Shown in pieces: positions 1-64,000 of a stretch of 64,000 bases of DNA (position 1 is its first letter; each line of letters opens with the position of its first letter). This DNA is from Microcaldota archaeon (lineage in GTDB: Archaea > Micrarchaeota > Micrarchaeia > Micrarchaeales > Micrarchaeaceae), in assembly GCA_021817565.1 (NCBI GenBank), contig JAKAUP010000007.1:1-64000 (forward strand). Direction: 5' to 3'. A program made the position numbers and the translations under genes. Below the pieces are notes generated by a model. That model made no database searches and was not told where the DNA came from. It worked only from the letters and a program-made list of their open reading frames with translations.

Positions 1-124
1 TCGCCTCTTTACGGTAAATTGACTACGTGTTACTGAGCCGTACGCCGCCCTATGATGCCATAGAGCTGACTTGCATGGCTGTCGAAATCTGATAGTAGTG
101 CCCTCCAGCAGCATCGACTGGAAT
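1..124 (-). rRNA. 16S ribosomal RNA, 5' end (partial)
   Basis: Read on the minus strand, the sequence begins ATTCCAGTCGATGCTGCTGG at 124 and continues through CATGCAAGTC and CTCAGTAACACGTAGTC, which are conserved landmarks of the first 120 bases of archaeal small-subunit rRNA. The rest of the gene lies to the left of the window. The first 20 bases differ from the usual archaeal start (TTCCGGTTGATCCYGCCGGA) at four positions. There is no 23S or 5S gene on the upstream side; the 5S gene of this window is 26 kb away. Confidence 0.93.
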
Positions 125-252
125 CTTCTGACAATCTTAGGTAGAATTGCACTTCTCGAGGCTAAATCCAATTCCACTCCGGAATTTTCATGCTTTTAAA
201 AGGTACTAGACCTTAAAATAACTACAAGAAAAGCAAATATGATTGTATGGGT

Positions 253-268
253 AAGGTATATATACCTT
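253..268 (-). promoter_or_regulatory. Candidate TATA box of the 16S rRNA transcript
   Basis: The 16-bp perfect palindrome AAGGTATATATACCTT lies 129 bp upstream of the mature 16S 5' end. On the minus strand it would place transcription start near 230, leaving a leader of about 100 nt for rRNA processing. The assignment rests on sequence and position only. Confidence 0.45.
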
Positions 269-272
269 ATGC

Positions 273-293
273 AATTCTCCGATTTGGAGAATT
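273..293. other. Perfect inverted repeat next to the rRNA promoter
   Basis: AATTCTCC-gattt-GGAGAATT forms an 8-bp stem with a 5-nt loop, immediately upstream (on the minus strand) of the palindromic TATA-like block. It could be a regulator binding site or a relic; no function can be assigned. Confidence 0.5.
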
Positions 294-387
294 CGTCTCG
301 TAAAATGTTTGCTTTGGATGGGCTTTTGATGGTAGGAAACCGAAGCGGCTATTGGAGAATGGCGGCTTTGTATAAATAAACCGACTA

Positions 388-417
388 TTTATACAGACTA
401 GGGACTTTTTATACAGA
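388..417. repeat. Tandem direct repeat of a TATA-like decamer
   Basis: TTTATACAGA occurs at 388-397 and again at 408-417, exactly 20 bp apart, about two helical turns. On the minus strand each copy reads TCTGTATAAA, so the pair could be additional rRNA promoter TATA elements or an activator site. Confidence 0.5.
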
Positions 418-489
418 TTCCGGTTATTATAAAAGGCCGGGAAGAGCAGAATATTTTTATATTATGGGTGCGGTTGAGTGTGTGATTTT

Positions 490-882
490 ATGGAAGGAAA
501 AAGTAAGAATACAGATGTAACTCTGAAAAGCGCATTGATTTGTTTTACTGCAGCGGCAGCAATAGGGGCAAGCGTTGCATATAATTATAGGGAAATGTTA
601 AGGAACGAGATTCCGCCTGTTGTAGTGCGGACAGACCGCACGTTGCGGGTGCTCGGAAATGTACATGCACAAAGAACCCACTATTGCGGCAGGCTTCTAC
701 AAGAGGATAAGGAGTTGGGCTTTTACGAATTACTGAAGCTCACGCCTAGGAAAAAGGAGGAAGTTGAGAATACAAAAAAGCGCGTGGATGGATTCCTGTT
801 GAATAACCCGACAGTCTGCAATACTCCCAAACACGATGGAGTAGACATATTCTCATTCATGAGAAAGGTTGATGGGATTTGA
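490..882 (+). CDS. Small hypothetical protein with one N-terminal membrane segment
   Basis: I do not recognise this family. The ATG at 490 follows GTGTGATTTT, the start context common in this window, and gives 130 residues; a GTG at 478 would add four. After a short charged start, residues 13-33 form a hydrophobic Ala-rich segment ending ASVAYNYRE, probably a single membrane anchor, followed by a basic soluble tail of about 95 residues. The stop codon overlaps the TTG start of trm56 by 4 bp, suggesting translational coupling and a shared transcript. The function is unknown. Confidence 0.6.
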   Translation: MEGKSKNTDVTLKSALICFTAAAAIGASVAYNYREMLRNEIPPVVVRTDRTLRVLGNVHAQRTHYCGRLLQEDKELGFYELLKLTPRKKEEVENTKKRVDGFLLNNPTVCNTPKHDGVDIFSFMRKVDGI

Positions 883-1406
883 AGGAACTGGTTGTTTTGA
901 GGATAGGCCACAGGCCAAGAAGGGATATGCGTATAACCACCCACGTGGCTCTAGTCTCGCGCGCTTTCGGCGCTACCGGCTTTGCGCTTGAAGGAGGTGT
1001 GGGCGTGCTCGAAAGCCTTGAGAGGCTCTTGGGCAACTGGGGCGGAAAAGACTCGTTCTCCCTGCGTTCTGTAGAGTCTCCAAAGACATTCCTCAAGGAG
1101 TGGAAAGCGTCTGGAGGAAAAGTAGTCCATCTTACGATGTACGGAGTCGACGTTGACTCGAAGCTGCCCCAGATAAAGGATTTGGGGGATAGGATTGCAG
1201 TAGTTGTGGGGGCTGGAAAAGTTGAGAAGTGGTATTACGAGATTGCAGACCTGAACGTTGCTGTTGGAAACCAGCCTCATTCTGAGGTTGCTGCGCTCGC
1301 CATATTCCTTGATAGGGTAAATGGTGGGGTCAGGGGCGGCCAGTTCAATGACGGAAGGATAAGGGTGCTGGGTTCTGAGAAGGGAAAGAAGGTAATAATG
1401 GTTTAG
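879..1406 (+). CDS. trm56: tRNA (cytidine(56)-2'-O)-methyltransferase
   Basis: The start matches the archaea-specific SPOUT-class enzyme aTrm56, which uses S-adenosylmethionine to 2'-O-methylate C56 in the T-loop of tRNAs. The signature RIGHRPRRDMRITTHVAL is at residues 8-25, and the C-terminal half carries AVVVGAGKVEKWYYE and the knot-type NVAVGNQPHSEVAALAIFLDR. The length of 175 residues is normal for the family. Start codon TTG at 879 overlaps the previous stop. Its substrate region, the T-loop, is interrupted in the tRNA-Arg gene at 18981, so there intron removal would be needed to form the substrate. Confidence 0.93.
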   Translation: MKELVVLRIGHRPRRDMRITTHVALVSRAFGATGFALEGGVGVLESLERLLGNWGGKDSFSLRSVESPKTFLKEWKASGGKVVHLTMYGVDVDSKLPQIKDLGDRIAVVVGAGKVEKWYYEIADLNVAVGNQPHSEVAALAIFLDRVNGGVRGGQFNDGRIRVLGSEKGKKVIMV

Positions 1407-1409
1407 CCA

Positions 1410-1718
1410 TTACATTACGTCTATGTTTGTTTCCTTGTATCCCATCCCGATTATTAGTCCTTTTATCTTGTTCTTGTGGTTTCCCTGGAGTTCAATCAGT
1501 TGGTCGTCTTTGACGGTTCCGCCACAGGCAAGTTTCCTTTTCAACTCCTTTGCCACGGCATCCATATTCTCAGTTGGTATGCCTTCTATAACAGTTATTA
1601 CCTTGTTGTATTTTGCCTTCTTTGTGTAAACTTTTATCAGGTTTTCGGCCTCCTTCTCGAGAACATCGCATACGCACAGTTCCTTTGGCAGGCCGCACTT
1701 TGGACATATTTCATTCAT
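1410..1718 (-). CDS. Translation initiation factor aIF1 (SUI1/eIF1 family)
   Basis: This is a 102-residue SUI1-domain protein. An N-terminal zinc-ribbon-like CPKCGLPKELCVC motif (residues 5-17) is followed by the SUI1 core with KVITVIEGI, LKRKLACGGTVKDDQLIELQG and the C-terminal IIGMGYKETNIDV. aIF1 binds the 30S subunit and controls start-codon fidelity. It is the second gene of a pair with L29 (4-bp overlap, start ATG at 1718), an arrangement also found inside archaeal ribosomal protein operons. Here the pair is detached from that operon. Confidence 0.95.
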   Translation of the reverse strand: MNEICPKCGLPKELCVCDVLEKEAENLIKVYTKKAKYNKVITVIEGIPTENMDAVAKELKRKLACGGTVKDDQLIELQGNHKNKIKGLIIGMGYKETNIDVM

Positions 1719-1924
1719 TTTTTAAGTGCACCTCGCTCGTTAAGAATCGTCTTTATTCTTGCTATATCGCGCTTCATCTCCCTTATCTTTACCACTTTAC
1801 TCGATACGCCTGTAGCCTTTACCTTCCTTTTCTCTATTGCCAAGTCTAGCAATAGACCGTCCATCTTTCCGATCAGGTCGTTGTTTGGTAATGCCCTTAT
1901 GTCAGCTATCTTAATATGAATCAC
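1715..1924 (-). CDS. rpl29: 50S ribosomal protein L29 (uL29)
   Basis: The 69-residue, mostly helical protein matches L29: an ADIRALPNNDLIGKMDGLLLDLAIEKRK helix pair followed by VSSKVVKIREMKRDIARIKTIL. L29 sits near the peptide exit tunnel and helps dock SRP and chaperones. The start is GTG at 1924. It overlaps aIF1 by 4 bp, and the two genes are surely co-transcribed. No other ribosomal operon member is adjacent, so the pair has moved from the usual large cluster. Confidence 0.9.
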   Translation of the reverse strand: MIHIKIADIRALPNNDLIGKMDGLLLDLAIEKRKVKATGVSSKVVKIREMKRDIARIKTILNERGALKK

Positions 1925-2044
1925 CCTCTCTTCTGTATTTATAAGAAGATAAGCATCAATTCATTATACTTAAATGATTTAAATACTTTTTCTTTGGGCG
2001 TTTATCTGCGTCCATTTTTTATATCTTATTCCACATATCTGATT

Positions 2045-2203
2045 GTGGAGACGTATATGTGCAACATATGCGGGTTGCATTATAAAAGCAAGGAGCTTGC
2101 AGAACGGTGCCATGCATGGTGTTCTGCACATAATAGCTGCAACCTTGCCGTTACGCGGCTTTCTGTTGAAGCGGAGAGGGAGCGTGGCGCGCCAATGCAT
2201 TAG
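2045..2203 (+). CDS. Small zinc-finger-like protein
   Basis: From the GTG at 2045 this reads 52 residues containing CNICG, a charged helix, then CHAWCSAHNSC. The pattern of two Cys pairs plus His suggests a zinc-binding microprotein. Similar small archaeal proteins with a CxxCGLxYxxxxxAExCxxWC pattern are common and uncharacterised, as far as I recall. The upstream in-frame extension to 1916 runs through low-complexity sequence and overlaps the promoter of L29, so I rejected it. ATG at 2057 is an alternative start. Confidence 0.6.
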   Translation: METYMCNICGLHYKSKELAERCHAWCSAHNSCNLAVTRLSVEAERERGAPMH

Positions 2204-2241
2204 GTTTTTATTTAGTCTCTCGCATTCTTCTTTGTGATACA

Positions 2242-3000
2242 GTGAAGGTAAGCGTAGTTGCAAAGAGGAACTACACAGCGATATCCCTCATAAAGAAGCA
2301 TTTCGAGGTCGTAAGAAATGGGGATATATGCATAGCCATAGGCGGGGATGGTACGTTTGTGCATGCTGCAATGAAATATGATGTGCCGATACTCCCCATA
2401 CGTGTGGATGAGGACATGAGTGCTGGTTTCTATTCCGACCTCAGCACCAATGATATGCCGCGCATAATAGATGGGATTGAGTCCGGAGATTATGATGTTG
2501 TCGATGCTGCGAACAAGCTCAAACTCGATTTTTCAGGAAAGGAGTACTTCGCGATAAACGAGATATCTCTGAACCATATAAAGCAGGAAGTGAGCTTCAG
2601 GGTATTCGAGAGAAACAAGACGAGGAAAAAGATATACCCGTTTGTGATAGCTGGCGATGGAGTAGTGGTGGCTGGAGAGATTGGTTCTACTGCTTACAAC
2701 AGGTCCGCGATGGGACCCATACTGCTCAGCAACAAGGTAATGTGCGTAACCTTCCTGAATACCGATGGGCCGTACAGGAACTCGCTTGTTGTTGACTCCA
2801 GCTCAACCATAGAGGTAGAGGTGGCGAAATACAGCGGCATATTGAGGTATGACGGGGTAGATGTTGGCGTCTTGAATAAAGGGGATCTTTTCAGGGTTTC
2901 CTCTTCGGATAGGAAGCTTAGACTAGTAAAGATGCATTTCAAGAGGGAAAGCCTTGGGGAGAAGATGGAAAGGATAATGAAAAGAAGGATGGAGAGATAG
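2242..3000 (+). CDS. nadK: NAD kinase
   Basis: The enzyme transfers phosphate from ATP or polyphosphate to NAD, making NADP for biosynthesis. The nucleotide-binding GGDGTF motif is at residues 34-39, followed by the family's AINEISL segment and the GSTAYNRSAMGPIL loop near residue 150. The 252-residue length fits short archaeal forms. The start is GTG at 2242. The predicted protein ends in a basic helix. The next gene begins 12 bp downstream, so it may be co-transcribed with the Pop5-like gene and the exosome cluster. Confidence 0.93.
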   Translation: MKVSVVAKRNYTAISLIKKHFEVVRNGDICIAIGGDGTFVHAAMKYDVPILPIRVDEDMSAGFYSDLSTNDMPRIIDGIESGDYDVVDAANKLKLDFSGKEYFAINEISLNHIKQEVSFRVFERNKTRKKIYPFVIAGDGVVVAGEIGSTAYNRSAMGPILLSNKVMCVTFLNTDGPYRNSLVVDSSSTIEVEVAKYSGILRYDGVDVGVLNKGDLFRVSSSDRKLRLVKMHFKRESLGEKMERIMKRRMER

Positions 3001-3012
3001 TAGGTTGCTTGT

Positions 3013-3351
3013 ATGATGAGGCGGAAGAGGAGGTATATGCTGATTGAGAGCCTTTATGAGATTGCATATGTTGATGGCTTTGAACGCGAACTTGCGCTTG
3101 GGATGCTTTCCGTTATGGGCCAGTTAGGGTTCCACAAGTCGAACCCTAAGATTATCCAGTTTGTTGACAGTAAGCATTTTGTGCTATGTGTCGGGCTTGA
3201 TGGCTATCACGATTCGGTGCTCGCCTTGAGCATGCTGAAGATGCTGCGGGGTAAGGAGTGTGCATTCTACACCCTTAGGACCTCTGGCACGCTCATGGCG
3301 CTTCGGTCCAGCCTCTCAGAATATGGCCTGTTTGATATGGGAAATGGATAA
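3013..3351 (+). CDS. RNase P protein subunit Pop5/Rnp2-like
   Basis: The 112-residue basic protein starts RRKRRYMLIE and contains FVLCVGLDGYHDSVLALSMLKML, similar to the alpha-beta fold of archaeal Pop5, a protein cofactor of the RNase P ribozyme. The main argument is position: in many archaea the RNase P subunits Rpp30 and Pop5 lie directly before psmA, SBDS and the exosome genes, exactly as here. The sequence match alone is modest. No Rpp30 gene is present in front of it. Confidence 0.65.
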   Translation: MMRRKRRYMLIESLYEIAYVDGFERELALGMLSVMGQLGFHKSNPKIIQFVDSKHFVLCVGLDGYHDSVLALSMLKMLRGKECAFYTLRTSGTLMALRSSLSEYGLFDMGNG

Positions 3352-3433
3352 AGAGGCCACTGCACAAAGTTTATTAAGGTTCTAGTCCTTATTAGATTGC
3401 TTTTGCTTAATTAATGCATCTTTTGGTGTTATT

Positions 3434-4126
3434 ATGTATCCAAACATACAAGCTTATGATAGAGGGGTAATGTTCAGCCCGGACGGGCGTCTTTTCCAGG
3501 TAGAGTATGCAAGGGAGGCTGTGAAGAGGGGCGCGACTTCTTTAGGTATGATAACAGATAAGGGAGTGTTGCTTCTTGCCCATAAGAACATATCCGACCC
3601 TTTAGTTGTCCCTTCAACCATACAAAAGATATTCAAGCTTGACCCGTATATAGGGCTTGCGTACAGCGGGATCGTATCTGACGGACTGATGGTGGTAAAG
3701 AACCTTAGAAGGAATACGCAGATGCACAGGATGCTTTATGACGAAACGCAGTCTGTTGAGACTGTCGCAAAGGTAATCGCCGAAAAGATGCAGGAAGCGA
3801 CGCAATACGGCGGGATAAGACCGTACGCAGTCTCTTTGCTCATAGGAGGAGTTGATCCCGAAAAACAGCTTTTTGAGGTTGAGCCCGGAGCTACGCTTTC
3901 TGGCTACAGGGCGGATGCGATAGGGCAGGGAAAGAAGATTGCTTCCGAGATCCTTCTCAAGGAGTACAAAGATGACATAACGCTTGACAATGCGATAAAC
4001 CTTGGGATAAGTATAATAAAGAAGGTAAACGACAAAGGCAAGATAGAGGCTGATGATGTGGAAATAAGTTATATCTCAGACAAGAAGGGATATGAGAAAC
4101 TTCCCAACATCGCCAAGTATTTCTGA
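3434..4126 (+). CDS. psmA: 20S proteasome alpha subunit
   Basis: The N-terminus YDRGVMFSPDGRLFQVEYAR is the signature of archaeal proteasome alpha subunits, which form the outer heptameric rings and gate substrate entry. The 230-residue length is typical. Conserved PYAVSLLIGG and a C-terminal helical tail follow. It begins at ATG 3434 after GGTGTTATT and heads the classic superoperon with SBDS and the exosome. The beta subunit is not in this window. Confidence 0.97.
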   Translation: MYPNIQAYDRGVMFSPDGRLFQVEYAREAVKRGATSLGMITDKGVLLLAHKNISDPLVVPSTIQKIFKLDPYIGLAYSGIVSDGLMVVKNLRRNTQMHRMLYDETQSVETVAKVIAEKMQEATQYGGIRPYAVSLLIGGVDPEKQLFEVEPGATLSGYRADAIGQGKKIASEILLKEYKDDITLDNAINLGISIIKKVNDKGKIEADDVEISYISDKKGYEKLPNIAKYF

Positions 4127-4143
4127 TAGATAGCAGTGTTGTA

Positions 4144-4830
4144 ATGTCCTCTAAGCAGATAGTTGTAAAATACACGCACGACAAGGAGGTTTTCGAGATT
4201 ATAGTGGACTCTGAGCTCGCTTACGAATACCTGAGCGGGAAGCGGACAGACCCTGTAGGCGTATTGGAATCCGATGATATCTGGAAGGATTCTGGAAAAG
4301 GGGTGAGGCAAAGCCAGGACAAGATAATGAAAGCTTTTGGCACCACTGACCTTGCGCTGGTCGCCGCGAAGATATTGAAGGACGGAAACGTGCCGCTTAC
4401 AACAGAGCATAGAAACAAGATGGCTGAGGAGAAGAGGAAGCAGGTTGTTGAAGAGATCGCAAAGAACGCGATGGATCCGCGCACGAACGCGCCCATGCCA
4501 AAGACGAGGATAGAGAACGCGATGCACGAAGCCAGGATTAACATCGATGCGTTTAAGAGTGTAAATGAGCAGGTGGAAAACACTATAGAAAGGATAAGAT
4601 CCATACTTCCGATAAAGATTGCAGTCATAAGAATACAGGTAATTGTGCCTGCGGAATATGCGGGAAGGAGTTTCGGCATAATAAAGCAGTTCGATGTGAA
4701 GTCTGAGGAATGGATGTCAAACGGCGCACTCAAGGCAGTGGTCGAACTTCCCGCAGGCCTTCAGAACAGCTTCTATGAGAAGATAAATGCAGTCTCTCAC
4801 GGGAACGTGAAGAGCGAGATATTGAAATAA
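4144..4830 (+). CDS. sdo1: Ribosome maturation protein SBDS/Sdo1
   Basis: This is a full-length, three-domain SBDS homologue of 228 residues. The N-terminal FYSH domain carries IVVKYTHDKEVFEIIVD, the middle helical domain includes EIAKNAMDPRTNAPMPKTRIENAM (residues about 105-128), and the C-terminal ferredoxin-like domain contains AVIRIQVIVPAEYAG. The family acts in 60S subunit maturation by releasing the anti-association factor aIF6/eIF6. The gap to psmA is 17 bp, and rrp4 begins 3 bp after its stop. Confidence 0.96.
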   Translation: MSSKQIVVKYTHDKEVFEIIVDSELAYEYLSGKRTDPVGVLESDDIWKDSGKGVRQSQDKIMKAFGTTDLALVAAKILKDGNVPLTTEHRNKMAEEKRKQVVEEIAKNAMDPRTNAPMPKTRIENAMHEARINIDAFKSVNEQVENTIERIRSILPIKIAVIRIQVIVPAEYAGRSFGIIKQFDVKSEEWMSNGALKAVVELPAGLQNSFYEKINAVSHGNVKSEILK

Positions 4831-4833
4831 GCG

Positions 4834-5454
4834 GTGCATATGAAAAAGATTGTTTTGCCAGGAGATGAGATGTACGACAAGCCGGTTAGGGCAAATCATA
4901 CCTATGTTGAGGGAGGCCGCACATTCTCAAAGGTGCTTGGGATATACAACGAGGAGAAGGACGAGCTTGTGCCACTGGAGGGCGCCTGGCATCCCAGGGT
5001 GGGAAACAGCATTGTGGGCATTGTCGCGTCGGTTGATAGAAGCACATCCTCAATAGAGTTGAGGCATTCTTCATATGGGATACTCATAAACGACAGGATG
5101 AGCAGGTATTCCCCGAGGAAGGGAGATATAGTAGAGTCTGTGGTAAAAAGCATCGAACGCAAAAGCGTACCGGTAATGGATAGGGTGAGGCCGATCGACG
5201 GACCCCCTCTTCTCATATACGTCAAGCCCGCAAAGGTGCCTAGGCTCCTTGGCAGGAATGATTCGATGGTAAAACAGATAGAGGAACTGACAGATACAAG
5301 AATAGTGGCAGGGTTGAACGGATTTGTGGCAGTAAGCGGAAGAGGTATAAACATGGCGGTTGCTTCAATAAGAAAGATAGAATCCGAGGCCCACACCTAC
5401 GGCCTGACTGACAGAATAAGAGAAATGCTTATTTCTATGAAGAACGATTCGTGA
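4834..5454 (+). CDS. rrp4: Exosome complex RNA-binding cap protein Rrp4
   Basis: The protein has an N-terminal domain (VLPGDEM motif), a central S1 domain (about residues 60-130) and a C-terminal KH domain containing GRNDSMVKQIEEL (residues about 139-151) and VAVSGRG. Rrp4 forms the trimeric RNA-binding cap of the archaeal exosome and feeds RNA into the Rrp41/Rrp42 ring. The start is GTG 4834, with ATG 4840 as a close alternative. It lies between SBDS and rrp41 in the conserved order. Confidence 0.95.
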   Translation: MHMKKIVLPGDEMYDKPVRANHTYVEGGRTFSKVLGIYNEEKDELVPLEGAWHPRVGNSIVGIVASVDRSTSSIELRHSSYGILINDRMSRYSPRKGDIVESVVKSIERKSVPVMDRVRPIDGPPLLIYVKPAKVPRLLGRNDSMVKQIEELTDTRIVAGLNGFVAVSGRGINMAVASIRKIESEAHTYGLTDRIREMLISMKNDS

Positions 5455-5458
5455 TATT

Positions 5459-6184
5459 ATGGCATCTAAGATTAACAAACCAAAACTTATGCATAATGGT
5501 AAAAGGCTGGACGGAAGAATGCCGGATGAACTCAGAAAGATAAGGATAGAGGCAGGCGTATTAAAGAATGCGAATGGCTCGGCTTATCTGGAATGGGGCA
5601 AGAACAGGATAATAGCCGCGATATACGGCCCGAGGGACGTTGTTCCAAAGCACTTCGCCGACCCCAACGCAGCTATAATCAAGTGCAGGTATTCAATGGC
5701 ACCGTTCTCGTCTCTCGAAGAGCATGGAAGGGCTGGCCAGAACAGGAGGGCCATAGAGATATCAAAAGTGATAAAGGAAGTTTTCGAGAACGCAGTAATC
5801 CTGGAGGAGTTTCCGAATAGCGAGATAGACATATTCCTGGAGGTATTGCAAAGCGATGGGAGCACAAGGGCAGCATGCATAAACGCCGCCGCTGTGGCGC
5901 TTGCTAGCGCCGGCATACCTATGAAGGACATGGTGTATGGGGTAAGCGTCGGGAAGGTTGATGGAGAGATATGCGTTGATGTTGATATGATAGAGGACAA
6001 CTATTCTGAAGCGGATATGCCTATGGCGATATCCCACAGGGACAACCGCATACTCCTGCTCCAAATGGATGGCGAGATGGACAGCAGCGAGATAAGGAAA
6101 GGATTCGATATGGCAGTGGCCGCTGGAGAGAAGATAAAGAGTCTGCAGAGGGAGGCGCTGCTCCAAATGTACAAAGGTGTTTGA
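5459..6184 (+). CDS. rrp41: Exosome catalytic subunit Rrp41
   Basis: This RNase PH-family protein of 241 residues is the phosphorolytic catalytic subunit of the archaeal exosome ring. Motifs include KRLDGRMPDELRKI, the RNA-binding YGPRDVVPKHF, EEHGRAGQNRRAIEISKVI and the catalytic region EICVDVDMIEDNYSEADMP with its conserved aspartates. It starts at ATG 5459, just after GTGATATT. The stop is immediately followed by the rrp42 ATG with no spacer (6184/6185). Confidence 0.97.
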   Translation: MASKINKPKLMHNGKRLDGRMPDELRKIRIEAGVLKNANGSAYLEWGKNRIIAAIYGPRDVVPKHFADPNAAIIKCRYSMAPFSSLEEHGRAGQNRRAIEISKVIKEVFENAVILEEFPNSEIDIFLEVLQSDGSTRAACINAAAVALASAGIPMKDMVYGVSVGKVDGEICVDVDMIEDNYSEADMPMAISHRDNRILLLQMDGEMDSSEIRKGFDMAVAAGEKIKSLQREALLQMYKGV

Positions 6185-6961
6185 ATGGGAGGAATAAACG
6201 AATTGAAGGGAGCTTACATAAGGTCCGCACTGAATGAGGGAAAGCGGCTTGATTCAAGGGAAGTTTTTGAGATGCGTGAGATAAAAGTTGAGTCTGACAT
6301 ATTATCAAATGCGGAAGGATCCGCAAGGGTGAAACTTGGCGATACGGATGTGATCGCCGGGTTGAAGGTTGTTGTTGAGGAACCGCACTCCGACACGCCG
6401 AAAGAGGGAAACCTTGTGGTTTCTGCCGAGCTGCTCCAGATGGCATCTGCCGACTTTGAGAGCGGACCGCCAAGCCCTGCGGCGATAGAGCTGGCGCGGG
6501 TGGTTGACAGAGGCATAAGGGCAGGGAACTGCGTAAACCTTGAGCGCCTATTTATCGAAGATGGAAAGGTTTACTCGCTTTATGTCGACATATATGTGTT
6601 GGATTATGACGGAAACCTTTTTGACGCGTGCACTGTTGCTGCAATGAGCGCCTTGATGAATGCCCGTCTCCCGAAATATGCGAACGGAGAGCTCGACAGG
6701 AAGGATAGAAATACGCAACTTGAGATACAGAACGTGGTGACGTCTACAACTTTTGGAAAGTTCGGCGACAACATTGTACTTGATATGAATGCGGATGAAG
6801 AGCAGGCGGCGGATGCGCGCATAACCATAACAACTGATGGAAAGACGGTGAGGGCGATGCAAAAGGGTTTAAAGGGGCATTTTACGATTGATGAAGTGGA
6901 AAGGTTGATAGGGATATCTATTAAGAAAAATGCTGATATAAGTAGCCGTATGGGGAAGTGA
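6185..6961 (+). CDS. rrp42: Exosome structural subunit Rrp42
   Basis: This 258-residue RNase PH-fold protein alternates with Rrp41 in the hexameric exosome ring. It carries KRLDSREVFEMREIKVE, VKLGDTDVIAGLK and ELARVVDRGIR. In the family it is catalytically inactive but needed for RNA binding at the active site. Its 3' end overlaps the longer possible reading frame of L37Ae, and the true L37Ae start is probably 6967. Confidence 0.95.
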   Translation: MGGINELKGAYIRSALNEGKRLDSREVFEMREIKVESDILSNAEGSARVKLGDTDVIAGLKVVVEEPHSDTPKEGNLVVSAELLQMASADFESGPPSPAAIELARVVDRGIRAGNCVNLERLFIEDGKVYSLYVDIYVLDYDGNLFDACTVAAMSALMNARLPKYANGELDRKDRNTQLEIQNVVTSTTFGKFGDNIVLDMNADEEQAADARITITTDGKTVRAMQKGLKGHFTIDEVERLIGISIKKNADISSRMGK

Positions 6962-6966
6962 TAGAA

Positions 6967-7209
6967 ATGGCAAAAGACACCATAAGATATGGAAGAAGGA
7001 TAAGGAAGGCGGTGAGCGCGATAAAGAAAGACAAGATTGCGCTCTACAAGTGCGAATACTGCGGAAAGATCGCAGTGGAAAGGGTAAGTACGGGCATATG
7101 GAGGTGCAGGCATTGCGAGAAGACGTATGCCGGTGGTGCATACACCATGACGACCCCGTCAGGAGAGTTTGCAAGACAGCAGATAAACAGCATAGGCAAG
7201 GGCAAATAG
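6967..7209 (+). CDS. rpl37ae: 50S ribosomal protein L37Ae (eL43)
   Basis: The ATG at 6967 gives the usual N-terminus MAKDTIRYGRRIRK. The four zinc-binding cysteines are CEYC and CRHC, surrounding KIAVERVSTGIWRC, and the conserved AGGAYTMTTPSG tail follows. The total of 80 residues is typical. A GTG at 6958 overlaps the rrp42 stop but would add only three residues not usual in the family. It keeps its canonical position after rrp42. Confidence 0.95.
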   Translation: MAKDTIRYGRRIRKAVSAIKKDKIALYKCEYCGKIAVERVSTGIWRCRHCEKTYAGGAYTMTTPSGEFARQQINSIGKGK

Positions 7210-7566
7210 ATGGTAGAAGTAGTATATGGGAAGATAGAGAAGCTTGTCGTACACCTAGCAGTTCGCATGGAGCTTGATGAGCTTATAAGAGAGAGAATGA
7301 CCCCTGGCGGCACCATACCCCTTTACTGGTGCAATGGTATGCTATTCGGGTTCAGCAACCTGCCCATGACAGGGAAGATAATAGAGGAGTATCTGCATGG
7401 GGTGCTGCATTGGGCGGAGGTACATTATACCGAAATGAGGGAGTATAATCCAGTGCTTGAACTCAAGGATGATAGCTATCCTGCGCCTATCAGCGTACGT
7501 GTGCTGGATATGCGCAAGTCCGAACTGCATACCGATTTTGTGAAATGGTTAAAGAAGCAGAAATAG
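7210..7566 (+). CDS. Conserved-position hypothetical protein between L37Ae and Rpo12
   Basis: I do not recognise this 118-residue protein. It starts at ATG 7210 directly after the L37Ae stop with no spacer, so it is translated from the same mRNA. The sequence looks soluble and mixed alpha-beta, with MTPGGTIPLYWCNGMLFG, an HWAEVHYTEMREYNP segment and a basic C-terminus. Other archaea have Rpo12, Brix or Pcc1 genes near this point of the superoperon, but I see no convincing similarity to Brix or Pcc1. An RNA-processing or translation role is inferred from the neighbours only. Confidence 0.6.
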   Translation: MVEVVYGKIEKLVVHLAVRMELDELIRERMTPGGTIPLYWCNGMLFGFSNLPMTGKIIEEYLHGVLHWAEVHYTEMREYNPVLELKDDSYPAPISVRVLDMRKSELHTDFVKWLKKQK

Positions 7567-7611
7567 AATAAGAAATGTTTTATATCTGAATGTTGCTTAT
7601 TACGTGATTTT

Positions 7612-7743
7612 ATGGTATACTTTTGTGCTGAATGCAAGAGAGAGATAGATAGCATAGAGAATGGAGTTAGCTGCGCTTATTGCGGAAGCAGGATGCTGAG
7701 AAAGAGAAGGCCTGGCATCGGCAGGACTGTAAAGAGCGATTAG
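7612..7743 (+). CDS. rpo12: DNA-directed RNA polymerase subunit Rpo12 (RpoP/Rpb12)
   Basis: This is a 43-residue zinc-ribbon protein with CAECKREI and CAYCGSRMLRKRRPG, which matches the archaeal RNA polymerase subunit P/Rpb12 in cysteine pattern and the basic tail. It starts at ATG 7612 after GTGATTTT and ends with TAG at 7741-7743, overlapping the stop of the convergent PRC-barrel gene by 4 bp. Rpo12 follows L37Ae in the superoperon of many archaea, which supports the assignment. Confidence 0.88.
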   Translation: MVYFCAECKREIDSIENGVSCAYCGSRMLRKRRPGIGRTVKSD

Positions 7744-7985
7744 ACTGGCTCTTTGCCCACTATGATTACTTCTGAGACGTTCTTTACGCGCTTGTAGTTT
7801 ATGCTGTTTTTCCTGATCTCGTTCTGAAGGTCTTCGGATCTTGATATGTTGTCCATGTTTTTTATCAAGATGGAGGATATTCCGCCGTTCTCGAAGTCGA
7901 TTATGATGTCTTCTACCTTGCCGAGCTTCTCTCCGGATGTGGAGATTATTGCTTTCCCGTAAATCTCTGATATTTTTAGATCCAT
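7740..7985 (-). CDS. PRC-barrel domain protein
   Basis: The 81-residue protein contains the PRC-barrel pattern LKISEIYGKAIISTSGEKLG, then VEDIIIDFENGGISSIL, and ends in VSEVIIVGKE. Stand-alone PRC-barrel proteins are common in archaea and are thought to act in RNA processing, the photosystem H-subunit fold or, for the CdpB family, cell division. Which of these applies here cannot be told. I chose ATG 7985; TTG 7991 would add two residues. Confidence 0.8.
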   Translation of the reverse strand: MDLKISEIYGKAIISTSGEKLGKVEDIIIDFENGGISSILIKNMDNISRSEDLQNEIRKNSINYKRVKNVSEVIIVGKEPV

Positions 7986-7994
7986 ATGCAACGC

Positions 7995-8528
7995 CTATTT
8001 TATTTCGTAAATGTGCTTTGCGGCAAACATTCTGTTTATATTAGCCATTAGATCCTTTATAAACTCTTCCGGATTTTTGGTGTAGGATTCTAACTCGGTT
8101 TCGGAGAACATACCTATGTTTCGTGAGATAAGCTTCTCCGCGTATTCTTTTGTGAGGAGGTAGTTCTTTGCGCCGCATGATCCGCATACGTATAACGGAA
8201 GCACTGAAGCCGGCTCGCTTTCGTCAATGGACAGCGGACGCAAACCGCACTTCATGCATGCATGGTTGAGCAGCACTGGCTCGTATACCCCTTCGCGCGG
8301 CGTTAGCCCTGCCGCCTCTACAAACTCCTCAGCGTGTTCCCTTGCGCCCTTTCCTTTTTTGAACAGATGCCTGTCGATTATTTTCCCGCCTGCAGAAAAG
8401 GTGGTTTCGAGTATATTTTCGTCTTTCTGCGCGGCCCACGTCTTTACGAGCGTCTTCCCGTCGTATACGTATTCAAGTTTGACTATATGCTCAGGGCTCT
8501 CCGAGATGTTTGAGGTTTCGTCTTCCAT
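7995..8528 (-). CDS. Hypothetical protein with a zinc-ribbon
   Basis: I do not recognise this 177-residue protein as a named family. The first 85 residues form a beta-rich region (VKLEYVYDGKTLVKTW). The middle has two Cys pairs, CMKCG at about residue 91 and CGSCG at about 114, consistent with a treble-clef or zinc-ribbon. The C-terminus is helical. It lies between the histone and PRC-barrel genes on the same strand with gaps of 0 and 9 bp, so an operon is likely. A nucleic-acid-related role is possible but unproven. Confidence 0.6.
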   Translation of the reverse strand: MEDETSNISESPEHIVKLEYVYDGKTLVKTWAAQKDENILETTFSAGGKIIDRHLFKKGKGAREHAEEFVEAAGLTPREGVYEPVLLNHACMKCGLRPLSIDESEPASVLPLYVCGSCGAKNYLLTKEYAEKLISRNIGMFSETELESYTKNPEEFIKDLMANINRMFAAKHIYEIK

Positions 8529-8768
8529 TCAATCGCTGTTTATCTTGTATGACTCTATGTCCTCTGGGGTTATCTCTTCGGAGTGCCTCTTTTTCGACAT
8601 CTTTATTGCGTGCTTGGATATTTCTATTGCTTTTTCTTCCAGTATTTTGGCGAGTTCCTCTGCCGCGCCCGGAGTCATATTTACCCCAAACTTTTCCTTA
8701 ACAAAGCGTTTAAGGGTGTTTTTAGGAATCCTTCCTTTTTTTTCGTCTTCAGCACTCAAGATCATCAT
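8529..8768 (-). CDS. Archaeal histone-fold protein
   Basis: This 79-residue protein has the histone-fold layout: helix 1 (RIPKNTLKRFVKEKFG), long helix 2 (AAEELAKILEEKAIEISKHA) and helix 3 (TPEDIESY) with the usual KRHSEEIT loop. Archaeal histones form dimers and longer filaments that wrap DNA. It is slightly longer than the 66-69 residue canonical proteins because of the acidic N-terminal extension (SAEDEKKG). The start is ATG 8768, with GTG 8771 adjacent. Confidence 0.85.
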   Translation of the reverse strand: MMILSAEDEKKGRIPKNTLKRFVKEKFGVNMTPGAAEELAKILEEKAIEISKHAIKMSKKRHSEEITPEDIESYKINSD

Positions 8769-8938
8769 CACAGCGTAGCTCAGTAATGCGAGTCATCACT
8801 CCAATTATTTTGATACAAAATGATTTAATTTTATGTTTGGGCATTGTTTACGTTGGTACGTGGTCGGTTTACAACAAGGTATTTAGTTTTAGGGAATTAT
8901 ATAATAAATCTTCTTGCCCTAAGGATTTGGTGAATATT

Positions 8939-9259
8939 ATGGTAGTAAAGGAGGTAAACGAAAGCGATTTCGAGAAGGAAGTGCTAAAGTCAGAGATTCC
9001 TGTGGTTATAGATTTCTGGGCGCCGTGGTGCGGTCCTTGCAGGATGTTCTCCCCGATAATAGATGAGGTATCGGAAGACTATAAGGGCAAGATAAAATTC
9101 GTGAAGATAAACGCGGATGACAACCAGAAGCTGGCGGAAGAATATCAGGTGATGGGGATACCGACAGTTGCGCTCATAGTGAAAGGGAAGCTCAAGGCGG
9201 TAAATGTAGGTGCGGTCGGAAAAGATACGATTAAGGGCTGGATAAACAGAAACGTATGA
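8939..9259 (+). CDS. trxA: Thioredoxin
   Basis: From the ATG at 8939, preceded by GGTGAATATT, this is a 106-residue classical thioredoxin. The active site FWAPWCGPCRMFSPI lies at about residues 24-38, the cis-proline loop MGIPTV near residue 74, and GAVGKDTIKGWI at the end. It reduces disulfides in cytosolic proteins. The longer in-frame extension to 8786 is non-thioredoxin sequence and was rejected. hisS starts 4 bp after the stop. Confidence 0.95.
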   Translation: MVVKEVNESDFEKEVLKSEIPVVIDFWAPWCGPCRMFSPIIDEVSEDYKGKIKFVKINADDNQKLAEEYQVMGIPTVALIVKGKLKAVNVGAVGKDTIKGWINRNV

Positions 9260-9263
9260 TCTT

Positions 9264-10550
9264 ATGGGGGACATACGGCTTCCAAGAGGTGTAAGAGATT
9301 TTATGCCTAACGAGGCGCTCTTTAGAAACCAAGTGATAGAAAAGATTGAGGATGCATTCCAACTTTATGGTTTTGTCAATATAGAAACGCCTAAGATTGA
9401 GCCGCTTGGGCTGCTCAAGGCGAAGAGCGGACTGGGGGACGAGAATAAACTCATATTCGAGATTGCAGAAGAAAATATAGGACTCAGGTACGACATGACA
9501 ATGTCCCTTGCAAGGTATATTGTGATGCACCAGGATATACCAATGCCTTTCAAGCGCTACGCAATAGGGAATGTTTGGAGGATGGATGAACCACAGAGGC
9601 TTAGATATAGGGAATTTACTCAGGCGGACATAGACATAATAGGAGGGAATGAGGCTGCTGCGAATGCAGAGGTTATAAGCGCGGCGTGTACCGCCTATGC
9701 GAAACTGGACGTAGCTCCTAAGATAAGTATAAGCAGTAGAAAAATCGTTGAGGGGGCGATGCGCGCATTCGGGGTGCCAAAGGAGAAGATGATTGGCTGC
9801 ATGCGCATTCTTGACAAATTGGATAAGATTGGAAGTGACGGGGTGAGAGGTATGCTTGACGAATACGCTGGCCCGGATATATCTGGAAAACTTGTTGAGA
9901 TGCTTGATTTTGGGGATACAAACGAGGAGAAGATAAGGTATGCAACTGGCATAGCAGGGGAAGATGCAACTAAGGAAATCAGGGATACGCTTGCGCTGCT
10001 TGATACTTACAGCAGCAAGGAAGCTGTAGAAATCGATTTCTCTGTTATAAGAGGGTTAGATTATTACACCGGCATTGTGATGGAGGCGAGAATGTATTCG
10101 GCTTCCGGAAAGTTTGATGTTTTGGGGGGCGGAGGTAGATACTCTGACCTCGTGAAGAACCTTGGAGGAAGGGAACTCGGCGGGGTAGGAGTGGCGCTAG
10201 GCGTGGACAGAATTCTCGAAACGCTTGATATCTCGAAGCGGACGAAAAAGAGCATTGCCGAGGTCTTTGTATCGAATGTGAAGAGCAATAATTTTAGATA
10301 CGCCTTGGGCGTGGCAAACAGGCTTAGAAATGAGAGTATACCGACAGACATGAACATTGCCGAAAGGAACATATCTAACCAGATGTCTTACGCGGCAAAC
10401 ATGGGATATAGGTATGTGGTGATTGTTGGGGATAACGAGGAGAAAAAGAATATGCCGAAGGTAAGGGATATGTCAAGCGGCGATGAGGTGCAGGTTTCAG
10501 CTGATGAACTTGCCAAATGGATTACGGACAAACAAAAATCAACAAATTAG
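9264..10550 (+). CDS. hisS: Histidyl-tRNA synthetase
   Basis: This class II aminoacyl-tRNA synthetase of 428 residues begins with PRGVRDFMPNEALFRN. Motif 2 is around LRYDMTMSLARYI and WRMDEPQRLRYREFTQADIDI; the HisA and HisB loops are RGLDYYTGIVMEA and LGGGGRYSDLVKNLGG. A C-terminal anticodon-binding domain follows (about residues 335-428). It charges tRNA-His. The 3' end overlaps the stop of the convergent gene by 4 bp. Confidence 0.96.
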   Translation: MGDIRLPRGVRDFMPNEALFRNQVIEKIEDAFQLYGFVNIETPKIEPLGLLKAKSGLGDENKLIFEIAEENIGLRYDMTMSLARYIVMHQDIPMPFKRYAIGNVWRMDEPQRLRYREFTQADIDIIGGNEAAANAEVISAACTAYAKLDVAPKISISSRKIVEGAMRAFGVPKEKMIGCMRILDKLDKIGSDGVRGMLDEYAGPDISGKLVEMLDFGDTNEEKIRYATGIAGEDATKEIRDTLALLDTYSSKEAVEIDFSVIRGLDYYTGIVMEARMYSASGKFDVLGGGGRYSDLVKNLGGRELGGVGVALGVDRILETLDISKRTKKSIAEVFVSNVKSNNFRYALGVANRLRNESIPTDMNIAERNISNQMSYAANMGYRYVVIVGDNEEKKNMPKVRDMSSGDEVQVSADELAKWITDKQKSTN

Positions 10551-11041
10551 GATTTTCCTCCTATGTCTTCCTTTCCCTTCTGCGACCTTTTTTCTATGTC
10601 GTTCGCGAGTGCGGTGCGCTGTTCCTCAGTCATCACGTTCTGGACTATGTACTTGGAATAGTTGCTCGCAGTCTGCGATATGTCCATGAGTATTGCCTGC
10701 AGGTCTGCTATTTTCAGCATTATGTCCTTTGTAGGCTGCATTACCTCTATCCCGACGGGGGCGTATCTGAAGACCATCGTTATTGCACTTCTTACGTTCT
10801 CGAAAAGCACGGTTGCGGTTGCGCTGGTTGTGAACACGCCTTCTATCTCAAGCGGATCCTCTATTGAGCCGTAGCAGTACACTACCCCGGGCTCTTTCAA
10901 TAAGTGGTTATTGATCAGATCTACGAGCAGCGGTTGGAGCTTATCCTTCTCCTTGCTGTGCATGTCGAAATACAGCCTTAGAAGCACGCCTCCCGCATTT
11001 ACCTTTTCATCCGTTACTTTTTGCACTTCGCTCTTAGGCAT
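10547..11041 (-). CDS. Hypothetical protein, alpha-beta
   Basis: This 164-residue protein is not recognised. It shows AGGVLLRLYFDMHSKEKDKL, then an alternating pattern including PGVVYCYGSIEDPLEIEGVF and SATATVLFENVRSAITMVF, and a charged helical tail ending KGKEDIGGKS. It looks soluble, with no signal peptide. It is a single gene convergent with hisS, and its start ATG 11041 is separated from cysS by 38 bp. A conserved DPANN protein is possible, but I cannot name one. Confidence 0.55.
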   Translation of the reverse strand: MPKSEVQKVTDEKVNAGGVLLRLYFDMHSKEKDKLQPLLVDLINNHLLKEPGVVYCYGSIEDPLEIEGVFTTSATATVLFENVRSAITMVFRYAPVGIEVMQPTKDIMLKIADLQAILMDISQTASNYSKYIVQNVMTEEQRTALANDIEKRSQKGKEDIGGKS

Positions 11042-11079
11042 CGAATCAAAAATTATTGACCTTGTTTATATATAAAGCT

Positions 11080-12522
11080 TCACGTTGCACGGCGCCATAC
11101 TGGACCGTCCTTTCCATCCTCGACAATTATCCCGAAGCTTTCGGCCAATTCATTCCTTAACCGATCCGCCTTCTTGAAATCCTTCTGCGCTCTTGCATCC
11201 TCCCGCTCGTTGATCAGTTTCATTGCGGCCGGTGCTATGCTCTTTATCGCAGCATGCTTCTCGAACGACAAACCAAGGACGGAGTCCATCTCAACCATTG
11301 CGTTTATGATGAGCGCGGAATCCTTATCAGATAGGCGTGATGATGAAGCACGCCTGTTCACTGCGCTTATAAGCGCGTGCATTGATGAGAGCGCTTCCGG
11401 TGTGTTCATATCGTTCTCCATCCAGCTGAAGAACCTGTCGCGAGCTGTGTTCACCTCCTTTTCTAGCGCTTTGTCTATGCGCCCTTCTGTTCCTGCTGCC
11501 GAAACCCTCTCTATGAAATTATATATTCCGTTGAGCGTTTTCTCCGCATTCTGCAGTGACTCGGTTGTAAGATTCATTATGCTCCTGTAATGACCGGAAA
11601 GCACAAAGTACTTGTACCCTTCAGGGGATATGCCACTCTTCCCAAGATCTTCAAGCGTGTATATGTTATGCAAGGATTTGGACATTTTTCTTCCGTTTAC
11701 CTTCAGGAACTCGTTATGCACCCAGAAGTTTACGAACTTTTCCCCTGTTGCAGATTCGGATTGCGCTATCTCGTTCTGATGGTGTATCATGATATGATCA
11801 ACTCCGCCCGTGTGTATGTCAAAGTGGTTTCCAAGATATTCCATGCTTATAGCGCTGCATTCTATGTGCCAGCCCGGAAAGCCCCTGCCATATCGCGACT
11901 CCCACACCATCTCCTTCTCCTCCTTCGGGGAGAATCGCCATACCGCAAAATCCGTTATGTTCCTTGTTCCGGAAGGCCTTTCCACCCGGGCTCCTGCGAT
12001 AAGCGAGTCGTTTAGCTGTTCGAAGCTCATCCCTGCCAGCTCGCCATACCCTTTGAACTTTGATGTGTCAAAATATATCCCGGTGTTCAACTTGTACAAG
12101 TAACCCAGTGCGTCAAGTTTATCTATCAGAACCAGTATTTGAGGGATATGCGCTGTTGCCCTTGCGATGACTGATGGGCGTTCTATATTCAACTTCTTCA
12201 TGTCAATAAGGAAGAGGCGCTCGTATTCTTCTGCGACTTGCTTGGCTGACTTGTGCTCTGATCTGGCTGCCTGTTTAAGCTTGTCTTCCCCTAGGCTTCC
12301 GTCCCCGACCAGATGTCCCACATCCGTCACATTCATTACGTGCCTTACCTTATACGAGAGGTGCTGAAGTACTCTTTTGAGCGTGTCCGAGACTATGTAT
12401 GCGCGTAGGTTCCCAACATGCGCGTTGCCGTACACGGTCGGACCGCAAGAATATATCCTTACCTCGCTCGATATGGGCTTGAACTCCATCTTCTTGCGGG
12501 TCAGTGTGTTGTATAGCTTCAT
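11080..12522 (-). CDS. cysS: Cysteinyl-tRNA synthetase
   Basis: This class I synthetase of 480 residues from ATG 12522 (GTG 12528 is also possible) has SCGPTVYGNAHVGNLRAY with a zinc-ligand Cys and HVGN in place of HIGH. It also has the WHIECSAI zinc site, the GGVDHIMIHHQNEIAQSE block and a perfect KMSKS in GRKMSKSLHNIY. A C-terminal DALR-like helical domain follows. It loads cysteine onto tRNA-Cys. The direct CysS route implies that the SepRS/SepCysS pathway is not needed here. Confidence 0.96.
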   Translation of the reverse strand: MKLYNTLTRKKMEFKPISSEVRIYSCGPTVYGNAHVGNLRAYIVSDTLKRVLQHLSYKVRHVMNVTDVGHLVGDGSLGEDKLKQAARSEHKSAKQVAEEYERLFLIDMKKLNIERPSVIARATAHIPQILVLIDKLDALGYLYKLNTGIYFDTSKFKGYGELAGMSFEQLNDSLIAGARVERPSGTRNITDFAVWRFSPKEEKEMVWESRYGRGFPGWHIECSAISMEYLGNHFDIHTGGVDHIMIHHQNEIAQSESATGEKFVNFWVHNEFLKVNGRKMSKSLHNIYTLEDLGKSGISPEGYKYFVLSGHYRSIMNLTTESLQNAEKTLNGIYNFIERVSAAGTEGRIDKALEKEVNTARDRFFSWMENDMNTPEALSSMHALISAVNRRASSSRLSDKDSALIINAMVEMDSVLGLSFEKHAAIKSIAPAAMKLINEREDARAQKDFKKADRLRNELAESFGIIVEDGKDGPVWRRAT

Positions 12523-12532
12523 GTCCACGCAC

Positions 12533-13612
12533 TTACTTTGTTATAAGCGTTGCGGTGATGTTCTCTGTCTGCCATGGTATTTGGGACATACGTATGCCGG
12601 ATATCGCTATAAAGTCAGTAAGGGGACGCTCCCTCGTAGGTATCGTCGGCTGTATACCGTATATCGCTGAAACAATCCTGAGCCTGACTATTTTGTCTTT
12701 TATAGAGAGGAGGGGTATTGACGCATTCTGGAAGGTGTACGGCTCTCCGCTCAGCGGTCCTGCGTATGTATTGTAGCTTGCGATTATCGCAGGTGTATTG
12801 TTCTGGTACAGGATCTCGATATAGTCGGTCTTATTGTTTGGGCTCACTATCTGGAAGTTTAGATAGGGATATGTGGCGTTGAAATATGACGAAGTGAGAT
12901 TGCCGCTGAACTGTATGTTTGAACATACGCCAGTCGATGCGTAGTATTCCGTATTGTAAAGCCCTCTCCACGGAAAGTCCTTGAAGCATATCTCGTTGTT
13001 TGCCGCGTTTATGTTCTGGGGCACATTTCCAAATGCGACAGTATTCACCGCCCAGCCGGCATAAGTGCCAGTTGAGAAATTTCCGTTGAATACAAAATTG
13101 TATTTGTTTTGCGTTGATGGTGTTGTAGTAGTATTTATCGAAAGTATCTGGTGCGGATTCTGGCAGCTTCCCTTGTTTCCGTTTGTGGAGAATGTGATCG
13201 TGTAGTTCTGGGAGGTAAGGTTTACAGAGTTCAGGAAAGTAAGGCACGAGTAATTGTATGTATGGTTGAAGTATGTCTGGCCGTTCTGCCCGGTTATCTC
13301 AACTCTGTCCGTAGTGGATATTCCGGATGCGGACCATATGCCGACGTTTCCCCCAGTCCATGAACACTTGTAGCGCACGATGTTGTTTGCGCTTTCTCCC
13401 TCGTATAGGAATAAGCTGCCGCATGTTCCCGCATATATTATGTTTGATGTAGTCGTATTTTGCTTTTTGGTTGTGCTGTTTATCGTTGTGACCGCGGTCG
13501 AAGTTATCAGGCCTTTGCCTTTCAGTATGCTAAACAGGTGGCCGAAGACTATCGCCAAAACCGCGAGTATAATGAGGATGATGATATATCCGATCAGTTT
13601 TCTGCTCGCCAT
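12533..13612 (-). CDS. Membrane-anchored extracellular protein
   Basis: A strongly hydrophobic N-terminal segment (residues about 6-28, IGYIIILIILAVLAIVFG) after a short basic start is a signal anchor. The remaining roughly 330 residues are Thr/Ser/Asn-rich with many N-x-S/T sequons, indicating an N-glycosylated surface protein. Residues about 170-330 look like a carbohydrate-binding-type beta-sandwich (FNGNFSTGTYAGWAVN, YPYLNFQIVSP, DYIEILYQN). No catalytic motif is visible. It lies between cysS and L41e and is probably transcribed alone. Confidence 0.6.
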   Translation of the reverse strand: MASRKLIGYIIILIILAVLAIVFGHLFSILKGKGLITSTAVTTINSTTKKQNTTTSNIIYAGTCGSLFLYEGESANNIVRYKCSWTGGNVGIWSASGISTTDRVEITGQNGQTYFNHTYNYSCLTFLNSVNLTSQNYTITFSTNGNKGSCQNPHQILSINTTTTPSTQNKYNFVFNGNFSTGTYAGWAVNTVAFGNVPQNINAANNEICFKDFPWRGLYNTEYYASTGVCSNIQFSGNLTSSYFNATYPYLNFQIVSPNNKTDYIEILYQNNTPAIIASYNTYAGPLSGEPYTFQNASIPLLSIKDKIVRLRIVSAIYGIQPTIPTRERPLTDFIAISGIRMSQIPWQTENITATLITK

Positions 13613-13743
13613 GATTGCACCGATAGTAATTTATACATTTATACAATAAAAATCTTTTTAACAGTAATTTAAGTATAGTGGCTGGTTTAATAACCTTTCT
13701 AACTATATCTTCATCTGTCAATGTTTGTTAAGGTGTATTCTTT

Positions 13744-13857
13744 TTGGGCAGCATACCTAGAAAATGGAAGAAGAAAGGGCGCATGCGCTGGAAGTGGAAG
13801 AAGAAGAGAAGAAAGAGACTAAAGAGAGCCCAGAAGCGCAGAGTCGGAAAGCTTTGA
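13744..13857 (+). CDS. rpl41e: 50S ribosomal protein L41e
   Basis: The TTG at 13744 opens a 37-residue extremely basic peptide containing PRKWKKKGRMRWKWKKKRRK, which closely resembles archaeal L41e. GGTG lies about 10 bp upstream. An internal ATG at 13783 would give only 24 residues and lose the conserved PRKWKKKGR segment, so I prefer the TTG. The gene is too short for many annotation pipelines and overlaps an unrelated out-of-frame open frame. It is convergent with secY. Confidence 0.85.
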   Translation: MGSIPRKWKKKGRMRWKWKKKRRKRLKRAQKRRVGKL

Positions 13858-13910
13858 TTAGCTTCCGCACTCTTGAAGGCACAGTGGCCTTCTCAGCTAT
13901 CTGTTTTTTG

Positions 13911-15368
13911 CTACTTTGCTATTTTCTCCAGTATTGGATATGTCTCGTATAGACGTTCCTGTTGGAGTTGCTGGTAGAGCATGTATATGATACCTACTGT
14001 GAGCAATATTCCCATACCTGTGCCTATTGCACCGGTAAGCGTTGCGATCGCCGCTAAGAATCCGACGAACATGCTTCCCAATACGGTTATCGTAGGTATA
14101 TACTTGTTCAGCACATTCTCTACTATCCTGGGATCGCGCCGGAACCCTGGAATCTGCCATCCTGATGAACCGAGCTGTTCAGCGAGGTGTTTAGGACTCT
14201 GTCCAGTCATCTCCACCCAGAACTTGCCGAATACGACTGAGAGCAGCATTAGAACTACCACATATATTATTACGTGCATCCACTCTGGCACCAATACCAT
14301 TCCGCCCCATGGCAGGAAGAGCTCTGTTGTGTGCGTTGCGAGATATGTGATATAAGGACCGTACCCGCCTATTCCGTAAGGGGCCTGGTATGGGAGAGGG
14401 AATGAGGGAGATATTAAGTACACAAGCCCGCCTGAAAGCGTAGGGGTTGTTCCGCCGGTAGATGTGGCCACCGGCTGGTAGTACGCAAAGAAACGCGCGA
14501 TGTTGCTTGTTGAATTGGCTATAAACCTGAACCAGACTGTTAAGCTCTCTTCCAGCGCGGTTGCGAGTATGACTGGGAGTACACTAACGTATAAGAATGG
14601 AATTGGAAGACGGCCCCCTATACCCCTCAGCTGTTCAAAGCTTAACGGAAGCTCAACCTTCATCTCGTAGGTGTATATGCTTAGGAGGAATATGATGATC
14701 GCAAATATCAGCGGACCGAATGCCGCTACCGCGTTCGACAGTGCTGCTGCGCCTCCCGCCTGCACTGCTGCGACCGCGCCAGGTATGAGTATGCTTATTG
14801 TTCCCGCAACAATGGCATAGGAAACGCCAGCGGCTATGAACATGTTGATTCCCGAGGTTATCCCATACTTTGCCATTGCCTCGTCCAGGAAGATTATCGT
14901 AATCGCGCCTATTGCGAGCTGGAGTATCACTATGCCGATCGCTCCGACGCTTGCGACAGGTACGAAGCCGGTGTATACATATACAATCGATTCGCCCAAG
15001 GCTATACATATGGCTGCCAGTTTCTGGAGGGACTGGAATCTGGATTTTTGGGTTGTGTCTTCCAGGTCTATGTTCCAAAGTCCAGAGCCAACAAGAAGCT
15101 GCAATATTATGCTTGCCAGCACTATCGGACCTATTCCGACCGTTATCACACTGCCTATTCTTGCAGCGAATATTATGCTTATGAGCTGAAGCAAAGGCTG
15201 TGAAATTGACTGCTGGTTCACACCTATCGCATACGTGTTATAGAGCAGGAAGTATACCCCGATTATTGCTGCAGTCCAGTACATCTTTTCCCTTAGTGAC
15301 AAGGGCGAGCCTGGAGACTTTATGCCTGGAAGGAACGGGGATATCTTATCCATGAATTCTAAGCTCAA
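13911..15368 (-). CDS. secY: Preprotein translocase subunit SecY
   Basis: The 485-residue protein has about ten membrane helices and the family layout: an N-terminal amphipathic helix with FLPGIKSPGSPLSLREK, plug-region GSVITVGIGPIVLASIILQ, and C-terminal PGFRRDPRIVENVLNKYIP followed by the last two helices. It forms the protein-conducting channel with SecE and Sec61-beta. The gene is 4 bp downstream of the V4R-domain gene on the same strand and is not in a ribosomal operon, unlike in most archaea. Confidence 0.95.
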   Translation of the reverse strand: MSLEFMDKISPFLPGIKSPGSPLSLREKMYWTAAIIGVYFLLYNTYAIGVNQQSISQPLLQLISIIFAARIGSVITVGIGPIVLASIILQLLVGSGLWNIDLEDTTQKSRFQSLQKLAAICIALGESIVYVYTGFVPVASVGAIGIVILQLAIGAITIIFLDEAMAKYGITSGINMFIAAGVSYAIVAGTISILIPGAVAAVQAGGAAALSNAVAAFGPLIFAIIIFLLSIYTYEMKVELPLSFEQLRGIGGRLPIPFLYVSVLPVILATALEESLTVWFRFIANSTSNIARFFAYYQPVATSTGGTTPTLSGGLVYLISPSFPLPYQAPYGIGGYGPYITYLATHTTELFLPWGGMVLVPEWMHVIIYVVVLMLLSVVFGKFWVEMTGQSPKHLAEQLGSSGWQIPGFRRDPRIVENVLNKYIPTITVLGSMFVGFLAAIATLTGAIGTGMGILLTVGIIYMLYQQLQQERLYETYPILEKIAK

Positions 15369-15372
15369 TTTA

Positions 15373-16329
15373 TTACCTATCGAATCTCAATCTGTAAGAA
15401 CCTTTATTTAAACTTATCTCAATCCTTATCGGGTGCTTGTCAAGGAATCCGTTAAGGAATGCGCCAATGAGCTTTCCTACCTCGATTCTTGATACTAGCT
15501 TATCGAGTTGTACGTATATGAATTTATTCCTTACTGATACGCTGCCTAATCCCATTAAACTTATCCATCTCTTTATATGCACTGCGTCTGTGCCGGTGGC
15601 TTCTCTGCACATCGCCCCGAAAGAGCCCATAAAACGGTACGCCTCTCCGAAACCTTCCTTCGAAAGGAGCGAGAGAATCATTGAATCGTATGCAAGCGAT
15701 ATGCTCTTGTGTTCACCAGGCTTATCCATCATGGACAAATTCGATGCAAGCTCCCTAAGCTCAATGCCGTACGGCTCACGGAACATCTTCTTCTCTGAGA
15801 CATTTGAGATAAAGCGGCAGGCCCAGCTTCCGCAATACCTGCAGTCTTCCTCACTTACTTCGACATGGTTCCCTAAAACCGACGAGAGGAATCCAGATAT
15901 GATTCCTGCCTCGAAAGGATGGGACCTGAAACCCGTCTTTGTCTCACGTTCCGACCATATGTCAAACTCTATCTGACGCGGAAAAATATGGTATGAAGCA
16001 TTGAACCCTGACGATTCAAAAAATAACGAGAGGTGGTCAAGATAGTCGTTTATGCCGCGTGATCTGTGCTCCATCTTTGCGTATATGCTCTTCCCCACAA
16101 AGAGGCCGAGCTTGGATGCGGCGGATATGTTTGATTCTGAGCACACAGTAAGCATTGAGTGTATAGCGAAGCTCTCCTCCGAAACTTTTGGGTCGTTGCC
16201 GGAAGAGGCAATCGCAATAAGCATATCCTCATACGAGGATGGGATATGGGCAGTACTGACTCTGCTTTTAACCTTTTTTTGCCTGATCGTTTTTCCTTTC
16301 CTCTTTGTCTGCTTTTTCTTTGTTGCCAT
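15373..16329 (-). CDS. V4R-like domain protein
   Basis: After a very basic N-terminal tail (KKKQTKRKGKTIRQKK) the protein has a region around residues 130-180 with HPFEAGIISGFLSSVLG, VEVSEEDCRYCGSWACRFIS. This matches the C-terminal part of V4R (4-vinyl reductase) domains, which bind small hydrophobic ligands or metal in archaeal and bacterial regulators. The remaining 140 residues look like a second similar unit (MGLGSVSVRNKFIYVQ). The tail could bind nucleic acid. It probably shares a transcript with secY. Confidence 0.55.
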   Translation of the reverse strand: MATKKKQTKRKGKTIRQKKVKSRVSTAHIPSSYEDMLIAIASSGNDPKVSEESFAIHSMLTVCSESNISAASKLGLFVGKSIYAKMEHRSRGINDYLDHLSLFFESSGFNASYHIFPRQIEFDIWSERETKTGFRSHPFEAGIISGFLSSVLGNHVEVSEEDCRYCGSWACRFISNVSEKKMFREPYGIELRELASNLSMMDKPGEHKSISLAYDSMILSLLSKEGFGEAYRFMGSFGAMCREATGTDAVHIKRWISLMGLGSVSVRNKFIYVQLDKLVSRIEVGKLIGAFLNGFLDKHPIRIEISLNKGSYRLRFDR

Positions 16330-16337
16330 TGCAATAC

Positions 16338-17411
16338 CTATGTGACGTTCATTCTCTGTTCAAGCGATTTTATTGCAGGTAGCGTACAGAACGCATCCGT
16401 GTTGTTGATCGCCCCGCAAGTGTATGCCGCGTAAACATCGGCAGTAGCGTACTCTGACCATGAAAACTGATCGTTAAACGATTTCAGCTGTGAGAATACC
16501 TGCGAGTGGGTCTCATATTCTAGGGGTAGGTTGGTTGTTGGAGTGGAGTTTCCGAAGACTTCACCGACAGCGTAATCGAGCAGGGTTGTGCCCCAGAAGG
16601 TAAATGGAGTTCCGGCAAACTTCCCTGTAGAGTTCATGAATTCCAATGCCGATGCGTATGTGGCGTTTGGGGCGTTCTTTATGAAGAACGGAATTGGCTG
16701 CACCGTAAATCCATTTATTATAGGAGATTCGTAGTCCGATGATATGAAGTTTATGTATTTGCTTGAATAGTAGTTTCCGTATCCTACTCCCGCTGATGTT
16801 GTGTAGTTGTCCTGGTTCCAATATAAGGTAGGTAGGTCGTAGTCGCCGAAGCTGCTGTATCCGTAGTATAGTCTTGAGAAGTTCCCGAATCTGGAGAGCG
16901 CAAGCGCCATCGCCCACCTTCCTTCCCCGCAGAAGACGCACGATATTGCACCGACGTATATCACGCTTGGCTTCCCGCCGATTATGAAGGCGGGGTATTG
17001 GTTGCTTTTGTTGTATGGGGCCGTGATTATCTGGTTCTGTATTGTGCCGTTGAGCAGCATCTCCCCGGCAGTCTCGAAATATGAGTCTGGGGCATTGTTT
17101 ATTATGGCAAGGTCGGATGCGTTAATCGGTTCGGATATGTTTGTTAGTCTGTGCCCGAATGTTGCGTTGCTTGATAGATACTCTTTCAGAAGCGTTGTGC
17201 TGTTTGGGGGTTGGGTTGGGGAGGTGTTTGAGGCATGACCCAAAGTTGTTGATGTCCCGATCTTACTGTATATATGGGCTATCTCTGCATTGGAACTGAT
17301 ATAAAGGTAGGCAAAAGTCGCGGTCTGCACCACCAGCACCAGGATTATCAGATAGATGAGTTTTGTTTGCCTTCCAAACTCCTCGTTTCTTCGCATAGGA
17401 TCATTTCTCAT
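16338..17411 (-). CDS. DUF929-family thioredoxin-like exported protein
   Basis: An N-terminal signal anchor (residues about 18-39) precedes a Thr/Asn-rich linker and a globular domain with PSVIYVGAISCVFCGEGRWAMALALSRFGNF. This is the hallmark of archaeal DUF929 proteins, which have a thioredoxin-like fold with a CxxC (CVFC here). Sequons indicate that it faces outward. A role in extracytoplasmic thiol-disulfide chemistry is inferred, as the family is not characterised. The 357-residue length includes the N-glycosylated linker. Confidence 0.75.
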   Translation of the reverse strand: MRNDPMRRNEEFGRQTKLIYLIILVLVVQTATFAYLYISSNAEIAHIYSKIGTSTTLGHASNTSPTQPPNSTTLLKEYLSSNATFGHRLTNISEPINASDLAIINNAPDSYFETAGEMLLNGTIQNQIITAPYNKSNQYPAFIIGGKPSVIYVGAISCVFCGEGRWAMALALSRFGNFSRLYYGYSSFGDYDLPTLYWNQDNYTTSAGVGYGNYYSSKYINFISSDYESPIINGFTVQPIPFFIKNAPNATYASALEFMNSTGKFAGTPFTFWGTTLLDYAVGEVFGNSTPTTNLPLEYETHSQVFSQLKSFNDQFSWSEYATADVYAAYTCGAINNTDAFCTLPAIKSLEQRMNVT

Positions 17412-17431
17412 TGGTTTTTATACGGTTTGCG

Positions 17432-18094
17432 TCAAGACTTCGACTGCGTGTTTTGTTTTCCTTCAAGGTAAAGTTCGCTTGATAGCTTGTACCTTGATAC
17501 CGAATGCGCTATTACCTTCCCCTTGCCCTCGAATTTGGCCAGGAAGAGCCCGACTCCGCCGAACATTGCGGTTCTTACATTGTCAACGAATGTAATCTTG
17601 TATTTGAGTTGCGTGTCGAAACCAGCAATATGGCCTGGATCTATCTCAAGCGGATTGTCTGGAGTGACATCGTAAACGATTGCATCCCCCGAGAGGTGAA
17701 GGAAGACTGTGCCAGGGCCGATGAAGCGCTGCAGTATCAGTCCCGCGCCGCCGAAGAATGCTGCGCCGATGCCAACCGTCTGTATAGAGAACTTTACGCT
17801 TTCCGTTGATCCTATGAAAGCGAAATGCTCTGCAGAAAACTCCTGTTTTTCCTCAAGGTCAACCGCAACAATCTTTCCCGGTATTACGCCGCCCAATGAT
17901 ACCGTCCCTGCGCCCTTCACCGCCTCGAATTCTGTCAGAAGCGCTGTTGCGCCAGTTATCTTCCTCTCTATTGAGCTCACAAGCCCGCCTGCCATCCTTG
18001 GGGTCATCTTTATCGAATCGCTCTTGCTTATGAGCTTCCCCGAATCCGAGTATACCTTCTCTCCAGGCCCAAGATCGAATTTGAGTATCTGCAT
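17432..18094 (-). CDS. AIM24/TIGR00266 family protein
   Basis: The start ATG 18094, preceded by GGGGGAAG, gives a 220-residue beta-rich protein. Repeating Gly-rich segments (SLGGVIPGKIVAVDLEE, GAAFFGGAGLILQRFIGPGT, AMFGGVGLFLAKFEGKGKV) match the beta-helix-like AIM24/DUF124 family. Homologues are widespread, and in yeast Aim24 is mitochondrial and affects inner-membrane organisation; its prokaryotic role is unclear. An extension to 18124 adds ten residues without family support. Confidence 0.8.
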   Translation of the reverse strand: MQILKFDLGPGEKVYSDSGKLISKSDSIKMTPRMAGGLVSSIERKITGATALLTEFEAVKGAGTVSLGGVIPGKIVAVDLEEKQEFSAEHFAFIGSTESVKFSIQTVGIGAAFFGGAGLILQRFIGPGTVFLHLSGDAIVYDVTPDNPLEIDPGHIAGFDTQLKYKITFVDNVRTAMFGGVGLFLAKFEGKGKVIAHSVSRYKLSSELYLEGKQNTQSKS

Positions 18095-18192
18095 GCTTCC
18101 CCCTATTATGTTGTATTTCATCAAAACCCCTTCCTTTTCAGTATAGTATTTCTCCGCAATTAACTTTAATACTTGCTACCAAAGCATTTTGG

Positions 18193-18990
18193 ATGGAAAA
18201 GACAAAGCAGTTGATAAGGGAGAGGCACGAGATTACGCTGGCGAGATTAGCTGATGCGCACTGCCACTTATACGAACTGGATCGTTCTGCGATAACCGCT
18301 GCGCGCATGGCGGGAGTCAGGATAATGATAACGAACGGTGTTGATACGCGCACGAACGCGCGGACATTGGAGATGTATGGCCAAGATGGGATTTACTGCA
18401 TGGTTGGCGTACACCCGAACAGTGCGATAACGATTGAAGAAGATGAGTTGGAGTTTAATGTCAAACTTATAAAAGCTAACGCGAAGAAGATTGTGGGCAT
18501 CGGAGAGATAGGACTGGACTACCTCTCTGCAAAGGACGATGTACAGAAAGGGAAGCAGAAAAGGGCTTTGACGAGCATGCTTGATCTTGCGGCTGGATTG
18601 CGTAAGCCAGTAAGCCTGCATTCCAGGGGATCGATTAAGGATGTTTTCAAGATGCTTGAAAGCTATCCCGAACTGCCAGTACATATGCATTTTTTTGAGG
18701 GCAGTGCGGAAGACGCGAGACTGGCGCAAAAACGTGGTTATTACATATCTGTGCCGTACCTTAAGTCAGCCCAGCGAGCCGAGGCTGTGCGCGCAATGGA
18801 GCTTTCTAATATAATGGTTGAAAGCGACAGCCCAACAGCAAACTCTACGCCTTCTGATGTACTGAATGCGGTGCAGCTTGTTTCAGAGCTGAAGGGAATT
18901 GAGAAAAACAAGGTCGCAGAACAGACTTTTGAGAATACGAAAAGGTTATTTAATATTGATGCGACAAGATTTATGAGATCGGGCCTGTAG
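18193..18990 (+). CDS. TatD-like metal-dependent hydrolase
   Basis: The protein has the metal ligands of TatD nucleases: DAHCHLY (residues 21-27), GEIGLDYL (about 111-118), SLHSRGS, HMHFFEG and ESDSPTANSTP, on a TIM-barrel of 265 residues. TatD enzymes are Mg-dependent DNases or hydrolases acting on various substrates. An about 20-residue basic extension precedes the barrel. The last ten bases of the gene, including the stop, are also the first ten bases of the tRNA-Arg gene, an unusually tight overlap. Confidence 0.85.
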   Translation: MEKTKQLIRERHEITLARLADAHCHLYELDRSAITAARMAGVRIMITNGVDTRTNARTLEMYGQDGIYCMVGVHPNSAITIEEDELEFNVKLIKANAKKIVGIGEIGLDYLSAKDDVQKGKQKRALTSMLDLAAGLRKPVSLHSRGSIKDVFKMLESYPELPVHMHFFEGSAEDARLAQKRGYYISVPYLKSAQRAEAVRAMELSNIMVESDSPTANSTPSDVLNAVQLVSELKGIEKNKVAEQTFENTKRLFNIDATRFMRSGL

Positions 18991-19082
18991 CTCAGCTTGG
19001 ATAGAGCAGCAGCCTTCTAAGCTGATGGTCGCGGGTTCAAAATTCGCTTCATTCCGAAGGCATGAAAATCCCGCCAGGCCCG
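18981..19082 (+). tRNA. tRNA-Arg (anticodon TCT) with an insert in the T-loop
   Basis: The acceptor stem GGGCCTG (18981-18987) pairs perfectly with CAGGCCC (19075-19081), and the discriminator is G at 19082. The D-arm is GCTC/GAGC and the anticodon loop CTTCTAA at 19014-19020 gives TCT. The T-stem GCGGG (19031-19035) pairs perfectly with CCCGC (19070-19074), but the loop between them is 34 nt, not 7. This implies a roughly 27-nt intron after TTCAA, containing a TTCG/CGAA hairpin. The gene overlaps tatD by 10 nt and the convergent gene by 34 nt. CCA is not encoded. Confidence 0.85.
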
Positions 19083-19504
19083 TCTTTATCTTCATCGGAA
19101 CCTTTTCTTCCGCCCCTCCTCCCCTGCTTTTCCCTGCGGGCTGTCGCGAACTCTGTTTCTATATCCTCCTCCTTGTCGCTCTTCATCCATTCGGATATGT
19201 AGCTGGCAATGTTGTTCAACGGCCTGGTGTATCTGTTTGTCAGCTCGAACGCGCCCTGCTCGTGCTTCAGCAATCCAAACTCAACCGCTTTGTCAAGATA
19301 CCTTTTTGATGTCGCAATCGGGATCTCCTTCGGCGCTTCCTTCAGGTGCATCTTTCCCCTCTTTTTGACTTCTGTTAGAAGCAGGGCGAAGCGGTATGCC
19401 TCTGTCTCGTTATCAAAGAATATCTTCGCGATTTCCCTTATGTTGGGGTTTTTTACTTTATTCTTGAATGGCGCATCCTCAAACTCCCAATACTTTATTG
19501 ACAT
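19049..19504 (-). CDS. Hypothetical protein, possible winged-helix
   Basis: The 151-residue protein has a helical core (IAKIFFDNETEAYRFALLLTEV) and a segment resembling a winged-helix recognition region (IATSKRYLDKAVEFGLLKHE, GAFELTNRYTRPLNN), then a charged low-complexity tail rich in K, E, D and G. A DNA-binding role is plausible but only inferred. Its last codons and stop (19049) lie inside the T-loop insert of the convergent tRNA-Arg gene. It starts 8 bp downstream of the DRG GTPase gene and is probably co-transcribed. Confidence 0.55.
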   Translation of the reverse strand: MSIKYWEFEDAPFKNKVKNPNIREIAKIFFDNETEAYRFALLLTEVKKRGKMHLKEAPKEIPIATSKRYLDKAVEFGLLKHEQGAFELTNRYTRPLNNIASYISEWMKSDKEEDIETEFATARREKQGRRGGRKGSDEDKDGPGGIFMPSE

Positions 19505-19512
19505 TCGAACAC

Positions 19513-20607
19513 CTATTTCTCAATTACCAGTATCACTATATCCCCATCTTTTAATATATGTTTTCCGCCAACTTTCTGGTTTTGGAACTTGGTGCTCTTT
19601 CCTGTCACCAGTGCGCCTTTGAGCCGCTCCGCCATTTTTGTATGTATCCTCCTCGCAAGCTGTTCCACCGTGGCCGGATCTCTCAGCGTTATGGGGGATG
19701 GCTGTGCGCTTTCCTTCGGCCTTATGTATACCCTGATTATTCCTGCGTTTGCGTATATCCTATCTTTTAGCACGTCGATATTCTGACGCGTCAGCGTGCT
19801 GATCGGAACCACTTCCATGCCCAGTTCTTTTGAGAGTTTTTCGGACATGGATGCGTAATCTTCAAACATGTCTATCTTGTTGAGCGCCAAAATCCCCCTC
19901 TTGTACCTTGCCCTTTTCAGCATTATGTTTATGAGCTCGTCCTCTCCGACTTCGTCGTATATCGCGGCGTCGCCGTTGTATATGCCCAGACCGTTGAATA
20001 TCTCCTTTACCGAATCCCTCGGAAGGCCTGATCTGTTTACAGTTATCCTGAGCGGACCGGTGGTTTCTGAATACCTGACATCCCTTTCCTTCCTGTTTAT
20101 GTATATGCCTGCGCCCCTTAGCTCTTCAATCAGCTGTTTTGCGTTTCCAGACTGCGCAGCGTCCACAACGAAAAGCACCAGATCAGTCTCTCTCACTTGT
20201 CCTATCACTGTAGAACCCATACCATATCCCGCATGTGCGTCCTCCAATATGCCTGGGAGGTCGAGCACCTGTATGTGCGCATCCCTGAATAGAAGCGTAC
20301 CCTGTATTACCGACCTTGTGGTGAATGCGTATGCCGCTGTTTTGGAATCTGCGCTTGTTAGCACATTTATTAGGGACGACTTTCCCGCACTCGGAAATCC
20401 AACAAGCACCACTGTCGCGTCCCCACCCTTTCTTGCAAAAAAGCCGTATGCGCCAGACCTTGCCGATTTCTGCGCTTCCTTCTTCGCCTTAGCTATCTTT
20501 GCCCTTAGTAACCCCAGGTGCTTGTTGGTGGCTTTGTTCTTCTTTGTGGAGGACAGTTCCGCCTCAAGCTCCTTTACTTTCTCCTCCTTTTGCGCTTTTT
20601 CCGGCAT
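19513..20607 (-). CDS. DRG-type (OBG superfamily) GTP-binding protein
   Basis: G1 is GFPSAGKSSLINVL at about residues 74-87, G3 is LDLPGILEDA and G4 is LNKID. The N-terminal lysine-rich helix-turn-helix region (EKVKELEAELSSTKKNKATN) and the C-terminal TGS domain (IRVYIRPK to the end, GDIVILVIEK) define the Drg family, which binds ribosomes and is linked to translation. The length of 364 residues is typical. The order and composition match archaeal Drg rather than YchF. Confidence 0.93.
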   Translation of the reverse strand: MPEKAQKEEKVKELEAELSSTKKNKATNKHLGLLRAKIAKAKKEAQKSARSGAYGFFARKGGDATVVLVGFPSAGKSSLINVLTSADSKTAAYAFTTRSVIQGTLLFRDAHIQVLDLPGILEDAHAGYGMGSTVIGQVRETDLVLFVVDAAQSGNAKQLIEELRGAGIYINRKERDVRYSETTGPLRITVNRSGLPRDSVKEIFNGLGIYNGDAAIYDEVGEDELINIMLKRARYKRGILALNKIDMFEDYASMSEKLSKELGMEVVPISTLTRQNIDVLKDRIYANAGIIRVYIRPKESAQPSPITLRDPATVEQLARRIHTKMAERLKGALVTGKSTKFQNQKVGGKHILKDGDIVILVIEK

Positions 20608-20732
20608 TTTTTATCACTTATATTAGAGTAAAAATATTTTACTTTGGTAATATTATGTTACTGCATATATGCTTCTGAAGTAATCGTATTAATATTTATT
20701 TGTTGTCCCATACAATTACATAAGTGAGAAAA

Positions 20733-20846
20733 ATGGCTGCAAAAAAGAAATCGAGCAGGGCAAAAGCGAAAAAGTCGCGCAGTTCTGCTAGGTCGAAAAC
20801 AAGAAAGAGTGCGGGAAGGAAGAGTAGTTCGAGGGCAAGAAGATAA
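20733..20846 (+). CDS. 37-residue Lys/Arg/Ser/Ala-rich basic peptide
   Basis: ATG 20733 (GTG 20724 also in frame) opens a peptide made almost only of K, R, S and A (MAAKKKSSRAKAKKSRSSAR and on to a final RARR). Its composition resembles histone H1 tails, bacterial Hc1-like proteins or protamines, so it may condense DNA or bind RNA. It has its own AT-rich upstream region and a T-rich terminator right after the stop. I know no named family. Spurious translation is unlikely because of the biased composition and clean signals. Confidence 0.6.
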   Translation: MAAKKKSSRAKAKKSRSSARSKTRKSAGRKSSSRARR

Positions 20847-20856
20847 CTCGACGCTT

Positions 20857-20878
20857 CCTTTCTTTTTCTTTTTTTTGT
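20857..20878 (+). terminator. Poly-T terminator after the basic peptide gene
   Basis: A run of mostly T (TTTCTTTTTCTTTTTTTTG) starts about 10 bases after the stop at 20846. Archaeal transcription often ends at such T tracts without a hairpin. Similar tracts follow genes at about 30420-30446, 31190-31218 and 37996-38036. Confidence 0.6.
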
Positions 20879-22162
20879 TTACCCACCAAACATTTTCTTT
20901 AGGTTCCTGTTGTTCTTCATGCTCTTGTACGATTTTTTCATTTTGTTGAAGTTTGAAATAAGGTCACGCACATCCTTCTCGGATGTTCCGCTGCCCCTTG
21001 CGACCCTTGATATCCTTGACTGGTTGTGAAGCAGCGACGCGTCCTTCCTTTCCTCTCTCGTCATTGAGGAGATGATGTATTTGTATTTTTTGAGCTTTTC
21101 TTCGCCCTCGTCTATCATCTCCTTTGGCACATCTGCTGCCCCAATCATTCCGAATATGTTCTTCAGCGGACCCATCTTGTTTATCGCTTTCAGCTGCGTA
21201 TAGAATGTTTCGAAGTCCATCTTATCTATGTCGACATCTTCCGGCTGTACCCCGGCTTCCTTAACAGCGCTCTGCACCTTCCCCACCAGCGCGGCGATGT
21301 TCGGTATACCGAGCAGTCCCCCTATGAAGGAGTTCGGATCGTATGGCTGCAGATCGTTGACTTTCTCCCCTTCCCCTATGAAAAGCACTTTTGCGCCTGA
21401 TGATGCAGCCGCACTGAGCGCACCTCCTCCCTTTCCGGAACCGTCCATCTTGCTTACTATTACGCCGTTTATCTTGACTGCCTTGTCAAACTCTCTAGAT
21501 TGTACGCCTGCGACCTGCCCAATGTCCGCACTCAGCACCAGTATCTTTTGATCTGGGGCAAAAACTTTGTTTACCGCCTTGAGCTCTGTTATGAGCACGT
21601 CGTCAAGCGCGCTCCTTCCGCTTGTGTCGCATATGATTACCTGCTTGCCCTTCATCGCCTTTAACCCCTGTTCTGCGATCTTTGCTGCGTCCTTTTCGCC
21701 CTTTACTCCGAAGAACGATGCGTTCGCGCTTTTCGCCAATGTTTCAAGCTGTTCGTACGCGGCAGGTCTTGAAACGTCGCAGCATATGAGACCAGTGCTC
21801 ATCCCTCTGTTCTGGTAGAACCTGGCCAGCTTTGCTGCTGTGGTTGTCTTTCCAGATCCGTAAAGACCCAGAAGAAGAATCCTTTGCGGTTTTATTTCTG
21901 GACTGTATGTATTGCCCATCAATTCTACTAGCCCTTCGTACACTATGTTTGTTATGTACTCTTTTGGGGGAAGACCTGCTGGCGGTTTGCTTGCAAGAGC
22001 CTTCTTCTCTATTTCCTTTGTGAACTTGAATACGATGTCAACCTCCACGTCAGACGCTATCAGCACCTTCTGGAGCTCCTTATTGAACTCCCTTATCGTT
22101 TTGGCATCGATAATCGTAGAGCGGGATATCATGCTGAGCGCTTTCCTTAGACCTTCTCCCAT
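20879..22162 (-). CDS. srp54: Signal recognition particle 54 kDa protein
   Basis: This NG-M domain GTPase of 427 residues starts from ATG 22162, with GGTG upstream at 22178. The N domain helices lead to G1 GLYGSGKTTTAAKLA (about 105-119), then the G-domain motifs ICDTSGRSALDD, VSKMDGSGKGG and GEGEKVNDL. The methionine-rich M domain has MTREERKDASLLHNQSRISR and ends in KSMKNNRNLKKMFGG. It targets signal-bearing nascent chains to SecYEG with 7S RNA. No 7S RNA gene was identified with confidence in this window. Confidence 0.96.
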   Translation of the reverse strand: MGEGLRKALSMISRSTIIDAKTIREFNKELQKVLIASDVEVDIVFKFTKEIEKKALASKPPAGLPPKEYITNIVYEGLVELMGNTYSPEIKPQRILLLGLYGSGKTTTAAKLARFYQNRGMSTGLICCDVSRPAAYEQLETLAKSANASFFGVKGEKDAAKIAEQGLKAMKGKQVIICDTSGRSALDDVLITELKAVNKVFAPDQKILVLSADIGQVAGVQSREFDKAVKINGVIVSKMDGSGKGGGALSAAASSGAKVLFIGEGEKVNDLQPYDPNSFIGGLLGIPNIAALVGKVQSAVKEAGVQPEDVDIDKMDFETFYTQLKAINKMGPLKNIFGMIGAADVPKEMIDEGEEKLKKYKYIISSMTREERKDASLLHNQSRISRVARGSGTSEKDVRDLISNFNKMKKSYKSMKNNRNLKKMFGG

Positions 22163-22231
22163 ATCCAAAAAGAACACCTTCTTTTAAAGATCGGACTAAA
22201 TGATTATATCCCTTTTTATCCACATTATTTT

Positions 22232-23368
22232 ATGGAATTGGTAGTATTTCAATCCAACCTTACGCTAAAGGGCGGTGCGGAGAGGGTTGTTTTTGAGATA
22301 GCGAAGCATTACGGCGCGCGCATATACACCGCAGAATACGAGAAGGAGAAGACATTCCCCGAGTTTAAGGAGCTTGAGGTAAACATCATCGGGAAAAAGA
22401 CAGGGATACTAGGGAATGGGAGGGCGGCCCAGGGTTTCAGTTATGGGACTGCTTTCTACAATTATGACCTTAAAGGGGATTATGACGTTATAAATGCGCA
22501 TGTGGCGCCTAGCCATTGGATACGGAACAAGAACGAACGCGTACTATGGTACTGCCATACGCCTTTAAGGGAGATATATGACCTTTACAAGTTTAGGATG
22601 TCAATGCGTTCGCCTCTGAAGAGACCGCTCTATGCGGTCGGCGCGAGATTTGTAAGGAGGATGGATAGAAAGGTTGTGCATGAGGTGGAGATGATACTTG
22701 CGAACAGCGAGAACACAAACGGGAGAATTAAAAAGTATTTGGGAAGGGATGATGCGGTTGTGCTGCCCGGAGCCATAGATTACAGGGAATTTGTTTCGGG
22801 GGAGTATGGAAAGTATTTCTTTTACCCTTCGAGGTTCTCACCGAATAAGAGACAGGATTTTGCAATAAAGGCGTTTGAGATATTCAAAAAGAGGAAGAAG
22901 GGATACAAGCTCATAATAGCCGGAGATCTTTCCCAGGATAAGTTTTATCTTGAATATTTTGATAGGGTTAGGAGTGAGGCTGGACGCGTAGGCGACGTGA
23001 TTATAAAGAAGGCAATAACTAAAAAAGAGATGCTTGAACTTTACCAAGGCTGCTTGGCAGTCCTGTACCCCCCAATCAACGAAGACTACGGGCTTGTGCC
23101 TTTGGAGGCTGGCGCGGCCGAAAAGCCCGTAATAGCGGTGAATGAGGGTGGTCCGAGAATCACCGTTTTGGACAAGAAAACCGGATATCTGATATCCGAC
23201 GAAAATGAGATGGCTGAGCGCATGCTTGAGCTTGCCAATGACACGGGGCTTGCCGAGAGAATGGGAAGGGAGGGAAGGAAGAACGTTGTGCAAAACTACT
23301 CATGGAAGCATTTCTTCGAGGAGTTTGATAGGTACCTGCAGAAAGTCAAGAACTGGAAGCACGAATGA
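22232..23368 (+). CDS. Glycosyltransferase family 4 (GT-B fold)
   Basis: The 378-residue protein has an N-terminal GT-B domain (LTLKGGAERVVFEIAKHYGA) and a C-terminal sugar-nucleotide domain with FFYPSRFSPNKRQDFAIKAF, KLIIAGD, and PPINEDYGLVPLEAGAAEKPV, which contains the EX7E-type glutamates of GT4 retaining transferases. The substrate is unknown. With so many sequon-rich surface proteins nearby, a role in N-glycan or glycolipid assembly is a reasonable inference. It is convergent with the TBP-like gene, with no spacer. Confidence 0.9.
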   Translation: MELVVFQSNLTLKGGAERVVFEIAKHYGARIYTAEYEKEKTFPEFKELEVNIIGKKTGILGNGRAAQGFSYGTAFYNYDLKGDYDVINAHVAPSHWIRNKNERVLWYCHTPLREIYDLYKFRMSMRSPLKRPLYAVGARFVRRMDRKVVHEVEMILANSENTNGRIKKYLGRDDAVVLPGAIDYREFVSGEYGKYFFYPSRFSPNKRQDFAIKAFEIFKKRKKGYKLIIAGDLSQDKFYLEYFDRVRSEAGRVGDVIIKKAITKKEMLELYQGCLAVLYPPINEDYGLVPLEAGAAEKPVIAVNEGGPRITVLDKKTGYLISDENEMAERMLELANDTGLAERMGREGRKNVVQNYSWKHFFEEFDRYLQKVKNWKHE

Positions 23369-23662
23369 TTATTTTTCTACCTCCACCACATACTTCGACA
23401 TTATCTGCGCCACATGCTCCAAGACTCTCTTCACATCTGCCTCTGTCTTGGTTTTTGTGCATATCATCTTTCCGTTCTTGAATATTATGAGTACCCCCTT
23501 TGGATTCTCGCTCCTGAATATGGCTCCTGGGAACTGATCCGGTTCGTAATCCACCGATCGCATATCCCTGGAGAGATTATATAGGTCTATGCTCGCGTGA
23601 AGATCTGCGCTCGCCACCATATTGGTCACTGAGATTTGTGGGAACGGTATTCCGCTTTGCAC
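23369..23662 (-). CDS. Single-repeat TATA-binding protein (half TBP)
   Basis: The 97 residues match one repeat of archaeal TBP: ISVTNMVASADLHASIDLYN, then YEPDQFPGAIFRSENPKG, VLIIFKNGKMICTKTKTEAD and a final helix. Normal archaeal TBP is about 180-200 residues with two such repeats forming a saddle. Here the frame stops at 23369, directly against the convergent glycosyltransferase, so there is no room for a second repeat. A start at GTG 23662 is weak; in-frame Lys-rich sequence extends upstream to a TGA without a standard start. It could act as a homodimer or be a paralogue of a full TBP elsewhere. Confidence 0.8.
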   Translation of the reverse strand: MQSGIPFPQISVTNMVASADLHASIDLYNLSRDMRSVDYEPDQFPGAIFRSENPKGVLIIFKNGKMICTKTKTEADVKRVLEHVAQIMSKYVVEVEK

Positions 23663-23768
23663 GCCCGTTTTTTTCTTTTTGTTATCGCTCTTTCTTGGCG
23701 TTCAAACACCCCTGGTATAGTTTATTTAATCTAGAAAGGTATATATAGCTGCACAGCAGGGGAAACTT

Positions 23769-24866
23769 ATGCATAATTCTGTGAAGATTATTGGGGCAGG
23801 GGCGATAGGCCTTTATCTCGCAGGCAAGCTAGCGCAAGCCGGAATAGAAACCACTGTTTATGATGGAAAGAGGGATATAAGGGAAAGGGCAGAAACCGCT
23901 TCAGGCATACTGTCAAAAAGCGGATTGGGGCGCTTGGGCATGGATTACTCCGAGGCTCTTGTAAATGAGCTGGACGGGGTGGTGATGCATGTCAACGGAA
24001 AGAAGCTTAGAGTCAAGGCGGATACGGCAAAGGCGGTGGTGTTGGACAGAGGACTGCTTGCGCAGTCCCTTATGAACAATGCGGTTGATGCTGGAGCGAA
24101 TGTTGTGCTCGGGAAGAGGCTGGGAAAGGAGGAAATAACGGAGATGATGCATGAGAACAAGGTTGTTGTCGGGGCAGATGGGGCGATTTCGACAGTAGCA
24201 AACGCCGCGGGATTCGAGCCGATAAACGAATATGTGCTCACGTATAAGGCGGAGTTTGATGGAGCTAAAGTGAATGACAGGAACTCGGCAGAGCTCTTTT
24301 TCTCTAAGGATTTTGCACACAGATTCTTCGGATGGACGGTTCCTTACTCGGATTCGGTGCTTGAGGTTGGCCTAGGGATAAGCAGCTCCGCAAAGAGAAC
24401 CAGCAGAAGTGCGTATAACGATTTTGTTGGAAAAGAACTCGGGGATGTTTTGAAGGATGGAAGGTGCATGGGCGAGCACGCGAGCACCATACCGATAGCA
24501 AGAAGAAGAAAAACAGTTATGGGAAATGTGTTGCTTGTTGGGGATGCCGCGGGGCAGACAAAGTCTACGACCGGGGGAGGGCTCATTTTTGGCATTTCCT
24601 GTGCTAATGTTGCCGCGGCTGCGATAACGGCACACGTAAAGAATGGCGAGCCGCTCGGAAAGTACGAACGCGCGTGGAGGTCGAGATACGGATTGGACCT
24701 TAAGATGCATGACGCCCTACATTCTTACTACTCGAATTTCAATGGCTCTTTTGGTTTCTTCCTGGGAATGGCCGAGACGCTCGGATTAGACAAGTTTCTT
24801 AGCAGATATGGGGATATGGATAGTCCGAGTCTTATGGTAAAGAGATTCTTCACAAGGGCGCTTTGA
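23769..24866 (+). CDS. Geranylgeranyl reductase family FAD-dependent oxidoreductase
   Basis: The N-terminal Rossmann motif VKIIGAGAIGLYLAGKLAQA binds FAD. GADGAISTVAN and NVLLVGDAAGQTKSTTGGGL (about residues 257-276) are the typical second and third FAD motifs of archaeal GGR/DGGGPL reductases, which saturate the isoprenoid chains of membrane lipids. The length of 365 residues is normal. This fits the two prenyl synthases at 27.7-29.8 kb. The start is ATG 23769, preceded by GGGGAAACTT. Confidence 0.85.
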   Translation: MHNSVKIIGAGAIGLYLAGKLAQAGIETTVYDGKRDIRERAETASGILSKSGLGRLGMDYSEALVNELDGVVMHVNGKKLRVKADTAKAVVLDRGLLAQSLMNNAVDAGANVVLGKRLGKEEITEMMHENKVVVGADGAISTVANAAGFEPINEYVLTYKAEFDGAKVNDRNSAELFFSKDFAHRFFGWTVPYSDSVLEVGLGISSSAKRTSRSAYNDFVGKELGDVLKDGRCMGEHASTIPIARRRKTVMGNVLLVGDAAGQTKSTTGGGLIFGISCANVAAAAITAHVKNGEPLGKYERAWRSRYGLDLKMHDALHSYYSNFNGSFGFFLGMAETLGLDKFLSRYGDMDSPSLMVKRFFTRAL

Positions 24867-24908
24867 AGAATGTGTTTTGCTTTTATAGCCTTTCGTATAA
24901 TCCTTATT

Positions 24909-25847
24909 ATGGAGCTTGGAGGTTTTTCTGAGAAGGTTGACCTTGCTTACAAATTCCCGTTTTGCTCTTATACGAGGGAATTGTTGGACGGGGTCGATAT
25001 ATCTTCTAACTATCAGAAGTACCTGGATTTTGGGAAAGAGCGTGTGCAGAAGGATGTAAGCATGAAAAACAGGTACTATGAGATAGGTATTGGCGACATA
25101 AAATTTGAGGAACTGAAGGGCTATGCATATGCAAGGATGATAGTCAGCTCGTTAAGGAATCCATATATGATAGAGAGGTTCTGCAGGGGCGAGGCGCAGC
25201 GTTCGAAAGAGGCGCTCGTGAGAGGAGATTCAAAAGAGATAATGTTCTCCGCCAATCAGGTTGGGGTTGGGGCGGTGCTTGGGGCTGACGGGCTTTTTGT
25301 GGTGCATTTATCTGATTTCCTGAAAAATATGCCGAAGCGGGACGAATTCAGGCTGGTAAATAACAAAATATATGGTGGGAAACTCTTCCTTATGAGGGGG
25401 AGGATGATCGAACTTATTGAGGAGGGCATATACCGCAAGGTGAAGATAGGGCTGCCAATCCCTACAAATGAACTGCCGAAGCAGATTGTAGAGATGAGTA
25501 AGAAGATGGATTTCGATATGCACGTAAATATAGGTGTGCCGAAACGCAAGGGTAGAAACACTGCATGGATAGAAAGCGTGCTTGAGACTCCGATACCTGA
25601 TGTGCGCCACAGGACAATCAATCTGATTCTTGCGCCTTACCTTACAAACGTGAAGGGGATGGATGTGGAGCAGGCCGCAAAGGTTATAGTGGGTTACATA
25701 GAGGAGTGCAAGAAGCTGAATCCGGACACAAGGGTAAATGATGCCTACATAAGGTATCAATGCAGGTACGCAAAGGAGCATAAGCTGAGACCGTTATCCC
25801 TGACAAACGCAAAATCGTTGCTGGGAAATTTTGTGAGGTTTGATTAG
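24909..25847 (+). CDS. DNA primase large subunit-like protein
   Basis: From ATG 24909 (after CTTATT) this is a 312-residue protein. The first half resembles the helical N-terminal domain of PriL (AYKFPFCSYTRELLDG, GYAYARMIVSSLRNPYMIER). The end has PIPDVRHRTINLILAPYLTN followed by a helical segment, a pattern I associate with archaeal PriL/PriX-type primase C-termini. The four-cysteine Fe-S domain of classical PriL is not obvious. The assignment is by pattern memory; a primase partner role is plausible, not proven. It shares a transcript with the next zinc-finger gene. Confidence 0.45.
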   Translation: MELGGFSEKVDLAYKFPFCSYTRELLDGVDISSNYQKYLDFGKERVQKDVSMKNRYYEIGIGDIKFEELKGYAYARMIVSSLRNPYMIERFCRGEAQRSKEALVRGDSKEIMFSANQVGVGAVLGADGLFVVHLSDFLKNMPKRDEFRLVNNKIYGGKLFLMRGRMIELIEEGIYRKVKIGLPIPTNELPKQIVEMSKKMDFDMHVNIGVPKRKGRNTAWIESVLETPIPDVRHRTINLILAPYLTNVKGMDVEQAAKVIVGYIEECKKLNPDTRVNDAYIRYQCRYAKEHKLRPLSLTNAKSLLGNFVRFD

Positions 25848-26003
25848 ATGTCGGATGTATTGGTATTATGTGACATATGCGGGAAAAGGGCTGCAAGTAA
25901 GGTATGCAGGATGTGCGGGAAGAGAGTATGCGGCGAGGACTATAACTCGAAGACAGGTATGTGTAAAGGTTGCGCTGCAGGTCGGCGCCTTAGTGCTTTC
26001 TGA
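25848..26003 (+). CDS. Small zinc-finger protein
   Basis: The ATG directly follows the stop of the primase-like gene. The 51 residues have four Cys pairs or near pairs: CDICGKRAASKVCRMCGKRVC and CKGC. The spacing suggests a HIT- or B-box-like treble-clef binding two zinc ions. Similar microproteins are common next to replication and transcription genes in archaea, by my recollection. The end overlaps the convergent surface protein by 14 bp. Confidence 0.65.
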   Translation: MSDVLVLCDICGKRAASKVCRMCGKRVCGEDYNSKTGMCKGCAAGRRLSAF

Positions 26004-26619
26004 GAAGCACTGCGGCTGCGATTATGACCACTATTATTATGACGAGCACTACTAGGTATACGTAGCTGCTTGAGGAGCTTGTTGGGGGATATCCGTAAGC
26101 GGAGCTGTTCTGCACTGCCGTAGATGGGGAAGGGGCTGTGACGCTTGACGGAGTTGTTGGCAAGGTTGACGGCACAGTAGGTTGGGAAACGGATGTGGAG
26201 CTTGATGTGTTTGAAGGCGCCGATAATACAGTTAGGGTAAAGACGGCGTTGCTTTGTGATGGATCATCGCCTGTCGCGCTTAGGGTTATGTTGTAAGTGC
26301 CGGCAGGAACAGAGTTGGAAAGCGTAATTGACATGCTTCCGGTGTATGTGGGATCCCCGTAAGTGTCGCTCAGAGATGCGCTTATGCCATGCGAAGAAAG
26401 GTACGAGGTGTTGCTTACAGCGAGGGTTGTGCCCCAGGTACTGCCGCTTGCAAGAGTTACCGCATATGGGACGCTTATGGATTTACCGGCTGCCAATGCC
26501 GCATTTGCATATCCGAGATGTATCGATGAGCTGCCTATAACAGTTGCACCGGATAATGAGAATAATAGCGTGAAAATGACTAGAGCCCAGAGCGTTATAC
26601 CCATCCTCTTAAGCAGCAT
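25990..26619 (-). CDS. Secreted surface protein with C-terminal membrane anchor
   Basis: ATG 26619 follows GGTGTTTAC and yields 209 residues. The N-terminal signal peptide (MLLKRMGITLWALVIFTLLF) is followed by a beta-sandwich-like domain (about 30-130), a Ser/Thr/Pro-rich linker typical of O-glycosylated stalks (about 135-175), a C-terminal membrane helix of mostly V and I, and a basic LLRKH tail. It is probably a cell-surface protein tethered by its C-terminus. A longer start would run into the 5S rRNA gene and was rejected. Confidence 0.65.
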   Translation of the reverse strand: MLLKRMGITLWALVIFTLLFSLSGATVIGSSSIHLGYANAALAAGKSISVPYAVTLASGSTWGTTLAVSNTSYLSSHGISASLSDTYGDPTYTGSMSITLSNSVPAGTYNITLSATGDDPSQSNAVFTLTVLSAPSNTSSSTSVSQPTVPSTLPTTPSSVTAPSPSTAVQNSSAYGYPPTSSSSSYVYLVVLVIIIVVIIAAAVLLRKH

Positions 26620-26631
26620 GTAAACACCAAT

Positions 26632-26745
26632 GCCAAACAGCAATATGCTTTCCCACCTTACGGCAGTACACACATATCGTGGACAAGCTTAGCTTCCGAG
26701 TTCGGAATGGGATCGGGCGTTTCCCTGCCCCTATTACCGTTTGAC
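26632..26745 (-). rRNA. 5S ribosomal RNA
   Basis: On the minus strand the RNA begins GTCAAACGG and ends GCTGTTTGGC, so its ends pair as helix I with one G-U. Between them are the conserved CGATCCCATTCCGAACTCGG and GAAGCTAAGC blocks and the TGTACTGCC / GGTGGGAAAG loop E and helix IV-V region of archaeal 5S rRNA. It is about 114 nt and unlinked to the 16S gene at the window start. Confidence 0.93.
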
Positions 26746-26764
26746 GCTTTTATTACGTTGAAAA

Positions 26765-26776
26765 GTTTTATAAAAG
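26765..26776 (-). promoter_or_regulatory. TATA box of the 5S rRNA gene
   Basis: GTTTTATAAAAG is centred about 25 bp upstream of the 5S 5' end on the minus strand (CTTTTATAAAAC), the expected distance for an archaeal TATA box. This supports independent transcription of 5S. Confidence 0.65.
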
Positions 26777-26934
26777 TATTGACCTTGTGCGGAGTTTGGG
26801 AGTTTGGGGGTTTTTACACGCTTTCTGATAAAAATTCAACACGCCCCGCAAACTCCTATTCTTGTGATAGGGATAAGGGCGTGCAAGAAGGTATATAAGA
26901 ATGCAAAACAAAATAGGAAACGGGGAGGCAATGC

Positions 26935-27150
26935 TTGCCTATAAGTCCTGGATACGGGTTGCAGATGGACATGGACATAAACGCATCAATAAATATGCTC
27001 AAAAAGGGTAGGGCAGGACTTGCCCGAACTTACGCTCATGGGGATGGAGGTCAATACATTCCAATAGGGAATGCAACCCCCGTTGAGGAACTGAGAACAA
27101 CCCCTACAAACGCGGGGAAGATCTTAACATTTAGTAGGAGAGGCACTTAC
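26935..27150 (+). pseudogene. Remnant of an IS200/IS605-type TnpB (C-terminal end)
   Basis: Translation gives PGYGLQMDMDINASINMLKK then GRAGLARTYAHGD and VEELRTTPTNAG. This matches the last part of TnpB/OrfB proteins, where the zinc finger is followed by the third RuvC segment (D-x-D-x-N-A-x-x-N-I) and a Gly-Asp rich tail. Only about 70 codons remain; the upstream catalytic parts and zinc cysteines are gone, and no TnpA is present. The fragment lies between the 5S promoter and the nucleotidyltransferase gene and is a dead element. Confidence 0.75.
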
Positions 27151-27151
27151 T

Positions 27152-27592
27152 ATGCAGGGAAAAACGGCTGCTAATCTTTTAGGCAGAAAGGCCAAGACTG
27201 CTGTAGTGTTTGTAAACGGCTGTTTTGATATGTTGCACGAGGGACACATCCGCTTTCTGAAAGAGGCTAAGAAAAAGGGTGGCTATCTTATTGTAGGGCT
27301 AAATTCGGACATCTCTGTGCGAAGAAACAAGGGCAGTTCCAGACCAATAGAAAAGCAGACAGTAAGGAAAAGGAAGCTGCTCGGAACCGGCATTGTTGAC
27401 AGGGTTATAATCTTTAACGATAGGAGTCCGATAAGACTTATAAATACGATAAGACCGGATATTATCGTAAGGGGCCATGACCAGAAAATTGAGAAGGAGC
27501 TGCGCGCTTTCAGATTTTACAGAGTAAGGAAGTACAAAGATATATCGACAACAAAGCTCCTAAAACTCCTTAATGGTAAAGGTAGAGCATGA
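27152..27592 (+). CDS. Cytidylyltransferase-like nucleotidyltransferase (RfaE C-terminal / RibL type)
   Basis: The protein has VVFVNGCFDMLHEGHIRFLK with the nucleotide-binding HxGH-type motif (HEGH), GLNSDISVRRNKG and the C-terminal segment IRPDIIVRGHDQ with ISTTKLLKLL. These features place it among bacterial HldE/RfaE adenylyltransferase domains and archaeal FAD synthetase (RibL). With 146 residues it is a stand-alone domain. The substrate (heptose phosphate, FMN or glycerol phosphate type) cannot be decided from sequence. Confidence 0.8.
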   Translation: MQGKTAANLLGRKAKTAVVFVNGCFDMLHEGHIRFLKEAKKKGGYLIVGLNSDISVRRNKGSSRPIEKQTVRKRKLLGTGIVDRVIIFNDRSPIRLINTIRPDIIVRGHDQKIEKELRAFRFYRVRKYKDISTTKLLKLLNGKGRA

Positions 27593-27745
27593 TTAATGCA
27601 TTGGGCCATGCTAGATAAGGCTGCGTGGTTCTGGTTTCTTGTATTTATGGATACTGTTTGTACTGAGAAAGTTGCATGATTTGGATATGTGCGATCCTGG
27701 CAGAACCATTTATAGAGCCTTCCGTGGAAGAATATTGTGATTTGG

Positions 27746-28813
27746 ATGTCAGTGAAAGAGTATATGTCTGAGAAGGCAAAGGTAATAAACAGCGAGCTTG
27801 AGGTTTACCTGAAAAGGAAATCATCTGATAGGTACATAGAGACCCTGCTTGGCAGGTCAGGATACGAATATGACACCGAAGCGATAACGAAAAGCATACT
27901 TGAACCTGCGTGGTACCTTCTCGACCAGGGCGGGAAGAGATGGCGGCCCATACTTGCCCTGCTTGTAATTGAGGCGCTTGGAAAGAACCCTGATGACTAC
28001 ATAGAATTTTCAATCATACCGGAAGTAATACACAATGCGACCTTGATACATGATGACATAGAGGACAATTCCGATATGCGGAGAGGGAATCTTGCCGTAC
28101 ACAAAAAATTCGGAATAGATATAGCAAACAACCTCGGAGACTTCATGTACTTCTTTCCGATGAGGGCACTCATAGACAGCAAGAAACTTGACGCAAACGC
28201 AAAGAACAGGATACTCTCCTTCTACATAAGGGAGATGACTAGAGTGGCATTGGGACAGTCGGTTGACATCGCTTGGCATAGGGGGGTGGTGAACCCATAC
28301 CTGATAAACGAGAACAAGTATCTCCAGATGGCGCATGATAAGACGGGTGTGCTTTCGCGGTTCGCATGCGAGTTGGGAGGCGTGATAGGCGGAGCGGACG
28401 ATCAGACGGTCGAGAAACTCGGAAAGTTCGGAGCTATGATAGGGATTGCGTTCCAGCTGGAAGATGACATATTGAACATTTATGAGAGTGAGCTATCGAA
28501 GAATAAGGGAGGAGTTGGGGATGACATATCCGAGGGAAAGATAACGATGCTTGTCATACACACCTTATCAGAATCCGACCATAAGGACAGAAACAGACTT
28601 ATAGAGATATTGTCGATGCACACGAAGGATAAGGAGCTGATAAGCGAAGCGATAGGGATAATAGGTAGGTATGAATCAAAAGCGTATGTGGAAGAACTTG
28701 CTTTTAAGCTGGTCAGGGATGCTTGGAATGGCGTGGATGCCGCGCTTCCTGATTCCAAAGCGAAGTCGATGCTTAAGGAACTCACAGAGTACCTGATTAA
28801 CAGGTCGATATGA
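27746..28813 (+). CDS. Prenyl diphosphate synthase 1 (trans-isoprenyl type)
   Basis: This all-helical enzyme of 355 residues from ATG 27746 carries the first Asp-rich motif HDDIEDNSDMRRG and the second FQLEDDILNIYE, plus KRWRPILALL and NKGGVGDDISEGK. It condenses isopentenyl diphosphate with allylic diphosphates to make C15-C20 chains for archaeal lipids. It overlaps a second, diverged copy by 4 bp, so both proteins are made from one mRNA and may form a heterodimer. Confidence 0.92.
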   Translation: MSVKEYMSEKAKVINSELEVYLKRKSSDRYIETLLGRSGYEYDTEAITKSILEPAWYLLDQGGKRWRPILALLVIEALGKNPDDYIEFSIIPEVIHNATLIHDDIEDNSDMRRGNLAVHKKFGIDIANNLGDFMYFFPMRALIDSKKLDANAKNRILSFYIREMTRVALGQSVDIAWHRGVVNPYLINENKYLQMAHDKTGVLSRFACELGGVIGGADDQTVEKLGKFGAMIGIAFQLEDDILNIYESELSKNKGGVGDDISEGKITMLVIHTLSESDHKDRNRLIEILSMHTKDKELISEAIGIIGRYESKAYVEELAFKLVRDAWNGVDAALPDSKAKSMLKELTEYLINRSI

Positions 28814-29847
28814 GTGTTTTTATGGAATATGAAGATTTCAAGGGGTTTGTTGCTGCTTTCAAGGAACCGGTATATAGGAGGATACTTGATTACATAAGTA
28901 TCAATGATCCGAAGTTCTCTGAGATCATGAGGTGCTATGTTGACAGAAAGGGACAGTATAGAAGGCCCTCTTACCTTCTTCTGTGGACGCTGCTTTATGG
29001 TGGGAATGTTGACGACGCTGTGCTTCCCGCCGCGGTGCAGCAGGCATCGGAAGATGCGATATTGATGCACGATGACATACTCGACCAGAACGAATTGAGA
29101 CGGGGAGGAAAATCGGCACACGTGCTGTATGGCACGGAACATGCGATTGTCGGGGGGGATGCGCTTATAGATGTGGTTTGGAAGATGGCATTTGACGCAT
29201 CAGCTGCGATTGGAAAAAGGGGAAATGCGTACCTTAATAAGGTGTACGACATTATGCTCATGACCAATTATGGGCAATATCTGGATGTTAAGCTTGGGAA
29301 AGAGGTCGAAATAGACAAGTTTGACGAGGAAAGTTATTACAAGTCCATACATATGAAATCAGCCTACTACAGTGTCTATGGACCTATGCAGTGCGGCGCG
29401 ATAGTTGCAGGGCATACTGATGAGGACACGATGAGGAGGATATCGAAGTACGGCACTTACGCGGGTTATGCGTTCCAGATAAGGGACGATGTGCTTGACT
29501 GCTCTTCGACTGAGGAAGTCTTAGGAAAAAGCATAGGAAACGATGTGAAGGAAGGGACAAAAACGCTTATATTGCTGCATGCGGTGCATAATGCAGATTC
29601 CGCAACGCTATCGGAACTCAAAAGGATCTACGCGAAGCGGCCCAAGCAGAAGAGCAGGGAAGAGATAGGGTTTGTGATTGATAAGTTTAGGGAGCTTGGT
29701 TCCATAAAGCATGCAGAAACTGTATCTGAGAATTTTGCCAAGAAGGCGATATTTGAATTTGATGCCTTGGAGAAGAGTATACCGGAGTCTGCATTGAAGG
29801 GGATAGCAAGGGAATCACTGGGACATGCGGCAAAGAGAAACAGATGA
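28810..29847 (+). CDS. Prenyl diphosphate synthase 2 (trans-isoprenyl type)
   Basis: Its first motif is HDDILDQNELRRGG and its second FQIRDDVLDCSS, with KSIGNDVKEGTKTLILLHA downstream; the length is 345 residues. It starts within the stop of the preceding synthase (ATGA overlap at 28810). The two share an ancestor but differ strongly in the region before the first motif, which sets chain length, so they may make different products or pair as unequal subunits. Both Asp-rich motifs look intact. Supplies lipid side chains with the reductase at 23769. Confidence 0.9.
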   Translation: MSVFMEYEDFKGFVAAFKEPVYRRILDYISINDPKFSEIMRCYVDRKGQYRRPSYLLLWTLLYGGNVDDAVLPAAVQQASEDAILMHDDILDQNELRRGGKSAHVLYGTEHAIVGGDALIDVVWKMAFDASAAIGKRGNAYLNKVYDIMLMTNYGQYLDVKLGKEVEIDKFDEESYYKSIHMKSAYYSVYGPMQCGAIVAGHTDEDTMRRISKYGTYAGYAFQIRDDVLDCSSTEEVLGKSIGNDVKEGTKTLILLHAVHNADSATLSELKRIYAKRPKQKSREEIGFVIDKFRELGSIKHAETVSENFAKKAIFEFDALEKSIPESALKGIARESLGHAAKRNR

Positions 29848-29848
29848 T

Positions 29849-29869
29849 GCCTGTGCCAGAGGCACAGGC
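29849..29869 (+). terminator. Perfect hairpin after the prenyl synthase operon
   Basis: GCCTGTGCC-AGA-GGCACAGGC forms a 9-bp GC-rich stem with a 3-nt loop, two bases after the stop codon. T-rich sequence follows only about 60 bp later, so it may stabilise the 3' end rather than be a classic terminator. Confidence 0.55.
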
Positions 29870-29981
29870 TTCCTGAGGTTGCCATGGGTTTTGGCATAGA
29901 TATATCATGCCTAAAGTATTTAACTCTTTTTATTTTAGTATAATTTTATTTATTCTTGTATATTTTTAAGAAGTATTATAT

Positions 29982-30118
29982 AATTTATGGTATATAAGTA
30001 TATGAAGGTAGTCGCGCGTTGTCTGCGCCTTATAAGATAGACAGCTGTGTAAAGCACAGGCTAATCCTGAGGAAGCGGAAGCATAAGGCGCAGCCAATCC
30101 TGGCTACTCTTGTGGTGT
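29982..30118 (+). ncRNA. Candidate structured RNA or 5' leader
   Basis: A TATA-like TATGGTATATAAG (about 29985-29998) is followed by a region of nested complementarity. CTGCGCCTTAT at 30023-30033 pairs perfectly with ATAAGGCGCAG at 30083-30093. Inside this is the hairpin CTGTG-taaag-CACAG (30045-30059), and next to it AGCCA-atcc-TGGCT (30092-30105). The GC content is much higher than the flanks. The RNA ends just before the ATG at 30123. It could be an independent small RNA or a regulatory leader of the downstream gene; I could not match SRP or RNase P RNA landmarks. Confidence 0.4.
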
Positions 30119-30122
30119 CTAA

Positions 30123-30413
30123 ATGGGGTTTGGGTATCCTGAGGTAGAGCGGGTAGCAGGCACAGTACCGAAAGTGTCTAGAGAAGCATACAGACAGACG
30201 CTTGTTGAAGTACTGGAAGAAATTGCTGCTTCGGTAGATGCAGCGCTCGGTGTAAGAAGTGAGGACTTGATTGATGAGAGGAGGGAGAACATAGGTATTG
30301 CCGTAGAGGCATCTTATGTAGCAATAGACGAGTCGATAAGGGCAGCATGCAACTACGTATACATGAGGAAGTTGCACGAGAAGGCGAGCAGACTCAGGGG
30401 AAAGGAAAGCTAA
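30123..30413 (+). CDS. Hypothetical helical protein
   Basis: The 96-residue protein is almost entirely predicted amphipathic helix (REAYRQTLVEVLEEIAASVD, IAVEASYVAIDESIRAACNY). It has no signal peptide or known motif, and I do not recognise the family. It lies directly behind a highly base-paired leader region, which may control it. A strong T-rich terminator (30420-30446) follows the stop. Coding is supported by composition and the clean stop and terminator layout only. Confidence 0.5.
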   Translation: MGFGYPEVERVAGTVPKVSREAYRQTLVEVLEEIAASVDAALGVRSEDLIDERRENIGIAVEASYVAIDESIRAACNYVYMRKLHEKASRLRGKES

Positions 30414-30452
30414 TCCCCTCCTTTTTTATTTTTTTGTTCTTTTCTAAATATT

Positions 30453-30992
30453 ATGAAAGAATTGAAGGTGCTTGAAGGGGTATATTCGCCAAGAGAGGAT
30501 TCCTTCCTGCTGGAGGAATGTGTTAAAAAGTATGCCCATGGAAAGGTTTTAGATCTCGGGACCGGGAGCGGCATACAAGGCGTTGCTGCTGCGCTTAAGG
30601 GATGTGAGGTTACGTTCTCTGACATAAATCCTAAGGCGATAGTGTGTGCAAGGGCAAATGCCATAGCAAATGGGGTAGTAGGCAGGTTTGTTTTGGGGGA
30701 TATGTTCCAGAACATAATGGGAAAGTATGATACGATAATTTTCAATCCTCCATATGTCCCTACAGATAAATTAGAGGACATAGCGACTGACGGAGGGAAG
30801 GCCGGTAGGGGTTTGATAGACCGTTTTTGGGGGGTTTTTGGGGAGTATGTGAGTGATTGCTTCACGGTCTTGATTTTAGAGAGTTCGCTTAATGGCTACG
30901 AGAACGATATAATAAGATTTGGCGCAAAGGTTGTGGCTAGGAGAGACTTCGACTTTGAGGATATTGCGGTACTGATGCTTGAGGGCAAATGA
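30453..30992 (+). CDS. HemK/PrmC-family N5-glutamine methyltransferase (Mtq2-like)
   Basis: The enzyme starts with EGVYSPREDSFLLEECVKKY, has the SAM-binding VLDLGTGSGIQGVAAALKG and the catalytic NPPY motif in IIFNPPYVPT (about residues 92-101). The short N-terminus, without the helical PrmC domain, is typical of archaeal and eukaryotic Mtq2, which methylates the GGQ glutamine of release factor aRF1. The length of 179 residues is normal. Confidence 0.88.
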   Translation: MKELKVLEGVYSPREDSFLLEECVKKYAHGKVLDLGTGSGIQGVAAALKGCEVTFSDINPKAIVCARANAIANGVVGRFVLGDMFQNIMGKYDTIIFNPPYVPTDKLEDIATDGGKAGRGLIDRFWGVFGEYVSDCFTVLILESSLNGYENDIIRFGAKVVARRDFDFEDIAVLMLEGK

Positions 30993-31045
30993 CGCGGTAT
31001 GGGGCAAAGCTTTAATATCAGTTCAATCAACAGAATTCCGATTTT

Positions 31046-31189
31046 ATGAACGCAAAAAAGGATAATTGGAAGGTGAAAATCCTGCTGAGAAAGAAGGAAA
31101 CTTATCCACGACCGAGTAGCAGGAACCACAGTGATTTGACCAGATGGCCGGTAAATCTCAGGGGGAGGGGAAGGGAAACAAGCAGATAG
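31046..31189 (+). CDS. Small basic hypothetical protein
   Basis: The ATG at 31046 lies in the favoured GATTTTATG context, about 30 bp behind a TATA-like CTTTAATATC, so the mRNA would be nearly leaderless. It encodes 47 residues rich in K and R, for example NWKVKILLRKKETYPRPSSR and a Gly-Arg-rich end. A long T tract follows (31190-31218). The promoter, start and terminator make a real gene plausible. A ribosomal or nucleic-acid-binding microprotein is possible, but I do not recognise it. Confidence 0.45.
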   Translation: MNAKKDNWKVKILLRKKETYPRPSSRNHSDLTRWPVNLRGRGRETSR

Positions 31190-31219
31190 ACCTTTATTTT
31201 CTTTTTCTTATTCTTTTTT

Positions 31220-32116
31220 ATGCTTTATAAAAAACTTGGAAAAACCGGCGAAAAGATTCCACATTTGGGATTAGGCACCTGGAAGATACCGGAAGGCTCT
31301 GTGCATGGAAGGGATGCGCTAGTTGAGGGGCTGAAACTTGGCGCTACGCTCGTAGACACTGCAGAGATGTATGCAAACGAGAACATTGTTGGAGAAGCGA
31401 TCAGGCTTTTTGGCGGAGATGTGTTCCTAATGACAAAGGTGTCCCCGCACCATTTCAGGCACGATGATGTTATAAGGGCATGTGAGGCCAGCCTTTCTCG
31501 CCTTAAAGTTAAGAGTATAGACTTGTACCAGCTGCATTGGCCCAACCACTCCATACCGATAAGCGAGACCATGGGTGCGATGGAAGAGCTGGTTGAAAGA
31601 GGAAAGATAAGGCACATAGGCGTAAGCAATTTCGATGAGAAGGAGCTTATAGAGGCACAAGAAGCGATGAGAAAGTATGAGGTAGTGTCAAACCAGATAG
31701 AGTACAGTCTCAGCGTAAGAGAGCCGGAAAAAGGATTGCTCCAATTCTGTGAAAAGGAGGGGATAACCGTATTCGCCTACAGCCCGCTCTCGCGTGGGCG
31801 TGTCCTTGATAAAAAATTTGTGGATGTATTTGATGGCCTATCAAAAAAGTATAAGGCAAGCACTGCTCAGATTGCGCTCAATTATCTTGCCAGAGCTAAA
31901 GGAGTAGTGCCAATACCTAAATCCGGAGATTTGGAGCACACAAGAGAGAATGTGCATTCACTTGATTTCGAATTGGGGGAGGCCGATATAAGGAGGATTG
32001 ATTCTTTAAGCGGCTCTGGAAAACCGCTTGCAGGGAGAGCGCTCAGCGCATTCTTAAAAAATACAGGCGCGTGGTCAAAGGCGATGGAGGCTTTTGAAAG
32101 GAGAAGGAAGAAATGA
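31220..32116 (+). CDS. Aldo/keto reductase
   Basis: The 298-residue TIM-barrel enzyme has the catalytic tetrad in LVDTAEMYANE (Asp and Tyr), FLMTKVSP (Lys) and YQLHWPN (His). Other signatures are GLGTWKIP, the NADPH-binding region VVPIPKSGD, and GVSNFDEKEL. Such enzymes reduce aldehydes and ketones with NADPH. The substrate is unknown. It is convergent with the GIY-YIG-like gene, sharing no spacer. Confidence 0.93.
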   Translation: MLYKKLGKTGEKIPHLGLGTWKIPEGSVHGRDALVEGLKLGATLVDTAEMYANENIVGEAIRLFGGDVFLMTKVSPHHFRHDDVIRACEASLSRLKVKSIDLYQLHWPNHSIPISETMGAMEELVERGKIRHIGVSNFDEKELIEAQEAMRKYEVVSNQIEYSLSVREPEKGLLQFCEKEGITVFAYSPLSRGRVLDKKFVDVFDGLSKKYKASTAQIALNYLARAKGVVPIPKSGDLEHTRENVHSLDFELGEADIRRIDSLSGSGKPLAGRALSAFLKNTGAWSKAMEAFERRRKK

Positions 32117-32722
32117 TCAATACCGGAGTACGGGCGCGAGTATACCCTTCTTTTCCAGCCATTTGTACGTGTCTCCAACCGCCTTCTCGAACAGTTTTTC
32201 TTCCTCCTTTGTCATAGTGTGATCAGTTTTGTGGACCTTCCACATGCCTGAATCCCTTACCTGTTTTTCATCTGAGCTGTTCCCAATCCAGTCTCTGGAA
32301 GGAGTACAGTAAAGACATTCTGCAAGCACCTTTGCAAGATACTTCTCTATCCCGGATTTGGCCGAGTCCTTCCCCAATACGATAAACCTAAATGAGAGGT
32401 GTTCCCTGGCCATTTTGATAAATTCGCTTTCCGTTATCTTGCGTTTGGAAGAGATCGCTTTGTGCATGCTGTTAGTAAGATGCATTCTCCTAAACTCGTT
32501 CCCAAAGTGGGCCTCTATTTCTTCTACCAGTCTTTTATCTATGTTGGTATCTACGTGTACAACTCTCTGCATCGAGCCGCCATGCCCCCAGTGCTCGCCC
32601 TCCTCATAAAAAAAGTATATTCCATTCTCTGGGATTAGCTCGCTATTGAAAGGAAACTTGAACATTGGCAGCGTATCGAGCTTCTTGTGAATCATCATAC
32701 ATGCGTCCGACATTTCAACCAT
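32117..32722 (-). CDS. GIY-YIG-like domain protein
   Basis: Residues about 30-75 read LIPENGIYFFYEEGEHWGHG then QRVVHVDTN and an LVEEIEAHFG segment. This matches a subgroup of GIY-YIG-fold proteins that show GVYFFxExGE...RVVRVGTH, with the usual nuclease residues partly changed (HVDTN in place of RVGTH). The C-terminal 110 residues are helical and charged. Nuclease activity is uncertain. The protein is 201 residues and single-gene. Confidence 0.6.
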   Translation of the reverse strand: MVEMSDACMMIHKKLDTLPMFKFPFNSELIPENGIYFFYEEGEHWGHGGSMQRVVHVDTNIDKRLVEEIEAHFGNEFRRMHLTNSMHKAISSKRKITESEFIKMAREHLSFRFIVLGKDSAKSGIEKYLAKVLAECLYCTPSRDWIGNSSDEKQVRDSGMWKVHKTDHTMTKEEEKLFEKAVGDTYKWLEKKGILAPVLRY

Positions 32723-32760
32723 ACCATTATCTCACGCAGAGTTATTAGGCTTTGCGGAGC

Positions 32761-33780
32761 TTAAGCGGATATTGATTCTGATTCTGACTCCGCTACCTTG
32801 AGTATCCTTCTGTTAAGCTCCTCCATACCCTTCTTTGAAGATATGTCGATGTCGTCCGGCACCAATCCTCCTGCAGCATACCTGTGCCCACCGCCTCTGA
32901 ATGCTTTTGCTATTACCGAGCAGTCTAACTTGTTATCTGGCGACCTCAGCTTCATCTTTCTGGATTCTGTGTCCACCATTATAGATATCTCCGTTTTCAG
33001 TTGAGACGCTATAAAAATGCAGGCCTGCGTTGATTGGATGTTCTTTGAGTAGCCTATCCCTATCGCATACTTCCCAATCTCATATCTTTTCATATTAGAC
33101 CTCAATATTTCTAGGTTCTTCTCTGATTCGGCCTTGTATTTCGCGTAGTTATCTTTTATTAATGGCGCTGCGAACTCGCAGTTGGATATCAGCCTTGCCA
33201 TCTCCCTCAATCCGTTTAGGTCCTTATTATATTCCATATAAGTTATTGTATGGGACAGCATGTAGAGCATTTCGCGGTCTTCCTCCTTTATTATGTTGAA
33301 ATCGGTCTTATGTGCAGTTTCTGCAATTGCCTTTCCGCTGTCCGAGTGCTTTGATAGGATTGAATAGAGTATCTCTGCCGCGCACACATTTTTCTCTCCG
33401 TATATTGCAAAATCCAGATATTTTGATATAGCTTTGTAGTCGTTCTCCTCCCACGGATGATGGTCTATCCAGAAGACCAGATTGTTTCTCTGTTTTATTG
33501 ATTCAAGAAGGGACGCGATCTCGTCTATATACTCCTTCTGCGGCGGCATGTCTGATATTATGAATACCGAACCGCTAAACCCGATCTTGTCTGTCCATTC
33601 CTTTACACCTTTGATTGATTCCTTCGTGTATACGCCAAAGTTTAAGTTTTCCTTGGGCATTCTGGTATAATGCATTATCACTGCTGCGCTTCCTATTCCG
33701 TCAAAATCAGACATGTGCGATAGGTTGTAGATTTTGTGTGTGCCGTCCAGTAATATATCTGATGCTTCTTTTTCTTGCAT
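32761..33780 (-). CDS. DHH-family phosphoesterase
   Basis: The 339-residue protein has the DHH superfamily motifs: SDFDGIGSAAVIMHY (variant of HxDxDGxxSA), FIISDMPP, the signature WIDHHPWEEND and the C-terminal DHHA1 motif FRGGGHRYAAGGL. These enzymes hydrolyse nanoRNA, cyclic dinucleotides or pyrophosphate. The first metal-binding His is replaced by Ser in SDFDG, although HMSDFDG has a His two residues earlier. Archaeal relatives are thought to degrade short RNA or serve with Cdc45/GAN. Confidence 0.88.
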   Translation of the reverse strand: MQEKEASDILLDGTHKIYNLSHMSDFDGIGSAAVIMHYTRMPKENLNFGVYTKESIKGVKEWTDKIGFSGSVFIISDMPPQKEYIDEIASLLESIKQRNNLVFWIDHHPWEENDYKAISKYLDFAIYGEKNVCAAEILYSILSKHSDSGKAIAETAHKTDFNIIKEEDREMLYMLSHTITYMEYNKDLNGLREMARLISNCEFAAPLIKDNYAKYKAESEKNLEILRSNMKRYEIGKYAIGIGYSKNIQSTQACIFIASQLKTEISIMVDTESRKMKLRSPDNKLDCSVIAKAFRGGGHRYAAGGLVPDDIDISSKKGMEELNRRILKVAESESESISA

Positions 33781-33972
33781 AAAAACACTCCATTATGGTA
33801 TTTTATTATTAATTAATTTACGGAATCAGGATATTTAGTTATTGCGGATTGGTTAATGGAATTTTGCCGAGTTTATCTCTTTGAGATGTCCTTTTATTGA
33901 AGTACCCCCTTCTTGGGATTCTTTTGCCTGCGTTCTGTGCGCAAACGCTATCTTTATCTCTTTTTCTCAGTT

Positions 33973-34096
33973 CGCCAGGGTAGGGATTTGAACCCTAAAG
34001 CCCTTGCGGGCACTGGTTTGCCTGTTACATCACTAATCAGCTCTTGATGTTCTGAAAACTCAAGACCAGCGCGATACCAGTTTCTGCCACCCTGGC
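33973..34096 (-). tRNA. tRNA-Ser (anticodon TGA) with canonical intron
   Basis: On the minus strand GCCAGGG (34096-34090) pairs with CCCTGGC (33980-33974), with discriminator G at 33973. The anticodon stem CTGGT/ACCAG encloses loop CTTGAG-intron-A, giving anticodon TGA. A 40-nt intron sits after position 37, the standard place, and contains ACATCA/TGATGT. The long variable arm TGCCCGCAAGGGC is the class II hallmark of Ser tRNAs. The T-arm TAGGG-TTCAAAT-CCCTA is perfect. The D-stem has one mismatch. Confidence 0.9.
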
Positions 34097-34155
34097 TTCA
34101 TGATAGTTATCTCGTAAAGATTAAAGCGTTTTGTAAATCGGCATTTGGTGATATT

Positions 34156-35754
34156 ATGTTTGGCTGTTTTAAAAAATTGTTTGAAAAGTTAGGCGTAAAT
34201 GGGAATAGCGACAAGGGTGTACTTGTCGGAGACGCTGTTTACAGGCTTCGACCAGTAAAGAATTTTGTTTTTGGTAGGGTCGATAATGGCATTTCTTATA
34301 AATGGAGGAAGATGCGAGGGAAAGTTTACCTTGACCCTGCATCAGAGTCGAACCCACATATCCTTATATTCGGGATGAGCGGGTTCGGGAAGAGCACGAT
34401 GCTGAAATCCCTGATAAAAGAGCTGAATGAGAGGGGTAAGAGGATCATTGTGTTTGACGCACATAGCGAACATGTACAGCTCGTTAAAGCGCTGGGTGGC
34501 AATGTTTATGATTCCAGGAATGCCGGCATAAATGTGATGGCACTTGATGGATTGACTGTGGGCCAGCGCATATCTGAGCTTACTTCCGTGCTTAAGGAGA
34601 TGTATGGACTCGGGTATATACAAGTAAACAAATTGAGCACATGCATGTGGTACTGCTACAGGAACATGGGAGCAAGAAACCTCAACTCCACGATAAGCGT
34701 TTCCCCGAAGGTATCTGACCTGATAAACGAGATAAATGTGTTCATAAAGAATGCGACGGGGGTTTCTGAAAGGAACACACTTACGCACCTTATGTACCGG
34801 TTGTCTGGACTAAACACCGGGGCATTCAGCAACGAATCAGTCAACCTAGACAAACTCGGAAATCCTGCGTTGTTCCTCACGGCAAGCCTGCAAAACGGCG
34901 ATGCGCGCTTTCTCTACGTGCATGAGCTTCTTCAGAGGATTTATCACAAAATGTACAGCTCTGAGAGGGAGAAAGGCATAGGCAATTACTTATTTGTCGA
35001 TGAGGCCCAGTTCTTGATAGACAGGTCTGGGAACGAGAGCACTGTACTGAGGAAACTTATAGAAGAGGGAAGAAAGTATGGATTTGGGGTTGTTATGGCA
35101 ACGCATATGTCAACAAAGGTTCCGAAACAAGTAATAGCCAACGCTGCAACCTTCCTTTCCTTTTACCAGAGAGAACCATCAGAAGTTTCATATATAAGTT
35201 CTATAATGGGTAATGGGAGTCAGGCGAGGGCAGAAGCAGTAAGGAACATGCTCTCAAAACTTAGGACCAATCAGGTCGTGCTTATGAGCACCAGGTTTAG
35301 GGAACCGCTGGTTGTTAGAAATGTTCCGCTTAAGATTGGTGAAGATATAAAAGTCCAGAAGGATGATTCCTTGGTGGTTGTCTCGGATAAGAGAACAAAC
35401 CCAGGGCCGGAACACACTGCTGCGCTTGATGCCATATCCCGCAGCTTGGCTTCCCATGGAATAAGGCATAGGATACTTGATGGACCTAACGAACCTGACA
35501 TTGTAGCTTATACCGATTCGGGCAATGTCGCGATAGAGTATGAAACGGGGAAAAAGAATCCTCTGCATACGCGGAAGATGTTGGAAAGACGGCTTATTAA
35601 ATACAAAAAGGTCTTGGTTTTTGTTGAGGCGTCATCTTATGAAAGATATTCCAAATATATGCAGGGCTTGGACGTGCTACTGATCAGCTCCGAGAACACC
35701 GGCGAAGCCTACCGATATTTGGAAACATTGGGGTTTATTAATATTGTATGCTAA
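34156..35754 (+). CDS. HerA/VirB4-type ATPase with C-terminal nuclease-like domain
   Basis: The Walker A FGMSGFGKST (G73 to T81) and Walker B YLFVDEAQ (near residue 280) define a HerA-FtsK/DUF87 ATPase that pumps DNA or protein. After about residue 400 comes a separate region with EPDIVAY (D448) and AIEYETGK (E461, E463, K466), a spacing like PD-(D/E)xK nucleases. A DNA-translocating ATPase fused to a nuclease is inferred. It starts at ATG 34156 after GGTGATATT. Plasmid or conjugation origin is possible; its base composition is like its neighbours. Confidence 0.75.
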   Translation: MFGCFKKLFEKLGVNGNSDKGVLVGDAVYRLRPVKNFVFGRVDNGISYKWRKMRGKVYLDPASESNPHILIFGMSGFGKSTMLKSLIKELNERGKRIIVFDAHSEHVQLVKALGGNVYDSRNAGINVMALDGLTVGQRISELTSVLKEMYGLGYIQVNKLSTCMWYCYRNMGARNLNSTISVSPKVSDLINEINVFIKNATGVSERNTLTHLMYRLSGLNTGAFSNESVNLDKLGNPALFLTASLQNGDARFLYVHELLQRIYHKMYSSEREKGIGNYLFVDEAQFLIDRSGNESTVLRKLIEEGRKYGFGVVMATHMSTKVPKQVIANAATFLSFYQREPSEVSYISSIMGNGSQARAEAVRNMLSKLRTNQVVLMSTRFREPLVVRNVPLKIGEDIKVQKDDSLVVVSDKRTNPGPEHTAALDAISRSLASHGIRHRILDGPNEPDIVAYTDSGNVAIEYETGKKNPLHTRKMLERRLIKYKKVLVFVEASSYERYSKYMQGLDVLLISSENTGEAYRYLETLGFINIVC

Positions 35755-35770
35755 ATATTATTGTGGTTTT

Positions 35771-36148
35771 ATGATAAGTCATGTTTATAGGACCAAAAAC
35801 AGACCCGTTGCGGCTTTCGCAATGACATTGACTGGAGGCACTATAGTACTTATTGGCGGGGTATTGAGCTTGGTTTTCACGCTTTTGGAGAATTTCCTTT
35901 TCGGAGGCGGAACATGGCCGTTTTTTGTGGCTGCGTATTCTAGCGGCATACTTGGATTGATTTCAGGAGCAGTGATAGTGCTGGCTGCCTTCAAATACAA
36001 CTTAAGGGATAAGAAAGCCACAACCGAATGGGCTACCGCAGCAGTCATATTCTCTGTGATAAGCCTTCTAAATCTTGGCGGACTCCTCGTAGGATTTATA
36101 CTTGGACTCATAGGAGGATTGTTGGGATTAAGGCATGGGGAACTGTAA
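35771..36148 (+). CDS. Small polytopic membrane protein
   Basis: ATG 35771 follows GTGGTTTT and gives 125 residues with four hydrophobic segments (about 17-40, 52-75, 90-110 and 108-120), Gly-rich helices and an ATTEWATAAVIF motif. The pattern resembles small DUF4064-like integral membrane proteins that bacteria and archaea encode. No ligand or partner is evident. It lies between the HerA-type ATPase and the CDP-alcohol enzyme on the same strand. Confidence 0.55.
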   Translation: MISHVYRTKNRPVAAFAMTLTGGTIVLIGGVLSLVFTLLENFLFGGGTWPFFVAAYSSGILGLISGAVIVLAAFKYNLRDKKATTEWATAAVIFSVISLLNLGGLLVGFILGLIGGLLGLRHGEL

Positions 36149-36170
36149 GGATTCCTTAGGGTGATTTAGG

Positions 36171-36827
36171 ATGAGGGGCGCGGACACAGTTACTGTTTTT
36201 CGTGTCCTCCTCGTACTTTTTGTAGCGTTTCTCGTTCTTTATAGGATTTTCCCGTTTTTTGCTGTCTTAACTCTGGGTATAGCCATAGCGCTTGACGGAG
36301 TTGATGGTTTTGTTGCGCTCAAGGAGGCAAGCAACGGGAAGATAACGCTCAGGCAGTATTTTGAACACGCTTCCGGGAAGAAGAGAAGCGCATACATAGA
36401 TAGGATAAAGCAAAACATATCGAAGAAGGCTCCATGGGGACCCCGCTTTGACGTTGCCGGGGACAGAGTAACCGAGTACGTCATGTGGATACTCTTCCTT
36501 TTTGTTGGTATCCTTCCGTTCTTTGTGATGATCATCATAATAATAAGGCACTCATTTGCGGATGCGATGATGGGCTTAAGGGGCACATCCTCAAAGGAGG
36601 CTTCATGGTTAAGCAGGACTTTCTATAAGTCAAATTGGAGCAGGGCTTCAATAAACGTATTGAAATTCCTGACGTTTGGATATCTGATACTTGCTTATGT
36701 CTTAAGTTACCCCATGGTTATAGCCTATGCACTGATAGCATTGTGCGTCGGCTTCATAGTATTGAGGGGGGTTGCAGAGGTGTATGACTCCTTTGCGATG
36801 ATGAATGTGAAGGAGGCGGTTAGATGA
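36171..36827 (+). CDS. CDP-alcohol phosphatidyltransferase-like membrane enzyme
   Basis: The signature of this family is D-x2-D-G-x2-A-R-x8-G-x3-D-x3-D. Here it reads D42-GV-D45-G-FV-A49-L, a 39-residue stretch, then G90-PRF-D94-VAG-D98. All four metal-binding aspartates are present, but the Arg is Leu and an insertion of about 31 residues splits the motif. Five or six hydrophobic helices follow. It probably transfers a phosphoalcohol to a CDP-activated archaeal lipid. It overlaps the next gene by 4 bp. Confidence 0.72.
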   Translation: MRGADTVTVFRVLLVLFVAFLVLYRIFPFFAVLTLGIAIALDGVDGFVALKEASNGKITLRQYFEHASGKKRSAYIDRIKQNISKKAPWGPRFDVAGDRVTEYVMWILFLFVGILPFFVMIIIIIRHSFADAMMGLRGTSSKEASWLSRTFYKSNWSRASINVLKFLTFGYLILAYVLSYPMVIAYALIALCVGFIVLRGVAEVYDSFAMMNVKEAVR

Positions 36828-37117
36828 TAAACATAGGTTTGTACTATAAGATAAAGAGCGGGAAAGAGAAAGAGTTTGAAGGTATTTTCAATGATGTTGT
36901 GAGATTGTTTAAGGGAGCCAAGGGCATGAATGTGGCAAAGCTCTACAGAGAGGTCGGAACGAACGAGTATCTTATCTACAGTGAGTGGGAGGATATGCGT
37001 TCCTTTTCTGATTTTGTCAGAAGCAGTGAATTTAAGCAGGTTACGTCTATTGGGAGGGAAATGGTTGATGGCACTCCGAGACATAGGGTATTCACAGAGA
37101 TGGAGAGACCAGTGTAG
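36824..37117 (+). CDS. ABM-domain (antibiotic biosynthesis monooxygenase-like) protein
   Basis: The 97-residue alpha-beta-barrel protein starts INIGLYYKIKSGKEKEFEG and contains EYLIYSEWEDMRSFSDFVRS, matching the dimeric ABM/ferredoxin-like fold. Members include heme-degrading IsdG and quinol monooxygenases, as well as many proteins of unknown role. The 4-bp overlap with the CDP-alcohol enzyme suggests co-translation, perhaps in lipid or quinone chemistry. No clear heme His is visible. Confidence 0.75.
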   Translation: MINIGLYYKIKSGKEKEFEGIFNDVVRLFKGAKGMNVAKLYREVGTNEYLIYSEWEDMRSFSDFVRSSEFKQVTSIGREMVDGTPRHRVFTEMERPV

Positions 37118-37636
37118 TCAGTAACTTATTAAGGAGACCACATTGCAAGGTAATCTCTCTCTGCCCTTTAGCCCATTAAGCTCTATTAGGAAGAGGAAGA
37201 GCGGAACGGTTCCGCCTGCCCTTTCGACAAGGTTGTATGCTGCCCTTGCGGTCCCACCAGTAGCGAGTAAATCGTCTACTATCGCAACCTTTGCACCCTT
37301 CCATACCGCATCCGTATGCATCTCTATCGTGTCCTTTCCGTATTCCAGTTCGTATTCCTCCGATATCTTATTGTATGGAAGTTTTCCCTTTTTCCTTATA
37401 GGTATGAATCCTTTCCCAAGCTTATATGCTATTGCTGAACCCATAATGAAACCGCGTGACTCGATTCCGGCGACAAGGTCTATTTCCGTTCCGATTTTAG
37501 ATGCTGCAGTGTCTATTGCGAGCTTGAATAGCTCCCTGTCTTTGAGGACAGTGGTTATGTCCTTGAATATTATTCCCTTTTTCGGATAGTCTGGCACGTC
37601 CCTTATGGCAGATGCAAACCTTTCTTTGAATTCCAT
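37118..37636 (-). CDS. apt: Adenine phosphoribosyltransferase
   Basis: The PRPP-binding loop KVAIVDDLLATGGTARAA is at about residues 114-131, and PDYPKKGIIFKDITTVLKD and the FIPIRKKGKLPYN loop are the usual APT signatures. It salvages adenine to AMP. The length of 172 residues is typical. It is convergent with the ABM gene with no spacer. The promoter lies in the 95-bp AT-rich divergent region shared with the 37732 gene. Confidence 0.95.
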   Translation of the reverse strand: MEFKERFASAIRDVPDYPKKGIIFKDITTVLKDRELFKLAIDTAASKIGTEIDLVAGIESRGFIMGSAIAYKLGKGFIPIRKKGKLPYNKISEEYELEYGKDTIEMHTDAVWKGAKVAIVDDLLATGGTARAAYNLVERAGGTVPLFLFLIELNGLKGRERLPCNVVSLISY

Positions 37637-37731
37637 ACGCTATACACATATTCCGTTTTTTTATTAAAAGTTACGCATAAAACATAGCTTTAAAAGTTTA
37701 TTTAATCCGATATTTAATAAATGGTGTAAAA

Positions 37732-37992
37732 ATGGTAACATTGAATGAGGTAGGATATGTTGCAGCTGGGAAGGTATTTGCCGTATTTGGACTGATATCC
37801 GGTATCATATTAGGCATAATTACCTTGATAGCGGGCGGAGCTTTCGGCGGTTTGTTCGGAGTAAGCGGAGGAGTTATCGGATTGATAATTGATATAATCG
37901 GTGGGCTAATAGGCGGTTTCATAGACGGACTGATATTTGCGCTCTTCTACAACTTCCTTATAGTAAAGGTAGCAAAACTGGAAGGAAAATAG
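37732..37992 (+). CDS. Glycine-rich membrane protein
   Basis: The 86-residue protein has an N-terminal VGYVAAGKVFAVFG stretch and three Gly-rich hydrophobic helices with repeated IIGGLIGGFIDG patterns. It resembles the DUF3566-like short membrane proteins found in many archaea. Its function is unknown. It is probably monocistronic, with a GGTGTAAAA ribosome-binding context and a long T tract behind it (37996-38036). Confidence 0.6.
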   Translation: MVTLNEVGYVAAGKVFAVFGLISGIILGIITLIAGGAFGGLFGVSGGVIGLIIDIIGGLIGGFIDGLIFALFYNFLIVKVAKLEGK

Positions 37993-38096
37993 GATTATCC
38001 TTTTTCCTTTCTTTCTCTTTTTTATTTTTGTTTTTAAACGCGCGTGGTCATCCCCTAAATGTTTTTAAATCGTATTGAGAATAATTTACCGATGTT

Positions 38097-38699
38097 ATGA
38101 CCAATTCAAATTTAGTAGAAGACTTTAAAAGGGCGCTTGATAGATGCTTGCACCCTGAAAAGAACACAGACAAGATGGATGTTGTCAGTGGAATTAAGTA
38201 CTATTATAAGGTAATGATAACACCTTTTATTCTGTCGCTCGTGCTGGCCACCGTGCTTGGGTACTTTGGGAGCAACCTCTTACCTGGGAGTGGGGGCATT
38301 GTTGGGGCGGTAGTAGGACTTGTTGCAGTGGGATTTTACTTCTTGATTCTGATACCGGTAGGGCTACTCTTTGTCGCGGGAATAATCCATCTCTTTGCGG
38401 GGCTTATGCTCCATATATATAAGGGAGATTATTCTAGGACTTTTACAGGAGTGATGTTTGGGACTCTGCCGCTGATATTGTTCTACTGGATTAGTTTTAT
38501 ACCATTAGTAGCCATTTTGTACTTTATAATAGGTATATGGAGCATATATGTTACAGTAATTTCTTTGGCTAAACAACACAACATTAGCAATCTGAACGCA
38601 TTCATAGGGTGGTTGATTTCATATATAATAATTATCATCGTGTATGTTTTGATAATCGTTCTGGTAGGCTTCGGGTCGCTCGGGCTTATGCATCTGTGA
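38097..38699 (+). CDS. YIP1-family-like membrane protein
   Basis: The 200-residue protein begins with a charged soluble segment (NLVEDFKRALDRCLHPEKNT) and then has five hydrophobic helices. YSRTFTGVMFGTLPLILFYW and IWSIYVTVISLAKQHNIS match the Yip1 domain pattern (helix 3, then helix 4 with a conserved W-x-x-Y). Prokaryotic members are uncharacterised; eukaryotic Yip proteins act in membrane trafficking. The start is ATG 38097 after CGATGTT. Confidence 0.7.
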   Translation: MTNSNLVEDFKRALDRCLHPEKNTDKMDVVSGIKYYYKVMITPFILSLVLATVLGYFGSNLLPGSGGIVGAVVGLVAVGFYFLILIPVGLLFVAGIIHLFAGLMLHIYKGDYSRTFTGVMFGTLPLILFYWISFIPLVAILYFIIGIWSIYVTVISLAKQHNISNLNAFIGWLISYIIIIIVYVLIIVLVGFGSLGLMHL

Positions 38700-38734
38700 T
38701 GCATGGGATACCCGAATGCTTATGAATATGTTGG

Positions 38735-38824
38735 ATGGTTGAGAAGACTATCGGGAATGATGTAGACGCATTGGGAGACACAGACGCGCTTCGCAAGATA
38801 AAAGATTTATTGAAGAAGGATTAG
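38735..38824 (+). CDS. 29-residue charged peptide upstream of acylphosphatase
   Basis: ATG 38735 opens MVEKTIGNDVDALGDTDALR followed by KIKDLLKKD and a TAG directly abutting the GTG of the acylphosphatase. The composition is protein-like and helical. It could be a real small protein, a translational coupler for the next gene, or chance. No homologue is known to me. Confidence 0.3.
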   Translation: MVEKTIGNDVDALGDTDALRKIKDLLKKD

Positions 38825-39112
38825 GTGAGGAAATTGGCACGAAGTGCATTTCTTTTTGTGGTACACGGTTTTGTGCAGGGCGTTGGATATAGATACATGG
38901 TGAAGAAGGCGGCTGATGCTTACGGGATATGCGGTTTTGTAAGAAACGCTGATGATGGTTCAGTTGAGATATGCGCGGAAGGGGATGCCTCAAGCATCTC
39001 TAAATTCGAAGCCGCAATAATGGTACATCATGATAATGGACCGGATGTTTACCGTGTATATAGGAAGAGGGTAAAGCACTTTGGGTTTGACTCGTTTTCT
39101 ATAAAACACTAG
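38825..39112 (+). CDS. acyP: Acylphosphatase
   Basis: The 95-residue protein has VVHGFVQGVGYRYMVKKAA with the catalytic Arg in GVGYR, and GFVRNADDGSVEICAEGD with the catalytic Asn. These are the two signature sites of the ferredoxin-like acylphosphatase that hydrolyses acyl phosphates. The start is GTG 38825 behind TTAG. It overlaps the convergent gene by 4 bp. Confidence 0.93.
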   Translation: MRKLARSAFLFVVHGFVQGVGYRYMVKKAADAYGICGFVRNADDGSVEICAEGDASSISKFEAAIMVHHDNGPDVYRVYRKRVKHFGFDSFSIKH

Positions 39113-39480
39113 GCAAACACCATGTTGAATACTTGATCTACCCTCTCGGATATTATTCCGGATTCTCCATACAGGTAAAGAGTTATCTTCACTTGGTATT
39201 TGCCTGCTATGCTCACATACCTGGTGTAGATATTTATCCTCTGCGTAATTTCCTTTCCCTGAGAGAGTATACCCATCCGTACTATACCGTAATTGGTGTT
39301 TCTGTCTGGTGCCAGCGACATCGGTCCTTCCACCTCTATTCCGCACTCACACCAGTAAATACCAGTATTTTCCCCAGGTCCCACCTTTACTGTCAATGAG
39401 ACCTCGTTTGTACGATTGGGCTTTAGTAGCTCTGGTTCCGAACTTAACTCGATTATTGGGGCTGCCATCTTCAACGCCAT
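39109..39480 (-). CDS. Hypothetical beta-sandwich protein
   Basis: The 123-residue protein begins MALKMAAPIIELSSEPELLK and alternates short hydrophobic strands (VSLTVKVGPG, YQVKITLYLYG), like an Ig-like or CARDB fold. No signal peptide is visible, so it seems cytosolic. I do not recognise the family. It is divergent to the transcription regulator at 39563 and convergent with acyP. Confidence 0.55.
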   Translation of the reverse strand: MALKMAAPIIELSSEPELLKPNRTNEVSLTVKVGPGENTGIYWCECGIEVEGPMSLAPDRNTNYGIVRMGILSQGKEITQRINIYTRYVSIAGKYQVKITLYLYGESGIISERVDQVFNMVFA

Positions 39481-39562
39481 TCTTTTTATCTGTTGGCTTT
39501 ATATTAATTTCCGATTATATTTATCATGGAATCAGTTCTTTATTTGTTTCTGGGTTTATGGC

Positions 39563-40021
39563 ATGCAGATAAACGAGTCTAACCTCATAGAGCGTGAAAT
39601 TTGTATAAGGAATTTAAGTCTCACTGGGGAAGTTATGGAAACGAGGCGTGCAAGCGTGCGCTGGCTTGCGCTTGCGCTTGGGATAATAAATCCGGGCGAG
39701 TCAAGGCTTGGTGCCCTTGCGGTGTTTGACTCTGTCTTATACTTCCATTTCAACAATAAGAGTAGGTCAAATGTGAAACAGCTCTCCGATTATATAGCTG
39801 AAAAGTGGGGAGGCATAAACGAAAAGACGCTCAGATACCATCTGCTCCAGCTCAAGAAGATGGGAATAATAAGCCATTCGAAGGGAGAATACAGCATGAC
39901 CGAGCCGATAAGCGGAGACAGGTACGATGAACGCGCCTGGGTCGAAAGTTATTTTGAGAGAGAGGTCAATCCTGTAAAGGATAAGGTATCTGAAATGCTG
40001 AAAAAGATAAAACAGAGATGA
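39563..40021 (+). CDS. Winged-helix DNA-binding protein, putative regulator
   Basis: From ATG 39563 this is 152 residues. Residues about 63-112 hold the winged-helix motif NVKQLSDYIAEKWGGINEKT followed by LRYHLLQLKKMGIISHSKGE, whose layout matches ArsR/MarR-type helix-turn-helix domains. The C-terminus is charged and coiled (VNPVKDKVSEMLKKIKQR). It is 7 bp upstream of the surface protein gene at 40029, which it might control. Metal or ligand sites are not evident. Confidence 0.65.
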   Translation: MQINESNLIEREICIRNLSLTGEVMETRRASVRWLALALGIINPGESRLGALAVFDSVLYFHFNNKSRSNVKQLSDYIAEKWGGINEKTLRYHLLQLKKMGIISHSKGEYSMTEPISGDRYDERAWVESYFEREVNPVKDKVSEMLKKIKQR

Positions 40022-40028
40022 TGATTTT

Positions 40029-41714
40029 ATGAAGATTGATAAGTGGATATTTGTTTATCTGATTCTCGCTGTAGTTGTGGTGGTCTTGGTTGCTTTTGCT
40101 GCGAATATTTTCATGAATAAGGCTTATGATGTCACGGTTAAGGTGTTGCCCTTAAACTCCAACGGGAATCTCACTTACTCAGGTCTGTATCCATACAACA
40201 CCACTTTCTTCAGCATACTGGTGAACAACACAGGAAATACGGAGATATCGGGAGTGCCGTTGGTCGTATATGTTAATGGAAAGACCTATGAAACTTACAA
40301 TCTCACGATACCGAAAGGCGAGGGGACCCCAGTGCATATGAACTATACATATGATGCTCCGGGAAATATGACGTTTGAGGCTGTTATAGACCCGGCAGGG
40401 CTCTTTAACATAAAGGATAGGTCCCAGGCAAGCAACACAGTTGCGATTTCTGTCGGTACTCCTGTCACGCCTTCCCCATATCTTACAATACCGCCAAATG
40501 GGATAACTGGGACGGAGGACTCGGTGCTTAGGAGCTACGGAATAAGTTCTGCATACCTTCTGGCCAACACATACAACTCCCCTATTTTTTCCGAGATGCT
40601 TGGACCCAAGATATCTGCGGAACTGTTGGCAACGCTTGCGCCTTATACATATCAGGAGTACAGCGTATTTGCAAATTATCTGAATGGCAGCTCTGTTTTC
40701 ACAACGTGGATGGAGGGAAGTCAGAGCCCGTATCTCATATCAAAGTTGTTGGGAAACAATAATGCAAAATACGGCATAGTGAATGCCTCTGGAAGGCAGA
40801 TATATGCCGGTACAGTGAGCAATGATACAAGTTTCTGCATGGATTATTACAAAGGTTGGACTAGGATATCGTATTATCAGTCTAACAGCATTGACTGTAA
40901 GAGCTTTGGGGCAAATAACAGCACAAACCAAACAAGCTTTGTTGCGAACGCCATAGAATCGAGCAACGCCCTGGTTGGTTACAGTGAAAAACTCTTTTAC
41001 TCGAACTCGACTGGAATCGGTTCTGGCTTTTTCTACTCTGCGAATGATGCAGTAGTTACAAGTTTCTTCTACAACAACTATGGGGATTTTGTAGGGCTGG
41101 CGGAAAAGAACTCAAGCCTATCTGGGAACTTTGCGCCCGTCTGCGCCGGCACCATCCTTAACGCTACAGGCAAATCCAGCATATGCAGTTCTAGTATAAT
41201 TGGATTTCAGAACCTGACAGGATATGCGCTTGCCAATTCGACCGCGTATTTCAATGGTTATAGATTCAGCCTTTATTCCGTTGTGGGGTCGAATTCAATC
41301 TCGACTGCGTACTTAAACGCTGAGGGCCTTATCAACAGCCTTGGATTTAACGGAACACCGATAGCGTTCTCGTCTTACTTCAAAAATAGCTGCACTACAT
41401 CCAACTCCTTAATAAGTTGCACGCTAGAGAGCATCAACTCTTCGGATAATATAGCGAACGTGCTGCTGGATAACAGGTTAAACGGAAGCATACACATAAA
41501 CTCTGGTGGGTGTTACATAGGCACCGTAGTAACTGCCGGGATTAATGTGACCATACCTTCAAACTCTGAGGGCAACATTGAACTCTATTGCTCTGCCCCT
41601 TCTACCAAGTCTTTTAGCCTAGTTACTGATTACAATATGATACTCAACTATACATACGATGGTACGATTAGTTATCTTACCGGGGTTGTCGGTGTCTCGA
41701 ACTTCAATGGCTGA
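40029..41714 (+). CDS. Large membrane-anchored surface protein
   Basis: The 561-residue protein has an N-terminal signal anchor (residues about 6-29, WIFVYLILAVVVVVLVAFAA). Residues about 32-155 form a CARDB-like beta-sandwich (FFSILVNNTGNTEISGVPLV). The remainder is rich in Ser, Asn and Thr with dozens of N-x-S/T sequons and several cysteines, so it should be exposed and heavily N-glycosylated. It resembles the smaller exported proteins at 12533 and 16338 in composition. No enzyme motif is seen. Confidence 0.65.
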   Translation: MKIDKWIFVYLILAVVVVVLVAFAANIFMNKAYDVTVKVLPLNSNGNLTYSGLYPYNTTFFSILVNNTGNTEISGVPLVVYVNGKTYETYNLTIPKGEGTPVHMNYTYDAPGNMTFEAVIDPAGLFNIKDRSQASNTVAISVGTPVTPSPYLTIPPNGITGTEDSVLRSYGISSAYLLANTYNSPIFSEMLGPKISAELLATLAPYTYQEYSVFANYLNGSSVFTTWMEGSQSPYLISKLLGNNNAKYGIVNASGRQIYAGTVSNDTSFCMDYYKGWTRISYYQSNSIDCKSFGANNSTNQTSFVANAIESSNALVGYSEKLFYSNSTGIGSGFFYSANDAVVTSFFYNNYGDFVGLAEKNSSLSGNFAPVCAGTILNATGKSSICSSSIIGFQNLTGYALANSTAYFNGYRFSLYSVVGSNSISTAYLNAEGLINSLGFNGTPIAFSSYFKNSCTTSNSLISCTLESINSSDNIANVLLDNRLNGSIHINSGGCYIGTVVTAGINVTIPSNSEGNIELYCSAPSTKSFSLVTDYNMILNYTYDGTISYLTGVVGVSNFNG

Positions 41715-41718
41715 GCCG

Positions 41719-41958
41719 CTATTCCGGGATGAGGAAGTCCTTCATACCCTTCCCTTTTGGAAAGACCTTGCAGTTTTTTGTATGTACCGGGACGCCTAGC
41801 TCGTTTGCAACGCGTTCAGCCTCCCTTATTTCAATGTTCCTCTCTGACAGCAGCTCCAGACTTTTCGCCTTTCCGAATTCGACAAGCACGGGCCTGAACA
41901 GGATAAACTGATACATGCCGCCGTTCTTTACCCTGACGCGCACCTCCTTTTTTTTCAT
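41719..41958 (-). CDS. Small hypothetical protein
   Basis: ATG 41958 follows AATATT and gives 79 residues (MKKKEVRVRVKNGGMYQFIL ... GMKDFLIPE). Mixed alpha-beta and basic; the end KVFPKGKGMKDF could bind nucleic acid or nucleotide. I do not recognise it. Longer in-frame starts up to 42069 run into the divergent nuoH region. It sits between the surface protein and the complex I operon and points the opposite way from nuoH. Confidence 0.5.
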   Translation of the reverse strand: MKKKEVRVRVKNGGMYQFILFRPVLVEFGKAKSLELLSERNIEIREAERVANELGVPVHTKNCKVFPKGKGMKDFLIPE

Positions 41959-42032
41959 AATATTTGGCAGGCTTTCCATACTTCGATTTGGGTAATCGCA
42001 TATATAAAGTTTCTTGAATAATTTGATGTGGT

Positions 42033-43073
42033 GTGGTTTTGATAATAAGCTCCGGGGTTGTCGGTACATATTATAACTACATAAAAGGAGTTTTGATATC
42101 TTATCCTTACCTGGATAATAGGTGGCTATGGCTGCTTCTTGCTCTGCTCGTATTCGGCATTGTGATAGCTGTGCTCGTAAGTCTTTTTACCGTGCTTGGG
42201 GGCTGGCTGGAACGGAAGATGATTGCAAGGGCGCAGTCCAGGAGGGGACCTACTTATGTAGGTAAGTTTGGATTGCTTCAAAATGTGGCGGATGCGATAA
42301 AGCTCCTCTCGAAGGAGAACATGATGCCTGAGAACGCAGATAAGGCAGTTTTCCCTTTCATGCTTCCCGTCGTATATGCATTATACCTGATTGCTCTGGC
42401 CTTTATACCGATTACCAGTGCCTTTGTAGGGATAAATGTGAGTATAGCGCTCTTGGTGGTGTTTATGCTGCTTTCCTTTGTGCCTATACTACTCTTCATG
42501 GCCGGCTGGACAAGCGGTAATAAGTTCGGGTCCATCAGCGCGCAGAGATCAATAGCAATGCTGCTGAGCTATGAGATCCCTCTGATTATTGTGCTCGCAG
42601 GCATAGCGCTAATGGCACATACGTATAGCCTTGCCTCAATTGTTTCCGCACAGTCCCACCTCTGGTACATAGTACTCATGCCCATAGGTTTCGTGGTGTT
42701 TTTCATTGTGATGCTTGCCGAGATAGAACGGCCGCCTTTCGACCTTAGGGAAGCGGACAACGAGCTTATTGCAGGGTGGCTCACCGATGTAAGCGCGCCT
42801 TACTATGCTCTGGCGCTATTCCTGGACTATACGAGGATGTTCGTGGGATCTCTGCTTATTGCGATACTTTTCCTGGGTGGGTGGAACGGTCCAGTACTGC
42901 CTCCTGCAATGTGGATAGGGATAAAGGTTGTGGCGCTGACCATCGTTTTCATAATGATACGGGCAACCACTGTCCGATTCAGGTTAGACCAGATGCTACG
43001 GATAGGATGGGTCTACCTTTTGCCTGCATCAGTAATCAATTTAATTATTACATTTGCTTTGTTTATAAGGTGA
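42033..43073 (+). CDS. nuoH: Complex I subunit NuoH
   Basis: The membrane protein of 346 residues has about eight helices. The conserved SLFTVLGGWLERKMIARAQS and RRGPTYVGKFGLLQNVADAI loop lies after helix 1, and AEIERPPFDLREADNELIAG after helix 5, all key parts of the quinone channel of NuoH/FpoH. It opens a seven-gene operon H-I-J-K-L-M-N whose members overlap or are spaced by only a few bases. The start is GTG 42033. Confidence 0.95.
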   Translation: MVLIISSGVVGTYYNYIKGVLISYPYLDNRWLWLLLALLVFGIVIAVLVSLFTVLGGWLERKMIARAQSRRGPTYVGKFGLLQNVADAIKLLSKENMMPENADKAVFPFMLPVVYALYLIALAFIPITSAFVGINVSIALLVVFMLLSFVPILLFMAGWTSGNKFGSISAQRSIAMLLSYEIPLIIVLAGIALMAHTYSLASIVSAQSHLWYIVLMPIGFVVFFIVMLAEIERPPFDLREADNELIAGWLTDVSAPYYALALFLDYTRMFVGSLLIAILFLGGWNGPVLPPAMWIGIKVVALTIVFIMIRATTVRFRLDQMLRIGWVYLLPASVINLIITFALFIR

Positions 43074-43074
43074 T

Positions 43075-43443
43075 TTGATCGCAATTATAGAACCTTTTGG
43101 AAAAGTAGTTAAGAATGCTGTTACCAAGCCGGCGACGCTAGACTTTCCCGAGAGGAAGGAGAGTATAGAGGACAATTACAGAGGCATACACAGGCTCGAC
43201 ATGAAAACGTGCATAAGCTGCGCTGCCTGCGCCAGGATATGCCCGAATCAGACAATAGAGATGGTTGATACAGAAACTGAAAAGGGCAAGAAAAAGATGC
43301 CGCAGATAAACCTTGAGAGGTGCCTTTTCTGTGCGCTCTGCGAGGAGGTATGCCCCACTGATTGCCTTTCTCTCACAAAAAATTACGAGTTTGAGGGTTA
43401 TGATAGGAGGGAATTCCTTAAAAGACCGGAAGACCTCAAATAG
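43075..43443 (+). CDS. nuoI: Complex I iron-sulfur subunit NuoI
   Basis: The 122-residue protein has two 4Fe-4S motifs, CISCAACARICP and CLFCALCEEVCP, for clusters N6a and N6b that pass electrons towards the quinone. The start is TTG 43075 inside GGTGATTTG, with the ribosome-binding core nearly touching the start. Short, like archaeal Fpo/Nuo versions. It follows nuoH by 1 bp. Confidence 0.94.
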   Translation: MIAIIEPFGKVVKNAVTKPATLDFPERKESIEDNYRGIHRLDMKTCISCAACARICPNQTIEMVDTETEKGKKKMPQINLERCLFCALCEEVCPTDCLSLTKNYEFEGYDRREFLKRPEDLK

Positions 43444-43451
43444 GTTTTGGG

Positions 43452-43934
43452 ATGCTGGCAGCACAATATATAGACCTGGTGCTTGGAGTGGGCGAGATTT
43501 TTTTGGCCCTGTCGCTCTTTAGGCTTAAGGACATGTTGCACATAGGCATTGCGATTGCGCTCTTTTTCTTCTTCAATTCGCTCTTGTTCGTTGTCGGTTC
43601 GCAGCCGCTGCTTGCGGTGTTGCAGCTCATTGTTGCAATAGGCGGAATCTCCACATATTTCATAGTAGGGGTAGCTGCGATGGGCTACTCCAAGTTCAGA
43701 TATACGAGATTCGGACTGCTGGCGGTGTCGTCGTTGCTCGTATTCATTTTGGCGTATTACTTTGTTTCAGGATCGTTCGGACAGAATATAAGTAGCAACA
43801 GCCCCATTGGCCTGAGCGAGGCTGGGGTTCAGGTTGCTCAATATGCTCCGATGTTCTATGTGCTGCTGGCGCTACTTTTTGGGATTGGGTTAGGCTCTGT
43901 TTTGCTTTTCGAGAAGTTGAGGGACAAGCGATGA
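43452..43934 (+). CDS. nuoJ: Complex I subunit NuoJ
   Basis: The 160-residue protein has five hydrophobic helices, including VVGSQPLLAVLQLIVAIGGI, which fits the conserved third helix of NuoJ. NuoJ links the quinone module to the proton-pumping arm. Its last helix ends at LFEKLRDKR. The gene overlaps nuoK by 4 bp. Confidence 0.88.
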   Translation: MLAAQYIDLVLGVGEIFLALSLFRLKDMLHIGIAIALFFFFNSLLFVVGSQPLLAVLQLIVAIGGISTYFIVGVAAMGYSKFRYTRFGLLAVSSLLVFILAYYFVSGSFGQNISSNSPIGLSEAGVQVAQYAPMFYVLLALLFGIGLGSVLLFEKLRDKR

Positions 43935-44224
43935 TAGGTTATTTTGTGGTTATTGGTCTTGCGCTCTTTTCGATAGGCATATCCGGGATTTTTGCCAGCA
44001 GGCATCTTGTATTGGTAATACTTTCTACTGAGGTAATGATAATTGCTGCAACGCTCGTCGGAGTGGGGATGTTTGATTACTTTGGGGGTGATATCGTCCC
44101 TTTCCTCTTTTCCGCATGGGCTATCGCAGCAACAGGCATACTTCTGCTTGTGCTGATGTATAGATATATGGAGGTTTACCGCACCAGTCTTGACCTGGGC
44201 CGTCTTTCGGGGTTTAAAAGGTAG
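43931..44224 (+). CDS. nuoK: Complex I subunit NuoK
   Basis: The 97-residue protein has three membrane helices with a glutamate in the second (VLVILSTEVMIIAATLVGVG), the proton-path residue of NuoK/MrpC. It starts at ATG 43931, overlapping the end of nuoJ. Confidence 0.9.
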   Translation: MIGYFVVIGLALFSIGISGIFASRHLVLVILSTEVMIIAATLVGVGMFDYFGGDIVPFLFSAWAIAATGILLLVLMYRYMEVYRTSLDLGRLSGFKR

Positions 44225-44230
44225 TACGCG

Positions 44231-45991
44231 ATGATGGAACTCTTTGTTTTGGTGCCCGTGCTTCTTGCGTTCTTGTTCTGCCTTATCTTTAGGGACAAAA
44301 GGATAAGATCTACAGGATACGTCTCAGTAATCGCCTCTCTCGCCTCTTTGGCTATGGTAATCTACATGGCGTTATTCCTACAACAGGGCACACAGAGCAT
44401 AGATTGGTTCTCCGTTGGCGGATACGTATTCAGCCTGCAGGTTACTTCAGCCCATATAAATATGATGCTGCTATTCCTTGTTGCACTTATATCCCCGCTC
44501 ATCATGATATATTCCCTGGGCTTCTTCGAAGACGTATCTGAGCACAGAAGATTTTATGCGGAGATGAACCTTTTTGCCGCTTCGATGATGCTCTTTTCGA
44601 TATCGGCCAATTTCTTATCCATGATTATTGCATGGGAAGGATTGGGAATAACGAGCTACTTACTCATAGGCTTCTGGTATGCCAAGAGCGAGGCAGCACG
44701 GGCGGCTAGGGAGTCTATAAGCATCATCATAATAGGGGATGTAGCTATGCTGGCAGCCCTGATAATACTGTTTAATGCATATGGAACTACCAGTTTCTAC
44801 AGCATATCTGCTCAGCCTATAAGCTATCCTCTCTACGCTGCGTTTCTGCTTGTTGTACTTGCGGTTTTGACAAAGTCCGCGCAGTTTCCGTTCAGCGGCT
44901 GGCTCCCAAAGGCGATGGAGGGACCTACGCCAGTGTCCGCTTTTCTCCACTCATCAACAATGGTGAAGGCGGGTGTGTTTCTTCTCATATTATTCATCCC
45001 TGTCCTTCTTAAACTCGGATTGCTGCCGGTAATTTTGTTGTTGGGGGCGATAACTGCGGGAATAGGGGTATTAAATGCACTCTCTGGGAAGCATATCAAG
45101 AGGATACTTGCTTATTCCACTTTGGAGGACCTTGGGCTTATGTTGGTAGCTGTGGGCCTGAACGCGGTGTTTGCAGCAATACTTCTCTTTGTTACGCAGA
45201 CATTTTACAAAGCGCTTCTCTTCCTTGATGCGGGATCGATATCAAGAGCGAATGGGGAAGAATATGACATAACTAAGTTGAGGGAATCGGGAGGTAACCG
45301 TCTTATTTTTATTACTGCTGTGATAGGGGTGCTCTCTATCGCAGGCATATTCCCATTCAGCGGATTTCTTGGAAAGGTGGGGCTGGAGGTTTCTGCAAAC
45401 AGCATATACACATACATATTCCTTGTGTTGGTAGAGATTGGAACCGGATTCTATATATTCAGATGGCTTTTCATACCGATGAAAAATTCTGGCAGAATGG
45501 AAATAAAAGGGAAATTAAAAAGCACTCCGGTAAGCATGATTCTGCCGCAAGTCTTGTTGGCTTTGTTCGTTATAGGGGGAATATCGGTTTACTTCTTCCT
45601 GCCTAGTTACCTTGGAATAAAGAGCCTGAGCTTAAGCTATCTCAGGGTTATTGCAGAGACAATATTCGCGATTGCAGGCACGCTGGTAGCTTACTACATC
45701 TACAGAAGAGGGCAGACAGTAAAGGTTAGTAAGGGTCTGTTCGTTTTTGTACACAGTATAGATGGGATAAATTGGTTCTACCTTAAATTTGCGGCCTTTA
45801 TAGAGGCAATATCCAAATTTTTGGGATTCTTGGACTATTTTGTGTATATGCTGTTTTATTTGTTCGGGTTTCTTTCTTTGTGGGTAGGAAAAAGACTTAG
45901 GAACCTGGTTAACGGTAATGTAAACATGTATGCTGCATGGATTGCTATAGGATTTGCATTGATACTTTTGGCTTTGGTGTTTAGGATATGA
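44231..45991 (+). CDS. nuoL: Complex I antiporter-like subunit NuoL
   Basis: The 586-residue, roughly 15-helix protein carries MIIAWEGLGITSYLLIGFWY with the key Glu, the TKSAQFPFSGWLPKAMEGPT and PVSAFLHSSTMVKAGVFLLI block of the proton_antipo_M domain. A C-terminal lateral helix anchor follows (about 510-586). It is the distal proton pump of complex I. It begins with two in-frame ATGs at 44231 and 44234. Confidence 0.95.
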   Translation: MMELFVLVPVLLAFLFCLIFRDKRIRSTGYVSVIASLASLAMVIYMALFLQQGTQSIDWFSVGGYVFSLQVTSAHINMMLLFLVALISPLIMIYSLGFFEDVSEHRRFYAEMNLFAASMMLFSISANFLSMIIAWEGLGITSYLLIGFWYAKSEAARAARESISIIIIGDVAMLAALIILFNAYGTTSFYSISAQPISYPLYAAFLLVVLAVLTKSAQFPFSGWLPKAMEGPTPVSAFLHSSTMVKAGVFLLILFIPVLLKLGLLPVILLLGAITAGIGVLNALSGKHIKRILAYSTLEDLGLMLVAVGLNAVFAAILLFVTQTFYKALLFLDAGSISRANGEEYDITKLRESGGNRLIFITAVIGVLSIAGIFPFSGFLGKVGLEVSANSIYTYIFLVLVEIGTGFYIFRWLFIPMKNSGRMEIKGKLKSTPVSMILPQVLLALFVIGGISVYFFLPSYLGIKSLSLSYLRVIAETIFAIAGTLVAYYIYRRGQTVKVSKGLFVFVHSIDGINWFYLKFAAFIEAISKFLGFLDYFVYMLFYLFGFLSLWVGKRLRNLVNGNVNMYAAWIAIGFALILLALVFRI

Positions 45992-47391
45992 TGTATTTTC
46001 TAGTCATGATTGCGCTGTTGCTCGCCGGTGTTTTGATAGTATCTGCAAGCGACAGAAAGTTATCCAGGCAGGTAGGCATACTCTTTTCCTCTATTGCGCT
46101 TGCAATCGCACTGGTAATGCTGGTGGAGTACCTACATGGAGGAACAGTAACTTATTCTGAAGCTATACCATACATAAGCTCGTTTGGTATATACATACAA
46201 TTCTATGCAAACCAGTTTTCGATACCGCTCTCGCTTTTGGCCGGCATAGTAACGCTTGCCGCACTCATAGGGGGAAACCCGATGAGAGAGAAGGAGAAGG
46301 CTACTACTGCACTTGCGCTCCTCTTTGAAGCTTCCGCGATAGGTCTTTTTGCCTCAGGGAACCTCTTCCTTTTCTTTATATTTTGGGATGTTGGGGTCAT
46401 TGCTGCTTTCTTCATGATAAGTTACTTGGGGAGCGGAAACAACCATGCGTCCTCAAAGACATACCTGTTCTACTCAATACTTGCAAGCGCCTTGCTTCTT
46501 TTCGGGATACTGCTGATTTATTTCTATATGCCAGTAAGATCTTTTAGCATACAGGCTATAGAGGCAGGATCGGCACTGATACCCCCGTCGATACAGACGG
46601 CCGTATTTGCATTGCTGTTTGTGGCGTTCATGATAAAGATGCCCGTATTTCCTTTCCATTCATGGATGCAGAGCGCATACTCTGATGCATCGACCCAAGG
46701 TTCTATGCTCATAGGAGGGGTTCTCTCAAAGTTCGGTGCTTACGGCCTTCTCCTCCTTTTCCTGATGCTGCCAATCGCAAAGGTTTATGCCCCATATGTT
46801 ATCATTATCGCGATAATCTCTGCGTTCTACGCTGCATTCAACATGCTGAAAAAGGATGATATGAAAAGGATGGTTGCGTATGCAAGCATGGTTGAGAGTG
46901 CGCTGATCCTTGCAGGAATCTCTGCGATAGGGATTTTTGGTGAGGAAGGGGCTATTTATGGTATGGTTGCCTATGGTCTTGGTATAGCACTCCTCTTCTT
47001 GAGCGTAGGATCTATTGAATTTATGTTCGGCTCTAAAAGTACGAAAGTTTTGAGAGGAGTGGTAAGGGATGCGGCATCTACTGCATACGCCTTCCTTTTT
47101 GGCATATTTGCTGCTACCGGGGTGCCATTGACAGGGGCGTTCATAGCTGATCTGCTCATATTCATTGGGACTGAAAGGAGTTTTGGCCTGGTCGGACTTA
47201 TTCCGCTCTTCAGCATTGTAATTGTAGGCGCTTATCTTTATTATGCGGCAGAGATTTCTATATTTGACACAAAGAAGGGAATGGATATGGTGAGATATGA
47301 GAGCGGGCATTGGAATCCGGCTTACGCTTTGCTCGTCTTTGCAATAATTGCGATAGGACTGGTTCCTTACTTCATATTGGGGTTTAGATGA
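45988..47391 (+). CDS. nuoM: Complex I antiporter-like subunit NuoM
   Basis: The 467-residue, 14-helix protein has KMPVFPFHSWMQSAYSDAST and MLIGGVLSKFGAYGLLLLFL, matching NuoM, and LKKDDMKRMVAYASMVESAL in the pump core. It overlaps nuoL and nuoN by 4 bp each. Glu and Lys residues of the pump are in the expected positions by inspection. Confidence 0.93.
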   Translation: MMYFLVMIALLLAGVLIVSASDRKLSRQVGILFSSIALAIALVMLVEYLHGGTVTYSEAIPYISSFGIYIQFYANQFSIPLSLLAGIVTLAALIGGNPMREKEKATTALALLFEASAIGLFASGNLFLFFIFWDVGVIAAFFMISYLGSGNNHASSKTYLFYSILASALLLFGILLIYFYMPVRSFSIQAIEAGSALIPPSIQTAVFALLFVAFMIKMPVFPFHSWMQSAYSDASTQGSMLIGGVLSKFGAYGLLLLFLMLPIAKVYAPYVIIIAIISAFYAAFNMLKKDDMKRMVAYASMVESALILAGISAIGIFGEEGAIYGMVAYGLGIALLFLSVGSIEFMFGSKSTKVLRGVVRDAASTAYAFLFGIFAATGVPLTGAFIADLLIFIGTERSFGLVGLIPLFSIVIVGAYLYYAAEISIFDTKKGMDMVRYESGHWNPAYALLVFAIIAIGLVPYFILGFR

Positions 47392-48791
47392 TTTACCAGA
47401 TAGTAATGTATGGGTTGCCTCTTGCGATTGCCGCTCTGGCGATACAAGGTTTTGGACTAGCAAGAAGGAATGGCAAGTATACGACTTTACTTACAGGAAT
47501 CATCCTTTCTGCAATCGCAGTGATTGGAGGATTGGCCCTTTATAGAAATTATGCGTTCTACGAGATTGGAGGCTTTGGCGGCAGCCCTGCGCTCTTTAGA
47601 GTGGATCCGTTCTCAGCTCTGTTCGTATCTGTGATATCTGCTGTAATGGTAATAATACTCCTGATATCAAACGAAGAGGAAGAGAAAGGTATCTTTAACA
47701 TGTTTTTCTCCCTTGTGGCGGTAGGCGCGCTTGTGGTTGTGCTTTCCGACTCGATCCTGACGCTTATGTTGGGACTTGAACTTGTATCCGCGTCGACAGT
47801 GCTTGCGATACTTAATGGAGGAAAGAGAAGGGTAGAGGCTGCAGTAAAGCTCTTTGTTGTGAGCTCTATAGCAATATCCATATTCGTTTTTGCCTTGTCG
47901 CTGGTTATGCCTTATACAAATGGTTTTACAATCGCGCCGATTAGCATGGGAGGGATAAGCGACGCATTACTGAGCTTATCCGCAATACTTTTCGTTACTG
48001 GATTGGCGATAGATGCAGGAATAGTTCCGTTTAACTTATGGATGGCTGACGTTTACGAAGGCGCACAGGGCAATATCACTGCGCTGCTATCCGGAGTAAA
48101 CAAGAAGGTCGCATTTATCGCCATATTCTACATCTTCTTCGTAGTTTTGGCGTTGAGAGTTAGCATGTTCGCGCCTCTGTTCGAGGTTTTGGCGATAATT
48201 ACCATGTTCTTTGGAAATCTTATGGCAATGGTGCAGAATAACGTAAAGAGAATGCTAGCATATTCATCCATATCCCAGGCAGGGTATATACTCCTAGGTT
48301 TTGCTGTTGCAAACATAGAAGGATTGAGCGCAGCATTCTTTCAAATAATAGCGCATATGTTCATGACTGTAGGCGCATTTGCGGTTGTAATGTGGTTGGC
48401 TGAGAAAAACATTAATGAGGTAGGAGAATACAAGGGATTGTTCCAGAGAAACATGTTTGCCGGAGTTGCTCTGACAATATTCATGCTTTCCATGGCGGGA
48501 GTTCCGCCGCTAATGGGGTTCGTTGGAAAGTTTCTGCTGTTCTCCAGCGCGATAGGAACGGGTATGTTGATACTTGCCTTTGCCGGTATAATAAACAGCT
48601 TCATTTCGATATACTATTATGGGAAGGTGATAGCAGCAATGGCGGAGGGTACAGATAAGGCACGCCTGCACATGCGGATTGGATTGGGACTGGCGATAGG
48701 GTTGTGCCTCGTTGTTATAGTGGTTCTAGGGATTTATCCGCAACCTTTAATATCAGTTGTGCATAACTCTGTCTTATCGGTATTTAATTAG
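47388..48791 (+). CDS. nuoN: Complex I antiporter-like subunit NuoN
   Basis: The 467-residue protein shows the third antiporter fold: GIVPFNLWMADVYEGAQGNI, ALLSGVNKKVAFIAIFYIFF and VQNNVKRMLAYSSISQAGYI. It also has MFMLSMAGVPPLMGFVGKFL-type end helices (ALTIFMLSMAGVPPLMGFVG). It is the last gene in the operon. tRNA-Pro follows 22 bp after the stop. NuoA-D, needed for a complete complex, and the NADH module are not present in this window. Confidence 0.94.
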   Translation: MIYQIVMYGLPLAIAALAIQGFGLARRNGKYTTLLTGIILSAIAVIGGLALYRNYAFYEIGGFGGSPALFRVDPFSALFVSVISAVMVIILLISNEEEEKGIFNMFFSLVAVGALVVVLSDSILTLMLGLELVSASTVLAILNGGKRRVEAAVKLFVVSSIAISIFVFALSLVMPYTNGFTIAPISMGGISDALLSLSAILFVTGLAIDAGIVPFNLWMADVYEGAQGNITALLSGVNKKVAFIAIFYIFFVVLALRVSMFAPLFEVLAIITMFFGNLMAMVQNNVKRMLAYSSISQAGYILLGFAVANIEGLSAAFFQIIAHMFMTVGAFAVVMWLAEKNINEVGEYKGLFQRNMFAGVALTIFMLSMAGVPPLMGFVGKFLLFSSAIGTGMLILAFAGIINSFISIYYYGKVIAAMAEGTDKARLHMRIGLGLAIGLCLVVIVVLGIYPQPLISVVHNSVLSVFN

Positions 48792-48813
48792 AAGAGCTCG
48801 GTTTGATCATAGA

Positions 48814-48886
48814 GGGGCTGTACGCTAACCTGGTAGACTACCACGTTCGGGTCGTGGAGATCCGAGTTCGAATCTCGGCAGCCCCA
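48814..48886 (+). tRNA. tRNA-Pro (anticodon CGG)
   Basis: GGGGCTG (48814-48820) pairs perfectly with CAGCCCC (48879-48885), with discriminator A. The anticodon stem CCACG/CGTGG encloses TTCGGGT, giving CGG. The T-arm CCGAG-TTCGAAT-CTCGG is perfect. The D-stem is poor: only one or two pairs form in the standard register. No intron is seen. The region downstream holds mobile-element debris, so this gene may have been an integration site. Confidence 0.9.
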
Positions 48887-49126
48887 TGTTCTATTTATGA
48901 GAGCATATGCAGGGTTCGGAAATCCCAAACATAAATATTCAAAGAACTAAGATTTCAGAGACTTCTTCAAAACCATCAAGCGTGTGTACCTAAACTTTTC
49001 ATGGCACCATCGGAAGAAGCTATGTTCGACTCCCAACAAAACGCCAATAAAGTTATGCAAAGAGACAGGCAATAAATTTTCCTCGCAGAGAGAGCTCGGA
49101 ATCTCAAAAATAGGATTTCCCTAGAA
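48887..49126. other. Spacer downstream of tRNA-Pro, no gene
   Basis: Neither strand has a convincing open frame here. No second copy of the tRNA 3' end is visible, so an attachment-site duplication could not be shown. The sequence looks like decayed DNA at the edge of the HicAB/integrase region. Confidence 0.45.
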
Positions 49127-49351
49127 CTATAGGTACTTTTCAATCTCACCCCACTTAAGGCCTGTCTGCTTAAGTATCCTATTCATCATTTGCTGTCTAA
49201 GCTCTTTCTGTGCGATTTGTATTACAGTAAAATGCCCTTTCTGGTCAAACAATACAATATGGTCCCCTTTTCCTTGTCTTGCGGAATAGCCATGCTGTTC
49301 TTGTAGTACTTTGATTAGTTTTTGAGGTTTTACAGGCCTTAGGGCACCTAT
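49127..49351 (-). CDS. hicA: HicA-type mRNA interferase toxin (apparent ATA start)
   Basis: On the minus strand an open frame of 74 codons gives ALRPVKPQKLIKVLQEQHGY, RQGKGDHIVLFDQKGHFTVI and ELRQQMMNRILKQTGLKWGE. This is the HicA double-stranded RNA-binding-like fold with the catalytic His in GDH. It follows hicB and its SD-like GGTGA. No ATG, GTG or TTG is usefully placed: the codon at the expected distance after GGTGAGTTT is ATA. Either ATA is used, or the start was lost and the toxin is silent. Confidence 0.75.
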   Translation of the reverse strand: MGALRPVKPQKLIKVLQEQHGYSARQGKGDHIVLFDQKGHFTVIQIAQKELRQQMMNRILKQTGLKWGEIEKYL

Positions 49352-49360
49352 AAACTCACC

Positions 49361-49582
49361 TTAGCTTCTTGCAATCAGGCTTCTAAGTACTGGCGACTTT
49401 AATTCCTTGTGCTTCTTTTCGAGAAGGAAAGCTACCGCTGTATCTACAGCGTCCTTCAGTTCGCTTTCCAGTTCCCTAAGGCTCTTGGCCTGATCCTGAA
49501 CGTGAAGCTCGTCTATAGTGCCTACAAACAGTTTCCCGTCCCTCTTAACATCGGCCTTAAATCCATATATCTCCATCTTCAT
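49361..49582 (-). CDS. hicB: HicB-type antitoxin
   Basis: From ATG 49582 the 73 residues MKMEIYGFKADVKRDGKLFV and GTIDELHVQDQAKSLRELES match the partial RNase H-fold core of HicB antitoxins. It neutralises HicA in the same pair. The stop overlaps the SD of hicA. A longer frame to 49723 has no HicB-like sequence. No C-terminal DNA-binding domain is evident, so autoregulation may be absent or use another site. Confidence 0.75.
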   Translation of the reverse strand: MKMEIYGFKADVKRDGKLFVGTIDELHVQDQAKSLRELESELKDAVDTAVAFLLEKKHKELKSPVLRSLIARS

Positions 49583-49648
49583 ACTTATCGCTAGATATAG
49601 GGTGTTACACATATTAAACGCTTCCGTTGAATTAAGCCTAAAATAGAC

Positions 49649-49891
49649 ATGGGCGCTATCCGCAATTCGTATGGATCGGACCCCGAAAGGAGCGTAAGGC
49701 AACCACATCGTCTTACTACCCACAGCCTAAGGCACTATACCATAACCAGTTTCGCAAAGCATACCAACGGCAATTTGGTGCTGACAAGCCGGTTCGCTAG
49801 CCCTCGTAAGCTTGGCATGATATATGTTGCACTGGTAGTCCGAATTCTGCTTATAAGTACTATGCTGAGTTTTACCATGTGCTTTGCATAA
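49649..49891 (+). pseudogene. Remnant of a tyrosine recombinase (integrase), C-terminal part
   Basis: The frame from 49649 contains HRLTTHSLRHYTITSFAKHT, which matches the box II HxLRH region of XerC/phage integrases, followed by LVLTSRFASPRKLGMIYVAL, resembling the segment before the catalytic Tyr, which itself is lost or altered. The N-terminal domain is absent. Together with HicAB beside a tRNA gene it marks a decayed integrated element. Confidence 0.6.
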
Positions 49892-49932
49892 AACAGATGA
49901 AGCACTAGGAAAATTTTAGCAACTGATTAGGG

Positions 49933-51447
49933 TCAATACTTCATTGAAGCCTTAAGTCCATTCGAGACATTGAACGCCTTCGCTATGAGCGATCCGACTA
50001 CTACTACCGCTATGTTGGCAAGGAGCGCAAGCATGCCTATGAATACAGGACCAATTCCGGTTGCTATGAGTGTTGTTGTCCATGTTGCGTAATGGTTTGC
50101 GGCTACCATCATGTATACCCCTAAAAATATTCCAACAACCAATCCTAGGAATAGGGCGCGCCTGTTCATTCTGTTCGTTATTACTCCAAATACGAATGCT
50201 GGCAGTATCTGTAATATTAGTATTCCTCCGAAAAGCTGGAGTTGTATTGCAAAGGTTGCGGGAATTATAAACACGAAGCCCAGCGCCAAGAACTTGAATA
50301 TGACTGCAAACACCTGTGCGGTCCTAGTCTCGCCCGCAGGTGTCATTTTCGGCTTTATCTCCTTCGCTATATTGCGTGTGAATAGGTTTGCCGCAGCTAT
50401 CGCCATTATCGCTGCTGGAACCAGCCCTCCTATGAATATGCCGAGTAATGCGGCACCAGATAACCATGAGGGAAGAAGGGTTACTATCAGGCCTGGGACT
50501 ACCTGTGTTCCTTGCACCGATGCTGGGAACTGGTGGACGTACTTAAGTGCTGCAGGAACTCCGTATATCATGAACCCAAACATTGCGAGGAATCCTAGGC
50601 CCAGGCTGTAAAGTGGAAGCAACGAGGCTGTCTTTCTTACCTTCTTTGGATCTGACTGCGCAAGTGTTCCGTTAATCACGTGTGGATAGAGGTACAATGC
50701 AAGCGCGCTCAGAACGAATAAGCTCCAATACGCGTTATATAAAGATGAAGGTAGCTTGAAGTAGCTTATTGTTGAAGGCGCTGTAAGGAATGCGGAATGG
50801 AAGCCACCCAATACCACTACTGCAAGCACAACTATTATTACAGTAAGTAGTATCAACACGTCCTTTAATATTGAGCCTAGCGCGGCCCCTCTTAGCCCGC
50901 TGGTCCAGGTAAATGCAGCAAGTATTATGAATGATATGATAAGTGATATCTCTATTATGAAGTTAAGTGCTCCAATTCCTGAAAGCAACGTTATGAGTAC
51001 AGCCTGCATTCCAACAATCTGAAGTGCTATGTAAGGCAACTCTGCGACTATGCCCACAATCGCAACCGATACTGCGAGTAACCTGCTGTTGAATATTGAT
51101 CTTACAAAATCTGCGACTGTAAGATGGCCGTTCTTGTTTGCTATTTTCCAGAATTTTGGCATTAGCCACATTGCAAATGCATATGTTATTATCACATAAG
51201 GTGCTGCAAAGAAGTATATCGAACCTTTTGCGTACAACGATGACGGAACCGCGATAAACGTGTATGCAGTATATATGTCAGCTCCTAGAAGGAACCAGCC
51301 TACAGCTGTACCAATCCTTCCGCCAGCCATACCCCACTCTTTTAGTTGCTTTAGGTTTCCCTTTCTCCATTTGCTTCCATAGAACCCTAGAAACACGAAT
51401 ACTGCAAAAAGCGCAACGAAGACCGTTATAGATATTGAATTTATCAT
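49933..51447 (-). CDS. Sodium:solute symporter family transporter
   Basis: The 504-residue protein has about 13 helices and the SSS pattern: GMAGGRIGTAVGWFLLGADI, PKFWKIANKNGHLTVADFVR, FIGGLVPAAIMAIAAANLFT. These transporters use Na+ to import sugars, amino acids or carboxylates. The 4-bp overlap with an upstream DUF3311 gene is typical of monocarboxylate (MctP-like) and other organic acid transporters. The substrate is inferred only. Confidence 0.9.
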   Translation of the reverse strand: MINSISITVFVALFAVFVFLGFYGSKWRKGNLKQLKEWGMAGGRIGTAVGWFLLGADIYTAYTFIAVPSSLYAKGSIYFFAAPYVIITYAFAMWLMPKFWKIANKNGHLTVADFVRSIFNSRLLAVSVAIVGIVAELPYIALQIVGMQAVLITLLSGIGALNFIIEISLIISFIILAAFTWTSGLRGAALGSILKDVLILLTVIIVVLAVVVLGGFHSAFLTAPSTISYFKLPSSLYNAYWSLFVLSALALYLYPHVINGTLAQSDPKKVRKTASLLPLYSLGLGFLAMFGFMIYGVPAALKYVHQFPASVQGTQVVPGLIVTLLPSWLSGAALLGIFIGGLVPAAIMAIAAANLFTRNIAKEIKPKMTPAGETRTAQVFAVIFKFLALGFVFIIPATFAIQLQLFGGILILQILPAFVFGVITNRMNRRALFLGLVVGIFLGVYMMVAANHYATWTTTLIATGIGPVFIGMLALLANIAVVVVGSLIAKAFNVSNGLKASMKY

Positions 51448-51701
51448 CTCCTACCCTTTCTCGCGTTCCTACGCGTGGACTTTGATGCGCCCCTCTCCTC
51501 CTTTTCCTCCTTTCTGTTCCAGAGTATGGCTGCTATGAAAAATAGTATTGCGCTCAATGGCATCCAGAGCAATTGGTACCAGTAGAAGAAGGATATCCCG
51601 GCAAGTGTTGGATTCACGTGGTTATATGTAGGTATTGCCAAAAGTGCGATCAATGGGATTAAGAGTAATATTGCAATAGCAATATCCACATTTTTTACCA
51701 T
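51444..51701 (-). CDS. DUF3311 small transporter-associated membrane protein
   Basis: The 85-residue protein has two helices with the DUF3311 signature LALLAIPTYNHVNPTLAGIS-like segment and FFYWYQLLWMPLSAILFFIA. A basic tail follows (STRRNARKGRR). DUF3311 proteins are usually encoded directly before SSS-family symporters, as here, and probably act as an auxiliary subunit. Start ATG 51701. Confidence 0.88.
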   Translation of the reverse strand: MVKNVDIAIAILLLIPLIALLAIPTYNHVNPTLAGISFFYWYQLLWMPLSAILFFIAAILWNRKEEKEERGASKSTRRNARKGRR

Positions 51702-51778
51702 CCTATCTATTATGTATAGGAGCGTATGTTTAAAAAGGTTCTTTTTTTAGGTATCTTCGCCTGTACAAAACTTATTTA

Positions 51779-54700
51779 TTGTTTCGCCGCAAAGAGAGTC
51801 TGGATTTGATGCAGAAGCTTGCAGAGGACGAGGAGAAGGTAGTGTCATTCTGGTTAGACTCGGATGTGCAGAAAAAGAGTGTGGCAAAAAACGCCAAAGG
51901 CAAGAAATTTTATTTCTTGGATGGGCCGCCATACACCACAGGTGACCTTCACCCTGGCCAAATGTGGGTTAAATCAGTAAAGGACTTATATCTCAGGTAC
52001 AAGAGGCTCTCTGGTTTCAATGTTGTAGGGAAGGCGGGTTATGATGTCCATGGCCTTCCGATAGAAAACCAGGTCGAGAAAGAGTATGGTATAAAATCTA
52101 AAAACGATATAGAGGAGAATATAGGGATAGAGAATTTTGTGATTAAGTGCAGGGAGTTTGTTGATAGGTATAAGGGCAGTATGGACAGAGATTATTATAG
52201 GTTCGGGATATCCTTGGATTTTTCTAAGCCTTATCTGCCTTATACCTCGGATTATATAGAGAATAGTTGGGGGATATTCAAAAGGATTCACGAAAAAGGA
52301 TATGTTTACAACGATACAAAAACCGTTATATTCTGTCCGCATTGCGAAACGCCGATATCGCAAGGCAGTCTTGAGACTGTGTACAAAGAGGTTGAAGGTC
52401 CTTCAATTGTAATAAGGTTTAAGATTGATGAAAAATCTGAAAAGAAGCTTGGCCTGAAAAACGGCTACCTGCTCGTATGGACCACGACTCCTTGGACCAT
52501 ACCGGGAAATGTGGCTGTGGCTTTGAACCCGGATGAGGACTACATTGTTTTTTCTGTAAATGGTGAGGATTATATAGCAGCAAAGAGGCGCATTGAGTTT
52601 TTGAAGGAGGTTTTTGGGGAGGTGCTCCAGAAATCGGAGATGAAAGGGGCTGAACTGAGGGGCATTCTATATATCAGCCCGATTGAATCGGACATCCCTC
52701 TTCAGAAAGAGTTACGGCCAAAACACACAGTGCTCCTATCTTCAGAGATGGTGAGCATGGAGGAGGGCACAGGTATAGTGCATATGGCGCCCGCACATGG
52801 AATAGAGGATTATAACCTTTGTAGGCAGTATAAAACTCCGGTTCCAAATCTTGTCGGTACTAATGCAAGATATAACAAAGATGCCGGGCGTTTTGAGGGG
52901 CTTGAAGTGCCCAGGGAGGCAAACCAGAAGGTGATAGAGGCCCTGGAGTTGGCCGGGGCTCTGTTATACTCAGGGAAAATAAGGCATAGTTATCCGCACT
53001 GTTGGAGGTGCAATAACGAACTCATATTCATACAGACCAAACAGTGGTTCTTTGACATACAGAAGATAAAAAAGAAGATATTGAGACTGAATGATAAGGT
53101 AGCGTGGCACCCTTCCGAGGCGAAAGCTTGGGAAAATGCAGTATTGGAAAACTCTCCTGACTGGTGCATATCAAGACAGAGATATTGGGGCATACCAATA
53201 CCGATATGGTTGTGCAAGGATTGCGGGGATACGTTTGTCGCAGGGTCGCTCGATGAGATTAAAGAACGCGCATTGCCTGGTGGTGGGATTAAGGATATCC
53301 GAGATTTGCACAGGCCGCACATAGACACGGTAAGGCTCCGTTGCAAATGCGGATCAGAGATGAAAAGAATACCGGATGTTTTTGACGTTTGGTTCGATTC
53401 TGGTTCTGCGTTCTTTTCCGCTCTTACCCAGAAGGAGTTTGAGCAGCTATTTCCTGTTGACTACATTGTGGAGGGAAGCGACCAATTAAGAGGATGGTTT
53501 TCCGCAATGATAAAGATCGGCTGCCTTGCATTCGGAAAGATACCATTTAAACATATTGCGATAGACGGAATGATGCTTGCGGCAGATGGGAGGGAGATGC
53601 ACAAAAGCCTCAGGAACTATGTACCTGTTAGGGATATACTTGAGGAGTATTCTGCGGATTCGTTCAGGCTTTGGTGTATAAAACATACGCCTTGGCTTGA
53701 TCTTTATTTTAAGACAGAGGAACTGAGACTTGCGACAAAAAATATCATACTATTGAGGAATATCGGCGAGTTGGTAAAACAGTATTCTGAGATAAAGGGC
53801 ATGCCAAGAAAACCCAGATTGCCTGATGAGGAAATAGACAGGTGGATACTATCCAAAACCGAATCTCTGGTCGCTTATGCGACAGAACGGCTAAATGATT
53901 ATAGCGCACATGATGCAATAAGGGCGATAGAAAAGTTTGCTGTAGAGGACTTCAGCCGATTTTATCTGAAGAACGCGAAACAGAGGATAACTAGTGATGG
54001 GGAGGCAAAAAGGAAGGGGGTAGTTGAAGTAATAAGATATGTGGTATATAAGCTAGTCATTATGGCTTCTCCTTTCGTGCCATTCACTGCGGAATTGATG
54101 TATCGCGACCTATTCATGGAGAACGAGAGCGTATTTCTAGATGACTGGCCAAAGTCGAATAGGAAGTATATAGACCATAAGCTAGAAGCCGATTTCGAGG
54201 TTGCTGAGAGCTGTATAACAACAATACTGAAGGAGCGCGAGAATGTGAGGGTTGGGCTCAAAACCCCCATATTTGCCGCAAGGGTAATAATTGAAAACCA
54301 TGAGCACAAAGCGGCTTTGTTGAGGCTGAAGGATGTTGTTATGGCATATGCAAACCTGAAGAACCTTTATGTTGATAATCCCGAGAAGGCCAGAATAGAA
54401 CTCAAACCGAACTATTCTGTAATAGGACCGAAATTCAAGAAGGAAGCAGGTATTGTTGCAGAACTGATAAAGAAAGCTGATCCATCAAAGGTTATAGAAT
54501 CTACAAAAAATAACGGAAAGTACGATATTGATCATGGAGTTTCAAAATTCCAGATAACAGAAAATGATTTTGTCGTCGTGGGCGCTTCTGATGGCCAAAG
54601 CAATGGAGAATTCAAGTACGGGAGAGTAGTGTTGGAGATTAGGGAGACTGAGGAGATCAAGAACGAAGAGTTCCTGAGGATCTTGATAAAGACAGTACAG

Positions 54701-54928
54701 ACAATAAGGAAGGAAATGAATCTAAAAAGAACAGAACTAATAGCGATAGATTATTTTGCGGAGGGCAAAAATGCCTTGCTAATATCTAAAGAGACGGACA
54801 GGATGAAGAGGATATTGGGAGCCAGTAAGATAAAAGAGATTAAAGAGAGCGAGATAACTGGAGATTATGTGAGGGCTTTAGGTATAGAATATGGAAACAC
54901 AAAAGTAAGGGTAAGTCGGATTTTATGA
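51779..54928 (+). CDS. ileS: Isoleucyl-tRNA synthetase, divergent
   Basis: The 1049-residue class I synthetase has the Rossmann, editing (CP1, with TTTPWTIPGNVAVALNP) and anticodon-binding domains in the usual order. The KFYFLDGPPYTTGDLHPGQM stretch holds HPGQ (58-61) in place of HIGH, and GREMHKSLRNYV has EMHKS (606-610) in place of KMSKS. WFDSGSAFFSAL and YIVEGSDQLRGWFSAMI match the IleRS/ValRS class, and DYDVHG-like GKAGYDVHGLPIENQVEKEY fits IleRS. The start TTG 51779 is chosen over ATG 51809 to keep the N-terminal helix, but either is possible. Confidence 0.88.
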   Translation: MFRRKESLDLMQKLAEDEEKVVSFWLDSDVQKKSVAKNAKGKKFYFLDGPPYTTGDLHPGQMWVKSVKDLYLRYKRLSGFNVVGKAGYDVHGLPIENQVEKEYGIKSKNDIEENIGIENFVIKCREFVDRYKGSMDRDYYRFGISLDFSKPYLPYTSDYIENSWGIFKRIHEKGYVYNDTKTVIFCPHCETPISQGSLETVYKEVEGPSIVIRFKIDEKSEKKLGLKNGYLLVWTTTPWTIPGNVAVALNPDEDYIVFSVNGEDYIAAKRRIEFLKEVFGEVLQKSEMKGAELRGILYISPIESDIPLQKELRPKHTVLLSSEMVSMEEGTGIVHMAPAHGIEDYNLCRQYKTPVPNLVGTNARYNKDAGRFEGLEVPREANQKVIEALELAGALLYSGKIRHSYPHCWRCNNELIFIQTKQWFFDIQKIKKKILRLNDKVAWHPSEAKAWENAVLENSPDWCISRQRYWGIPIPIWLCKDCGDTFVAGSLDEIKERALPGGGIKDIRDLHRPHIDTVRLRCKCGSEMKRIPDVFDVWFDSGSAFFSALTQKEFEQLFPVDYIVEGSDQLRGWFSAMIKIGCLAFGKIPFKHIAIDGMMLAADGREMHKSLRNYVPVRDILEEYSADSFRLWCIKHTPWLDLYFKTEELRLATKNIILLRNIGELVKQYSEIKGMPRKPRLPDEEIDRWILSKTESLVAYATERLNDYSAHDAIRAIEKFAVEDFSRFYLKNAKQRITSDGEAKRKGVVEVIRYVVYKLVIMASPFVPFTAELMYRDLFMENESVFLDDWPKSNRKYIDHKLEADFEVAESCITTILKERENVRVGLKTPIFAARVIIENHEHKAALLRLKDVVMAYANLKNLYVDNPEKARIELKPNYSVIGPKFKKEAGIVAELIKKADPSKVIESTKNNGKYDIDHGVSKFQITENDFVVVGASDGQSNGEFKYGRVVLEIRETEEIKNEEFLRILIKTVQTIRKEMNLKRTELIAIDYFAEGKNALLISKETDRMKRILGASKIKEIKESEITGDYVRALGIEYGNTKVRVSRIL

Positions 54929-54998
54929 TTATATATATTTTGTATGTATAAAAATTTTATATACTACATGCTGCGTTGAATAATTCCATTAAAACATA

Positions 54999-55015
54999 GG
55001 GGTTACAGAAACCCC
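54999..55015 (+). terminator. Hairpin downstream of ileS
   Basis: GGGGTT and AACCCC form a 6-bp stem with an ACAGA loop about 70 bp after the ileS stop. It may protect the mRNA end. There is no T tract directly behind it, so termination is only a guess. Confidence 0.4.
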
Positions 55016-55093
55016 AATGCTATTTAGTTTTGGCGAATAGATGAAGACTTCACGATGAAGAAGGCAGTATAGCAATAGGAAACATGGAGGGTG

Positions 55094-55113
55094 TTGTGAT
55101 AAATATATCACAA
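55094..55113. other. Perfect 8-bp inverted repeat, possible operator
   Basis: TTGTGATAAATATATCACAA is a perfect dyad with 8-bp arms and a 4-bp spacer. TGTGA-N-TCACA-type dyads are typical of dimeric helix-turn-helix regulators. It lies about 135 bp upstream of the small gene at 55230. Confidence 0.45.
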
Positions 55114-55229
55114 GAACAACAGAGATTAAGTAAGATACAACGAATAGTTTGTTGCCGAAGGTGAATTTTGCCACGATTTTGACTTTGTTAGCGATTGGAA
55201 GAGCAAACTTAAACTGGTAAATAAAGGAA

Positions 55230-55490
55230 ATGGATCCCATTCAAATTTCCAGGATCGTTCATGAAATGGCAAACAGTATGGCATCAATTAGTCGGTTATC
55301 GGTGGTTGAAGAAGATTACAATGAAATTATTAAATTTAGCTTAATTCCGGAATATGACGAATATATTAGGACCTGGCATAGAATCCAAGACCCAAAACCG
55401 AAGACTAAGCTTTTGAATTATGAGGAACTCCAGATTGGGCATAGTGGGTCGGAACTGGAGGCCAATAATACGGAGAAGTACAGGATATAA
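55230..55490 (+). CDS. Small hypothetical protein in the AT-rich island
   Basis: The 86-residue frame from ATG 55230 (MDPIQISRIVHEMANSMASI) is helical, with an acidic middle and a DPKPKTKLLNYEELQIGHSG segment. It has no recognisable motif. Base composition is lower in GC than in ileS. It may be real or a fragment of a longer decayed gene; downstream sequence has several broken frames. Confidence 0.35.
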   Translation: MDPIQISRIVHEMANSMASISRLSVVEEDYNEIIKFSLIPEYDEYIRTWHRIQDPKPKTKLLNYEELQIGHSGSELEANNTEKYRI

Positions 55491-56157
55491 AAATATAGTG
55501 AAATGACACTCAAGAAGTGTTCTTCTTGCCGTAATAACATAAGTCGCTAGGCACAAAAATTAATTAGTGTATATGTGCATATAAGAGGTGAAGAGTCAAG
55601 TGAACATAAGGTAGAAATTATATGCGTAAAGTAACTAACACAAAAAGGCAAATCAGTAAGGAGATATTATGGGGGCGATGCGTTAGATAGAAATGATGTA
55701 TTTGCGCAATTGGAAAAATTAGGTATTGAAGCTGAAGTGCTAGTTCAAATAGAGCAACGATAGGGGGTAACGATTTACCAAAGCGAAGAGCGGTGAAGGC
55801 CCAATTAGACCTCCCCATAGACGTGGGGATTGAAGTTTCATGACACAAAAAGAAGAAAAAATGGTGCAAAAACAGCAGGGAGGTTTTTGAGTATGAGCTG
55901 AAATGTCCTATAATATATGGTGTTTTATATAGTGTAAACAGAAAATTCTGGAAAATAGCTTCAGTAGGAAGAACAGGAGCATTATCTCCGAAGCGATTCA
56001 GTGGTTTTAAGCATATGACTTACTTTGTAGCTATGTGCTGCAAAGGGATAAGTAGAATTATTTAGGGTGGATTATACCTTACTAATTTGTTCGAAGCGTC
56101 GTAATACCACCAAATGTATTTAAACATATGCGTATTTAATATTATAAAGGTGGATAG
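55491..56157 (+). other. Decayed coding region, remnants of at least two genes
   Basis: No intact gene is present. Fragments are protein-like but broken: around 55683-55763, DRNDVFAQLEKLGIEAEVLV; then, in another frame to 55844, GGNDLPKRRAVKAQLDLPID; and about 55860-56065, YELKCPIIYGVLYSVNRKFW with SPKRFSGFKHMTYFVAMCC ending in TAG at 56065. These look like former genes with frameshifts and lost starts. The family is not recognised. The final 90 bp carry the promoter of the radical SAM cassette. Confidence 0.5.
56114..56157 (+). promoter_or_regulatory. Promoter and ribosome-binding site of the radical SAM cassette
   Basis: TGTATTTAAACAT (about 56114-56126) and TATTTAATATTATAA (about 56132-56146) are TATA-like. 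AAAGGTGGATAG precedes the TTG at 56158, with a GGTGG core about 4 nt from the start, like other genes in this window. The first TATA-like element is about 44 bp from the TTG; the second sits too close for a leader. Confidence 0.5.
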
Positions 56158-56283
56158 TTGAAACAAGATATATATGAAAATAAAGAGACTTCTCTGGAGA
56201 AAGAAAAAATATTGGTTGTGGAAGAAATTAGAAATTGTTGGAGATTTGGTATGATGAAAGGTGACAGTTGGCCTAAAACATAA
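56158..56283 (+). CDS. Candidate 41-residue precursor peptide of the radical SAM cassette
   Basis: TTG 56158 is directly behind an in-frame TAG and a good ribosome-binding site. The frame gives an acidic/helical first part (KQDIYENKETSLEKEKILVV) and a C-terminal end NCWRFGMMKGDSWPKT rich in Cys, Trp, Met and Lys. It overlaps the start of the radical SAM gene by 23 bp in another frame. Peptides in this position, next to a radical SAM enzyme with an RRE-like N-terminus, are often RiPP substrates. No homologue is known to me. It could also be a short leader frame or an N-terminal remnant of the enzyme. Confidence 0.4.
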   Translation: MKQDIYENKETSLEKEKILVVEEIRNCWRFGMMKGDSWPKT

Positions 56284-57580
56284 AGGTTTTAGGCTTTGGT
56301 ATGATCTAATGTTTTATAGTAATGGGTTTAACTCTAAAAGATTTATTGCAAGGAGAGAGACTTTTGGGCTATTAGTATATGACAAAAAGAGAGCAAAGAT
56401 TTTTATTGCAAAAGGTGTGTATAGCTTAGATGGTATAGACAAGCTAGTATTTGCAGACGAAAAAGGTGAAAGGACACGTATAGAAGTTTCGGAGGTTACG
56501 TTAATAAACTCGAATTTAGATCTGCCGAAAGATTTTTTGTTTTCGCCTACCTACGTTGAAATATACCCTATAATGAATTGTAATGAACGTTGCTTTTTTT
56601 GTTATGTGGGTAATTCCCTAACTCATCGCCGTATGGAAATGAGTGGGGATATTGCAACAGCCACTGCAAATAGGATAGGAGAAAGTGGTGTTTTAACAAC
56701 CTCTATACTTGGCGGAGAACCTTTCTTATATAACAGACTTGAAAAGCTAGCTGTAAATTTGCATGATAACAATACCAAGGTGTCGGTTTCTACAAACGGA
56801 ACTGTACATAATTACGAGCTCTTTAAAAAACTTATCAAAATAGAAGTTGGTTTTAACGTTTCGTTCCATTCGCATATACCAGAAATACAAAATAAGATAG
56901 TAAAAAATAGTATTGGATATAATAAGACAGTAGCGACTTTGAAGTTCTTATTGAATAATACTTCTACAGAATATATAAATGTATCGATAGTAGCAAATTC
57001 ACTTAATTATGAAAAAATACCCGATACCATAAGATTTTTGCATGAAATCGGTATAGATAGTGTATCTATATATCATGCCCAGGGGGCAGGATTTTCTGTT
57101 ACAAATAATTTGAGCAGGTTAGGCTACTTTGCGTGGTTAGAAATGATGAAAGAGGCAATATCAATAGGTAAAGAATTGGGAGTTAATGTAAGATCGGTAA
57201 CGAACTATCCGTTTTTTGTTGAAAAAGAGTTGGGTTTCTCTACAGACTTAGGACTTTCTAACTTCTTGTACGGAACCGGTGACGGTAGACGTACGTTATA
57301 TATAAACTATGATGGGTGTATATATCCAACTTCATATAATTTCCCTGATAACAGACTGCTTTTAGGTAATGTTATAAGAGATAGTATATTGGATATTTGG
57401 CAGAATAGTGTGATACTTAATTATATAAGAAACGCTTCTGTACCAAAAGATTGTAAAGCGTGTAGGTTTTTTGATATTTGTAGAGGTGGACCAATCACAA
57501 ATTATGACTTATCTAAATATCTTGGGCATAAAAGAATAGAACCGAACTGCCCAATACATTCTAAAAATTGTATAGAGTAA
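56261..57580 (+). CDS. Radical SAM/SPASM enzyme with N-terminal RRE-like region
   Basis: The radical SAM motif CNERCFFC (C107, C111, C114) binds the 4Fe-4S cluster that cleaves S-adenosylmethionine. The C-terminal SPASM region has YDGCIYPTSYNF, CKACRFFDICRGG and NCPIHSKNC for extra clusters. The N-terminus RFIARRETFGLLVYDKKRAK resembles the peptide-binding PqqD/RRE fold of RiPP maturases. The length of 439 residues and GTG start at 56261 (ATG 56309 is alternative). It is the first enzyme of an AT-rich three-gene cassette. The product is not known. Confidence 0.8.
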   Translation: MTVGLKHKGFRLWYDLMFYSNGFNSKRFIARRETFGLLVYDKKRAKIFIAKGVYSLDGIDKLVFADEKGERTRIEVSEVTLINSNLDLPKDFLFSPTYVEIYPIMNCNERCFFCYVGNSLTHRRMEMSGDIATATANRIGESGVLTTSILGGEPFLYNRLEKLAVNLHDNNTKVSVSTNGTVHNYELFKKLIKIEVGFNVSFHSHIPEIQNKIVKNSIGYNKTVATLKFLLNNTSTEYINVSIVANSLNYEKIPDTIRFLHEIGIDSVSIYHAQGAGFSVTNNLSRLGYFAWLEMMKEAISIGKELGVNVRSVTNYPFFVEKELGFSTDLGLSNFLYGTGDGRRTLYINYDGCIYPTSYNFPDNRLLLGNVIRDSILDIWQNSVILNYIRNASVPKDCKACRFFDICRGGPITNYDLSKYLGHKRIEPNCPIHSKNCIE

Positions 57581-57584
57581 TTTT

Positions 57585-59687
57585 ATGCGTAGCCGATTAA
57601 CAAAATTTATTTTAGAAATCGATTTTAATCCTAATTGTACTGTTGAGTCAGTTGGAGGCAAAGGCTGGGCATTACTTAGGATGCCTAAAAAAATTAATAT
57701 ACCAAGAGGTTTTATAATTAATACCAGGGCTTTTGATACGTATCTAAAATATAATCACATTTTAGATGATTTTGACCGGCTTTCTAATACAAAAGAGCAG
57801 AAAATAATAGAAGAAAAAATAGAAAATGGAAAATTTCCTGTATCGTTACATTCAGAGATAGTAAAATCATTGAAAAAATATGGCCTTAGTGGTTCGAATT
57901 TGGTTGTTAGGAGTTCTGCCACTATAGAGGACTCTAAAAATAAGAGCTTTGCTGGTAAGTTTGAGACGATAATAAATGTTAGGGGTATCCAAAAAGTCGA
58001 AAAGGCCATACGTAAGATATATTGTTCATTATTTAACGTTGATATAGATTATTTTAGGGGGTCTGCTACTGGATCAAATAACTTGAAAATGGGGATTGTG
58101 GTACAGGAGTTAGTATCAGGTGAGGTATCTGGTGTCTTGTTTACAAAGAGTCCGAATAGCAGAAAGGATACGTCTATTATAGAAGCGGTTGTTGGGTTGA
58201 ACGAAGGGCTAGTTTCAGGTAGAATTACACCTAGCAGGTTTGTTTTGGATTGGGAAAAAGGTTTTATTGATAAGCAGTATATAAAGCAGAAAATTGCATT
58301 TCGACCTAGAAAAAATTTTGGTGTCGAGAAGGTAACTAATAAACTCGATATCGAAGATATACTTACAGATAAAATGTTATATAAGCTATTTGAAACCGGT
58401 AAAAAAATAGAGAACATATTTGGAAAACCACAGGATATTGAGTGGACTATTAAAAATAGTAAAATTTATGTTTTACAATCTAGGCCCATAACTTCGATGG
58501 GATCTTTTTATATGCAGAATTTTGATTTGGATAGTTTTTCTGAGACGTTTGTTGGTTATCCTGCCTCTAAAGGAATTGCTACCGGTAAAGTTAAGATTGT
58601 TAGGGAACCTAACGAATTTGTACCTAAGGACGCCATACTTGTTGTTGACGTATTAGAAACTGATTACCCAATTAAATCTATAAAGAAAGCGAAGGCAATA
58701 GTAACTCAAGACGGTGGAATGCTATCGCATGCTGCAATAATAGCTAGAGAACTTCAGATACCGTGTGTGGTCGGAGTTGAGGGGGTAATTAGAAGGCTAA
58801 AGGATGGGGATATTGTATTTGTTGATGGTACACGCGGAATGGTTTATAAGGGTAATAAAAATAAGAGGGATATTAAATTCAAACTCAGTGAGGTGTTGGA
58901 TTATTCTTTCGTGTACGATTTTGACAGAATCGTAAAAATTCCAAAAATTGATGTGTACGTTGAGGAGTTTGGGAATAAGGTAATTTATTATAGTGAAAAG
59001 GAGCTGAATAGTGAGGAGATTAATTTATATCTTAAACCACTATTTGCCCAAAACAAGATGATAGAGTATGGAAGCAAACCCAAATATTTTATATATAAGC
59101 AATATCTTTTGTATAAAAAGGATCAGGAACTGTGTAAGTTAACTAGATTAGCAATAAAGGCTGCAAAATCTTTCGACCATTTAAAAATAGAGAGTATAGC
59201 TAGTATTTTGTTATCAAAAGCCAAAGAGTATGTTTCTTATTCTAAAAAATTAGAAAATTTAAAAACACGTAAAGAAAAACTAAATTGTCTGCTTCTGCTT
59301 CAACGAGCTAACTGGTGTTATACCTTGGTTAATGAGTTAATATGTGAAGGTTACGGAATTACTAAGCTTGATAGAAAGCTGCGTTACGAGCTGAAGAGGT
59401 ATGGTATATCGATGCTGGATTTTGTTTATAGTGTAGACAGTAATAATGTCACAAATTTACTACAATATTCTAAAAAATCGCAAAAACTGTTATTTGGGAT
59501 AAAGTTTTATAATGCAATAAAACGGTGGAGATTGTGTTCTTATCTCGAATTTGAAAAGGTTGGTGCAACAGGGGACGAATATTATTCTAGAATTAATTAT
59601 ATTATTAAGTCATTGGCTGGTGCTAATGTTAGCACAGATAAATTAAGAATAGAGGCAATTCGATTATTTGGGTCAGGTAATGTTTAA
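57585..59687 (+). CDS. PEP-synthase-like ATP-grasp/phosphohistidine enzyme
   Basis: The N-terminal ATP-grasp domain (about 1-300) has LVVRSSATIEDSKNKSFAGK (R about 108), the PPDK_N signature, and IVVQELVSGEVSGVLFTKSP. The swivelling domain at about 325-425 has QDGGMLSHAAIIARELQIPC with the phosphorylated His at about 382 and VVGVEG. The C-terminal 275 residues are helical and unlike the PEP/pyruvate TIM barrel of PPDK and PEP synthase. In rifampin phosphotransferase a similar layout passes phosphate from ATP through His to a substrate. Here the acceptor is unknown; the neighbouring peptide or metabolite is a guess. Confidence 0.8.
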   Translation: MRSRLTKFILEIDFNPNCTVESVGGKGWALLRMPKKINIPRGFIINTRAFDTYLKYNHILDDFDRLSNTKEQKIIEEKIENGKFPVSLHSEIVKSLKKYGLSGSNLVVRSSATIEDSKNKSFAGKFETIINVRGIQKVEKAIRKIYCSLFNVDIDYFRGSATGSNNLKMGIVVQELVSGEVSGVLFTKSPNSRKDTSIIEAVVGLNEGLVSGRITPSRFVLDWEKGFIDKQYIKQKIAFRPRKNFGVEKVTNKLDIEDILTDKMLYKLFETGKKIENIFGKPQDIEWTIKNSKIYVLQSRPITSMGSFYMQNFDLDSFSETFVGYPASKGIATGKVKIVREPNEFVPKDAILVVDVLETDYPIKSIKKAKAIVTQDGGMLSHAAIIARELQIPCVVGVEGVIRRLKDGDIVFVDGTRGMVYKGNKNKRDIKFKLSEVLDYSFVYDFDRIVKIPKIDVYVEEFGNKVIYYSEKELNSEEINLYLKPLFAQNKMIEYGSKPKYFIYKQYLLYKKDQELCKLTRLAIKAAKSFDHLKIESIASILLSKAKEYVSYSKKLENLKTRKEKLNCLLLLQRANWCYTLVNELICEGYGITKLDRKLRYELKRYGISMLDFVYSVDSNNVTNLLQYSKKSQKLLFGIKFYNAIKRWRLCSYLEFEKVGATGDEYYSRINYIIKSLAGANVSTDKLRIEAIRLFGSGNV

Positions 59688-60531
59688 TTTACAGAAAGTT
59701 ATCCCTATGCAAAACAAAAAGAAGGAAATTTTATTAAATACTTACCGTGGATTTAAAGTCGTTTGGGAATTTGAAAGAGTATATAGTGAAAAATCTAAAT
59801 TCTTTGAAATATTAATTGGGAATAATAAGTTATTAGGAACTTTTTTGGCTTTGAACGAAGATATACAATCTAGCGAATATGACTCTTATATTTTTCACGA
59901 GATGTTAGTACACCCAGCAATGTGTATTGCAAAAAACCCAAGACGTATTTTACTTATAGGTAATGGGGAGGGAGCGGCAATATTAGAGATATTAAAACAT
60001 AGTTCTGTAAAAGAGGTTGTTTGGGTAGATATAGATCGCAAATTAGTTGAAGTATCTTCAAAGATGTTACCTTACGCTTGGAAAGGTGTAGATAAAAGAG
60101 TTGTGTATATAGAAGATGACGGTTATAACTTTCTTAAAAAAGCTAATTTGGAAAACAAAAAATTTGATGTAATTATTTTAGATGTTACTAGAGTGTCTGG
60201 AACTCATGAAACCAAATTATTCGGAAAAAATACAACCAGACTGATAAATTCGGTTATGCATAGCGGGAGTGTTTTGATAACTGTACCAGGGATACTTTTC
60301 CCAGATAGTTTAGATAAAAGTAGAATAAATAAGGCTTATAGCACATTCAAATATATCCGTCGTTTAAGTTTTTTTATGCCTTCGTTTCTTGGAATCCAAA
60401 GGTTTTTTATAGCTACTATGAAAAATGATCCATATAGTATATCAAAGAAAATTATTCGGCGAAAAATCGATAAGTTGAACGGTACATTGCAATATTATGA
60501 TGAGAATTCTCATTTTTCTTCGATGACTTAA
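59680..60531 (+). CDS. Spermidine-synthase-fold (SpeE-like) protein
   Basis: ATG 59680 overlaps the stop of the previous gene by 8 bp and is preceded by CAGGT. The Rossmann core has RILLIGNGEGAAILEILKHS and VVWVDIDRKLVEVSSKMLPY, matching polyamine aminopropyltransferases, with NEDIQSSEYDSYIFHEMLVH in the binding loop. The usual catalytic segment D-x-T-D-P reads DVIILDVTRVSG, so the second Asp is lost. It may bind S-adenosylmethionine or its decarboxylated form, acting as a methyl- or aminopropyl-transferase on another acceptor, perhaps the peptide. The length is 283 residues. Confidence 0.72.
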   Translation: MFNLQKVIPMQNKKKEILLNTYRGFKVVWEFERVYSEKSKFFEILIGNNKLLGTFLALNEDIQSSEYDSYIFHEMLVHPAMCIAKNPRRILLIGNGEGAAILEILKHSSVKEVVWVDIDRKLVEVSSKMLPYAWKGVDKRVVYIEDDGYNFLKKANLENKKFDVIILDVTRVSGTHETKLFGKNTTRLINSVMHSGSVLITVPGILFPDSLDKSRINKAYSTFKYIRRLSFFMPSFLGIQRFFIATMKNDPYSISKKIIRRKIDKLNGTLQYYDENSHFSSMT

Positions 60532-60540
60532 CTTTGCTAA

Positions 60541-60560
60541 ATCCTAAAAACTTATAGGAT
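60541..60560 (+). terminator. Hairpin at the end of the radical SAM cassette
   Basis: ATCCTA-aaaactta-TAGGAT forms a 6-bp stem, 9 bp after the cassette's last stop, followed by a T-rich stretch near 60570. This is a plausible terminator. Confidence 0.45.
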
Positions 60561-61025
60561 AGGTTAAGTATTTTTCATTGATTATATGCAGAACAAATTA
60601 ACACCACGTCAAATTAGTATACCCTAGTAAAAATAGATAATAGGTCGGCCCCAGTAAACGGAGGTAAAAGAGCGTAATATCTTTTGAGACAGGAAGTAAT
60701 TATATGTCGAAACAAACATAAAATACGCGAAGAAGTTGCGAAACTACTTTCGAAAAAGAGTACAATAGGGAATCTTGTTGTAAAAGTAAACTTCTTCGAG
60801 AAATAGAAGTTTAGTTATTAAATCAGAAGAATAGTGTATGAATAAGGAAAAAACAAAGACTGAATGGTATTAGCTAAGATTATATTGATATAGTAGATCG
60901 ATGTGCATTATTCTTACAGAATTTATATTTCTGCACTTTCTGGCAATTAGGCATATGACGTCGGAAATCCCCAAAAAGGATTTCTACAGAGCCATAAATA
61001 TATAAATTTCAGTTCTAATTCATAT
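60561..61025. other. Spacer at right edge of the island, one weak short frame
   Basis: No intact gene is credible. A 40-codon TTG frame at 60684-60806 reads RQEVIICRNKHKIREEVAKL and ends NFFEK; it has no ribosome-binding site and may be a gene fragment. The segment before 61026 is AT-rich and holds the promoter of the membrane protein gene. Confidence 0.4.
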
Positions 61026-61478
61026 TTGGTTATCTGGTTGAAGGTTTATAACTTTTGGAAAAGCAGCGCCCAGGACAGGATGCATTGGCTGAGATTCTCT
61101 CTTGCCTTTTTTGCACTGCTAAACGTTGCAAGCCATCTGTTTGCAAGCCCAGGCGCAACGAATGCTGTCACGTTCTGGCTTGAGACAGAAGTTGCTTTCT
61201 ACTCTTTGATTGGGGTGATATACATACTTGGGCTTCGAATATGGTATGTGCCGGCTGTGTTGTACAGTATCTTGAACATATTCATATTCTTCGTTTCTGC
61301 ATTTGTGATAATACCAGGAGTAACGACCCAGTTGCTTGTCGGACATATCCAATTCCTCCAGTACGGATACGGGAGAGCGATATCGTTGTTTGCTTGGATA
61401 TACCTAATTATCTTAGGGGTTGTTGCAATAAGATACGACAAAGGCTCAGAGTTAAACACGATGTTGGAGAGAAGTTGA
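61026..61478 (+). CDS. Polytopic membrane protein
   Basis: The 150-residue protein has four hydrophobic helices (about 22-40, 50-68, 72-98 and 118-136), short soluble ends and an [20 protein letters not shown]-like final helix. It resembles small membrane proteins of unknown role in DPANN archaea. Its first codon is TTG at 61026; no better start is visible. GC content is back to that of the core genome. It overlaps the convergent DUF488 gene by 27 bp. Confidence 0.55.
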
Positions 61479-61841
61479 TCCTCTTTGCGCCTTCTCCTTC
61501 TTTGGCTTACCTATTATTTCTGAGAGAGCTACGGCATTGTTATGCTTCTCGTCTTTTGCCGCGTACACCAGTGTGATGTTTCCGCCTTTTGCCATCTGCG
61601 ATAATTGTTTGAGTGCTTCTGTGCCATTAATCTCTTTTAGGTATTTGTACTTGAATGCTCTCCATCGTTTCGGGTCATGCCCAAACCATTCCCTGAGTGC
61701 GTCTGATGGGGCGATGTCCTTCATCCATAAATCCAGACTTGCCGCCTCCTTGCTTATCCTTCTTGGCCAGAGCCGGTCTACCAATATCCTTTTACCGTCA
61801 GTACGCTCCGGTTTTTCATAAACTCTTTTTATCTTTATCAT
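61452..61841 (-). CDS. DUF488-family protein
   Basis: The 129-residue protein has the DUF488 signature [20 protein letters not shown] with [38 protein letters not shown] and [19 protein letters not shown]. Members are widespread and cytosolic; structures suggest a DNA or small-molecule binding alpha-beta fold. The start ATG overlaps the citrate synthase stop (TAATG), so they are translated from one mRNA. Confidence 0.85.
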
Positions 61842-62974
61842 TATCTATTGCCTATTTCAACGTATTTCTTGCCCACTGCCCCAGTATAATAAACAGTCGG
61901 CCTTATCAGCCGGTTGTTGCGTGAATATTCGATTATATGGCTGCACCACCCAGGAGCCCTGCTCAATGCGAATACGGGCGTAAAGAGCCCTTCCTCTATC
62001 CCTATGCATGAATATACTGGTCCTGAGAAGAAGTCTACATTGGGCCATATGCCTTTCTTTCCGGTAACCTTTATCGCAGCTTCTTCTATGCCGAATGCCG
62101 CATCCGCGATCTTTTTTGTCTCTTTGTTTGCATTTCGGAGCGCTTTCTTAAGCTGTTCTTTTATTATGGTTGCCCTGGGGTCGTATGTTTTGTAAACCCT
62201 GTGCCCAAAACCCATAATCCTTCCTCCTGAAGAGATAATCCCGTTTATATATTTGTCTGGATCCTTATCCATTCCGTCCTTTATCATTTTTAGCGCCGCC
62301 TCGTCCGCACCCCCATGAAGCGGTCCCTTCAGCGTATTTATTGCGGATACGGTTGCAGAGTAGATATCAGACATTGTTGATATTGTAACTATCCCGGAGA
62401 AGGTTGATGCGTTTGAGCTGTGTTCAGCATGCAGAAGCAACATCGTATCTGTCAATGCAACAACATCCTTCTTTTTCTTCTCTCCGTCAAGCATATACAG
62501 AAAGTTTTCAGTATGGCTTAGCGTTTCATCAGGAGGGTTATATTTTCCGGTATTTCTTATACTTCCTATAGCGCCAACAACGCTCGCCATCTTTGATATT
62601 ATCCTTACGGATGCTTCTTCCATACTTCCATTCTCCGCGTTCTTCTCCGTTGCTCCGATCAGGTCCATTGCTACGGATAAGGTGTGCATGGGCTTGGTCT
62701 TCTTTGGTATTCTTTTTATGAGGTTTATCACATCCTCGCTGAGCTCTCTGTTGGAGGCAAGCGCTTCCTTGAAGACTGCCAGCTCCTTTTGTTTTGGGAG
62801 TTTTCCGTGGAGAAGCAGGTAGGATACTTCCTCGAAATTGGAGTGCTTTGCAAGCTCTCCTATGTCATATCCGTAATAGTACAGCTTTCCGGCCTTTCCG
62901 TCAACCTTGCATATCTCAGATTCCATGAAGTACACTCCTTCAAGCCCCTGGTTTATCTTTGGTTTCTCATCCAT
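61841..62974 (-). CDS. gltA: Citrate synthase
   Basis: The 377-residue enzyme has the two catalytic His motifs [14 protein letters not shown] and [14 protein letters not shown], the [15 protein letters not shown] loop and Asp in [16 protein letters not shown]. It condenses acetyl-CoA with oxaloacetate to citrate, the first TCA cycle step. The length matches the archaeal/type II-small class. It is divergent to aconitase, its partner enzyme; the 93-bp region between may hold both promoters. Confidence 0.95.
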
Positions 62975-63067
62975 CTACCCACACTTGATTATCTCATATT
63001 ATATTTTTGTATCTTTCTGTTTATGGCAACCTTTTTTATCCTGTATGAGAAATACACAGGGGATTTT

Positions 63068-64000
63068 GTGGGCTATTCGGACGCGCTTGGGATACTAAAA
63101 TCTTTTACCTCGGACTCGGGTAAGGAGTTATTTTATTATTCCCTGCCGGAGCTCGAAAAGAAGGGCTTCGGAAAAATTTCCGAACTTCCTTTCTCCATAA
63201 GGGTGGTTTTGGAATCGCTTGTCAGGAACCTGGATGGGAAATCAGTTACAGAAAATGATGTCAGAGCCCTTGCTAACTGGAATCCTTCGCAGCCTTCAGA
63301 TTTGGACGTGCCTTTTAAGGTTTCAAGAATACTTATGCAGGATTTTACCGGTGTCCCTGCGGTTGTGGACCTGGCAGCAATGCGCGACTTCGTTGTTAAG
63401 AAAGGAAAGGGCGCTGAACTGATACAGCCGCTTGTACCTGTTGATCTCATCATAGATCACTCTGTTCAGGTCGATTCTTTCAACACAGCCGATTCTATTG
63501 TGATAAACCAGCAAAAGGAGGTAGAAAGGAATAGGGAAAGGTATGGGTTTTTAAAATGGGCTGCGGGCGCTTTTGACAAGTTCAGGGTTTATCCGCCCTC
63601 TGCGGGCATATGCCACCAGATAAACCTGGAGTATCTGGCAACATGCGTGTCTACCCAGCAAGAGAATGGCGTTACTTATGCATTCCCCGACACTTTGGTT
63701 GGAACAGATTCCCACACCACTATGATAAACGGGTTGGGTGTAGTCGGGTTTGGAGTTGGCGGGATTGAGGCGGAAGCCGCAATGCTTGGGCAGCCCACAT
63801 CTTTTACCACCCCAAAGGTGCTCGGAGTACATATTACCGGAAAGACAAGAGAGGGTATTACGGCAACAGACTTTGCGCTTACCCTGACAAAGATCCTTAG
63901 GGAGAAAGGAGTCGTAGGTATGTTTGTTGAGTTCTTTGGGGAGGGGGTCGGGTCTCTCTCTCTGCCTGACAGAGCAACATTATCTAACATGTGCCCGGAG
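63068..64000 (+). CDS. acnA: Aconitate hydratase (aconitase A), partial at window end
   Basis: The first 311 codons of an AcnA/IRP1-type aconitase match the family: [60 protein letters not shown]-like [16 protein letters not shown] and [20 protein letters not shown]. The GTG at 63068 follows GGGGATTTT, the favoured context; an ATG at 63023 adds an atypical 15 residues. The Fe-S cluster cysteines lie beyond the window. It isomerises citrate made by the neighbouring synthase to isocitrate. Confidence 0.93.

What the first reader, a model, noticed from the sequence alone, without database searches (positions are those of the whole stretch)
56158..60560. Possible new modification cassette: radical SAM/SPASM, PEP-synthase-like phosphotransferase and SpeE-like protein
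Three unusual enzymes lie on one strand with 4-bp, overlapping or near-zero spacing: a radical SAM/SPASM enzyme with an RRE-like N-terminus, an ATP-grasp and phosphohistidine protein lacking the PEP-binding barrel, and a spermidine-synthase fold missing a key Asp. A 41-residue frame with a C, W, M-rich end sits in front. The base composition is clearly more AT-rich than the flanking genes, suggesting transfer. I know no described pathway with this trio. Radical SAM/RRE enzymes often mature peptides; a phosphorylated and alkylated or aminopropylated peptide product is a testable idea.
Basis: partly seen in the sequence, partly recalled or inferred. Interest (0 to 1): 0.85.

Follow-up and report, generated by a model that had tools for sequence, protein, structure and literature searches.

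The report
Streptide-like modified-peptide cassette in a micrarchaeon
A tiny archaeon carries a gene cassette that probably makes a small peptide whose lysine and tryptophan are stapled together, as in the streptococcal peptide streptide, and beside the stapling enzyme sit a phosphate-transferring enzyme and an aminopropyl/methyl-transferase-like enzyme that no described peptide pathway uses.

Summary
In detail: a 41-codon ORF, a radical SAM enzyme, a PEP-synthase-like phosphotransferase without the PEP barrel and a SpeE-like protein form a tightly packed AT-rich operon (window 56158-60531) in a Micrarchaeota genome. The 41-residue peptide ends ...MMKGDSWPKT, and KGDGW is the segment that streptide maturases (StrB/SuiB) cyclise by a Lys-Trp bond. 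The radical SAM protein's best sequence and fold matches in the PDB are SuiB. A second genome, G017, has a related peptide (...LSKGDGWHRTI) directly before a relative of the same radical SAM gene. In 1.18 Mb read in six frames, KGDxW occurs only at these two places. The radical SAM-phosphotransferase pair recurs: gene remnants lie directly before an intact phosphotransferase in two genomes, and analogous sets occur in G231 and a Thermococcales contig. The complete trio was found intact only here; the SpeE-like gene is linked by position alone. Best reading: an archaeal streptide-like RiPP locus with an unprecedented phosphotransferase step. Later steps are inferred. SPASM cysteines and the TIGR04080 cut-off are not met, so it is a variant, not a member, of the streptide family.

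The parts
56158..56283 (+). candidate precursor peptide, 41 aa, MKQDIYENKETSLEKEKILVVEEIRNCWRFGMMKGDSWPKT; TTG start with GGTGG upstream
   Evidence: aligns with the G017 peptide L117:2495-2644 (35% identity)
56257..56271 (+). KGDSW codons: predicted site of a Lys-Trp cross-link (streptide core segment is KGDGW)
   Evidence: motif unique in 1.18 Mb apart from G017; PMC5491770
56270..56295 (+). 10-bp hairpin between the peptide core and the probable radical SAM start; possible attenuator or processing site
   Evidence: -13.9 kcal/mol, z -3.8, 0 of 200 shuffles as good
56309..57580 (+). radical SAM/SPASM-like enzyme, 423 aa from ATG 56309 (frame open from GTG 56261); CxxxCxxC at residues 91/95/98, C-terminal Cys 337, 382, 385, 391, 414, 421
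57585..59687 (+). PEP-synthase-like phosphotransferase, 700 aa: ATP-grasp (about 20-305), phosphohistidine swivel domain with SHAA (H382; 347-418), own helical C-terminal domain (about 430-700), no PEP/pyruvate barrel
   Evidence: C-terminal family in 10 of 301 micrarchaeal genomes
59680..60531 (+). SpeE-like protein (frame open from TTG 59668); nucleotide-binding half conserved, second Asp of DxTDP replaced by Arg

Best explanation
The cassette is a RiPP locus of streptide (KxxxW) type in a micrarchaeon. Step 1 (well supported by sequence): the 41-residue precursor is bound through its N-terminal leader and the radical SAM enzyme joins Lys and Trp of KGDSW into a macrocycle, as SuiB/StrB does. 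Step 2 (inferred): the PEP-synthase-like protein uses ATP, carries a phosphate on His382 of its swivelling domain, and delivers it to the substrate held by its C-terminal helical domain, most simply Ser or Thr (or a carboxylate) of the cyclised peptide. Step 3 (weakly inferred): the SpeE-like protein transfers an aminopropyl or methyl group from decarboxylated SAM or SAM to the same product. No protease or exporter lies in the cassette, so leader removal and export must use host genes. A hairpin between the precursor and enzyme genes would favour more precursor than enzyme.
For: PDB sequence search: best hit is SuiB 5V1Q/S/T, E 6e-13. Fold search: the five top hits are all SuiB chains. KGDSW lies at the end of the small ORF 5' of the enzyme. 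A second genome (G017) has ...SKGDGWHRTI directly 5' of a relative of the same radical SAM gene, and the two peptides align. KGDxW occurs only twice in 1.18 Mb in six frames, at these two places; at that density about 1e-4 would be expected in 160 bp upstream. Published streptide loci show the same order, small ORF with KGDGW then radical SAM (PMC5491770). PPS link: radical SAM remnants lie directly 5' of intact PPS genes in G024 and G230. Peptide + radical SAM + PPS-like also occur together in Thermococcales L075 (47-aa ORF 3608-3751, radical SAM 3758-4957, PPS 4954-6462) and, split, in G231 contig C5. The phosphotransferase keeps the catalytic His and ATP-grasp residues in all nine homologues, and its best fold match is rifampin phosphotransferase. 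AdoMet decarboxylase is present in the genome.
Against: The enzyme scores 57.6 bits against a TIGR04080 cut-off of 500, and TIGR04303 scores higher. Its SPASM lacks two of the usual cysteines. The PPS family occurs without a radical SAM neighbour in six genomes (G010, G264, G052, G208, G231 contig C2, G236). No second complete trio was found. SpeE linkage rests on position only. No exporter or protease is present in the cassette.
Confidence: 0.68

Rival explanations
1. Peptide and radical SAM enzyme make a toxic or signalling streptide-like product, and the PPS-like protein is a self-protection enzyme that phosphorylates and inactivates it, as rifampin phosphotransferase inactivates rifampin. 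Non-producers keep it as immunity.
For: Rph is the best fold match. PPS stays intact where the neighbouring radical SAM gene has decayed (G024, G230) and in genomes with no radical SAM partner.
Against: In Thermococcales L075 and G231 contig C5 the PPS parts are interleaved with the maturase genes, as a biosynthetic step would be. No toxicity data exist. Rph's rifampin-binding domain is absent.
Confidence: 0.17
2. The radical SAM enzyme does process the KGDSW peptide, but PPS and SpeE-like genes are unrelated neighbours caught in the same AT-rich accessory island.
For: PPS is mostly found alone. The SpeE-like gene is not linked to either family elsewhere. Only about 1 of 80 PPS-like loci from all prokaryotes has a same-strand adjacent peptide-type radical SAM gene.
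Against: 4-bp and overlapping spacing; remnants of the same radical SAM gene at the same position before PPS in two other genera.
Confidence: 0.2
3. The radical SAM enzyme is not a Lys-Trp cyclase but another SPASM-type peptide or cofactor maturase; KGDxW is coincidence or a recognition element.
For: GeoRSP TIGR04303 is the top NCBIfam hit, far below its cut-off. SPASM cysteines deviate, and the motif rests on two genomes.
Against: SuiB tops both sequence and fold searches. KGDxW is found nowhere else in 1.18 Mb.
Confidence: 0.15
4. The SpeE-like gene is simply the genome's spermidine synthase and has nothing to do with the peptide (compatible with the main reading of the other genes).
For: Best PF01564 hit of the genome; AdoMet decarboxylase is present at C2:207673.
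Against: Acceptor-site Asp is replaced by Arg; it scores 148 against a speE cut-off of 249.6. Only 5 of 59 relatives have a homologue although 43 have AdoMetDC-family proteins.
Confidence: 0.35

Closest known systems
Streptide / KxxxW RiPPs (StrA-StrB, SuiA-SuiB; TIGR04080)
   Same: small ORF with KGDxW 5' of the radical SAM/SPASM gene; SuiB is the best solved relative by sequence and fold
   Different: archaeal host; core KGDS(G)W near the very C-terminus of the peptide; two SPASM cysteines missing; short beta-only N-terminus; no protease/ABC transporter gene; PPS-like and SpeE-like genes instead
Rifampin phosphotransferase (Rph) and PEP synthase
   Same: ATP-grasp PPDK_N domain and phosphohistidine swivel domain with conserved catalytic residues
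   Different: no PEP/pyruvate barrel, no rifampin-binding domain between the two; order ATP-His-own helical domain of about 270 residues, seen so far only in Micrarchaeota
Polyamine aminopropyltransferase (SpeE; Thermus 1UIR/3ANX)
   Same: Spermine_synth fold and dcSAM/SAM-side motifs (QSSEYDSYIFHE, G-GEG, VDID, DDG)
   Different: DxTDP replaced by DVTRV; below curated speE cut-off
Microcin C maturation (MccD/MccE aminopropylation of a peptidyl phosphate) - from memory, not tested
   Same: combines phosphate and aminopropyl on a ribosomal peptide
   Different: different enzymes; only an analogy

Membership tests
Streptide/KxxxW RiPP | precursor with KGDGW-type segment encoded just 5' of the radical SAM gene | tested here: met
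   KGDSW at 56257-56271; KGDGW in G017
Streptide/KxxxW RiPP | maturase scores above the TIGR04080 cut-off (500 bits) | tested here: not met
   57.6 bits; no micrarchaeal genome above cut-off
Streptide/KxxxW RiPP | seven conserved SPASM cysteines (PMC5491770) | tested here: not met
   only six C-terminal Cys; the PC and CX3C positions read PT and GGP; the G238 and G024 relatives share GG[SP]
Streptide/KxxxW RiPP | closest solved structure is SuiB | tested here: met
Streptide/KxxxW RiPP | N-terminal RRE (winged helix) | tested here: inconclusive
   AF2 model shows beta strands only in residues 1-66 at moderate confidence
Streptide/KxxxW RiPP | protease and ABC transporter downstream | tested here: not met
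   none in the cassette; next gene is a 150-aa ORF without Pfam match
Streptide/KxxxW RiPP | Lys C-beta to Trp C7 bond | not testable with these tools
   needs MS/NMR
PEP synthase / PPDK | ATP-grasp and phosphohistidine domains | tested here: met
PEP synthase / PPDK | C-terminal PEP/pyruvate TIM barrel | tested here: not met
   no hit after residue ~430; helical domain in model
Rifampin phosphotransferase | rifampin-binding domain between ATP and His domains; NF041857 cut-off 999 | tested here: not met
   219 bits; domains directly adjacent
Spermidine synthase | speE cut-off 249.55 and DxTDP acidic pair | tested here: not met
   148.4 bits; DVTRV

The most novel reading that the evidence does not exclude
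A new archaeal RiPP class: a Lys-Trp stapled peptide that is phosphorylated by a dikinase-type (ATP-grasp/phosphohistidine) peptide kinase and then aminopropylated or methylated by a SpeE-derived enzyme. More widely, ATP-grasp/phosphohistidine phosphotransferases would be partners of radical SAM peptide maturases in archaea (Micrarchaeota, Thermococcales).
Probability: 0.25. Interest if true: 0.88.

Novelty: new variant of a known kind. Interest (0 to 1): 0.72.

Why it matters
Streptide-type Lys-Trp cyclisation is reported, in the papers read here, from streptococci, Lactococcus and a pseudomonad (PMC5491770, PMC13361665). An archaeal example in a very reduced, probably symbiotic micrarchaeon would extend it to another domain. 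It would also suggest chemical signalling or warfare by DPANN archaea. A dikinase-type phosphotransferase acting on a ribosomal peptide has no precedent in the searched library. It can be tested by a two-gene, then three-gene, co-expression with mass spectrometry.

Tried and rejected
NCBIfam models on the peptide gave no hit, and phmmer of the peptide against the PDB gave none: too short. Upstream regions of the lone PPS genes were searched for KGDxW or a radical SAM remnant, with none found in G010, G264, G052, G236, G231 contig C2 and G208. Viral contigs hold no relatives. A shared integration site next to ileS was considered and dropped: the cassette lies downstream of ileS here, the G231 set upstream of it, and the other relatives' ileS loci carry nothing similar. 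Rfam gave no RNA family. A short-peptide profile search of 296 genomes gave only the two known peptides above noise.

Full report
Setting. The window is the start of contig C2 of a 775-kb, 97%-complete genome. Its relatives in named collections are Candidatus Micrarchaeota. The cassette lies between ileS and a DUF488/citrate-synthase block. Its G+C is 0.30-0.335 against 0.43-0.45 in the neighbours, and GC3 0.25-0.28 against 0.48. The same-genus genome G001 has no relative of the PPS C-terminal domain or SpeE, and only a weak SPASM-region hit for the radical SAM query. The cassette is therefore accessory.

The peptide. The 41-codon ORF ends ...CWRFGMMKGDSWPKT. Benjdia et al. (PMC5491770) show that the streptide cyclase joins Lys and Trp of KGDGW, is strict for both residues, needs the leader, and that KGDGW peptides are encoded just upstream of the enzyme. 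In relative G017, an ORF ending ...FGLSKGDGWHRTI lies directly before a radical SAM homologue. The two peptides align with 14 identical positions. A profile of the two finds only these two among 296 genomes above noise. KGDxW occurs exactly twice in 1.18 Mb of window and locus DNA read in six frames, at these two places. This is the main evidence, and it is directly visible in sequence.

The radical SAM enzyme. It has CNERCFFC and a C-terminal SPASM-like region. SuiB is the best PDB sequence match (E 6e-13). The AlphaFold2 model (mean pLDDT 70, eight sequences) has SuiB chains as its five best fold matches. TIGR04080 matches far below its cut-off. The SPASM region is atypical: the PC and CX3C cysteines read PT and GGP. 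G238 shares both changes (ST, GGS), and G024 and G230 share GG[PS] where preserved. Probably only one auxiliary cluster remains (inference). The N-terminus is short and beta-rich in the model, so an RRE is not demonstrated. From the G017 homologue the start is more likely ATG 56309. A strong hairpin (56270-56295, z -3.8) then lies between the peptide core and the enzyme start.

The phosphotransferase. ATP-grasp and phosphohistidine domains are complete, and GGK, RSS, QDIEW, LQSR and LSHAAI motifs are invariant in nine homologues. Residues ~430-700 form a largely helical domain with no solved relative by sequence. The best whole-chain fold match is rifampin phosphotransferase, then PEP synthase and PPDK. 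The C-terminal family was found in 10 of 301 micrarchaeal genomes, all in one order.

Co-occurrence. In G024 a decayed radical SAM gene with in-frame stops, and in G230 a C-terminal remnant, lie directly upstream of the intact PPS gene. G238 has a radical SAM fragment at a contig end, and G017 a copy with the barrel deleted at a contig end, possibly an assembly effect. So the radical SAM-PPS pair is older than this genome, and the radical SAM gene is repeatedly lost while PPS stays. Independent sets exist in Thermococcales archaeon contig L075: a 47-aa ORF ending CGKKPCGHTIFAFEEQNE, radical SAM and PPS-like genes, overlapping or 6 bp apart. In G231 contig C5 a 41-aa ORF ending KKGGHCCMG is followed by radical SAM, a phosphohistidine domain protein, a second radical SAM and a separate ATP-grasp protein, with LANC-like and S41 peptidase genes nearby. 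Among 80 PPS-like loci from all prokaryotes only L075 has such a neighbour, so this is not a general property of PPS proteins.

The SpeE-like protein. Its nucleotide-side motifs are conserved but DxTDP is DVTRV. The genome has AdoMet decarboxylase and one other, divergent Spermine_synth protein. Homologues are in 5 of 59 relatives, whereas 43 of 59 have AdoMetDC-family proteins. The G003 fragment (about 43% identical) begins at a contig end, so its neighbours are unknown. The link to the peptide rests on position and the 8-bp overlap with PPS only.

Mechanism and certainty. Shown: gene order, domain content, motif, homology, recurrence of the pair. Inferred: Lys-Trp cyclisation (about 0.7), phosphotransfer to the peptide (about 0.4), aminopropyl or methyl transfer to the peptide (about 0.2). 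The immunity reading of PPS explains its persistence after loss of the maturase and is the main rival for that gene.

Novelty. Step 1 is a variant of a known kind in a new domain of life. The coupling to a dikinase-type phosphotransferase was not found in any paper of the open library searched. Most subscription papers are not held there, so absence is weak evidence.

Noticed in passing
L160 (G231:C5:10500-27000), 5360-9820: Second putative archaeal RiPP locus: 41-aa ORF ending KKGGHCCMG, radical SAM, stand-alone phosphohistidine domain, second radical SAM (699 aa), stand-alone ATP-grasp PPDK_N protein; LANC-like and S41 peptidase genes on the other strand and a transposase-like ORF next to it.
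   Followed up: partly
L075 (Thermococcales archaeon 44_46, LGET01000061), 3608-6462: 47-aa ORF, radical SAM enzyme and barrel-less PPS-like protein in one tightly packed operon.
   Followed up: partly
L116 (G024) 6240-6720; L147 (G230) 7313-7870; L152 (G238) 51-635; L117 (G017) 2686-3015: All four other copies of this radical SAM subfamily are broken or truncated, while the adjacent PPS genes (where present) are intact.
   Followed up: yes
L154 (G047:C11) 156-4395: Tandem radical SAM genes, an arginase-like protein and a short RRE-like protein: looks like another archaeal RiPP cluster.
   Followed up: no
L150 (G208:C11) 7020-11293 and 2375-3574: Two PPS-like genes in tandem, one of the specific C-terminal family, with an S41 peptidase gene nearby.
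   Followed up: no
window 56245-56262 and 56295-56312: TTTGGTATGAT is repeated on both sides of the hairpin, once before the peptide core and once at the probable radical SAM start.
   Followed up: no
window 54990-56150: About 1.1 kb of AT-rich sequence without a convincing gene between ileS and the cassette (one 86-aa ORF without Pfam match).
   Followed up: partly
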